From a virus: a stretch of 37,479 nucleotides of DNA. The DNA is taken from the IMG/VR virus record IMGVR_UViG_3300035181_002369, positions 1 to 37,479 of that record; one strand, written 5' to 3'. Position numbers and translations under genes: made by a program. Positions 1 to 37,479 of this stretch are shown in pieces; positions within the stretch are counted from its first letter, which is position 1; each line of letters starts with the position of its first letter. The notes below the pieces were generated by a model that searched no databases, was not told the origin of the DNA, and saw nothing but the letters and a program-made list of their open reading frames with translations.

Positions 1-174
1 CGGGCCCGCGTCCGGCCCGCTGCTGGCGGCGGCCGGGGTCCTCGAGCTGGGCAACAGGTGGCATGCGCCGCTCGCCGAAAGCGCGACGACCAGGAGCCCG
101 ACCACAAGGGCCACGGTGGCCGCGGAGTGGACGAGGTCACCCGGGGCGGGGGAAGCGGGGGGTCGATCGGTCAT
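1..174 (-). CDS. Putative spanin-like lipoprotein, C-terminus outside window
   Basis: The gene starts with ATG at 174, overlapping the endolysin stop (ATGA), and stays open to base 1, so only the first 58 residues are seen. There is a short polar N-terminus, a hydrophobic stretch at about residues 20-36 (valine, leucine and alanine rich), then SGAC at about residues 34-37 and a Ser/Pro/Ala-rich stretch. This resembles a signal peptide with a weak lipobox; the -3 residue is Ser rather than the usual Leu. Its place directly after an endolysin suggests an outer-membrane spanin lipoprotein (Rz1-like), which would help disrupt the outer membrane at lysis. It could instead be a single-span inner-membrane protein. 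The role is inferred from position and composition only. Confidence 0.5.
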   Translation of the reverse strand, partial: MTDRPPASPAPGDLVHSAATVALVVGLLVVALSASGACHLLPSSRTPAAASSGPDAGP

Positions 175-920
175 GCGCTGGTTCCAGGTGGGGGGATATC
201 GTCGATATCGGATAGGTCTGCGCCGGCGTCCGGGTCCGCGGCGTCGAGGGCGTCCACGGTGGCAGCGCGGGCGCGGTAGGCGCGGGCGAGAAAGCCGAGG
301 CCCGAGAGCACGAGTCCTCCGAGGATCGAGAGGTCAGAGGGCGGTGGCGGATCGGGCGGTGGCGGCAGCACGAGCACGAGGGCCTCGTGCGCCTCCTTCG
401 CGTTGCTGCTGGCATTCCGACAGAGGGCTTCCGCATACCCGCGCACGCGCTCGGCCTGCGTCTTCCCAAAGCCCTCGAAATACCGAGCATCTCGCATCGC
501 CTGCGCGACCACCTGGCAATCCCCCGAGGGCAGCGCGCTCGCCACGCCGCGCATCCGCACCGTGAGCAGGCGGGCCAGCGACTCGGCGCCGGCCTGCTCG
601 GTCGGGTTGACCAGGAAACACGCCAGGTAAGGGATGCTGGCGCCCGTGCTGGTGGGGCTCGTGTCGGTGGCGGGAAAGCAGCCGTCCGGGCACACGCCGT
701 TCTTCGCCACGGTCCCGCACTGCTGGGCGCCGTAGTTGTACGAATACCACTCGGGCGCGGCGGCCGTCGCAGGCTTGTGGAAGGGCTTGAGCGACGAGAA
801 GCCCGTCTCGTGCCGCGCGACCGCCGCGATCCCCTGGACGACGGCCGGGGTGCAGTAATCGGCCCCGCGCAAGGTCACGCAGGCGTCGCGCAGGATGGCT
901 ATCTGGTGTGCGGTGTCCAT
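171..920 (-). CDS. Lysozyme-like endolysin with C-terminal membrane segment
   Basis: This 249-residue protein is a probable peptidoglycan hydrolase. The N-terminal half has an ARHETG segment (Glu38) in a helical context, followed by an aromatic YSYNYGAQQCG stretch, as in goose-type/SLT-type lysozyme folds where such a Glu is the catalytic acid. Six or more cysteines are spread over residues 14-167. A proline run at about 186-195 leads into a hydrophobic segment at about 196-213 and an acidic tail. There is no N-terminal signal peptide, so a holin or the C-terminal segment must explain access to the wall. The start is well fixed: an almost perfect Shine-Dalgarno sequence (GGGAGGTGAT) sits immediately before the ATG. 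It lies one base after the upstream coiled-coil membrane gene and overlaps the downstream putative spanin. The exact enzyme class is not certain. Confidence 0.65.
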   Translation of the reverse strand: MDTAHQIAILRDACVTLRGADYCTPAVVQGIAAVARHETGFSSLKPFHKPATAAAPEWYSYNYGAQQCGTVAKNGVCPDGCFPATDTSPTSTGASIPYLACFLVNPTEQAGAESLARLLTVRMRGVASALPSGDCQVVAQAMRDARYFEGFGKTQAERVRGYAEALCRNASSNAKEAHEALVLVLPPPPDPPPPSDLSILGGLVLSGLGFLARAYRARAATVDALDAADPDAGADLSDIDDIPPPGTSA

Positions 921-921
921 A

Positions 922-1533
922 TCACCTCCCCGCGAGCCAGCGGCTCAGGATAGGAATGAGCGCGCCGCCCACCATCCACGCGAGCGCGGTGAGGGTCGAG
1001 CGCCAGGAGACGAGCCTGATCACCTTCGTCATCCGGCTTTCATGCGCGGCTTCCTGCTTTTCCACGGCGGCGATCTTCTCGTCGTGGACGCTGTCCATCT
1101 TGGCCCGCGCGCCAAACTCCCGCAGGATGGCCGCCTTGTCAGCGTCGGCCTGTACGCGGTCTTGCGCGATCTTGTCCGCCAGGTTGTTGACGGCCTGGTG
1201 GCATTCCCCGACGCCGTTGGCGACGGTGAGCAAGGCAGCAGAGAGGTTGGCGAGCCGCTCGCGCGCCTCCGCCTCAAAGGTGGCGTGCCGCTCAAACTCA
1301 CCGCGCAGCGCCGCGAGCGTCTCGCCGTGCAGCGTATCGCGGTGGACGCGGTCGCGGGTGGCCTGCGCGGAGAGGTCCCGCATCCACGCGGCCATCGTGG
1401 AGATCTGCTCGGCCAGCGGCAGCCTCGCGAGGGTGGCGATCAGTTTTTCGTCGCTGTCTTCCCACGGGTTGCGAAGGCTCTGTGGCGTGAGGTCGCTCGA
1501 CTCGGTGGTCTGGCTCATGGCCTGCTTCTCCAT
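922..1533 (-). CDS. Coiled-coil protein with C-terminal membrane anchor, lysis-associated
   Basis: The protein has 203 residues. Residues 25-170 are charged and helical with heptad-like spacing, and residues about 180-200 form one hydrophobic segment ending in a basic tail. The layout (soluble coiled coil, then a single C-terminal span) resembles XhlA-type or holin-accessory proteins, and the gene sits immediately upstream of the endolysin. It overlaps the stop of the preceding adhesin gene by TGATG. An internal ATG at 1518 (residue 6) has a better Shine-Dalgarno (GGAG) than the first ATG, so translation may start there. A holin or membrane-tether role is inferred; it could also be an inner-membrane spanin component. 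Confidence 0.5.
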   Translation of the reverse strand: MEKQAMSQTTESSDLTPQSLRNPWEDSDEKLIATLARLPLAEQISTMAAWMRDLSAQATRDRVHRDTLHGETLAALRGEFERHATFEAEARERLANLSAALLTVANGVGECHQAVNNLADKIAQDRVQADADKAAILREFGARAKMDSVHDEKIAAVEKQEAAHESRMTKVIRLVSWRSTLTALAWMVGGALIPILSRWLAGR

Positions 1534-3190
1534 CACTGCCCCCCGAGGTAGCTGGATAGGTTGGTCCGCTCGGTGGCGGACCAGGTGCGGGTGTTGTCGT
1601 AGACGACGTCCCCCAGGTCGACGGGGGCCTGCAAGGTCACCGCCGTGGTGATGTCGGTGCCGAGGTAGCTGGATTGCCCCGAGGTCCGGTTGGTGGTGGA
1701 CGACGTGGCCACGGTCTGTGCCACGCCGTCGTAATCCACCGTGTAGTTGCCCGGCGTGCTTGCACCGCCACCGTTGTAGGTGACCACAAGCGAGTGGGTC
1801 AACGTATCCAGCGTGAGCGCCACGCCGACGCAGGCGACGCTGGCGTAGCTGGCCCCGAGCAGGATAGACAGCGACGTGTACCCGGCGAAATTGCAGAGGT
1901 ACACGACCCCAAACGTCGAGGCTCCAGACAGCCGCAATGGGCAATAAAAGGTGCTCGCGCCCGGCGTGGTGCGCAGCCGAAAGCGCAGGGCCACGGACTG
2001 CGCGCCCGCGGCGCTGATCGACCCCGAAAACGGGAGGTACTGGTTGCTGAAAGATACGCGGGCCGGGGAGACCTGGGAGCACGTTGGCGCCGCCGTGGCG
2101 CCGCTCGCGTGGGCCCCTGCGCTTCCCCGGTCTCTCCACGACTGCACCGGCTGCGTCGTCGCCGTGACCGGCGTAGTCCCCGGAGGGCTGCCCGTGATAT
2201 CCTGATACTGATAGACGACGGATGAAGGTAGCCAAAGGTTCGGCGAGAGCGAGGCTGGCGTGAAAGATCCACTCGCGGAGATCGCGACGTTGACAAACCC
2301 CCGCGGGTCGATCGGCCGGCCGGCGACGCGGACGAAGCCCACGGTAATCCGGCCCCGAAGGTGACGTAAGCTGAGACCGCCGGGGGGATCGTGGGCGGCG
2401 TGGTCGACGACTCCCGATAGGCCGTGGATGCGAAGAGCTGAAAGCCCGTCACCCCGCGCGGCACCGTCAGCTCGAATCCCCGCGTGATCGCCGCGCCCGG
2501 GGGGCTCGCAATGGCCCGCACGAAGTCGGCGTATCCCTTGCGGTAGCCGATAGGCTGATCCGAGGAGTCGTTGACGAGCGTGCCCGAGAGCCCCGCCAGC
2601 ATCGGATAGGAGAAGACCGTGGTCGGCGAGAGGGTGACGCCCGACCGAATCCACACGACCCCGAAGTCGGTCCCCGCGGCCTGCGCGCCCGCGTTGGTGT
2701 GTGTCACCTCCAGGTAAGCGCGGTTCGACCCCGCCGGTACGGTGATGACCTTCGAGGCCAACTCGATATCCGTGAGGGTCGAGGTGAGCGCTGCCGGGGC
2801 CACGATGCCGGTGCCCGCGGTGACGGAGCGGTCGCGGTCCATGACCGGCAGGCCGATCTTGGCGAAGACGGTATCCGAGATCGCCGTGACCCGAACGCGC
2901 GAGGAATGCGAAAGCTTGATCGATGTGCCGACGACCGTGGCGAGGCCCGTCCATGTGGCGTTGATCTTCGCGGCGACGAGGGCCGCGGTCACGTCGGTGC
3001 CGGCGAAGGTGATCACGGTGGGAGCCGAGGCGCCCTGGCCGATAGTCACGGTCTCGCCGACGAGGACGCCGGCAAAGTTGGCGCCGCCCCAGCCCTGGAT
3101 CACGGCGTTGGCGTTGACCGAAAAATCCCACAAGACTTGGTTGTTGAGGCTGATATCCCGCACCCACGGCACGCTGAGGGGGGCGGTCAC
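1533..3190 (-). pseudogene. LamG-like tail adhesin gene split by a frameshift
   Basis: Two reading frames together make one sensible protein of about 550 residues. It starts with GTG at 3190 (GTGA overlap with the gene before). The first frame is convincing to about 2356, where it reads AYVTFGAG, and then degenerates to a Ser/Arg/Pro-rich run ending at 1799. The second frame becomes convincing at the same place (RITVGFVRVAG) and runs to the stop at 1533. Adding one base in the GGGGCC at about 2352-2357 would restore a continuous protein. Residues about 44-114 carry an IN-motif-like module. The C-terminal 200 residues resemble a concanavalin/LamG lectin fold (NYTVDYDGVAQT, then WSATERTNLSSYL near the end). 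A sugar-binding virion appendage is likely. The break may be a real mutation, phase variation, programmed shift or sequencing error. Confidence 0.6.
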
Positions 3191-3585
3191 TTCGCCACCC
3201 CGTCATGGTGCGAGCAGGTACACCGGCCGAGGTTTTGCCCCAGCCGCACCACCTCGCGGTGAGCGTGGTCGCGGCAGGGGCAACAGGGGCGCGCCGCGAG
3301 GGCCAGGCGCTTGGCCTCCATCGCCAGCCACGCGCGGGCCTCGTCGGGGGTGAGCGAGGGCGAGTCGGCCAGCACCGCGTCCACGCGGGCCTGCTCGGCC
3401 GCGGCCACCTCGTCCCGGGCCCGCTGCTCGCGATCCTGCTCCGCGATCTGGTAGGCGACGGCTTGGCGGGTCATTTCGGCCTGCTCGGCCATCTTGGCGT
3501 GCTGCGCGGCCTTCTCGGCTTCCTCGGCCGCGAGGGCCTCCGCGATCTGCTCGGGGGTGGGCTCGGCCTGCGATTCGTTGTCCAT
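3187..3585 (-). CDS. Unknown protein, helical with C-terminal Cys/His cluster
   Basis: A 132-residue protein of no recognised family. Residues about 10-105 are rich in Ala, Glu, Gln and Arg and predicted helical, possibly coiled coil. The C-terminus has a Cys/His cluster, CCPC followed about 20 residues later by CTCSHH, with extra His between, which could bind zinc. The start at 3585 overlaps the upstream stop (TGATG) and its stop overlaps the GTG of the adhesin gene, so it is coupled to two probable appendage genes. A role as assembly factor or chaperone of the adhesin is possible, but only position suggests it. Confidence 0.55.
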   Translation of the reverse strand: MDNESQAEPTPEQIAEALAAEEAEKAAQHAKMAEQAEMTRQAVAYQIAEQDREQRARDEVAAAEQARVDAVLADSPSLTPDEARAWLAMEAKRLALAARPCCPCRDHAHREVVRLGQNLGRCTCSHHDGVAK

Positions 3586-4490
3586 CACGGGATACTCCAG
3601 TTCAGCTCGACGTAAATGGATTCGGGTCCGATCTGGACGCCCGACGAGAGCAGCGCGGTCTCGACGGCGGTGAGGGTCACCTCGACCACGTCGCCCGAGG
3701 CAAAGGCCGAGGTCGAGAGCGTGCCCGTCGAGGCCGCGTCTGCGCCGCTCGCCGACGTCACCGTGGGAGCCACCGAGAAGACCGTGGTGCCGTTTTTGGT
3801 CACGTTCACAGTCGTCGACCCGGAGGCCCCGGCCGACCCGCGCACGAGGCGCACGCTGGTGAGCGTCCGAGACTGCCCGAGTTTGACGCGCTCGCCGAGC
3901 CTGCCCGGAAGCGGATAGGCCCCGTCGTAAAAGCCCGACAGGCCGATGCGCCAGGTGTCCTGGACGATCGCCCCGCCCGCGGCGGCGATGGCCTTGGTGA
4001 GTGCCAGGATGGCCTCGGATTGCCGGCCTGCCGCGCCAACCGTGGGGTCGACGGTGTTGGACCCGCCAGCCTGTCCGGGAGCGGTCAGCGCGCCCTCGTC
4101 GGGGCTGGGGATCGGAATTCCTCGCGTGTAGGTCGCGTTGGGCGCCCGGATGCCCAGGATCACCGTGGTTTGCGCGGTGTTCTGCGCACCTCCTGGCAGC
4201 GGATCGCCGTAGACCTTGAGGGTGAGCGAGCAGTCGCCGTAGCCCGTCGAGGCTGGAGGCGTGAACGTGCACGACGCGCCCGCCGAGCCGGAAAACGAGT
4301 AGCTCGCGAGCAGCTGCCCCGTCGCCTGGCGCAGCGTCCACGTCCAGCCCGTGACCCCGGTGTCGTTCCGGTTGGTGCAGGTGACGAGCTGGCCGAGAAC
4401 GAGGTCGTCCCGCGACCCGGACACGTAGCCGCCCGGGGGGCTCGTCGTGGCCTGCGCGACCACGATCGCGGCTTTTACCTGGGTCGCCAT
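3585..4490 (-). CDS. Probable virion appendage protein, beta-rich
   Basis: The protein has 301 residues, Thr/Ser/Gly/Val rich and low in Lys, as usual for phage surface proteins. The N-terminal half has alternating beta-strand patterns with Ig-like spacing (WTWTLRQATG, TLKVYGD). The C-terminal 110 residues look like a separate beta-sandwich (LTSVRLVRGSAG, VNVTKNGTTVFS, ASGDVVEVTLTA) like those in phage fibres and decoration proteins. The chosen ATG at 4490 is the first in frame after the divergent wedge operon and has no clear Shine-Dalgarno. It leads a coupled run continuing through the Cys/His protein, LamG-like adhesin and lysis genes. Whether it binds the host or decorates the tail cannot be told. 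Confidence 0.6.
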   Translation of the reverse strand: MATQVKAAIVVAQATTSPPGGYVSGSRDDLVLGQLVTCTNRNDTGVTGWTWTLRQATGQLLASYSFSGSAGASCTFTPPASTGYGDCSLTLKVYGDPLPGGAQNTAQTTVILGIRAPNATYTRGIPIPSPDEGALTAPGQAGGSNTVDPTVGAAGRQSEAILALTKAIAAAGGAIVQDTWRIGLSGFYDGAYPLPGRLGERVKLGQSRTLTSVRLVRGSAGASGSTTVNVTKNGTTVFSVAPTVTSASGADAASTGTLSTSAFASGDVVEVTLTAVETALLSSGVQIGPESIYVELNWSIP

Positions 4491-4539
4491 TGGGATTGCA
4501 GCATGGCCCAGTTCCGGGATACATGCTAGACGTAAACCC

Positions 4540-5301
4540 GTGGATTTCCAGGTCTCCAGCGCGCGAGTGATAACAGACAGCAGCATCCTGGCGGGATTGC
4601 AGCAGCAAGGGGACGCGGTTGACGCCTCCGACCCCTCCGACTGCCTCTCGCCGCTGGCCTGGACGCTCGCCCTCGATCCGGCCGGGCCCGCGCTCGTCGG
4701 GGGGCTCGCGCCCGCGCTGCCCGTGATCCGCCGCGTCACCCCCGCGGCCGAAGCAGGCGCCTTCACCCCGACCACCTTCCGCCTCGACCTCGACCGCGCC
4801 CTCACCGCCGGGGCCGGCTACACGCTCGGCCTCGCGCCCCTTACGAGGTCGGCCTACGGCGCCCCGACAAACCCCGCGGCCGTGGGCTTTGCCGGCAAGG
4901 TGACCTCCGGCATCGCCTCGCAGATCGTCGGCGCGCTCGCGGGCGACGTGGTCATGCCGCTCGACGCGGGTCCAGACGGAGATCTCCGGGTCGAAGACCG
5001 CATGGCGGCCCTGCGTCGCCGCGTCTTTCTCCTCGCCTCGGCCCCCCGCGGCACCTTCACTCACGCGCCGACCTTTGGCCGCGGAATCGTACCGAAACGC
5101 ACGTACACCCCGGCGCAACTCGGCCAGGAGGCCGCGAGCCTCAAGAGCCAGCTACTCTCGGACCCCGACGTCAAGGCCGCCGACGTGCGCTTCTCGCTGA
5201 TCGACGGCGGAATCGTGCGCTTCGACGTGTCGGTCGTGCCCTCGTTTTCGTCCAATCCGCTCCCGGTCTCCGGGACCATCCAGGCAGGGAGTCAAGCATG
5301 A
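4540..5301 (+). CDS. Baseplate wedge protein with gp25/W-like C-terminal domain
   Basis: A 253-residue protein if started at GTG 4540; GTG 4567 is also possible and neither has a good Shine-Dalgarno. Residues 1-110 are a Pro/Ala-rich region unlike plain gp25. Residues about 145-250 carry the gp25/P2 W pattern: a short leader (DLRVEDRMAALRRRVFLL), a GTF...FGRG segment, then a helix and beta strands ending in FDVSV. gp25-like proteins form the core of the baseplate wedge that triggers sheath contraction. Length is about twice that of P2 W, so an N-terminal extension is present. It opens the plus-strand wedge operon and overlaps the J-like gene by ATGA, which matches the W-J order of P2-like phages. 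Confidence 0.7.
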   Translation: MDFQVSSARVITDSSILAGLQQQGDAVDASDPSDCLSPLAWTLALDPAGPALVGGLAPALPVIRRVTPAAEAGAFTPTTFRLDLDRALTAGAGYTLGLAPLTRSAYGAPTNPAAVGFAGKVTSGIASQIVGALAGDVVMPLDAGPDGDLRVEDRMAALRRRVFLLASAPRGTFTHAPTFGRGIVPKRTYTPAQLGQEAASLKSQLLSDPDVKAADVRFSLIDGGIVRFDVSVVPSFSSNPLPVSGTIQAGSQA

Positions 5302-6443
5302 ATCGGCAGGACTTTTACCGGCTCGCGCGCAATCGGATCAAGATCACCACGGGGGCCAAGCTCCTCGCGTCCGTCGTCGACGCGGTGGGGTCCACGGTCA
5401 ACGTCCTGATCAATGCCTCCTCCGCCATGGCCGAGGAGCTGGAGAGCCGGAGCGCCGCCCGCTTCGCCGCCCTCTTCGTCGCCACCGCGACCGACGCGGA
5501 CCTCGACCGGCTCGTGCTCGAGCGCACCTTCGGCCGCCTCCCGCGCAAGGGCGCCGCAGCGGCGAGCTTCGCCGTCAACCTCTCGCGCACGGCCGCGGGC
5601 GGGGGGCTCGCAGGCACGGTGCCCGCAGGGACCGAGGTGATCGCCGGAGGGCTTACCTGGACGCTCGACAACGCCGTGATCTTCCTCGCCGGCCAGCTCG
5701 GCCCCCTGCCGATCACGATGGCCTGCGCGACGCTCGGATCGGCCGGCAACCTCGGGCCCGACAGCCTCGGGACCTTCAAAAATCCTGGCTTGCTCTTCGA
5801 CGCCACGCTCAGTGTCTCGAAAGCCACCGCCGGCAGTTTTGCGACGGAGCCGCCGGGAAACTACTCGACGGGCGGCGCCGACCAGGAGAGCGACGCCGAC
5901 TACCGGGCTCGCTACGCCCTCTACGACGCGGGCCTCGACCGCAACCTCGACTACCTCGCGGCCGGCGCAAAAAGCGTCGGGGGCGTGCTCTACGCGGTCG
6001 CGATCGAGGATATCGACGCGGCCGGCTCGCCCACCGGAGGCGCGACGCTCTACGTCGGAGACGTGAACGGCCGCGCGAACGCTGCGCTGCTGTCCCGCGT
6101 CCGGGCTGCGATCCGGGCTTTCCGCCTCACCGGCCAGCGGGTCACCATCGCCGGGACGGTGCCGGCGATGCAGACGATCGTGCTGAGCTTTGCCGTCTCC
6201 TCGGCCTACTCGATCGCGAGCGTCCAGGACGCCGCCAGGGCCGCCGTGGTGACCTACGTCAACGCGCTCGCCCCGGGCGCCTCGCTCACCCTCGCGAGCC
6301 TCGCGGCGGTGCTGGCGGGCGTCCCTGGCGTGGTCTTCACCGGGAGCTATTCCTACGGCGTCATCACGCCCGGGGCCGACGTCGCCGCCGGGACCACGGC
6401 GACCATTATCCGCACAACCTCTGCCCTCGTGAGCTTCGCGTGA
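5298..6443 (+). CDS. Baseplate J-like wedge protein
   Basis: A 381-residue protein matching the Baseplate_J family. Evidence is the N-terminal helical region with ATDADLDRLVLER followed by a GTVPAGTEV strand motif, the central GGADQESDADYRARYAL segment, and the C-terminal GQRVTIAG and ALAPGASLTLASLAAVL pattern. The DxxYR central motif and the V-x-AGT motif are family hallmarks. J-like proteins link the baseplate hub to fibres or sheath in the wedge. Both ends overlap neighbours (ATGA before, GTGA after), so it is co-translated with the W-like and next wedge protein. Confidence 0.85.
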   Translation: MNRQDFYRLARNRIKITTGAKLLASVVDAVGSTVNVLINASSAMAEELESRSAARFAALFVATATDADLDRLVLERTFGRLPRKGAAAASFAVNLSRTAAGGGLAGTVPAGTEVIAGGLTWTLDNAVIFLAGQLGPLPITMACATLGSAGNLGPDSLGTFKNPGLLFDATLSVSKATAGSFATEPPGNYSTGGADQESDADYRARYALYDAGLDRNLDYLAAGAKSVGGVLYAVAIEDIDAAGSPTGGATLYVGDVNGRANAALLSRVRAAIRAFRLTGQRVTIAGTVPAMQTIVLSFAVSSAYSIASVQDAARAAVVTYVNALAPGASLTLASLAAVLAGVPGVVFTGSYSYGVITPGADVAAGTTATIIRTTSALVSFA

Positions 6444-7834
6444 TCGCACCGCTCACCCTCACCGACGCTCTGGCGATCGTCCGCGGGCGGGTCGAAAAGG
6501 GCTGGCTCGAAGAGCTGCTCTCCGACCCGGACGGCGTCGCGCTGTTGTCGGCCCTCTGCGATCAGTACGTGGCCCTCGACGCGCAGGACGCGCAGGACGC
6601 GAGTAGCCTCTTTGTGGCCACCCACAGCGCCCAGGTGGACCTCCCGGCGCAGGGTCCGAGCTACGCGACCACCACCCTCGCCGTCACGCTGCGCAAGCCC
6701 CCCAAGGGCGCCTCGCCGCTCTCCCTGCCCGACGGTACCCGCGTCCAGACCGCCGACGGCCACGTCTACCTGACGGGCTCCGCGCTCACCTTCGCGCCGG
6801 GCGAGCTGGGCCTCCCGAAAACGGTCAGCGCGACCGCCCTGCTCCCCGGTCACCCGGGCGCCATCCCGCCGGGCGAGATCACGCAGTTTACCCCCGTGGC
6901 GAACGGGATCAGCGGCGTCGGCCTCGCGGTCAACCTCGTCGTCGTGTCGGGTACGCAAAAGGCCTTGCGGTTCACGACCGACACGACCAAGCCGCACCCG
7001 TTCAAGACCCCGATGATCGGCCTTCTTCTGGAGGTGACCAGCGTCGCCACGCTCGCCGCCGCGCCGGACCTTGGCCAGACGGTGCAGATCACGGCGATGA
7101 ACAACGGCTCGGGGGCGAGCCCCAGCGACGCCAGCAGCCCCGAAAACGCCTACGCCTGGAGTGCCACCGTCGACACCGCCACCGATGCCCGGTACGCGGG
7201 CTGGTACACGGGGGCCTTCGGCTACGAGTGGCGCTTGGTCGACTGGGGCGAGTACCTCGGCGTGACCAACACCACGGCGGTGTCGGGGGGCCGGGGGGAC
7301 GTGATCGGCGAGATCGCGCGGGCCCGAGGCCGTCCTCGTCAGACCGGCGAGGACGACGAGCAGCTGCGCGGCCGGCTCCTCCGGGCGCCCGATCCGCCCT
7401 CGCCCATCGGCCTTCTGCGGAAGGCGATCGTGGCCCTCGTGCCCTACGGCTTCGGACGGCTCGACGTGCGCGTGTACGAGATGGGCGAGCCGCCCCCCGA
7501 CGCTACGGTGGACCCTTATTGGTTCAACTTCCCGGCCGCGGGGGGATTCATCGCAGACCTCCACGTCGCCGACATGGACGATCCGAACACGCCGGACGCG
7601 ATGGCCAGCTACGACGAGAATTACAATCTGCTGGCCTCGTTTGTGAACCCCGGCCTCGCCCTCGTCGAGGGAGGCGCGACCACCTTCGACGTTGTCGTGC
7701 GCTGGACTGCTCCGGGCTCGATGCTGGCCGCCACGGCCGCCACGATCCGCCGTCTTCTCTACTTCGCGTGCAAGCTGGGATCTGCCCCGGGCACCGTCGT
7801 CAATTTGTACGAAATCACCCAGTGGGGTTACTGA
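6440..7834 (+). CDS. Second baseplate wedge protein (J-like N-half, tail protein I position)
   Basis: A 464-residue protein starting at GTG 6440 inside the J-like stop. The N-terminal half has short J-like elements (LPDGTRVQTADGHVYLTG, LPGHPGAIPPGEI) suggesting a relative of the preceding gene. The middle has a Thr/Ser/Ala beta-rich region and an acidic helix (GEDDEQLRGRLLRAPD) resembling the J-family central motif. The last 130 residues are a separate globular part with an internal aromatic/acidic loop. It occupies the place of gpI in P2-type wedges and is followed one base later by the fibre gene. I infer a wedge or fibre-attachment role; the exact family is uncertain. Confidence 0.6.
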   Translation: MIAPLTLTDALAIVRGRVEKGWLEELLSDPDGVALLSALCDQYVALDAQDAQDASSLFVATHSAQVDLPAQGPSYATTTLAVTLRKPPKGASPLSLPDGTRVQTADGHVYLTGSALTFAPGELGLPKTVSATALLPGHPGAIPPGEITQFTPVANGISGVGLAVNLVVVSGTQKALRFTTDTTKPHPFKTPMIGLLLEVTSVATLAAAPDLGQTVQITAMNNGSGASPSDASSPENAYAWSATVDTATDARYAGWYTGAFGYEWRLVDWGEYLGVTNTTAVSGGRGDVIGEIARARGRPRQTGEDDEQLRGRLLRAPDPPSPIGLLRKAIVALVPYGFGRLDVRVYEMGEPPPDATVDPYWFNFPAAGGFIADLHVADMDDPNTPDAMASYDENYNLLASFVNPGLALVEGGATTFDVVVRWTAPGSMLAATAATIRRLLYFACKLGSAPGTVVNLYEITQWGY

Positions 7835-7835
7835 C

Positions 7836-9659
7836 ATGAGCGTCATCGGCCAGGTTATCAAGGAGCGGGTCACCTCGCTCAAGCTCCGGCTCCTCTCCCG
7901 GTTCGCTCGCAGGCAGGTCGACAAGCTTGGAGCCTACGCCGGTACGGTGCGGCGACTCGGGCCCTCGAGCGCGACGGTGGGGCAGAACTACGAGACCCTC
8001 GCCCCCTCGGCGGGTCGGTGCCTCGGCGGCCTCGAGGTCGCCTGGTCCTCGGGCTCGTCGGTCACGGTCTCGCCGGGGGCGATGCTGAGCCCCACGGTCT
8101 CCCCGGTGACCGAGACGCGGCCGGGGACGTGGTCGGGCAGGTTCGAGGCCGACGACTCGCTCTACGGGCTCGCCGAGCTGGCCCAGACGGCGACCATCGC
8201 CGCGTCGGACCCCATCCCTGGCGCGCTCGCCGGCCCCGAGTGGTGGGTGGTCTACGTGGTGCCGACCGAGACCACCGTCGAGACCGACTCCTCGGCCCGC
8301 GTTTACAACCAGGTGACCGGCATCTTCGACGCATCGACCCGCGTCCAGGTGACGCAGCGGCAGCTGGTGCCAGGCATCGTCCGCGGCGCCGCCAACGGCA
8401 CGATCGCGACAAGCATGGCGGGGATGCCCGCGAACGCCATCGCAGTCGCCTGGATCTACGTGCTCACCGGCGCGACCGACCTCTCGGGCGCGATCATCTA
8501 CGACACCCGGAAGATGCCCGATCAGGACCCAGGCCCGAACCAGATCGGGGGGTGCTGGTCCTTCGACACCGTCGGCGCGCAGGCCTCGCCCTACAACCAG
8601 TCGATCTTCTACGGCCGCGCGTGGGCCCGGCTCGGGGGCGAACTTCTCAGCATCCGGTCGAGCCTGAGCAGTGTCGGGGTCGGCGTCCAGGTCGCCGACA
8701 TCGCCGAGGCCGGCGCTACCTGGGACAACACGGCCAGCACGAGCGCGCCCAAGCTCGCCTGGCTCTACCTCTGCAAGCCGCACGGACTCGTCCCCCGTCC
8801 GGTGAGGCACGGCAACGCCCCGATCGGCAACAACAGCAGCTTCCTCAACGACGCGGTCATCACCGACGGCGTCCTGGTCCTCTCGCCGACGCCCCCCAAG
8901 CTCGGCACGGACCTGTCAGAGCACCGGAGCGGCCACCGCTGGGACATGCGGGCATCGCTCGCGCTCTCCCCCACGACCTTCACCCGCGGGCAGTTGCCCC
9001 ACGCCTTCGCCGGCGCCACCGTCGTCGCCAACGACGCGATCTGCGTGGGCGTCTACCGCTACACCGGGCTCACCGGCTCGAACCTCCCGATCCTCTACGG
9101 CGCGCTCCAGGTCGACGAGATGGGGTGGGTGACCGGCGGCGCGATCCATTCCGACAGCAGCGTCATCGGGCTCGGGCTCCCCACCTCCGGGATCTTCGCT
9201 TCCTTCGGCGCGACCGCGACCCTGAACAACGGCGTCGCCCCCCGCACCCTCGCGCACACGTCGATTCTCCTCGACCCCACGATCCTCGGCTCGTCCGCGT
9301 GCCTGCCCTTCGACGCGATCCGCGTCTACGTGACGGGCAACCTGTCGACGAGCGGCAGCCCGGTCAGGTGGACGGGCCTCGACAATGGCATCCTGACGCT
9401 CTGCGACGGGTCTAGCCCCTTCTCGATGCTGCAAGTGCTTGAGCGCCGCGCCAGGCACGCCGGGAGCACGATCTTCGCTTTCAACGCCACGCTCGACACC
9501 GCGACCTTCGGCACGATCAACGTCTACCTGATGGGCCTTCGGCTGCCCTTCGGCGAGGCGCTGGTGACCTTACCGTCAGGGGGACGGGGGCGAGTGGGTG
9601 TAGGTGATCACGTAGGTCTCGGGATCGGGACCTGCGTTGATCGTGCCATTGCCCATTAG
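7836..9659 (+). CDS. Probable tail fibre / collar protein
   Basis: A 607-residue protein starting at ATG 7836, one base after the preceding stop. It is rich in Gly, Ser, Thr and Ala with a charged N-terminal 35 residues that could attach to the baseplate. The body shows repeated beta-strand patterns and many small aromatic segments (GPEWWVVYVV, GGCWSFD) consistent with a trimeric fibre or receptor-binding protein. It follows the wedge genes, the normal place for fibre genes. The last 84 bases overlap the 3' end of the convergent lipoprotein gene, and the C-terminal 25 residues there look low-complexity and may be accidental. It ends in TAG. Confidence 0.6.
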   Translation: MSVIGQVIKERVTSLKLRLLSRFARRQVDKLGAYAGTVRRLGPSSATVGQNYETLAPSAGRCLGGLEVAWSSGSSVTVSPGAMLSPTVSPVTETRPGTWSGRFEADDSLYGLAELAQTATIAASDPIPGALAGPEWWVVYVVPTETTVETDSSARVYNQVTGIFDASTRVQVTQRQLVPGIVRGAANGTIATSMAGMPANAIAVAWIYVLTGATDLSGAIIYDTRKMPDQDPGPNQIGGCWSFDTVGAQASPYNQSIFYGRAWARLGGELLSIRSSLSSVGVGVQVADIAEAGATWDNTASTSAPKLAWLYLCKPHGLVPRPVRHGNAPIGNNSSFLNDAVITDGVLVLSPTPPKLGTDLSEHRSGHRWDMRASLALSPTTFTRGQLPHAFAGATVVANDAICVGVYRYTGLTGSNLPILYGALQVDEMGWVTGGAIHSDSSVIGLGLPTSGIFASFGATATLNNGVAPRTLAHTSILLDPTILGSSACLPFDAIRVYVTGNLSTSGSPVRWTGLDNGILTLCDGSSPFSMLQVLERRARHAGSTIFAFNATLDTATFGTINVYLMGLRLPFGEALVTLPSGGRGRVGVGDHVGLGIGTCVDRAIAH

Positions 9660-10730
9660 CAGAATCGCGCCCATGGCATCCAGGTCCGCGCCGCAGTCGT
9701 AGGTGATCGTCAGGCTGCTTTTCCTGGTGATACACGCCTTGTAGACGGGCATGTTTCCAAGGGGAGAAGGGGCAGCCCCGACGGAGCAAGTGACGGCTTT
9801 TGGCGGAGAGCCATCGGCGCAAAGAACACCGATGACCAGCTCGGGCATGTTGTCGCTGGACACCTCCGGGGAAAGCGCGATCGACGCCGTCATCTGCCCG
9901 GCGCATGTCCTGGTCGGGAACGTGAAAAAGTCCGTGTCTGCGCTGTAGTAAGAGCCGCAAACCGTCTTGCTATCCCCGCTGCAATCGAGAGACGTGATCG
10001 GGGTTGCCATCGACTCAAGCTCGTTCGGCTCAATCTCGGTCGACGCGCAAGCCCCGCCCGCTGCGCCGGCAGATCCGCCAGCGCCAGCGACGCCAGGGTC
10101 ACCACCCGCCCCCGCTGCCCCAGCCGCGTCCCCGCCCTGGCCCGCTGCCCCGCCGGCATCGCTTTTGCCGCCAGCGCCTGCGGAGCCGCCGACCTTGCCA
10201 GCCTGCCCGGCGCCGCCCTGGGCCTTGCCGCCTTCGCCCGCGCCACCCGCCCCGCCCGTTCCTGCGCTCGCGCTTTCGCCTGCGACGCCGCCGGCCCCTG
10301 CGCCGCTCGCCCCGGCCCCTGCGACGCCGCCGGCCCCTGCGCCGCTCGCCCCGGCCCCTGCGCCGCTCGCCCCGGCCCCTGCGCCGCTCGCCCCGGCCCC
10401 TGCGCCCGCGCTTCCGCCGGCATCCTGGCAGCCGCTGCATTTGTCATAGCCGGTCCCTTTGCCATTGCAGACCTGCACTCCCGGCGCGCTCGTCCCCGGG
10501 CAGTCGCATGCCACCTGGACGCCGGGGACACAGGCCGGCGCGCCTCCGCCCTGTCCTGCTCCGCTGCCCCCCGCAGGCGAGCCCGCTGCCCCTGTGCCGA
10601 CACCCGCCGCGGCTTGTGAGCCTGCGGCCCCTCCGCTGCCCCTTGGCGAGGCTCCGAGGCTACCCGGTGAGGTCTGGGTCGAGGTGCAGGCCGCGAGGCC
10701 GAGGGCGAGGGCGAGGAGCAGGGGGCGCAT
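9576..10730 (-). CDS. Host-like surface lipoprotein with Gly/Ala repeats and PPC-like domain
   Basis: A 384-residue predicted lipoprotein. The signal peptide MRPLLLALALGLAAC ends in a perfect lipobox, with Cys15 as the lipid site. Residues 67-101 hold a cysteine module (CDCPG then KCSGC), and residues 103-226 are a Gly/Ala/Ser linker built from tandem repeats. Residues about 230-384 have the EPNE...A...ADTDFFTF pattern of PPC (pre-peptidase C-terminal) domains with six more cysteines. This architecture is characteristic of myxobacterial exported proteins and is foreign to tail structure, so it is probably a host-derived cargo gene (moron) exposed on the lysogen or infected cell. A surface role such as superinfection exclusion is possible but not shown. 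No clear Shine-Dalgarno is seen. Confidence 0.75.
   Translation of the reverse strand: MRPLLLALALGLAACTSTQTSPGSLGASPRGSGGAAGSQAAAGVGTGAAGSPAGGSGAGQGGGAPACVPGVQVACDCPGTSAPGVQVCNGKGTGYDKCSGCQDAGGSAGAGAGASGAGAGASGAGAGASGAGAGGVAGAGASGAGAGGVAGESASAGTGGAGGAGEGGKAQGGAGQAGKVGGSAGAGGKSDAGGAAGQGGDAAGAAGAGGDPGVAGAGGSAGAAGGACASTEIEPNELESMATPITSLDCSGDSKTVCGSYYSADTDFFTFPTRTCAGQMTASIALSPEVSSDNMPELVIGVLCADGSPPKAVTCSVGAAPSPLGNMPVYKACITRKSSLTITYDCGADLDAMGAILLMGNGTINAGPDPETYVITYTHSPPSP
10282..10401 (-). repeat. In-frame tandem repeat in lipoprotein linker
   Basis: Two identical 39-base units (10282-10320 and 10321-10359), each an 18-base plus a 21-base subunit, are followed by two further copies of the 21-base subunit (10360-10380 and 10381-10401). 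All are multiples of three, so gain or loss keeps the reading frame. They encode AGAGGVAG and AGAGASG motifs. Confidence 0.85.
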
Positions 10731-10807
10731 CCGGCCATGGTCGACCCGGGTGGGGCGGGTGGCAAGAGGCGCGTGGCATCATCAGCGACGAATGGCCGCT
10801 GCCTGAG

Positions 10808-11008
10808 CTACGGCAGCGAGTCCCCCGGCGGCTCAGTCTTCGCCCCGATCGCCGCCTTGACGACATCGCAGTCGGGCAGCTTGAAGGCCAGTTTCGGCGG
10901 GAAAGGGATCGGGAAGATCGAGAGCGACGGCAGGGGAGGGGGAAAGGGGATCGAGGGGATCGGCACCGTGAGCGGTCCGCACGGCGTCTGGATGGTGAGG
11001 CCCGCCAT
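10808..11008 (-). CDS. Small proline-rich protein, possible spike-tip partner
   Basis: A 66-residue protein whose residues 8-44 are dominated by Pro, Ile, Phe and Leu (IPSIPFPPPLPSLSIFPIPF), then a short charged end with KLPDCDVVKAAIG. Two cysteines flank the proline-rich region (Cys10 and Cys47). It overlaps the stop of the spike gene by TGATG, the place where PAAR or other tip proteins are often encoded, but it has no PAAR motif. The function is unknown; assembly or capping of the spike is an inference from position. Confidence 0.6.
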   Translation of the reverse strand: MAGLTIQTPCGPLTVPIPSIPFPPPLPSLSIFPIPFPPKLAFKLPDCDVVKAAIGAKTEPPGDSLP

Positions 11009-11892
11009 CAGACGAGCCCGATGAATACGCGGGCCGAGACGAGGTTGGCGGGGCCAGCGGGGCCGACCGCGCAGGCGTTGATCGGCGTGGGCGGCACGAG
11101 CCCCATGCCGATGTTGACCACGCCGCCGTCGATCTGCACCGACTGGCTCCCGTTGATCGTCACCTGCTTGCCGGTGATGAGCACCTGATCGTTGCTCACC
11201 TGGATGGACGAATTGCCGTCCGCCGAGAAGAGCGAGGCGAAGCCACTGCCCACACTGAGCCGCTCGCCGCTCGCGCTCTTCGCCTCGATGACGTAGCTCT
11301 TGTCGAGGCTGTTGTACCGCACTTCCATGCTCGTGCCGTCATCCGCCGACACGACGAATCCCGAGAAGAAATCATCCTGCTTGCCCTTCAGGCGAATCAC
11401 CTTGAGGGCTCCCATGTAGTATTCCCGGCTGCCGACCTTCTTCGGAGGGGAGAAGATCACGGCGGGCGGCGCGTTGTTTTTCGGGTCCTCGTTCTCGGGG
11501 GCAAGAGCCTGCTCCAGAGAGACCCCCGCGACCACACTGGGCAGCGGGTTCTCCTTCCCCCCGGGGACGCTGTGGGTGAGCACGCAGTGTCCGTCGGGCA
11601 CCCCGTCGAGGAAGGCCACCAGCACGCGCGCGCCCTTGGTCACGGGGGAGAAGGTCGGGGCACCGACGGGGCATCCGTACATCGCCCGCACCGTCGTGCC
11701 GACGAAGGGCCCGGTCAGCACCATGCACTCGACGGTGCAGCCGTTGGCGTTGCCGTCGTTGAAAACGAAGGTCGGGTCATCGTCCACGACGCGGGCGAGG
11801 GCCTGGTAGGATCGGGCCTCGCCGCCGTCGCTCGGGTCGTGCGCGAGGGCCTCGGCGACCTCGGCTGCAGCTTGCTGATCGGAGAATGCCAT
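11008..11892 (-). CDS. Baseplate spike protein (gpV/gp5-like)
   Basis: A 294-residue protein. Residues about 30-115 form an OB-fold-like beta region (ALARVVDDDPTFVFN, then GARVLVAFLDGVPDGHCVLT), as in phage gpV and VgrG spikes. The C-terminal 90 residues have regular short strands (SIQVSNDQVLITGKQVTING) typical of the trimeric beta-helical needle. It should form the central membrane-piercing spike under the hub. ATG at 11892 overlaps the hub stop (TGATG), and the next gene overlaps its own stop in the same way, giving a hub-spike-tip order. Confidence 0.8.
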   Translation of the reverse strand: MAFSDQQAAAEVAEALAHDPSDGGEARSYQALARVVDDDPTFVFNDGNANGCTVECMVLTGPFVGTTVRAMYGCPVGAPTFSPVTKGARVLVAFLDGVPDGHCVLTHSVPGGKENPLPSVVAGVSLEQALAPENEDPKNNAPPAVIFSPPKKVGSREYYMGALKVIRLKGKQDDFFSGFVVSADDGTSMEVRYNSLDKSYVIEAKSASGERLSVGSGFASLFSADGNSSIQVSNDQVLITGKQVTINGSQSVQIDGGVVNIGMGLVPPTPINACAVGPAGPANLVSARVFIGLV

Positions 11893-13700
11893 CAGCGATT
11901 TCCTAGCACCTTTCCCGAGAGATCGTCGAGCGCCGCTACCCCCGATGCGACGGCCTCTTCTTCCGCCGCGCCGAGGTAGAGCTGGCGGTAGGCGTCGGCC
12001 AGCGCCGCGGTCGCGGTCTTGACGTCGGCGACCAGCAGCTCTCCGAGCTGGCTCGCCACCGCCAGCACCGCCGCGATCGGCGAAGGCTCCTGCAGGTCGC
12101 TCGTGATCTGCGTGAAATTGGCGAGCCGGATCATGATCTCGGCGTCCTGCGTCGAGCCGCCCGAGACGTGCACATCGTCGACCCGGAAGGTGGAAAACCG
12201 CGGCACCCGGGTGAGGAGCGCGGCGATCGTCGAGGCGCTGTCCTCGGCGACGCCCGCGGAGACCAGCACCGTGCGCAGGCTGCCCTCGCCCAGCTCGCCG
12301 GTGAGGGCCAGGACGGCGGGGGGCAGGAGCACGTCCTCCTCTGTCTGCCCGGGGGCGAGGTAGCCGAAGGTCACCCGGTCGCCAGCCCGGAGCCGGAGCA
12401 GGTCGCCGCCCTGGGCGTCGGGGTCGCTCGGGTCCGACCACGGGCAGTGCGTCTTCAGCTCGATGCTGATCCGTTGGTTGGTTCGCTGCAAAAAGGCCGC
12501 CTGCGCCATCTTCAGCAGCGTGTCCTTCGAGCCGATCGGGCCGACGGGCACCAGCAGCACGCTCTCGTCGAGCTGCTCGTAGCCAGGCAAGCCGACGTTG
12601 GCCATGAGGGGCGGGAGGCGCGGGGGCTTGCCGGGGTCGACGACGACGGCGCCGACGCTCTTCGGGTCGGGTGGCCAGCGGGCCGTCACGGACTCGCCGG
12701 TGTCGGGGTTGTGGCCGACGAGCTGGATCGACTGGGTCTTCACACCCACAAGCTTGTGCTCCCAGGACACCGACTCGATCACCTGGGAGGCCACGATGGT
12801 CGCGGTGTTCTTGGGCAGCCTGCCCTCGTAGAGCGGGCCCGCGTAGGAGAGTTCGACGCGGTTGACGTTCACCCGCGCGACGCAGCCGAGGCGGGCGCAC
12901 TCCTCGGTGATCGCGTCGAGGTAGCTGCCCATCGATTTGAGCGGCGCCGGGGTGCGGGGCTTGCCGCTCTTCGTCGGGCCCGTGGGCTTCTTCTTCTGTG
13001 CTTTCGGGATATGCTCGCTGACCGTAGGCTCCTTTTCGGTGTCGACCCAGGTGACGCAGAGACCCTCGGCCGGGGTGCCGCGGAGGAAGTCGGCGAGCGA
13101 GGCCGACAAGACCATCTCGCGGTCGATTCCCTTTCCCGGCTCGACCTTGTGCTGCGCGAGGAGGCCGAGGAAATCGCGAAACGGGAGCTTGATCGTGGGG
13201 ATCTCGCCCGGCCCTACGTTCCCCTTGACCTCCGAGCAGATGCCCGCGAAATCCGCGTTCGACAGGTCGGGTGCGAGCTGGGGGGCCGCGCCGGTGCCCT
13301 GGTCAAGCCCCGCCTGCCACTCGTCGGCCGTGACGTGCCGCAGTACCACGTAGGCCACGATCGAGCGGATCGCCTCGGGGGGCACGGGCAGGTACGAGAG
13401 CGGGATCGTGCACTCGAATTCGTCGGCCTTGCGGAAGGTGTTGTAGGATATCGAATAGCTGAGCGGCACGACGTTCCGCAGCACGAAGAACGTCCGCTTG
13501 CGCGTCGCGCCCTGCTCGCTCTCGTAGTCGCACGGGTCGGCGTTGAGCTTCTGCGCCGCGACGAGGCCCGCGTTCGCGGCGTTGGCGAGGGTGATCGCGA
13601 GGCTGATCGCCTCGTTCGCCAGCCGACCGTCGGGCCCGTCGGCCGCGTCGTACAGCTCGCAGTTGAGGGTGACCGAGCAGAGGACGCGCGCGGTGCTCAC
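11892..13700 (-). CDS. Baseplate hub protein (late control gpD-like)
   Basis: A 602-residue protein starting at GTG 13700, overlapping the LysM-like gene stop. Beta-rich segments alternate with loops (FVLRNVVPLSYSISYNTF; YLDAITEECARLGC; AGDRVTFGYLAPG). The order (tape measure, LysM-like protein, this gene, spike) and the size are those of gp27/gpD-type hub proteins, which join the tube end to the spike. An insertion of Lys/Pro/Thr-rich residues at about 228-250 is probably a surface loop. The C-terminal 80 residues are helical, beyond a minimal hub. Assignment rests mainly on context and fold-like pattern rather than a single motif. Confidence 0.65.
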   Translation of the reverse strand: MSTARVLCSVTLNCELYDAADGPDGRLANEAISLAITLANAANAGLVAAQKLNADPCDYESEQGATRKRTFFVLRNVVPLSYSISYNTFRKADEFECTIPLSYLPVPPEAIRSIVAYVVLRHVTADEWQAGLDQGTGAAPQLAPDLSNADFAGICSEVKGNVGPGEIPTIKLPFRDFLGLLAQHKVEPGKGIDREMVLSASLADFLRGTPAEGLCVTWVDTEKEPTVSEHIPKAQKKKPTGPTKSGKPRTPAPLKSMGSYLDAITEECARLGCVARVNVNRVELSYAGPLYEGRLPKNTATIVASQVIESVSWEHKLVGVKTQSIQLVGHNPDTGESVTARWPPDPKSVGAVVVDPGKPPRLPPLMANVGLPGYEQLDESVLLVPVGPIGSKDTLLKMAQAAFLQRTNQRISIELKTHCPWSDPSDPDAQGGDLLRLRAGDRVTFGYLAPGQTEEDVLLPPAVLALTGELGEGSLRTVLVSAGVAEDSASTIAALLTRVPRFSTFRVDDVHVSGGSTQDAEIMIRLANFTQITSDLQEPSPIAAVLAVASQLGELLVADVKTATAALADAYRQLYLGAAEEEAVASGVAALDDLSGKVLGNR

Positions 13701-14827
13701 TGTCCCCTCGCCGGCAGCTCTACCTCGAAGGTGCCGAGCGGCACGATCTGCCCCTGGATTTCGTTGAGCGCAGCGATCTCGGGCCAGCGGTCAGCGGACC
13801 CCAGCTCGGCGCGCGCCACGTCGGCCAAGGAGGCCCCAGGCCGCACGCCGATCACCTTGGGCTTGCGTGAGGCGAAGGCATCGAAGACCGCGACGACCGC
13901 CCCGGCCGCGTCGTGCGAGGCCGAGGCCATCGACCCGACGACGCCCTTGGCTGCGGCGAGCGCCGTGACCCCCTTGCCCGCGGCCAGGTAGTCGTCGGCG
14001 GTGTCGTGCAAAAGGCTGTCGAAGTCGTTGACGACGTTGCCGAGCGAGCGCGCGGCGGCGAGCGTCTCGTTGACCAGGGCCGCGGGGGCGCGGGCGAGGT
14101 CGCCGACCTTGCGGAGCGAAGTGCGCAGGCTCGACATGCCCTCGCGCATCCGGCCGATCCCGCCCCGGAGCGAGTCGAGCAGGCTCGGGTCGAGCAGGTC
14201 GCCCTTGGCCAGCGCCGCCCCGAGGGCCGCGGATGCCCCGCCGAGCGAGCCGGCGATCTGCGGGGGCGTCTGCAGCGCGCGGGCCGGGACGAAGGACGAT
14301 CCGTCCCCCGTCCACTCCCACGAGAGGACCACGCCGAGATTGGTGCCCGCCGCGGCCCCCAGCTGCCCCGTGGTGACGTCCACCTGGTAGCCCCGCCCCG
14401 GACGCCCGGACACCTTGCGCAGCACGCCGCGGCGGGTGAACCCGGCGACCTGCACCAGGCACTCCCGGCCCCGGCGCTGCAGCGTGACAAAAAGGGCGAG
14501 CAGGTCTTCAGGGCTGCCCACCGCGGGCGCGTTGGCGGCCTTGATCTGCGAGGGTTTCATGAACGCGGCGTCCCAGGAGAGCGTCAGCTCGCTCGTCCCC
14601 CAGGTCACGCCGGTCACCGTCGAGAAGCCTCGGTCAGCGCCGATCGGCGTGTAGCCGGAGCCCCGCAGCTCGCTCGCCCACTCGGCCCCGCGCTCGACCA
14701 TGAGGCCGTCGCGTAGCTCGACCGTGATCGGCGCCGAGCCTTCCAGCTCCGTGACCCCGAAGACCTGGAAGCCTCCGCTGCCCGCCTTGCTGGCGGTCTG
14801 CGCGACGTCGAATGCGGATACCGCCAT
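13697..14827 (-). CDS. Tail protein with C-terminal LysM-like domain
   Basis: A 376-residue protein one base after the tape measure stop. The N-terminal 170 residues are beta-rich (ITVELRDGLMVERGAEWAS, GYQVDVTTGQL), the middle (about 190-320) is helical and Ala-rich, and the last 52 residues (VIGVRPGASLADVARAELG ... WPEIAALNEI) match a LysM-like domain with the usual xPGxSLxxVA and NxI elements. Proteins with this end are found between tape measure and hub in many contractile tails (gp53-like) and lock the baseplate to the tube. Confidence 0.75.
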   Translation of the reverse strand: MAVSAFDVAQTASKAGSGGFQVFGVTELEGSAPITVELRDGLMVERGAEWASELRGSGYTPIGADRGFSTVTGVTWGTSELTLSWDAAFMKPSQIKAANAPAVGSPEDLLALFVTLQRRGRECLVQVAGFTRRGVLRKVSGRPGRGYQVDVTTGQLGAAAGTNLGVVLSWEWTGDGSSFVPARALQTPPQIAGSLGGASAALGAALAKGDLLDPSLLDSLRGGIGRMREGMSSLRTSLRKVGDLARAPAALVNETLAAARSLGNVVNDFDSLLHDTADDYLAAGKGVTALAAAKGVVGSMASASHDAAGAVVAVFDAFASRKPKVIGVRPGASLADVARAELGSADRWPEIAALNEIQGQIVPLGTFEVELPARGQ

Positions 14828-14828
14828 G

Positions 14829-17000
14829 TCAGAATCCCATTCCCGGGAGCGGACCGGCGCGCACGACGCCGGTGGCCCCCTTGAGCGTGTCGACGATCTG
14901 GCGGCGCGTCCGCACAAAAATGGCCTCGTCGTTGCCGTCGCCGAGGTCCCACTTGATCGTGATCTCCTGCTTGCCGCCGCCTCCCTTACTGTCGGGAGCC
15001 TTGGCCTTGCGGGCCCCAAGCTCGACGGAGCGGCCGAGGGGGAGGAAGTGCTGATCGAGCATCCGCTTCATCCCGTCGGTCTCGTTGACGAAGAGGTTGG
15101 CGAACACGCCGAGCCCGCCGACCAGCTCGAGCCCCGACTTCTCGAGGTCGGCGGCCGTCTTCTGCGAGGCGACGAGGGTGCCGGCCGCGAGCTGCATCAT
15201 GGCCGTGTCCTGCCGCAGGGCCGCGTCGTTGTAGATCTGCACGAGGGCATCGGTCGGCGTCTCGATGCTGCTGGCCATCATCTGCGTGACGTCGTCGAAA
15301 GCGTTGGCCTTGGCGCTCTCCTGGGCCTGCCCGATGAGGCTATCCAGGTAGTTGTTGGCCGCGGACATCGCCTGGTAGATCGCGTCGCCGTCGTTCGGGT
15401 TGTACAGCTCCTTGATATGCACGAGGTACGTCTGGCGCATCGCATTGATGGCCTCGACGTCGCCGGCCTGCACCGCGTTCCCGAGCTGATCCTTGATGGC
15501 GTCGACGTTCTGCTCGGCGCCGCTCTTCTTGTTCTCCGGGTAGAGCTTCGTCGCCTGGTCGACTGCCGCCGCCACCGCGGCCGAGGCGAGCACGTAGGGC
15601 AGGGCCGCGACCGCCGCCGCCCCGACCGCCGCCGCGCCCGCGCTGAGGCTCGCGCCGACGCCGCCCGCGGTGGCCGCTGCGCCGCCGGCCCCTGCCACCG
15701 CCCCGGCGCCGCCCGTGACGAGCCCGTAGGCGCCCTGGGCTGCGCTGTAGAGGCCCGAGGCGACGGGGGCCGCCATGCCGGCCGCCTTGACCGCCAGGAG
15801 GGCTTCCGCGATGTGCTTCGCCCCCGTGGCGAAGTCGCCCCCGCCCATCGCCTTGACGAAGTCCTGGGCCTTCGAGGCGGCGTCGGTGATGAAATCCCGC
15901 ACCTCGCCCGCGTAGCCCTTGATCTCGCCCCAGTGGTCGGCGAGCCAGGTCGAGCCCTTGACGAGCTTGTCCATCCCGCTGTGGACGAGGTCCCCGATGA
16001 TCTCGACGGCCGACTTCGCCCCGAGGTTCATGTCGGGGAAGATGCGGTCGGCCTGCAGCCCGATGCGGCGGAAGCCGATCTCGGCCTCGCCTCCGATGCG
16101 CGACAAACTTCGCTTGAACTTGTCGTCGTCGAGCAGATCGATCCCGCCCGTCGTGAGCCCCCCGAGACCCTTCTTCACGAGGTTGAAGAGGGGCCCGCCG
16201 ACGAGGCTGCCGGCGTTCTTGAGCACGTCGGTGGTGGTCGAGAGGAGGCCGGTCATGGACTGCCCCGCCATGTTCGCGGCGTCGCGAAAGGCCGGATTGC
16301 CGAGGGCCTGCGCGATCTTCTCGTAGCGCTTCTCGGGGGAGAGCTTGTTGAACTCCTCGGCCTTCTTGATGCCGAGCGAGGGGATCGCGACCATCGCCCG
16401 GAAGAGCGGCTCGTGGGCCCCGGCGATTCCCTGCAGCATCCGCATGACGTCCGTGCCGGCCTGATCGAAGGCGATGCCGAGCGCGGGGGCTGCGGCCATC
16501 GTCGACTTCGTCAGCTCGTGCAACTCGTTCATCCCGAGGCCTGCGCCGATGAGGGGGCCGGCGATGCTGCTGGCGACGTTGACGAAGTCCGCCGTCTCGC
16601 CGGCCGAGCTGATCGCGTCCCGCCGGAACTCCTTGAAGAGGTCATCGGAGGCGATCTTGGCCTTCTCGAAGGGGATCTCGGCCGCCGCGCCGATGACCGA
16701 CCCCAGCTGGATCGACTTGTCTTCGAGCATGCTCAGGTTGGCGCCCACGGCGTGCGCCGCGCCGATCGAGGCCGAGAGGGCGACGGCGCCCGCGAGCCCG
16801 GCGACCTTCGCCGTCGTCACAAGGGCCGATGTCGCGAGGTTGGCGAGCCCGCCGGCGGCCTCGTAGAGCCCCCCGGTCATTTTGCCGAAAGACTTGCCGA
16901 GGCCGTCAGAAGCCTTCGCCACCTTGATCAGCTCGGACTCGGCCGCCGCGCCCCCGGAGACCTTGAGCGAGGCCTCGACCAGATACGATACGTCAGCCAC
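14829..17000 (-). CDS. Tail tape measure protein
   Basis: A 723-residue protein starting at GTG 17000, overlapping the previous stop by 8 bases. It is mostly helical, with Ala/Gly-rich hydrophobic stretches at about 60-85 and 405-475 that resemble membrane-inserting segments of tape measure proteins, and a polar C-terminus with KGGGGKQEITIKWDLGD. Length and the position after sheath, tube and chaperones and before the hub are diagnostic. With the usual rule of roughly 0.15 nm per residue the tail would be near 110 nm; this is an estimate only. Confidence 0.85.
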   Translation of the reverse strand: MADVSYLVEASLKVSGGAAAESELIKVAKASDGLGKSFGKMTGGLYEAAGGLANLATSALVTTAKVAGLAGAVALSASIGAAHAVGANLSMLEDKSIQLGSVIGAAAEIPFEKAKIASDDLFKEFRRDAISSAGETADFVNVASSIAGPLIGAGLGMNELHELTKSTMAAAPALGIAFDQAGTDVMRMLQGIAGAHEPLFRAMVAIPSLGIKKAEEFNKLSPEKRYEKIAQALGNPAFRDAANMAGQSMTGLLSTTTDVLKNAGSLVGGPLFNLVKKGLGGLTTGGIDLLDDDKFKRSLSRIGGEAEIGFRRIGLQADRIFPDMNLGAKSAVEIIGDLVHSGMDKLVKGSTWLADHWGEIKGYAGEVRDFITDAASKAQDFVKAMGGGDFATGAKHIAEALLAVKAAGMAAPVASGLYSAAQGAYGLVTGGAGAVAGAGGAAATAGGVGASLSAGAAAVGAAAVAALPYVLASAAVAAAVDQATKLYPENKKSGAEQNVDAIKDQLGNAVQAGDVEAINAMRQTYLVHIKELYNPNDGDAIYQAMSAANNYLDSLIGQAQESAKANAFDDVTQMMASSIETPTDALVQIYNDAALRQDTAMMQLAAGTLVASQKTAADLEKSGLELVGGLGVFANLFVNETDGMKRMLDQHFLPLGRSVELGARKAKAPDSKGGGGKQEITIKWDLGDGNDEAIFVRTRRQIVDTLKGATGVVRAGPLPGMGF

Positions 17001-17208
17001 GGCGGGCTCTCCTTTCGGCCTCTCGCTCGCGCCTCTCTTGCTTGCGCACGAGGGCGTCTGCGTAGTGATTCAAGACGACGGTGGGGGTGGTCCAGAATTC
17101 CGACCAGGAGAGCCCCACGGTCTCGGGGTCGCAGAAGCTCGCCGCGCGGTCGTACACGTCCGCGATCAGGGCCTCGTAGCCGGGGGACCGGGCACCCCTC
17201 CGGGCCAT
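16993..17208 (-). CDS. Second tail assembly chaperone-like small protein
   Basis: A 71-residue protein starting at ATG 17208, 16 bases after the stop of the preceding chaperone gene. The sequence PGYEALIADVYDRAASFCDP ... WSEFWTTPTVVLNHYADAL is helical with an aromatic core, followed by a Lys/Arg/Glu tail. In phages this position, between tube and tape measure, holds the second chaperone, often made by ribosomal frameshift. No clear Shine-Dalgarno precedes this ATG, and its frame stays open upstream to 17391, so a frameshift product is possible. Confidence 0.55.
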   Translation of the reverse strand: MARRGARSPGYEALIADVYDRAASFCDPETVGLSWSEFWTTPTVVLNHYADALVRKQERREREAERRARRG

Positions 17209-17224
17209 GGCCCAGAGGAGAGGC

Positions 17225-17707
17225 TCAGCCGACGACGCGAAAGGATTTGAGGGCGGCCTCGCGATTCTCCTCGCTGGCCGAGTTGGCGAGGTTGAAGGCC
17301 TGGTAGGCGATGTTTCGGCCCTGAAAGCCCAGCTCCTCCCAGACCGCGGGGGCATCGAGCTTCGGCACGCGCTTCCACTCGCCCATGCCCCTCACGCCGT
17401 CGTCGTCCGGGGCCTTCGCGCTGGCGATGGCGACCACGGATTTGCGGGCCGTGAAGGTCTGCGCGACGACCATCGCGCCGGCCCGCTGCGCCTCGTTGAG
17501 CGCCTCGATCTCCTCGGAGGCGGTCAGGTAGACCATCCGGAGCCAGACGCCGTCCTTGCGATGGTCCTGGTCCCACATCTTCGAGCCGATCTTGAGGCAT
17601 GCGCCGGGCACGAAGATCTCGTAGCCGGGGCGGTCGAACTTGTCGGCGGGGCGGGGCAGGCCGCCCGAGGTGGTCCCGGGGGCTTCGAGGTTTTCCATGT
17701 CGCTCAT
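17225..17707 (-). CDS. Tail assembly chaperone
   Basis: A 160-residue soluble protein beginning ATG at 17707, overlapping the tube stop by ATGA. It has a beta-strand region (YEIFVPGACLKIGSKMWD, VWLRMVYLTASEE) and a helical C-terminus (AYQAFNLANSASEENREAAL). Place and size fit the first tail assembly chaperone (gpG-like), which binds the tape measure during tail assembly. The family was assigned by context, not by a motif. Confidence 0.6.
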   Translation of the reverse strand: MSDMENLEAPGTTSGGLPRPADKFDRPGYEIFVPGACLKIGSKMWDQDHRKDGVWLRMVYLTASEEIEALNEAQRAGAMVVAQTFTARKSVVAIASAKAPDDDGVRGMGEWKRVPKLDAPAVWEELGFQGRNIAYQAFNLANSASEENREAALKSFRVVG

Positions 17708-18144
17708 ACGATCTGCACCTTGTAGCTTTTGCCTTTGCCCTTGAGATCCAGGGTCAAGAAGTCCGTCCGCGACCCGAGGTCGAAGGGGAGGCCCTCCCAG
17801 TGGATATCCCGGAAGGTGATCTGCAGCGTGCTGGCGTCGGGGCCCGCCATGCGGATCTGCGCCGCGAATTCGTCCGCGCTCTTGCCCTCGGCCTTGGCCT
17901 TGAGCAAGTTGACGAAGGTGACGAACTGCGCCGCGTTGTTGATCTCGGCCTTGCAGCCGAACTCGTACCCGTCGGCAAACTCCCGATAGTCGGGGCCGAG
18001 TTCGCCGATGAACTCCTTTTTGACCAGCTCGTAGGGAAAGCTGAAGGAAAAGGACTCGATGTTGACGTCCGGGATCAAGGCATCCTGCGTCGTCGAGTCG
18101 ATGATCGAGATGGCGCCTTCCTGGCCTGAATATCTGAGAGCCAT
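17704..18144 (-). CDS. Tail tube protein
   Basis: A 146-residue protein 8 bases after the sheath stop. It has the size and pattern of contractile-tail tube proteins: N-terminal strand, central ELVKKEFIGELGPDYREF segment, and closing strands (TLQITFRDIHWEG, FLTLDLKGKGKSYKVQI). Hexamers of this protein form the inner tube. The neighbouring sheath and chaperone genes support the call. Confidence 0.8.
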   Translation of the reverse strand: MALRYSGQEGAISIIDSTTQDALIPDVNIESFSFSFPYELVKKEFIGELGPDYREFADGYEFGCKAEINNAAQFVTFVNLLKAKAEGKSADEFAAQIRMAGPDASTLQITFRDIHWEGLPFDLGSRTDFLTLDLKGKGKSYKVQIV

Positions 18145-18152
18145 GGCTTACC

Positions 18153-20312
18153 TCACTTCGTGGCCAGGGCAACCGCGTTGGCCCCGACCTTCAGGTTGAA
18201 GACGATCACGTCGTCGGACTGCGTCGGGTTGACCGCGATCGTCCAGAGGACGGAGTTTGCGGGCATCCCGTCCGTCGTGTACTTGACGTCAAACGAGTCG
18301 ACGAGCTGGCCGATGGGCGCCGCGAGCCGCGAAAGGAAGCCCTCGAAGGCGTTGCGCAGCTGCTCGCGCCGGAGCCGCGTCCCCTGCCGCTTGACCTGGA
18401 ATTTCGCGACGCCGGTGAGCGAGTCGCCGATGTAGTCCGCCAGCGTCTTGCGGCTGATGTTGACGCGGGAGGGGTCGACCGACGGATCGACCGCGGTGAT
18501 CCCCTGCTCGAACATAATCCCGGTGTCCTTGTCGAACTCGACGCCGCACACTCCCGCCGTCTTGAAGGCCGCGTAGGTGTCGATCGTCCAGGCCTGCGCG
18601 GCGGTTTCGAGGCCGTAGAAGAGCGTCTGGTCGAAGCGATACTGGCCATCCTCGGGGAGCTGCCCGGGGTTGAAGCCGGGCTGCAGGACCGACCACCGCG
18701 AGGCCATCATCACGTCGGGGTGCCGGACGAGCTGCCCGGTCGTCGAGTAGCCGCCGTCGATCAGCTCCTGGAGGAAGGCCGCGACGCCGCCGGCCACGTA
18801 GCTGCAGGTCTCATCCCGATAGACCGACACGCCCGGGGCCGAGGCGCCGATGATGACCGCGGCGCTCGTGCCGTTCGGGGGGCAGATAAAGGCCCGCCGG
18901 CCGTAGTGGCCGTTGGCTGAGGTGTCGATCGCGTTCTGGCGGATCGCGGCGCGGATGGTGTTTGATGTGCGGGCGCTGACGATGCCGTTGATCTTCTTTG
19001 TCGTGTCATTGCCGACGCCCTGGCAGGCCGCGATCGCGGTCAGGTAGACCGAGTCGAGCTGCGCTGCGGTGAGGGCCGCCGTGGTGAGCGCGGGGTTGGT
19101 GACGCCCCACTCGTAGTCACCCGGCTTGTCCAGCATCGTGGTGATGCTGGCCGCCGCGTACCCGGCGTAGGTGCCGTCGTCGACCGCGGGGCGGACCTTG
19201 AGCGAGACCGTGCCGAGGAAGCCCTTGGCGACCGCCGTGGTCTGCATCACAAGCACGTAGCTCGAGGTGGTCGACCCGTCGTAGCAGCGGGTGCCAGCAG
19301 GGACGCTGACGGCCGCCGGGAGGGCCGCCGTGGTGGCCGTGGCGCCGACCGCGAAGCCCAGGCCGGTGGCCGTGCCGCCGGTCACCTGGATCGTGCCGGT
19401 GCCGGAGAGCTTGGACACGATGCGGGGGAAGCCGGCCGCGCTCGTGGTGACCGACACGAGGGCCGACGCGGCCTGGAGCTTCGTCACCACCTCGGCCTGC
19501 GTCACAGCGGTGATATCCACCGCGTCGCCGGTGCCGTTCGTGGTCGCGGCGGTGAGGCCGAGGGTCGTCACGGCGGCGCCCGCGGTGATGATGATCTGGC
19601 TGCCGGTGCCGAGCTTCGTGCTTGTGAGCTTGAGCTGCGACGAGGCGTTTGAGGCAATCACCTGGCCGTATACCAGATTGATGCGCGAGATGATCGCCGC
19701 CAGCGTGTTATCCCCGGCCTGGAAGGTCACCGTGAACGAGGATTGCTGGTCGAGCGCGAGGACCAGGGTCTCGCCTCCGACGAAGCTCGTGTACGTGCCG
19801 GTGACGGCCGTGACGGTGGCAGCGGCCGCCGCGAAGGTCGCCGTGACGACGCCCGTGGCGTTCGGGTTGAACAGCAGCGTCTGCCCGGCCGCCAGCACGA
19901 AGGGGGCCTTCGTGGTGCCCTGGACGTAGGCCCGGGGGGTGAGGGCGACCTGGCCGACCGAGGTGTCGACGCGGCACATCGTGAGCCCGCCGAACTTCAG
20001 CTTCGCGCTCTGAACCCAGGCGTTCCCGTTCCAGAGTTCGGAGCCGCCCGAGCTTTTCGCGCAGGCGTTCTGGTTCTTGACTGTGCCGACCTGGAAGCCG
20101 AATCCTCCAAAGATCGTGGCTTGATCTGCCGATGTCAGGATATCCGTCGGCGTCGCGAACGGGCCGTCCTCGAACTCGCCGACAAGGCAGATTTTGCCGA
20201 AGGCAGCGGCGCCCGCGGCGACCGGAGGCGGGCTGTCGACGATGACGATGCCGCTGACTTTGACCAGCTCGGCGGCGCTTGGGGATGCGGCATATCGCCG
20301 GGTAAACGGCAT
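18153..20312 (-). CDS. Tail sheath protein with inserted IN-motif-like module
   Basis: A 719-residue protein, larger than the usual 380-500 residues. The N-terminal part carries GIVIVDSPPP and FGKICLVGEFEDGP, and the C-terminal third has the sheath core (RRAFICPPNGT, ADYIGDSLTG, EGFLSRLAAPIGQLV, VLWTIAVNPTQSDDVI), which forms the contractile lattice. Residues about 178-255 contain an inserted module (ETLVLALD...TFQAGDNTLAA...RIN...LGLT), with a weaker second copy at about 262-320. The insertion should sit on the sheath surface. ATG at 20312 overlaps the previous stop (TGATG). Confidence 0.85.
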   Translation of the reverse strand: MPFTRRYAASPSAAELVKVSGIVIVDSPPPVAAGAAAFGKICLVGEFEDGPFATPTDILTSADQATIFGGFGFQVGTVKNQNACAKSSGGSELWNGNAWVQSAKLKFGGLTMCRVDTSVGQVALTPRAYVQGTTKAPFVLAAGQTLLFNPNATGVVTATFAAAAATVTAVTGTYTSFVGGETLVLALDQQSSFTVTFQAGDNTLAAIISRINLVYGQVIASNASSQLKLTSTKLGTGSQIIITAGAAVTTLGLTAATTNGTGDAVDITAVTQAEVVTKLQAASALVSVTTSAAGFPRIVSKLSGTGTIQVTGGTATGLGFAVGATATTAALPAAVSVPAGTRCYDGSTTSSYVLVMQTTAVAKGFLGTVSLKVRPAVDDGTYAGYAAASITTMLDKPGDYEWGVTNPALTTAALTAAQLDSVYLTAIAACQGVGNDTTKKINGIVSARTSNTIRAAIRQNAIDTSANGHYGRRAFICPPNGTSAAVIIGASAPGVSVYRDETCSYVAGGVAAFLQELIDGGYSTTGQLVRHPDVMMASRWSVLQPGFNPGQLPEDGQYRFDQTLFYGLETAAQAWTIDTYAAFKTAGVCGVEFDKDTGIMFEQGITAVDPSVDPSRVNISRKTLADYIGDSLTGVAKFQVKRQGTRLRREQLRNAFEGFLSRLAAPIGQLVDSFDVKYTTDGMPANSVLWTIAVNPTQSDDVIVFNLKVGANAVALATK

Positions 20313-21118
20313 CAGAGCACCTCTTGTCCAGGGGGGCCGACGAGGACGACGACATCCGCGCGCAGGTCGGCGATGCGCGGGCGAGCGGCGAGCCGGAGGG
20401 CCTGCCAGGTGAGCTTGATATCTGCGCGCCAGATGCCAGACGCACTCGCGCCCTGGTCGTCGACCCGCGCGCTCGATACGAACGAGCAGAGGGCGCGCGG
20501 GAAGTAGGAGGGCGGCAGGAGGCGCCGGAAGGGGCGCGGGAGGTAGTACTCGGGCAAAGGCAGGGCGAGCCCGCGGAGGCGGTCCAGCGACCCGTGGAGG
20601 GCCTGCTCGACGGCGGTCTGCATGGCGTTGCGCTGCGGGCGAGAGGATGCGAAAACGTGGACGATCAGCTGTCCGGTGTCCTCGCCCGTGACCCAGAGGG
20701 CCCACTGTCCGTCGGCGGATACAAGGTCTTCGGTCCCGATCGCGGCGACGTCGTCCGGGTCGTAGACCCCGACGGCCTCGGCCCCGGTCTCGTCATCGAT
20801 CCGGTAGGGCGAGCACCGCACCGCGGTCTCGATGTCGCCCATCGGCAGGATCGTGGCCGACGGGTAGCTCGTCGGGTCGGTCCCCGTCGGCCACTCGTCG
20901 CGCACCCAGACAAAACGCGTGGCCTGCGGAAAGTCCGAGCGCGGACCCTCGATTGCGCCCTCGACGCGGGCGAGGTGACGGGCGAGCGAGATCGAGACGC
21001 CGCGCTCGGCGGACAGCTCCGAGACCCACTGCGCGGTCGGGACGGTGAGGTCGCCGGTCGACGTCGCGAGGTCGATGGCCTGCTGGTCGCGGGGGGAAAT
21101 ATCGGACGCGAGGCTCAT
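20312..21118 (-). CDS. Head-tail or tail-terminator protein, unassigned
   Basis: A 268-residue protein overlapped by both neighbours (ATGA before, TGATG after). Helical N-terminus (QQAIDLATSTGDLTVPTAQW) and a mixed alpha/beta body with LWVTGEDTGQLIVHVFAS and a Pro/Tyr/Phe-rich loop at about 190-210. It lies directly upstream of the sheath gene, where the tail terminator or completion protein is normally encoded. No diagnostic motif was recognised. Confidence 0.55.
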   Translation of the reverse strand: MSLASDISPRDQQAIDLATSTGDLTVPTAQWVSELSAERGVSISLARHLARVEGAIEGPRSDFPQATRFVWVRDEWPTGTDPTSYPSATILPMGDIETAVRCSPYRIDDETGAEAVGVYDPDDVAAIGTEDLVSADGQWALWVTGEDTGQLIVHVFASSRPQRNAMQTAVEQALHGSLDRLRGLALPLPEYYLPRPFRRLLPPSYFPRALCSFVSSARVDDQGASASGIWRADIKLTWQALRLAARPRIADLRADVVVLVGPPGQEVL

Positions 21119-21648
21119 GGATTCAGCCCCCGGAGCGCATCACGGACAGAGCGGCCGATCGAGGAGTTGAGCTTGCCGATCGCGCGGCGCAGGACCCACC
21201 GGGGGGCGATGCCCTCGCGGCCGATCTTGCGGGCGATCAAGAATGCGGCCTCGTCGATCGCGGCTTCCTGCGCGCTCTTCGAGACGCGCTTCTGCCCCTG
21301 GCCCTTGAGCGTGGCGCGGAGCTTCGCGACGGCGAAGCCCTTGCGCCGGACCCACTCGCGGATCGGGGCGAGGGGCACGGGGCCGGGCCCGCGACCTCGC
21401 TCAATCCAGACCGACTGCGCCGAGGAGTTGCCGACGACGGCGCCGCCCTCGACGGGGGTGGACTGCCATGCGGCCTTGTACTGGCCCTGGTCGACGGGCT
21501 GCGGGTCCGACGCGGCGATCTCGCGCTGCACCAGCTGCCCCGCGAGCTGAGACCCGACCTCGCGCATCGCGGTCTCCATGGCCCGGGGCAGGCGGGCCCC
21601 GAGCGAGCGCATGACGTCCCCGAAGCCCTCAGGCGAGACGCGCTTCAC
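21115..21648 (-). CDS. HK97 gp10-like / virion morphogenesis protein
   Basis: A 177-residue protein starting at GTG 21648, overlapping the previous stop (GTGA). The segment SVWIERGRGPGPVPLAPIREWVRRKG (positions about 83-108, given here in summary of key residues) has the W-I-E-x-G and PLAPIxxWV pattern of gp10-like tail completion and phage virion morphogenesis proteins. Basic helices follow. Such proteins sit at the neck and help join head and tail. Confidence 0.6.
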   Translation of the reverse strand: MKRVSPEGFGDVMRSLGARLPRAMETAMREVGSQLAGQLVQREIAASDPQPVDQGQYKAAWQSTPVEGGAVVGNSSAQSVWIERGRGPGPVPLAPIREWVRRKGFAVAKLRATLKGQGQKRVSKSAQEAAIDEAAFLIARKIGREGIAPRWVLRRAIGKLNSSIGRSVRDALRGLNP

Positions 21649-22211
21649 AGGAGCCTCCCCGTGGGCGAGAGTTGCCCGTTGCCGAAGGGCGCCGAGGCCT
21701 CCTGCGAGCTGAGCTTGAGGACCCATCCGAAGCGCCGCGCGTCGCGAAAGGGAACGCCGTTGATCGTGAATTTGCGCACCGGGCGGTCGGGCGCGGCGCC
21801 GTCTCGCTCGTCGGCGTAGATTTCGACGCTGGTCTCCTGGGCCTGCGAGACGCGGCCGTAGTTGACCAGCTGGGCTTCGGTGTAGGTCGGGTCGAGTTCT
21901 TCGAGGACCGCGACCCCCTGCTCGACGACGCCGTTGAGCGCCTTCGACCAGGTGCCCGAGAGCGTGACCTTGGGGGGCACCGGGCGGCTCTGGCAATCGA
22001 AGCCGGAGCGCAAGGGCTCGCGCAGGATCTCGACCTCGCGGCCTCGCCCCTGCTCGCCCTCGGGCCACTCGGTCACGACGATATCGACCCGGTAGGGCCG
22101 GTCGCCGACGCAGCCGTGGACGCGGCCCCGGATGCCGGCAGCACGGGCCGCCAGGCGCTCGTGGAGCGTCTGCGGAGCCCGCGGCGAGGTGACGGGGGGC
22201 TGGATGCTCAC
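21645..22211 (-). CDS. Neck/connector protein, unassigned
   Basis: A 188-residue protein with GTG start at 22211 inside the preceding stop. Alpha/beta, with strands YRVDIVVTEWPEG and TSVEIYADERDG and a C-terminal VPFRDARRFGWVLKLSS. Located in the connector run between capsid and sheath. No family was recognised; a neck or head-closure role is inferred from place. Confidence 0.55.
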   Translation of the reverse strand: MSIQPPVTSPRAPQTLHERLAARAAGIRGRVHGCVGDRPYRVDIVVTEWPEGEQGRGREVEILREPLRSGFDCQSRPVPPKVTLSGTWSKALNGVVEQGVAVLEELDPTYTEAQLVNYGRVSQAQETSVEIYADERDGAAPDRPVRKFTINGVPFRDARRFGWVLKLSSQEASAPFGNGQLSPTGRLL

Positions 22212-22648
22212 GGGCGCCAGTTCCCGTTGATCCCGCCACCCCCGCCACCATCCGCGAGGTCGGAGGCGACGTTGACGGGGAAGTCGACCAAAGCCGAGAG
22301 CCTGGCGCGGGCGCGGGCGATCAGCCGCTGCGTGAGGGCGATGCCTTGGCGAGGGTCGAGCGTGATATCCGACACCCGCGTCACGGCGAGGTCACTACCT
22401 CCGCTGCCGCAGTCGCCGAGGGCCTGGCCCAGGAGGCGAGTCTCGGCTGCGTTGATCTGGTCGGCGAGGGCGAGAGCCTGGGCCTTCGCGGCCTCGCTCA
22501 GCTCGACGATGTGCCCGAGAAGCTGGTAAGCAATCGGGCTCGACGACGAGGCAAAATCCCCATGAACGACGACCGTGCGACGCGAAGACGGATAGAGCAG
22601 CGCCGTCGCCACTCGCCCGTATTCGTCATCCAGCCAGCTCGTCGTCAT
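22208..22648 (-). CDS. Head completion/connector protein candidate
   Basis: A 146-residue protein starting at ATG 22648, 22 bases after the capsid gene. N-terminal beta region (RRTVVVHGDFASSS), helical middle (AKAQALALADQINAAETRLLGQAL, seen at about 55-78) and a polyglycine end near the C-terminus. The first gene after a major capsid gene is often a connector (gp6/gp15-like). No motif was recognised. Confidence 0.55.
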   Translation of the reverse strand: MTTSWLDDEYGRVATALLYPSSRRTVVVHGDFASSSSPIAYQLLGHIVELSEAAKAQALALADQINAAETRLLGQALGDCGSGGSDLAVTRVSDITLDPRQGIALTQRLIARARARLSALVDFPVNVASDLADGGGGGGINGNWRP

Positions 22649-22670
22649 GGGGATTGGTCACGGCTCAGGG

Positions 22671-24170
22671 TCAGTAGGACGAGCCGTGCTCGAGGACGAC
22701 CGCGCGCTTGTAGGGCCGCGCGTCCGACAGATCCGACGAGGCCGTGGTGTCGGTCGGCAGGATGAAATCGAAGGTGTTGCTGACGGTGATCGTCGCGGTC
22801 AGCATTCGCTCGTCGATCGGGGGCCGGATCAGCAGGCGCCAGCCGTCGACGTTGCCGGCGACGATCTGCGTGCCGCCGAGCTGGTAGGCCGCGAGGTTGC
22901 TGCTGAAGTCGTGGATCTTCTGGCCGCCGACCATCTGGATGTACTGCATCTCGTCGACGGCCGACTCGATCAGCACGCCCGCGCCGGTCATCACGCTGCG
23001 GCGGATGACGACGCCCGAGGAGTTGACGACCGGGAGGCCGTTCTCCCGGAGCTGGAGGGACGATCCGGGGGTGCCAGCGCCGCCGGTGCCGACGTAGCTG
23101 GTATTGACGCTGCCGCCCGTGCCGCCGACCGCGACGGTGTCGCCCTTACCGTTGGCGGGGCTGTCGTTGTTCTCGATGATCGTCAGGCCGAGGGCCGGGG
23201 AGAAGGCCGAGCCGGCGCCGAAGATGGGCGAGAGGCCCTGCGTCTGGAAGGCCTGGCGGTAGGCCGTGTCCTGCGTGATCTTCTCGAAGAAGATGCTATC
23301 GACGTGCAGGTGGTACGTGCCGGTCGAAGGGTGGGGCATAATACCCTGGTCCTTCAGCTTCGACCGCATCCGCATGATATCGTTGAGCGTCGGGATATCC
23401 GTCGCGATCAGGGCCTCGGTCGAGGCGCGCGAGACGCCGGGCGTTGCGCTGTTGGACCGAATGATGAAGGGCGCCTGGTTGGTCGCGTAGACGTAGCTCT
23501 GCGCCGCCACGGCCGCGCCGAAGGTGGAGTCGAGCTGCAACTCACCCGGTCCGTCCGGAAAGTCCGGATCGATCGGCAGGACGCCCGTGACGGAGCAGGT
23601 CGTGATGGTCGACGCGGCGACGATGGTCAGCGGGATCTTGTTGGTCGAGCTGACGGCCGTCTGGACGCCGTTGACGCTCTTGAAGCGGAAGCCCGCGAGG
23701 CTGTCGACGAGCAAGATGGACTGGCCCGAGGACTGCGCGCGGCGGATGATCGTGTACCCGCCCGCGGCGGCGAAGAGGCGCTGGCGAGCCTTGCGCGACA
23801 TCGTCCGGCCTGCCCACTCGGCGAGGCGCGTGATGCCCTGCGTGTTGTAGTCGCCGATCTCCGCCTAGGCGGTCGGCGCGTCCACGTCGAAGCTCTGCGC
23901 GTAAGGCTGCGGAGCCGCGGTGAACTGCTCGACCGCGAACTGCCCGCGGGACGTCGCTCCGGTCGCCTGCGCGGGCCGGAGGTCCACGCCCATCGCGCCG
24001 AGGCGGTTGAACAAGGCCGTCTGGCCGGTGCCCGGGGGCAGCGGGATACGGGTTGCGTCGGCGCGGTATTTCGCCTGCGACATGAGCGTGTCGAAGATGA
24101 TCCTCGACAGCATGTTATTTTGGATGATGTTCCCGAGACCTGCCGGGATACCGGATGGCACGAAAGGCAT
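22671..24170 (-). CDS. Major capsid protein gene interrupted by in-frame amber codon
   Basis: One frame of 499 codons plus stop encodes a major capsid-like protein, but codon 102 (23867-23865) is TAG. Residues 1-101 (start ATG 24170) have an N-terminal arm and a loop typical of N4 gp56/P22-type coat proteins. After TAG the same frame continues without a break (AEIGDYNTQGITRLAEWAG, then from ATG 23801 a 376-residue stretch with NDIMRMRSKLKDQGIMPHP and VIRRSVMTGAGVLIESAVDE). The coat protein is essential, so either readthrough, a recent nonsense mutation, suppression by the host, or a sequence error must be considered. TAG is an ordinary stop in the small terminase, large terminase and fibre genes, so the code is not changed overall. 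It follows the scaffold gene as expected. Confidence 0.75.
23865..23867 (-). other. In-frame TAG codon inside the capsid gene
   Basis: On the coding strand the context is GCC TAG GCG, in frame with both flanking capsid segments. No start codon with a good Shine-Dalgarno follows closely; the next ATG (23801) is preceded by GGCCGGACG only, so re-initiation would drop about 122 residues. Confidence 0.9.
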
Positions 24171-24184
24171 GGCGGATAACTCCT

Positions 24185-24916
24185 TCAGCTGAACGATTTG
24201 CCGCCGCTGGCGTGCCAGGCGCGGATCTGCTCGGGCGTGGCCTTCATCGCGTCGAAAGCCGGCTGATCGCCGACAGCGGTGCGGCTCCCGGGCGGAGGCG
24301 CCGCGGGCGAAGTGGTGCCCCAGGGCGAGGCCTGCGCCTGCATCTGCGGAGATGCCGCGGCCGGTGGCGCAAAAAGGTAGGGGCGCGACGCCTTGAGCGC
24401 CTCGAAGTGCTTGGCCTCGTCGTAGTCCTTCCCCTTGGCCTTCTTCTCGGCGGCGACGAGCGCCTCGGCGAGAATCCGATCAGCGGGGTTGACGCCCTGG
24501 ACGTCGCAGAGGTCGCGGAAGGCCATCTCGGCGCGCAGCTGCTTCACCTCGGCCTCGCGCTCGTCGGCGCGTGCCTGGGCTTTCGCCGCGGCGTCAGCGG
24601 TCTCGCGCAGGGCCTTGTCGCGCTTCTCGGCGTCCGAGAGCTTGGCCTCCTCGGCCTTGCGCGCCGCGTCTTTGTGGACCTTGTAGGCGTCCTCGTCGGC
24701 GAACCCGAGATCCTTGAGGGTCTCGGCGCGAGCCGCGGCGCGCACCTCGGCCTCGATGGCCTTGCGGTCCACCGTGACAGCCGGAGGGGCCGCAGGGGCC
24801 GCAGCGGGAGCGGGCGAGGCGACGACCGCGGCGACGACCGCGGCGGGGGCCGCAGCGGCCTCCTTGCCGGCTTCCTCGCGCAGCACGCTCATGAAGTAGA
24901 GGCGACCGAACAGCAT
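24185..24916 (-). CDS. Capsid scaffolding protein candidate
   Basis: A 243-residue, highly charged, helical protein. An Ala/Pro-rich N-terminus (about 20-45) is followed by a long coiled-coil region (residues 50-160; EVRAAARAETLKDLGFADED, then repeated Ala/Glu/Lys heptads) and a Pro/Ala-rich tail ending ATPEQIRAWHASGG. This is the usual composition and place (just upstream of the capsid gene) of phage scaffold proteins (GP20-like). ATG at 24916 overlaps the previous stop (TGATG); ATG at 24892 is an alternative start. Confidence 0.7.
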   Translation of the reverse strand: MLFGRLYFMSVLREEAGKEAAAAPAAVVAAVVASPAPAAAPAAPPAVTVDRKAIEAEVRAAARAETLKDLGFADEDAYKVHKDAARKAEEAKLSDAEKRDKALRETADAAAKAQARADEREAEVKQLRAEMAFRDLCDVQGVNPADRILAEALVAAEKKAKGKDYDEAKHFEALKASRPYLFAPPAAASPQMQAQASPWGTTSPAAPPPGSRTAVGDQPAFDAMKATPEQIRAWHASGGKSFS

Positions 24917-25326
24917 CAGAAGACACCCGCGTAGGTCGGGTCGTTGATCGCCTTCTTCGTGATACCGCCGACCTTCGTCGGGTCGCCGGTGACGTAGGTC
25001 ACGTCGCAGGTGCCCGTGCCGGTCGTCTCGGCGTTGAAGGTGATCGATGTGCCAGCGAGGTTCGCCGCCACCTGACCGACCGCGGGCGCGACGCCGTTGG
25101 CCACCGGGGTCTTGGGAGCCGGAGCGCCCGTGCCGACGGTCTTGGCGGAAATGATTCCGATCACGGTGAAGCTCGGCGTGCAGGCCGCGCCGGAGACTGC
25201 GAGGGCCTGCTCACGGACGAGGCGAATACCGCCCTCACCGGCCAGGATGTTGCCGAGTCCGATGTCACGCGCGGCGGACTCGAACTTGTTGAGGTCGCCG
25301 GTGTTGAGAACGTCTTGAAGGGCCAT
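24916..25326 (-). CDS. Small virion protein, possibly head decoration
   Basis: A 136-residue Gly/Thr/Ala/Val-rich protein with a helical start (LNTGDLNKFESAARDIGLGN) and beta-rich remainder (ITFNAETTGTGTCDVTYVTG). A GGAAAGG Shine-Dalgarno 7 bases upstream supports ATG 25326. Two cysteines. It lies between a structural gene and the scaffold, where decoration or head-fibre proteins are common, but no family is recognised. The start lies inside the neighbouring 3' reading frame, an unusual 166-base overlap. Confidence 0.6.
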   Translation of the reverse strand: MALQDVLNTGDLNKFESAARDIGLGNILAGEGGIRLVREQALAVSGAACTPSFTVIGIISAKTVGTGAPAPKTPVANGVAPAVGQVAANLAGTSITFNAETTGTGTCDVTYVTGDPTKVGGITKKAINDPTYAGVF

Positions 25327-26036
25327 AAAGATGCCTTTCCAGCGACCCAGAACCGGGCGCCGTTGCTGGTGCCGGACACCTCGATCAGCCGAGGCAGTCC
25401 GCTTGTGGGGAATGTCTTGAGGAAGGGCCCCGCGCCGACCCGCTGGTCATCGCCCGAGCCGTAGACCGTGGCGACGGTGAGCCCGAGCAGGGCCGCGGCG
25501 GTACCCGACACGACCTGGACAGATCCGGATTGCCGGCCCGCGGTCTTGGCGTCCGCGCCGCCCGTGAGCAGGCCGGAGAGCCGCAGGAAGCCGGTCGCGG
25601 TGTCGACGCTGGCTACCTGACTGCCGCCGGCGAAGAAGTTGATGCGCGCGGCGACCTTGGCGATCGTGGTGTCGCCCGCGACGAAGGTGGTCGTGAACTG
25701 GCTGCCGCCGTCGACCGCAAGCACGAGGGTTTCTGCGCCGACGATCGATGGGGCCGCGGTCGTGCCGAGCACGCTGGCGACGGCGCCGCCGGTGCGGAGG
25801 ACGAGGTCACTGCCCGGCGGGATATCCGCCGCGAGCCGCTCGACCTGGGCCGTGGCCATCGGGAGCTTCGTGAAGACAAGCCCCGTGATCCCGCTGGTCG
25901 CCACGTTCAGCGGCGTCGCATCCACGTAGTCGTGCGTCGTCGGGACCGCGTCCTGCACCGTGACCGCCTGCGTGTAGGCAGCCTGCGACGGGTCAGCCGT
26001 CGTGATCTGGCACTGCGCGCGGAAGGTGCTGGACAT
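25161..26036 (-). CDS. Virion structural protein with IN-motif-like module
   Basis: A 291-residue open frame whose first 235 residues look real. Residues about 98-195 hold a module very close to one in the sheath (ETLVLAVDG...TFVAGDTTIAK...RIN...LLGLT...GSGDD). Signal peptide and membrane segments are absent. From residue 236 on the frame runs through the next gene in another frame and becomes Ser/Pro/Arg-rich, so the true C-terminus may be near 25330 and an indel or frameshift may have removed the stop. ATG 26036 has GGAAGC close before it. Position in the head module argues for a capsid-surface role, though the module is also found in tail proteins. Confidence 0.6.
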   Translation of the reverse strand: MSSTFRAQCQITTADPSQAAYTQAVTVQDAVPTTHDYVDATPLNVATSGITGLVFTKLPMATAQVERLAADIPPGSDLVLRTGGAVASVLGTTAAPSIVGAETLVLAVDGGSQFTTTFVAGDTTIAKVAARINFFAGGSQVASVDTATGFLRLSGLLTGGADAKTAGRQSGSVQVVSGTAAALLGLTVATVYGSGDDQRVGAGPFLKTFPTSGLPRLIEVSGTSNGARFWVAGKASLWPFKTFSTPATSTSSSPPRVTSDSATSWPVRAVFASSVSRPSQSPARPARRASP

Positions 26037-26128
26037 GCTTCCGGCGAAGGATGACGGGAGGTGGGTAAACGGCGCAAGTGCCCGAGATCGCGCAGCAAAA
26101 GATTGGTCGCATTGCTGCTGTATTGAAT

Positions 26129-26169
26129 CACCAGGCTCGCTGTCTTGTTGTTGTAATCAATCACTGGTG
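26129..26169. promoter_or_regulatory. Inverted repeat, possible operator
   Basis: CACCAG at 26129-26134 and CTGGTG at 26164-26169 form a 6-base inverted repeat; the right half abuts the proposed -10 box of the regulator gene. Ribbon-helix-helix repressors often bind such short sites near their own promoter. The arms are short, so chance is possible. Confidence 0.25.
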
Positions 26170-26183
26170 CTAGGATGGCTTCA
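26148..26183 (+). promoter_or_regulatory. Candidate sigma70-type promoter for the plus-strand cassette
   Basis: TTGTTG (26148-26153), a 17-base spacer and TAGGAT (26171-26176) precede the regulator ATG at 26183. Transcription would begin at or very near the ATG, suggesting a leaderless message; alternatively AGGA at 26172-26175 acts as a Shine-Dalgarno for a longer transcript. The region is clearly less G+C-rich than its neighbours. Confidence 0.4.
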
Positions 26184-26350
26184 TGGCTACCGAGCGGAAG
26201 AAGATGCGAAACATCCGGGTCTACGCCAGCGATGACATTGTCGCGGCCCTCCGGACGGCGAAGGCGGCGACAGGTCTGGTCAGCGACTCGGAGGTGGTGA
26301 GGATGGCGATCAAGGAGCTGGCCGACCGGGTCGGCAAGAGGGCCGCTTGA
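26183..26350 (+). CDS. Ribbon-helix-helix transcriptional regulator
   Basis: A 55-residue protein with the layout of Arc/CopG-type regulators: a basic N-terminus, a short strand (RNIRVYAS), helix A (DDIVAALRTAKAATG), a turn (LVSDSE) and helix B (VVRMAIKELADRVG). Such proteins dimerise and insert the paired strand in the DNA major groove. It heads a plus-strand cassette divergent from a head gene and probably regulates its own promoter. Its stop overlaps the TTG start of the next gene (TTGA). It could instead be the DNA-binding antitoxin of a small module, but the next gene has no toxin hallmarks. Confidence 0.75.
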   Translation: MATERKKMRNIRVYASDDIVAALRTAKAATGLVSDSEVVRMAIKELADRVGKRAA

Positions 26351-26538
26351 TCCCCCTCGGCCTCACCGACGAGGACCTCGCCCGCGTTGCTGCAGCGATG
26401 GCCGAGCAGGGTGTTCCCGGGCCCTACACGGTCGACGGGCGGCAGGTCTGGACGGTATCCACCGGGACCAACATGCCTCGGGCCCTGTGCGGCAACCGCC
26501 ACGAGCGGCGGGCCAGTGCGAAGGGGGCAGGGCGATGA
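26347..26538 (+). CDS. Small unknown protein of the regulator cassette
   Basis: A 63-residue protein starting at TTG 26347 with AGAGGG 5 bases before it; ATG at 26398 is an alternative. A helical start (LTDEDLARVAAAMAEQG), a short strand (YTVDGRQVWTVS) and a basic end (CGNRHERRASAKGAGR). The last segment, NRHERRAxAK, resembles C-terminal tails of small phage proteins. Its stop overlaps the next ATG (ATGA). Function unknown. Confidence 0.55.
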   Translation: MIPLGLTDEDLARVAAAMAEQGVPGPYTVDGRQVWTVSTGTNMPRALCGNRHERRASAKGAGR

Positions 26539-27038
26539 CCTGCCCGCCCATCCCCGACCGCGCTTTCGGCCCCGCGTGCCCTGTCTGCGAGGGTGCAGGG
26601 CTCGCCTCCCTCTCGTCGCGCGATAAGAACCCCTACGATGTCACCTACTGCCCAGCCTGCGGTGGGGAGGGCAGCGTGCCGCCGGTAGAGGGGGAGGCGT
26701 GCGGGCCGGATACCCCGGAATGGATTCACGCCGACGAGGTGGGCAAGGTCACGCGGAGCTTCCCGCTGCTGGCAGACGCCACCCACCTGGCCCTGCTCAA
26801 CCTGGACGAGCCGTGCAACCGCACCTTCCTTTGCCGCCTGGACGCCGGTCAGCGCACGACAAGGTAACGGGTCGCGGGGGAAGCCTTCGCGGGCCATCTT
26901 GTCGAGGATCTCCGATAGCTCCCGGCCGTTGTCCTGGAGCATGATCAGAATCTCCGCGTCGTCAGCGGTGATCCGCCCCTTGGCGCGCACGAAGGCAAGG
27001 GCGCCCGGGATGTCGTTGCGATCAGGGAAATCCATCAC
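26424..27038 (-). CDS. Head-module protein with antisense-overlapped 3' part
   Basis: The open frame has 204 codons from GTG 27038 (GTGA overlap with the MuF gene; ATG at 27035 also possible). The first 55-60 residues look like a real helical protein (DIPGALAFVRAKGRI, DDAEILIMLQDNGRELSEIL). After about 26865 the frame is the exact opposite strand of the zinc-protein gene and has the irregular Arg/Gly/Pro composition of a shadow. The cassette may have inserted here and cut the original gene, or the gene truly overlaps convergently. Only the N-terminal portion is supported. Confidence 0.4.
   Translation of the reverse strand: MMDFPDRNDIPGALAFVRAKGRITADDAEILIMLQDNGRELSEILDKMAREGFPRDPLPCRALTGVQAAKEGAVARLVQVEQGQVGGVCQQREAPRDLAHLVGVNPFRGIRPARLPLYRRHAALPTAGWAVGDIVGVLIARREGGEPCTLADRARGAESAVGDGRAGHRPAPFALARRSWRLPHRARGMLVPVDTVQTCRPSTV
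26535..26867 (+). CDS. Zinc protein with paired CxxCxGxG motifs
   Basis: A 110-residue protein. Two DnaJ-type zinc motifs, CPVCEGAG (about residues 16-23) and CPACGGEG (about 40-47), face each other over a 16-residue loop and should bind one zinc. The rest is acidic, with PDTPEWIHADEVGKV and a helical LLADATHLALLNL. Third gene of the plus-strand cassette (ATGA start), ending in TAA, convergent with the head-module gene at 27038. An adaptor or regulatory role is plausible; no catalytic site is seen. Confidence 0.65.
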   Translation: MTCPPIPDRAFGPACPVCEGAGLASLSSRDKNPYDVTYCPACGGEGSVPPVEGEACGPDTPEWIHADEVGKVTRSFPLLADATHLALLNLDEPCNRTFLCRLDAGQRTTR

Positions 27039-28870
27039 TTCCGCATGTAGCGGTCCTCACGCACGGCCGCAACGAAGCCGTCAAGATGCGCGCCGGAGAG
27101 ACCGAGGGCGCGGCCAAAAGCGGCCGTGTGCTGGTCGGGTGTCGCCAGGGTCGCCTCGGTCGATACGCCCGGCGCCCGCATCGCCTTGACTGCCTCCTCG
27201 ATCTTCGACGGGATCGCGGTGCGGCGCGCGAGGGCTTCGGCGGGCGCGAGGCCCGCGGGGATTGTGGCGTTGGCGACGTGGGTGGAAAGGCGCTCGATGT
27301 ACCTGTCGTAGGAGCCGGTGCGGCCGTGGTAGTAGCTGTCCGAATCCGGGTAAGGGAGCGGGCTGGCGAGCGGGTGGTTTGTGGGCACGCGGTCGGGGTC
27401 CAGGCGGAGCGCGCGGGCGAGGACGCGGCGCGCGGTCAACTCGGTAAGCGCTTCTTCGATTCCGACGCCGTGGCGCTGGTAAGCCACGGGCTTGATCCGG
27501 CTCGTGCCGTGGATTTCCTCGTGGACGAAAGTGCGGATGCCCTCGATCTGCTCGCGGGCGAGCGCGAGGCCCTGCGCGGCTGCGCGCATCCCCTCGACCG
27601 CGTGGCGGTAGACGTCCTGCCGCACCTCGATCGCGCCGTCCCAGTAGTGCATGGCCCGGACGCTGCCGCCCTCGGGCTTTGTGGTAAGCGACCGCGCCCC
27701 GGACCTGCCCTCGGCGACGTCGACCGAGGGGAGTCCCTGGCGCTCGAGGATCGACCGGATGGCGCTCCGCATCTTTGCCTGGCTGCCGTCCGCCTCGGCC
27801 CGCACGAAGAGCCTGGCGGCGCCCGTCATGGGCGGAGGAGGAGCCGCCGGCGCCAGCGGGGCGGCAGGCGGCGGCAGAGGGGCAACCAGGGCCGCGGGCG
27901 GGGCCACCACGGGCGGAGGGTTGGGCAGGGCCAAGGTGGGCGTCTGCGGCAGCGGCACGGGGGCCGGCGCAGGCCGCGGGGCAGCCGCCTCGGGCCCCTC
28001 CCACTCGTCCCTGTATGGTATCAGAACTGCTCTGTCATTGGGCCGTCCCGGAGGAAGCAAGTACACCCGCCCGGCCCCGTCGACGAAGGACTCGTCGAGC
28101 CCGCGCACCTCGCCGTGCGCCGCGTAGCTGTCAGGGGCCGTGCGCCGATCGAAGGTCTCGACGAGCCGCCGCTTGAGCCCCGGCCTCGCCTGGTCTTGCG
28201 CCCTCATCTCGGCCTGGGCGCCCTCCGCATAGGCCGCCATCGCCTCGGTCCTCACGATGCGCCGCGCCCACCCCTGGCCCTCCACAATCAGGCCCGGGGT
28301 CCGCTCGCTGCCCGCGAGCCGCTTCGCCATCGTGTCGAAGGTCTGCCCGGTGAGGACGCCGAGCTGCAGCTGCCGCCCGATGGCCCCGATCGTGTGGGTC
28401 CCGTACCGCGCAACGCTGGCCTCGTACCTGAGCAGGCGCGGGTGCTCCAGGGCGAGCGCAGCCCGCACCGCGAGGGGCCTCGTCGGCACGGCGCCGGCCT
28501 CGAAGTACCGGAGGACATGGATCACGCTCGCCTGCCCGAGCCCTGTCGCCGTGACCCCGCCGCGGGCGAGCAGGCGCACCATCTCGGGCGCCACGAGGGC
28601 CAGCACGGCGCGGACCTGGGCAAGCGAGGCCTCCGCGTCCTGCGCGGTCCAGCTGGCTCCATGGCCTGCCTGCCGGAGCCCCGCAAGCCGCTGCCGCAGG
28701 TCTGCCTCCGAGCGGGCGAGCAGCTGGGCCAGCTCGCGGTCTCCGCGCCGGATCACCGCCCGCTCGACCTCGGCCCGGTCGGCGTCGATCAGATCCTGGA
28801 GCTTCGAGCGGGCCTGGGAGGCCGGGACCGGCTCCGAGAGGGAGCGGGGGACGACGGGAGGCCGGGTCAC
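27035..28870 (-). CDS. MuF-like minor head protein fused to HExxH metallopeptidase-like domain
   Basis: A 611-residue protein starting at GTG 28870 (GTGA overlap). Residues about 1-150 are helical; 150-295 match the MuF/SPP1 gp7 minor head family (ARRIVRTEAMAAYAEGA at about 202-218, ETFDRRTAP at 238-246, AHGEVRG, then PPGRPNDR), without the usual final CRC. A proline-rich linker (298-348) leads to a C-terminal domain with HEEIH at 450-454 and EEALTEL at 472-478, which fits an HExxH zinc peptidase with a downstream Glu ligand. MuF proteins enter the head and can be ejected with DNA, and MuF-toxin fusions are known in phages. A peptidase delivered into the host, or a head maturation protease, are both possible. 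Neighbours are the portal and head genes. Confidence 0.7.
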   Translation of the reverse strand: MTRPPVVPRSLSEPVPASQARSKLQDLIDADRAEVERAVIRRGDRELAQLLARSEADLRQRLAGLRQAGHGASWTAQDAEASLAQVRAVLALVAPEMVRLLARGGVTATGLGQASVIHVLRYFEAGAVPTRPLAVRAALALEHPRLLRYEASVARYGTHTIGAIGRQLQLGVLTGQTFDTMAKRLAGSERTPGLIVEGQGWARRIVRTEAMAAYAEGAQAEMRAQDQARPGLKRRLVETFDRRTAPDSYAAHGEVRGLDESFVDGAGRVYLLPPGRPNDRAVLIPYRDEWEGPEAAAPRPAPAPVPLPQTPTLALPNPPPVVAPPAALVAPLPPPAAPLAPAAPPPPMTGAARLFVRAEADGSQAKMRSAIRSILERQGLPSVDVAEGRSGARSLTTKPEGGSVRAMHYWDGAIEVRQDVYRHAVEGMRAAAQGLALAREQIEGIRTFVHEEIHGTSRIKPVAYQRHGVGIEEALTELTARRVLARALRLDPDRVPTNHPLASPLPYPDSDSYYHGRTGSYDRYIERLSTHVANATIPAGLAPAEALARRTAIPSKIEEAVKAMRAPGVSTEATLATPDQHTAAFGRALGLSGAHLDGFVAAVREDRYMRK

Positions 28871-29070
28871 CGGCCATCCTCACCCACGGGCTGTCCGGTG
28901 TAGGGGCAGATCGGGCCGCCGGCCTTCCGTACATGGACCTGCCGACACTGCTCTGTGTGCGAAATCAGGCTGATTTTGGAGGGCCACGGCCCCGAGACAC
29001 ACCAGATGGTCCCAGCGTTGTAGCCGCGAGCCAGTCCATCGGAGGTGAGCGGCACGTCCTCATCGGTCAT
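28867..29070 (-). CDS. Small Cys-containing protein between portal and MuF genes
   Basis: A 67-residue protein, ATG 29070 overlapping the portal stop (ATGA), ending in the GTG of the MuF gene. It contains GTIWCVSGPWPSK, HTEQCRQVH and GPICPYTGQP, three Cys with nearby His, suggesting a small metal-binding fold; a fourth ligand may be His. No family recognised. Coupled translation with portal and MuF genes suggests a head assembly or DNA-entry role. Confidence 0.55.
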   Translation of the reverse strand: MTDEDVPLTSDGLARGYNAGTIWCVSGPWPSKISLISHTEQCRQVHVRKAGGPICPYTGQPVGEDGR

Positions 29071-30674
29071 TCTGCTGCCTGCTTTCCGGCGTCGTTCGCC
29101 GCTTCTTCGGGGTCTTCCTCGGCCTCCGGGCCAGCCTTCTCGGGCACCGGCCCCGCGCTTCCGGGCTCGTCGGGGGCGAGGCCGAGGGCCTTCGCGCCAA
29201 GGGCGGCGGCGGCGTCCTGGTCGGCGGCGATCTGATCCAGCTCCTCCTCGACCGAGGTGATCGGGATGGGCAGCGTCTTCAACATCGCCACGGCGGTTTT
29301 TTGCGACAGGATCTGCTTGCCGCCGGTGGCCGACGCGATGGTCGTGACGAGCTTCTGGACGTCGTCGGCCGTCGGCGGAAAAGCCGGGGGCCAGAGGCAC
29401 TCGACGAAGGACGATCGGCCCGGCGTGCGCTCGCTGATGACCTTCGTCCCGAGGGCCTCGTCGACGACCACGCGGGGCGGGATCTTGAGGGCCTGGCGCC
29501 GGCCCCGCAGGATCCGGCCCGCATTGAGGAGGCCCTGGCAGAGGGGGACAATCAGCCCTCGGGCGTAGATGCCGCGGAGGTCGCCGGCCGTGTTGACGAC
29601 CCGCTGGAAGATGCGCTTCAGGGCCTCGCCGCTCAGCGTCTTGCCCATCGTGTCGCGGTCGAGGAGGACGACGCCGCGGCGGCGAAACATCTGCTCGGCC
29701 CTCGTCTTCCCGACCTCCATGCAGATAGTCGCCGAGGCCCCATCCTGGCTCAGGTACTCCGCGCCGCCGCGGGCGAAGATCGTGTTGTACCCGCCCTTCC
29801 TGACCTGCCCCGGGTTGAGGGCGGGGTCCTCTTTCACGACAAGTGTGTCGTCGGCGTTGCGCTTGGTCGTGGCCCCGCCAGCGGCGTAGAGTTCGTTGAC
29901 CTCGTCGACGAGAGCGTGATCTTCGTCGCCGTCGGGCACCCCGTCATGCGAGCCGTCGCGGGCGCGCTGGGGTAGCCAGTAGACGGGGCAAAAGCCAAGG
30001 CCGTGGCTCACGGGCGGCGCGGTTTCTTCCCAGCGCCAGGTGAGGGTGACCGGGTCCTTGACGCGGCGGTAGGTGGCCTCGATTTTCTCATCCCAGTAGC
30101 GGCAGACGAGCGGGTAATCCCCCTCGTCCTTCGCAAGCGGGTTGTCGCCGCGGTAGACCTTGGCCACCGCTGCGGGCCGGTGGCGTCGCTCATCCCGCCA
30201 GGCGAGGGGCCAGCAGTGCTCGGGGCCGTGGACCTCGAGAAAGACCTCCCCCTCGACGATGGCAAAGCTCACGACCGCGGTCCCGGTCGCGCCGCCCATG
30301 TTGCGGGCTGCAGCCAGCGTGGTCGGCAGGTTCGACAGGGTCGCGACCTTGCCGATCCACTCCTCGGCCTCGTCGTCGTCGGCGATCTCCAGGTGACACC
30401 AGGCCTCACCCGAGAGGGTCCACTCGGTCAGCGTCTCGACCGCCTCGCCGACGACGTTGTAGACCGCGCCCGGGTCGCGCTCCGACCAGGCCGGGGTGCG
30501 CGAGGCCGAGCCGTAGACGCCCGGTGTGCGCTTGCGGTAACCGCCCACGTCCAGCTCGCGGGCCTGGTACTGCGTGCCGCGAAAATACCGCGAGAGGGTG
30601 TGGAGGCGCTGGTAGCGCAGGGTGCCCGGGAGCTTGTCGGCGTCAGCGAGGAAGGCTTCGAGTGCGGTATCCAT
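29067..30674 (-). CDS. Portal protein
   Basis: A 535-residue protein that follows the large terminase by 11 bases, with GGAG nine bases before the ATG. Its pattern is like SPP1-type portals: N-terminal helices, a wing with LTWRWEETAPPVSHGLGFCPV, a long stem helix region, LSGEALKRIFQRV, and an acidic Ala/Glu-rich tail (residues about 480-535). Portal dodecamers form the channel at the capsid vertex and dock terminase. Next downstream are the small Cys protein and MuF gene, the usual order. Confidence 0.8.
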   Translation of the reverse strand: MDTALEAFLADADKLPGTLRYQRLHTLSRYFRGTQYQARELDVGGYRKRTPGVYGSASRTPAWSERDPGAVYNVVGEAVETLTEWTLSGEAWCHLEIADDDEAEEWIGKVATLSNLPTTLAAARNMGGATGTAVVSFAIVEGEVFLEVHGPEHCWPLAWRDERRHRPAAVAKVYRGDNPLAKDEGDYPLVCRYWDEKIEATYRRVKDPVTLTWRWEETAPPVSHGLGFCPVYWLPQRARDGSHDGVPDGDEDHALVDEVNELYAAGGATTKRNADDTLVVKEDPALNPGQVRKGGYNTIFARGGAEYLSQDGASATICMEVGKTRAEQMFRRRGVVLLDRDTMGKTLSGEALKRIFQRVVNTAGDLRGIYARGLIVPLCQGLLNAGRILRGRRQALKIPPRVVVDEALGTKVISERTPGRSSFVECLWPPAFPPTADDVQKLVTTIASATGGKQILSQKTAVAMLKTLPIPITSVEEELDQIAADQDAAAALGAKALGLAPDEPGSAGPVPEKAGPEAEEDPEEAANDAGKQAAE

Positions 30675-30685
30675 GGTCTTTGCTC

Positions 30686-32425
30686 CTAGAGGCCGAAGCT
30701 CTTGCGGATATGCTCGGGCACGGCGTCGAGGGGGGACGAGGGGGCGACGGGCGGGAAAGCCGCGGCGATAGCGTCCCAGCCGCCGGCTATGCGCGCCGCC
30801 AGTTGGTCGGGCGGGGGACTTGCCATCTCGCCGGCCCTGTCGTGATGGAAGATCGGGCTGCCGAGGCGCAGCGCGCCCTCCTTCGCGAAGTAGCTGGCCA
30901 TGATAATGTCGGAGGTGTGCGGCCCGCGGGTGAAATCGAGCAGGTGCTGCTGCCACTCGCCGATCGCCTGGTAGGCCGCGCGCTCGTCGGGTGCGAGGCT
31001 GGCGAGGTAAGCGTCAGGCTCCTGCCCTTCCGCGGGCCCGGGGATGACCCACGCGCCGGCGCGCATCTCGACCCCGATGCCCTCGATTCCGAGACTCTCA
31101 TCCCACTTCTTCGACGTCGTCGTGAAATCTTCGATTGGCGTCTCGAAGCCGATCTTACGGGCAAACTGCGCGAGGAAGACCTGCGCCCCGTTGTCCTCGA
31201 CCATGAAGCGGTCGGGCTGGTAGCGGGCCTCCATGGCGCGCATTCGCGACAGGGTCTCGTCGACCGACCAGCGCCCTTTCTCGATCCAGAGGACATGCCG
31301 CCGCCCGTCGCTGTCGACGCCGAGCACGAAGAAGACCGTGAAGTCCCCCTGCCGCTTTTTCTCGTTCTTGCCGGTCGCGAGGTCGACGCCGACGACGACG
31401 GTCATCCGGTCGCGCATGGCCTGCCCGAGCCGGAGAAGGGTCGACTGGTCGCGCAGTCGCCCGTCTCGCGTGAAGGCCTGCGTGACCGTGCGGCGAGGGC
31501 GTAGGCCAGCGCCCTGCGTGCGCGCGAAGGCAAGCCACTCGGCCTTGAAGATGCGCGTGCCCTCGTCCCTCGGATGGCAGAGAAACATGCGAGAATACTG
31601 CGACGGCGACATGCCGCTCTTCTTTTGGTCAAGCCATTCCCGCGAGCGGAAGGAGGGCCAGAGAAGCTCGCCCGTGACGGGGTTCTCGGCGGGGTAGACC
31701 CCGTGCCAGATGCCGGGCCGCTTGGCGTAGGTGAAGGCCAGATCGTCGGGGTGCCAGGCGTTTGCGAGGATGTGAAGCTTGCCCCCCGTGGTGAGGCGGG
31801 ACTGGATAACCGCGTCGACGAAATCGATCGTCTTCTGCCGCTGGTAGTCGGTGAGCGTGTTCTCAAAATCGATCACGTCGTCGAGGACGATGATGTCGGC
31901 GCGGAGCCCCTGGGGTGACCCGTCGATACCGTACACCTCGACGGTGTTGGTCGTCGTGTCGATGCCAGCGCCCTTCACCCGCAGGCGCTCGTCGTTCCAC
32001 GGATCGCCGGGGCGAAGCTCGGGGAAGATTGACCGGATGGTCTCGTTCTGCTCGATCTGCCGCTTGATCTTTTTCAGGAGCTTCGCGGCGTTGTCGGCCT
32101 TCTTTCCGACAATGGCGATACGGGTGCGGGGCTCGAGGCCCATTCGCCAGAGGAGGTGGCCAATGATCTGCTCGCTCTTGCCGTAGCCGGTCGCGCCGTG
32201 AAGGACTGTGATCCGCTCGCGCATCCAGGCCGCGTGCCATTCGCGGTGAAACCACTGCTGCTTGAACGGGGTGTCGCTGGCGTCGGCCTGGTCGTTCTTA
32301 AGGCTCAGCTCGACGAATCGGTTGACGTCCGATCGTGCCTCGCGGCAAACGCCTTGCCACCAAAGCCGGAGAGCCTGCTCGCGCTCCTCGCGGGTGAGGG
32401 CGCGGGGCGGGGCGAGCTGGGTCAC
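30686..32425 (-). CDS. terL: Terminase large subunit
   Basis: A 579-residue DNA-packaging motor. Walker A is GATGYGKS (residues 77-84) and Walker B is IIVLDD (178-183), the ATPase that pumps DNA. The C-terminal nuclease has the RNase H-like acidic residues Asp348 (VGVDLATG), Glu410/Asp411 (VEDNGAQ) and Asp506 (TSDIIMAS), which cut concatemers. GTG start at 32425 overlaps the preceding stop (GTGA). The gene ends with TAG. Packaging type (cos or headful) cannot be told from this sequence. Confidence 0.92.
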   Translation of the reverse strand: MTQLAPPRALTREEREQALRLWWQGVCREARSDVNRFVELSLKNDQADASDTPFKQQWFHREWHAAWMRERITVLHGATGYGKSEQIIGHLLWRMGLEPRTRIAIVGKKADNAAKLLKKIKRQIEQNETIRSIFPELRPGDPWNDERLRVKGAGIDTTTNTVEVYGIDGSPQGLRADIIVLDDVIDFENTLTDYQRQKTIDFVDAVIQSRLTTGGKLHILANAWHPDDLAFTYAKRPGIWHGVYPAENPVTGELLWPSFRSREWLDQKKSGMSPSQYSRMFLCHPRDEGTRIFKAEWLAFARTQGAGLRPRRTVTQAFTRDGRLRDQSTLLRLGQAMRDRMTVVVGVDLATGKNEKKRQGDFTVFFVLGVDSDGRRHVLWIEKGRWSVDETLSRMRAMEARYQPDRFMVEDNGAQVFLAQFARKIGFETPIEDFTTTSKKWDESLGIEGIGVEMRAGAWVIPGPAEGQEPDAYLASLAPDERAAYQAIGEWQQHLLDFTRGPHTSDIIMASYFAKEGALRLGSPIFHHDRAGEMASPPPDQLAARIAGGWDAIAAAFPPVAPSSPLDAVPEHIRKSFGL

Positions 32426-32826
32426 TGCCTGCCCTCAAGCCGGCCGAGCGCGAGGCCCGCGGCGTAATCGGCCATCTGCGGGGGGAGCCCCGAGCCTTCG
32501 ACGAAGGCGGCGCGCAGCTCGGAGACGCCCGCGATCCACCCGCGATGGTGAGCGATGGTGATGAGGTCGCGGGCTGCCTCGACCTGCCGGGGCGTGGCCC
32601 CGTCGCCGAGGATGGCGCGGGCGATGGCGTCCGACTCCGCATGCCACCGCGCGGCGCTCGGGGGGATAGGGGGCGGGGGCGCGGGAGGTGGGCGGTTGAG
32701 GGCAGCCCACACCCGCGCGCTCTCGGCCGCGGCAATCGCTTGCTGCTGCCTGAGCCTGCGCTCGACGAGCCAGAGCGCGCCGCCCATCGCAAGCGTCAGG
32801 ACGCAGAAAAGGACGATCGCGACCAT
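32422..32826 (-). CDS. Single-span membrane protein
   Basis: A 134-residue protein with one N-terminal hydrophobic segment (residues 1-20) that should anchor it in the inner membrane with the rest in the cytoplasm or periplasm, followed by a basic QQ-rich helix, a proline run (about 46-56) and a helical C-terminus (GATPRQVEAARDLITIA, ADYAAGLALGRLEG). Between the 122-residue gene and terminase large subunit; it overlaps the latter by GTGA. Function unknown. Confidence 0.5.
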   Translation of the reverse strand: MVAIVLFCVLTLAMGGALWLVERRLRQQQAIAAAESARVWAALNRPPPAPPPPIPPSAARWHAESDAIARAILGDGATPRQVEAARDLITIAHHRGWIAGVSELRAAFVEGSGLPPQMADYAAGLALGRLEGRQ

Positions 32827-32831
32827 CGGGA

Positions 32832-33200
32832 TCAGGAGTAGTCGGCGGCGGCGCGGGCGCGGGCGGAGACCTCGGGGAACCGCTCGCGGAGCCAGCGGGA
32901 CGCGCCGCCGGGGCCGACCTTGGCCTTGATGGCGGCGTCGACGAGGTCGGCGACCGAGACCGGGTCGAGGGGGGACGCCGCAAGGTCGGGGTCAAAGGCG
33001 AGCCGGGCACCCTCGCCGGCCATGCCCGTGTTGACGCGGTGGGCAAGCAAACCTGCCATTTTGGCCTGATCGCTCTCGCCCTGCGCGGCGATCTCCTGCA
33101 GACCCGGCAGCCCCCCGACAGAGGGCTCGAAGCGGGCAGGGGACGCGGGCGGGGCAGCGGTGTCAGCGGGGGGCGGGAGAACCTTGTCGTCTTTGGCCAT
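32832..33200 (-). CDS. Unknown packaging-region protein
   Basis: A 122-residue protein with a Pro/Ala-rich N-terminus and a helical C-terminal half (VADLVDAAIKAKVG, ASRWLRERFPEVSARAR). No Shine-Dalgarno precedes ATG 33200, unlike most genes here, and it is separated from the small terminase by 37 bases. No family recognised. Confidence 0.5.
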   Translation of the reverse strand: MAKDDKVLPPPADTAAPPASPARFEPSVGGLPGLQEIAAQGESDQAKMAGLLAHRVNTGMAGEGARLAFDPDLAASPLDPVSVADLVDAAIKAKVGPGGASRWLRERFPEVSARARAAADYS

Positions 33201-33237
33201 GGTGGATCAACATACATCATGGTCAACGTGGATGCAC

Positions 33238-33846
33238 CTATCGGCCCGTGACCTCGTCGGCCGGCTTGCCCTCGAGCAAGAGGGCCCGCTCGTTTTCGGT
33301 CGGCGTGCGGCCGTGGAGGACGGCGAAGCGGGCCAGCTCCGGGTGATCGGCGGCGCCGCGCAGGAAGACCGGGAGGTCGTTGCCCGCGGTGTCGGTGGGC
33401 GCGACCTTGAGGGGAGCGAGCGCGCCGGACACCTTGGCGTAGGTCTCGACCACGGCGACGATCGCCTTCGCGGCCTGCCCGGGGATCGGCTCGGCGCGGG
33501 CAAAGGCCAGAGCCTCTTCAAGGTGACCGTAGAGCTTCTCGCGGAACTCATCTATCGTGCCGCGTGCCATCGCGAGCAGCCGCCCCGCCTCGGCCGACGA
33601 CACCTGGACGGTGACGAGGTCGATCCCCCACTCCACCGCCAGCTCGCGGGCCCTCTTCGTCGACCACTGCCCGGAGGCCATGAGATCGGCGATGTAAGCG
33701 ACCCGCTCGGGCACCGGGGGGGCCTTGCCGAAGAGGTGGTGCGGGGGCTCGATGACCGGACCCCATGCCGCGCGCGCGGGCGCCTGACCCAAGGCGTCGG
33801 AGTCAAGGGGGGCGGCGGCCTTTTTCTTGCCTTTTCGCCCGCTCAT
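33238..33846 (-). CDS. Terminase small subunit candidate
   Basis: A 202-residue protein starting at ATG 33846 (ATGA overlap). Basic N-terminus (GRKGKKK), then a helix-turn-helix-like region at about 45-85 (ERVAYIADLMASGQWSTKR, then ELAVEWGIDLVTVQV), and long helices (EKLYGHLEEALAFARAEP, AAKAIVAVVETYAKVSG) suited to a ring oligomer, then a polar tail. Position two genes ahead of the large terminase fits a DNA-recognition small subunit. It ends in TAG. A general DNA-binding protein is the alternative. Confidence 0.6.
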   Translation of the reverse strand: MSGRKGKKKAAAPLDSDALGQAPARAAWGPVIEPPHHLFGKAPPVPERVAYIADLMASGQWSTKRARELAVEWGIDLVTVQVSSAEAGRLLAMARGTIDEFREKLYGHLEEALAFARAEPIPGQAAKAIVAVVETYAKVSGALAPLKVAPTDTAGNDLPVFLRGAADHPELARFAVLHGRTPTENERALLLEGKPADEVTGR

Positions 33847-33950
33847 GCCGCCACCTTTGCCGCCAGCACCAACCACGCCCGCGAGTCCACGGGCTGGCTG
33901 GCATTCGCCATCTGATCACAGGTGCGGGCGGGCAGGCATTCGTCGGTCAT
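33843..33950 (-). CDS. Candidate 35-residue protein
   Basis: A short frame that begins ATG at 33950 overlapping the previous stop (ATGA) and ends overlapping the next start (ATGA). The protein MTDECLPARTCDQMANASQP continues with VDSRAW and an Ala/Val/Leu end. Two Cys six residues apart. Double overlap at both ends is the same as at neighbouring certain genes, which supports it; the alternative is a coupling stretch without function. Confidence 0.4.
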   Translation of the reverse strand: MTDECLPARTCDQMANASQPVDSRAWLVLAAKVAA

Positions 33951-34129
33951 GGGGTCCTCGTGTCGGGTTTGGAGAGAGGGACGACCCGCCACCCGTGGCC
34001 GGCCTTCCTGGCCATCTCCTCGGCGCGGGCCAGTGTCGGAAATCGGGTGGCCTCGGCGCGGCCGTGGACGACCTTTCCGTTGGACTTGAGATAGAGGGAT
34101 TGGTATCCCTTGACGACGTAGCCGGTCAC
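33947..34129 (-). CDS. Small basic unknown protein
   Basis: A 60-residue protein with beta start (YVVKGYQSLYLKSNGKVVH) and helix (FPTLARAEEMARKAG) ending in WRVVPLS. The FxTxxxAExxA...GxxWRVV pattern is a common shape in small phage proteins. ATG at 34129 overlaps the RecU-like stop (ATGA). Function unknown. Confidence 0.6.
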   Translation of the reverse strand: MTGYVVKGYQSLYLKSNGKVVHGRAEATRFPTLARAEEMARKAGHGWRVVPLSKPDTRTP

Positions 34130-34719
34130 GCGGCCTCCGTGCGGGCCCAGCGGGCGAGGTAGGGGCGCCAGGGCTGCACCTGGTGGCGGCGAAGGGTGTC
34201 CTCGTCGAGCGAGCGGGCGCCGGCCTCGAGGGCCTCAGCGACGGCAGGCCAGGGGACGGCGAAGGCCACGAGGTCGGACACCGGGACCAGCAGCACCGCG
34301 ACCCCGCCGGCCTGGTGGACGCCGGCGAGGTGGGCCCGCTGGTGCTCCTTCAGCCGCGCGAGGTCGAGCCGGAGGGCAGCGAGCCGGCGGCCGGTGCCGG
34401 TCGGCTCCTCGGCGACGTGCTTGATCTCGACGGCGACGAGGCGCCCGGAGCCGTCGAGCATGACGCCGAGGCAGTCGACGACGGAGGGGCCGGTGGGGCG
34501 GCAGACGAGGGCGCCGTGGAGGGCGGGGCCGACGATGCGGAGGTGGCTGGACACCGCCCACACCTGGGCCACGCCCTCGCGGGCGCAGACGGCGTGCAGG
34601 CGCTCGGCGATGGCCTCGCCCACCTTGCCGCTCGTCTGCGCGCGGCGGCCGGCGATCTGGTGAGCCGTGGGGGCGCCGGGCAGGGAGGCCTGGCCGGGGG
34701 AGGGGCGGCGGGCGGTCAT
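34126..34719 (-). CDS. RecU-like Holliday junction resolvase/endonuclease
   Basis: A 197-residue protein. Residues 30-42 carry GKVGEAIAERL; Asp82 and EIK (98-100) are the acidic and lysine residues of a restriction-type nuclease core; then LKEHQRAHL (123-131) and GGVAVLLV (138-145). This order (acidic residue, ExK, HQ, GG-hydrophobic strand) is that of RecU and related PRP-A-like phage nucleases, which cut branched DNA before packaging. ATG 34719 overlaps the zinc-ribbon gene stop (ATGA). Placed between replication and packaging genes, as expected for a resolvase. Confidence 0.7.
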   Translation of the reverse strand: MTARRPSPGQASLPGAPTAHQIAGRRAQTSGKVGEAIAERLHAVCAREGVAQVWAVSSHLRIVGPALHGALVCRPTGPSVVDCLGVMLDGSGRLVAVEIKHVAEEPTGTGRRLAALRLDLARLKEHQRAHLAGVHQAGGVAVLLVPVSDLVAFAVPWPAVAEALEAGARSLDEDTLRRHQVQPWRPYLARWARTEAA

Positions 34720-34901
34720 GAGCACCACCGCCGCCCTGCGCACGAGGCCTGCGCCAGGGCGGGCGCGGGGGCCTCGCAGGCGCCGCACGAGGGGCAGTGC
34801 CAGAGCCCCTGGCCGATGTCGTGGGCGGGCAAGCGGCAGCGATGGCACACCGCATCGCGCGGCAGCCACTCGAAAACCGGCACCCATCGCCAGCGGATCA
34901 T
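34716..34901 (-). CDS. Small zinc-ribbon protein
   Basis: A 61-residue protein. CHRC (about residues 20-23) and CPSC (about 37-40), with a 13-residue spacer, form a zinc ribbon; further Cys follow (GAC, ASC, WCS). GGGAG stands close before ATG 34901, and the start overlaps the previous stop (ATGA). Zinc ribbons of this size often bind DNA, RNA or proteins in replication. Specific role unknown. Confidence 0.65.
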   Translation of the reverse strand: MIRWRWVPVFEWLPRDAVCHRCRLPAHDIGQGLWHCPSCGACEAPAPALAQASCAGRRWCS

Positions 34902-35425
34902 CGCTCCCTCACCGGGTCGAGGGCTCGCCCAACCTGGTCGACCGCGCGCCGCATCCCCTCGGCGAGGCCTGCGAGGAGGTCGCGGCTGCGGGTCTCCTCG
35001 GGGTCGGCGCAGCGGTCGCGGAGGACGGCGACCCGGGACGCGAGGCCGGCGAGCGCATGCTCGACGCGGGCGCGGTCGGACACAGAGACCTGCGAATCGG
35101 TGCTCAGGATGCGCTTCCACTCCCGGCCTCCCTCGCTGCGGTGAAAGGGAGCCTCGTGGCCAGCGGGCAGGCAGCACGCGCCCCAGACCAGGCCGTCCTC
35201 GGTCACCGTGTCGGGGCAGGTCGGGGCACGTTCGGCGCCCTCCGCGGGGACGATGCGCGCGCCGCCATCGACGCCTGCGTGGTGGAGCCCCGCGACGACG
35301 CCGGCCGCGTTGGCATAGAGGTCGTGGACCTCGGCCTGGTCGGAAAGCTCCTGCCAGGCGAGTCCCTTGGTCAGGTAGACGAGGGTGCCGTCGGGGAGAG
35401 CGGAGCGAAGGAGCCAGCCGCTCAC
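34898..35425 (-). CDS. Unknown protein of replication region
   Basis: A 175-residue protein. GTG 35425 is chosen because GGGAGG lies five bases upstream and it overlaps the previous stop (GTGA). Beta start (LLRSALPDGTLVYLT), two Cys pairs near the middle (TCPDTVTEDGLVWGACCLP), and a helical C-terminal 70 residues (VSDRARVEHALAGLASRV, LLAGLAEGMRRAVDQV). No family recognised. Confidence 0.55.
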   Translation of the reverse strand: MSGWLLRSALPDGTLVYLTKGLAWQELSDQAEVHDLYANAAGVVAGLHHAGVDGGARIVPAEGAERAPTCPDTVTEDGLVWGACCLPAGHEAPFHRSEGGREWKRILSTDSQVSVSDRARVEHALAGLASRVAVLRDRCADPEETRSRDLLAGLAEGMRRAVDQVGRALDPVRER

Positions 35426-35520
35426 CCGGCCCTCCCGCGGCAGGCCGGCAAGGTGGGGGACTCGGGGCCCGCGGGGCACCAGGGGGCGAGGGGCTGGGGG
35501 GCGGGGAGGCAGCGGGTCAT
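35422..35520 (-). CDS. Candidate 32-residue Cys/Pro-rich protein
   Basis: ATG at 35520 overlaps the helicase stop (ATGA) and its TGA overlaps the next GTG. The predicted peptide has nine prolines and three cysteines (Cys4, Cys15, Cys27). GAGGG lies seven bases before the start. It may be a real microprotein or a coupling bridge between the helicase and the next gene. Confidence 0.35.
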   Translation of the reverse strand: MTRCLPAPQPLAPWCPAGPESPTLPACRGRAG

Positions 35521-36968
35521 TCGGCAGCCCTCGGCCAGACGGCCTTCGCGGGGCCCTTGGGGGCCTGGGGGGCGAGGTCGGAGAAGCGGCAGAATTTCCC
35601 CCACCACGCGAGGCTGACGATCTTGCCGGGCTCGCCCTGGCGCTGCTTCGCGACATGCACGTCGGTCGCTCCTTTCGGGGTCTCTTTGTCCCGGTGCAGG
35701 AAGGTGATGAGGTCGGCGTCCTGCTCGGCCTGGCCGCTGTCGCGGATGTCACTCGGGCGCGGCGTGCGGCTCTCTTTTTCGCAGGCCCGCGAGAGCTGCG
35801 CGAGAGCGAGAACGGGGCAGCCGAGGGTCTTGCCGAGGGCTTTGAGGTCGCGGGAAATCTCGGCGATCTCGCCCTCCCGCGTCGCGTACTTCTTGCCAGC
35901 CCGGGGCCGGACGAGCTGCAGGTAGTCGACCACGACGAGCGCGAGCCGGATGCCGCGCTTGGCCCACTCGGCGGCCTGCGCGCGTGCCCGCGTCGCGATC
36001 TCGGCGACGGTTAGCCCCGAGGTATCGTCCACCGAAAACGGATAGCTGGCCAACTGGGCCTGCGCGGCGTCGAAGGCGTCCCACTCCTGGGCGGTGAGCT
36101 GCCCGCGGCGCAGCTGCGCGAGGTCGACGTGGGCCTCGGCGCAGATCACCCGCTGGGCGATCTGGTCGGTCGGCATCTCGAGCGAGAAGAGCATCGCGCC
36201 TTGCTGCGGGCCCCCCTGGGCTGCGGCGAGGGCTAGGTTGCAGGCGATGTTCACCGCGAGCGAGGTCTTGCCCTGGCCGGGACGAGCGGCGAGATACCAG
36301 AGGTCGCCGGGCTCGAGGCCGGCGAGGGTGCGGTCGAGATCCCGGAAGCCTGTGAAGGTCTTCGCCGCGCCCGTCTCGGGGCTCCGAAGGCGAGCGATCA
36401 GGATCTCAGCCGCCGCGCCGATGGCGACGGCCTTGCTCGGCCCGGGCGGCCCGGCCTCGCGGATCTTGCCCAGCTCGGACTCGGCCCACGCGAGCACCGC
36501 CGGGCGGTCGCCGATGGTGCCGCGGGTCTTGGTGGTCAGCTCGCGGCCGAGGTAGTCAAGGCGCCGGATCTGGTGGCACTCGCTGACCCGACGCGCATAG
36601 GTCGCCACGTCGACCACGGCCGGGCAGGCGTCGAGCAGTCGGGCGATCCCGGGGATACCGCCGACGTCGGCGAGGCGGCCCTGGTCGCGGAGGTAGCCAG
36701 CGATGTGAACGGCATCGAGACCAGCCTCGGGGGCCTCCTCGCGCAGCTGGCGGCAGGCGCCGAGCACGAGCCGGTGAGGGCCCGAGTAGAGCGCCTCCGT
36801 GGGGAGCCAGTCGATCTCGGCGAGCACCGCGGGCTCGAGCAGCACGCCGCCCACGACGGCCGACTCGGCGGCGAGGTCGTGGTCGGGGAGCTGCGCCGCG
36901 GGGGGCGCGGCAAGGGCCAGGACGGGGGCCACGGAGGCCGGGACGGGGCTGGTGGGGCGGGCGGTCAC
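35517..36968 (-). CDS. dnaB: DnaB-type replicative helicase
   Basis: A 483-residue protein starting at GTG 36968, overlapping the stop of the upstream gene (GTGA). Residues about 28-170 are the N-terminal DnaB domain (ESAVVGGVLLEP; YLRDQGRLADVGG). The RecA-like core has Walker A RPGQGKTS (229-236), the FSLEMP H1a-type motif (261-266), Walker B VVVDYLQL (345-352), QLSRACE near 391-397 and KQRQGEPG (441-448), which supplies basic residues to the adjacent subunit. The hexamer unwinds DNA ahead of the fork. No phage primase or polymerase is in the window. Confidence 0.92.
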   Translation of the reverse strand: MTARPTSPVPASVAPVLALAAPPAAQLPDHDLAAESAVVGGVLLEPAVLAEIDWLPTEALYSGPHRLVLGACRQLREEAPEAGLDAVHIAGYLRDQGRLADVGGIPGIARLLDACPAVVDVATYARRVSECHQIRRLDYLGRELTTKTRGTIGDRPAVLAWAESELGKIREAGPPGPSKAVAIGAAAEILIARLRSPETGAAKTFTGFRDLDRTLAGLEPGDLWYLAARPGQGKTSLAVNIACNLALAAAQGGPQQGAMLFSLEMPTDQIAQRVICAEAHVDLAQLRRGQLTAQEWDAFDAAQAQLASYPFSVDDTSGLTVAEIATRARAQAAEWAKRGIRLALVVVDYLQLVRPRAGKKYATREGEIAEISRDLKALGKTLGCPVLALAQLSRACEKESRTPRPSDIRDSGQAEQDADLITFLHRDKETPKGATDVHVAKQRQGEPGKIVSLAWWGKFCRFSDLAPQAPKGPAKAVWPRAAE

Positions 36969-37474
36969 GACGCGGCCTCCTCGGGGCTCTGGAGGGCCGC
37001 GGCGGGGGCCCTGCGGCCGAGCCGAGGCGGCGGGAGCATCCAGTCCGGCGGGTCCTCGTGGGGCGGCAGCGGCGGCTCGCCACCGCCGGCGTTGAGCCAG
37101 GCTTCCCAAGCCTCGGCGGTGGGCTTGCGGGGCGCGGTGGCGCCGAATGCCTCGGCGCTGGTCTGGACGAAATCGGCCAGCTCGTCGGGGCGCATCTCGG
37201 GCCGGACGGCGGCGACGCGGCCGAGGGCGGCGAGGTCCCAGCCGGCGCCGGGGGCGGTGCAGGGCCGACCGAGGCCCCGGGTCATGCCGGCCGACCAGGC
37301 CGCACCGAGGGCGGCGAGCCCCGGGTCGGGCCGGGAGGCGACCGGCGCCGAGGCGGCAGGCCGGGACGGCGCCGGGCTGGACGCTGCGGGCCGGACACGG
37401 GCCGGCCGGACGGCCGACGGCGCCGCGGCGGCGGGCTGCTCGGCGCTCGGCGGCAGGACCGCCGGGACGAACAC
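36965..37474 (-). CDS. Proline/alanine-rich replication-region protein, 5' end uncertain
   Basis: 169 residues are open from GTG 37474; the frame may continue beyond the window edge five bases away, so it may be only the C-terminus of a larger protein. The first 50 residues are low-complexity Ala/Pro/Arg. The rest has a small helical part (GWDLAALGRVAAVRPEMRP, ADFVQTSAEAFG) and a Trp/Pro-rich end. Overlap with the helicase GTG suggests a helper or initiator role, but no motif is recognised. Confidence 0.45.
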   Translation of the reverse strand: MFVPAVLPPSAEQPAAAAPSAVRPARVRPAASSPAPSRPAASAPVASRPDPGLAALGAAWSAGMTRGLGRPCTAPGAGWDLAALGRVAAVRPEMRPDELADFVQTSAEAFGATAPRKPTAEAWEAWLNAGGGEPPLPPHEDPPDWMLPPPRLGRRAPAAALQSPEEAAS

Positions 37475-37479
37475 CGACC

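Follow-up and report, generated by a model that had tools for sequence, protein, structure and literature searches.

An in-frame TAG codon in a phage major capsid gene, where a second contig of the same phage has a tyrosine codon, is probably a single wrong base

Background

The coat gene of phage Q-beta contains a stop codon followed by an open frame, and the product that terminates at this stop is itself the complete coat. Some readthrough sites need no RNA structure, and the known amber suppressors include ones that insert tyrosine. A more general route is seen in crAss-like phages, in which TAG is read as glutamine (PMC9523058, PMC11210395), and phages with a reassigned TAG accordingly carry in-frame TAG codons inside structural genes.

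Here we examine a 37,479-base stretch of viral DNA (the window, meaning the whole stretch that was analysed) in which the major capsid frame is interrupted by one TAG. As in Q-beta, the stop falls in a coat gene and is followed by an open frame; unlike in Q-beta, termination would leave a piece of the fold 101 residues long, and other copies of the gene lack the stop. Unlike the reassigned crAss-like phages, the window has a single such codon, still uses TAG as a stop and contains no suppressor tRNA. Streptomyces phage Kromp has the same neighbours as the window (terminase, portal, scaffold, capsid), and Kromp gp7 and the coat protein of phiKX1, both of family phrog_1357, are homologous over their full length across the TAG site, but they are far diverged and have a sense codon there.

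The capsid gene and its in-frame TAG

The capsid frame starts at ATG 24170 on the minus strand, behind an AAGGAG ribosome-binding site, and runs through 101 sense codons to TAG 23867-23865 and then through 397 further sense codons to a TGA (Table 1); a second ATG, at 23801, lies 21 codons past the TAG. A preliminary description had given this same layout, which is exact in the window. We ranked every stop in the six frames that is flanked, in its own frame, by 30 or more open codons either way (n = 304) by a two-sided codon-usage score, from a model trained on genes of the window, with the downstream part of the capsid gene included and the upstream part left out. The capsid TAG came out best, its weaker side scoring 24.3 bits, and third-position GC is 0.87 in the codons leading up to it and 0.95 in those that follow. 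Given the top coding score on both sides of the codon, the TAG-interrupted frame is correctly observed and is not a chance pattern of open reading frames. The runner-up, at 10.9 bits (plus strand, 3613), was dropped, as its frame runs opposite a plausible coding frame on the minus strand. A 510-codon open frame on the plus strand (22647-24179) lies exactly opposite the capsid gene; long antisense frames are common in this 70% GC sequence, and it is probably not a gene.

Table 1. Coordinates of the capsid gene, its TAG codon and associated features in the window
Feature	Position	Strand
Major capsid protein gene, assigned to the HK97 fold; 499 codons plus TGA, with one TAG in the window record	22671..24170	-
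In-frame TAG; TAT (Tyr) in contig 3300035180_002469 of the same phage, which differs at base 23865	23865..23867	-
Perfect 12-base palindrome CCGCCTAGGCGG, present only with the TAG reading	23861..23872	
Capsid scaffold-like gene, upstream; weak PF06810 match, below cut-off	24185..24916	-

Both sides of the TAG had been taken in the preliminary description to belong to one coat protein, and homology and predicted structure bear this out, pointing to one continuous 499-codon capsid gene. The downstream part alone matches the major capsid protein of Kromp. For searches, the uninterrupted 499-residue protein was taken from a second contig of this phage. It matches phrog_1357 ('major head protein'), as do 27 of its 29 homologues, and it matches the capsid proteins of Kromp and of Komagataeibacter phages phiKX1 and phiKX2 across 98% of its length, with 24% identity each to Kromp gp7 and to the phiKX1 coat protein. 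Searches of genome contigs and of the sequences of solved structures for relatives returned none. An AlphaFold2 model built with 29 sequences (mean pLDDT 73, pTM 0.76) retrieved many HK97-fold phage capsids from the PDB with Foldseek, at probability 1.00 and E-values down to 2.6e-9, with modest TM-scores of about 0.3-0.6. Full-length homology and predicted fold thus both identify the protein as an HK97-fold major capsid protein. In the model, residue 102, the TAG site, sits in a loop between a strand (88-97) and a long helix (106-134), so that a product of 101 residues is predicted to lack this spine helix and everything beyond it, and could not be a coat protein.

A second contig and homologous capsids

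The 11,625-base IMG/VR contig 3300035180_002469 corresponds to window positions 21876-33500, and a base-by-base, gap-free comparison of the two found exactly one difference, at 23865. The window has C there (G on the minus strand, giving TAG) and the second contig has A (T on the minus strand, giving TAT, tyrosine). The one base that separates these otherwise identical sequences is therefore the third base of the capsid TAG codon. When all IMG/VR contigs were scanned with a pattern that allowed any base at 23865, this contig was the sole match. For the left half of the window, searches for other contigs of the same phage found none.

The preliminary description had proposed comparison with homologous capsids as a check. 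A profile search found relatives in 51 viral contigs, the same phage counted in, and a search with the large terminase led to two closer phages, whose capsids are 53% (L060) and 46% (L061) identical to this one. Across the 52 homologous loci that cover the TAG site, the codon is a sense codon every time and never a stop. The aligned codon is TAC in L060 and TAT in L061, both tyrosine; two more distant homologues also have tyrosine, and in the remainder the residue is R, K, S, G, A or Q. None of the homologues is divided into two genes at the site, so the arrangement that the same description had named as counting against it, homologues that end near residue 101 with a separate second gene, was not found; all are single full-length genes. 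With tyrosine codons in the nearest relatives and a sense codon in all homologues, tyrosine is most likely the ancestral state of this codon for the group, and TAG a derived state seen in one record.

Origin of the TAG codon

Is TAG read as a sense codon in this phage? It terminates the large terminase gene (30686-30688) as well as ORFs 26424-27038 and 26221-26502, and a coding scan of the window found no other clearly broken frame, the capsid TAG being the one clear case. TAG is not reassigned in the code of this phage, and general reassignment is ruled out by the large terminase stop and the lack of any other clearly broken gene. The earlier claim that the code is not generally reassigned stands; of the genes offered in its support, the large terminase does end in TAG, but ORF 32422-32826, which adjoins it and is the putative small terminase, ends in TGA.

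We consider it likely that the TAG comes from one wrong base in a metagenome-assembled contig. A sequencing, amplification or consensus error would have put C at 23865, and the real gene would have a tyrosine codon there and encode one ordinary HK97-fold major capsid protein. What recommends this reading is that selection should remove real capsid-killing differences and does not see errors: a lone difference of this kind should rarely be met among polymorphisms filtered by selection, and is possible for an unselected error. The base change also converts CCGCCTATGCGG into the perfect palindrome CCGCCTAGGCGG, and the palindrome may itself have been the cause of the error. Random substitutions in this stretch create an in-frame stop in 2.4% of cases and a new 12-base palindrome in 0.5%, figures computed post hoc on a finding picked for its oddness and amounting to no formal test. 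Inverted repeats have been described as an Illumina error context (Nakamura et al., as cited in PMC4787001), whereas PMC4787001 itself disputes the secondary-structure explanation, favours another cause and gives a motif ending in GG as the most error-prone context. The capsid TAG is preceded by no GG-ending motif, which counts against an error. The palindrome leaves error and allele undecided, since real mutations, too, are known to arise when imperfect palindromes are corrected. Also counting against an error, a lone consensus error is uncommon unless coverage is thin, because a contig base is normally backed by several reads, and the same picture would come from a real allele that is in the minority or specific to the sample.

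Such an allele, an amber nonsense mutation truly present in phage DNA, is the foremost rival. It could be a defective allele of the population, which would be carried by intact phage infecting the same cells, or a prophage copy that was inactivated recently, and we regard this joint reading as unlikely though by no means negligible. In its favour, the change is one clean base between phage copies that are otherwise identical, and the coding scan shows no other clear broken frame. A capsid-null allele, however, should not reach consensus in a free phage population, and an inactivated copy should collect more differences, of which there are none in the 11,625 shared bases. Nor did an integrase or host flank come to light in the analyses made of the window.

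Readings in which the TAG is decoded fare far worse. An amber-suppressing host or a suppressor tRNA could insert an amino acid at the TAG and yield the full-length capsid protein, with the phage dependent on it. We hold this very improbable: the window has no tRNA genes, although the record may be an incomplete genome, TAG serves as the stop of the large terminase gene and of other ORFs, and suppression is not required for the life of the phage, as tyrosine is encoded directly in the second contig. A little less credible is a real high-frequency allele that is decoded by suppression or readthrough, so that this variant would depend on a host suppressor and its sister variant would not. Lower still we place programmed readthrough giving two capsid-related products. 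The frame is open and coding on either side of the TAG, as readthrough would need, but the stop is not conserved among the homologous loci or in the second contig, and the 131 bases around it show no stimulating RNA structure, folding no better than shuffles (z = -0.12); an Rfam scan of the window likewise found nothing. In the model the terminated product stops short of the spine helix and would be no coat, so that this would not be a normal coat with a minor extended form. Of the four meanings offered in the preliminary description, readthrough giving a minor full-length coat thus fails on predicted structure, and base error (or a dead allele) is favoured by the second contig and the homologues. 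The least credible reading has two genes, one for a protein of 101 residues and one for a further capsid protein that starts at ATG 23801. This ATG is at least close by, 21 codons on, but it has no evident ribosome-binding site, unlike ATG 24170, and lies within the part of the gene that encodes the predicted spine helix; the homologues, being single genes that run full-length across the site, rule the arrangement out.

The in-frame TAG is thus a true observation on the sequence that, judging from the contigs and homologues, is most probably not a feature of real biology. In an assembled viral sequence, one base is enough to make an essential gene look recoded at a stop codon, and comparison with another copy of that phage brings the imitation to light. 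Should the allele prove real and be decoded, an amber-dependent variant would exist in nature beside its intact twin, and would offer a useful test of natural suppression.

Other features of the window

The portal ORF as listed (29067-30956, minus strand) begins 270 bases inside the large terminase gene (30686-32425, minus strand), and the true portal start is probably further downstream. A 611-residue protein (27035-28870, minus strand) has a Mu F-like head morphogenesis domain (PF04233, just below cut-off). The head-gene half of the window has IMG/VR relatives at 45-55% identity, unlike the left half (1-18000), where the two long ORFs tested, 6440-7834 and 11892-13700, have none. ORF 6440-7834, on the plus strand and so opposite in strand to the head genes, has a weak Baseplate_J match (PF04865, just below cut-off). 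A DnaB-like replicative helicase frame (35517-37478, minus strand) runs off the end of the window, and the record is therefore probably a fragment.
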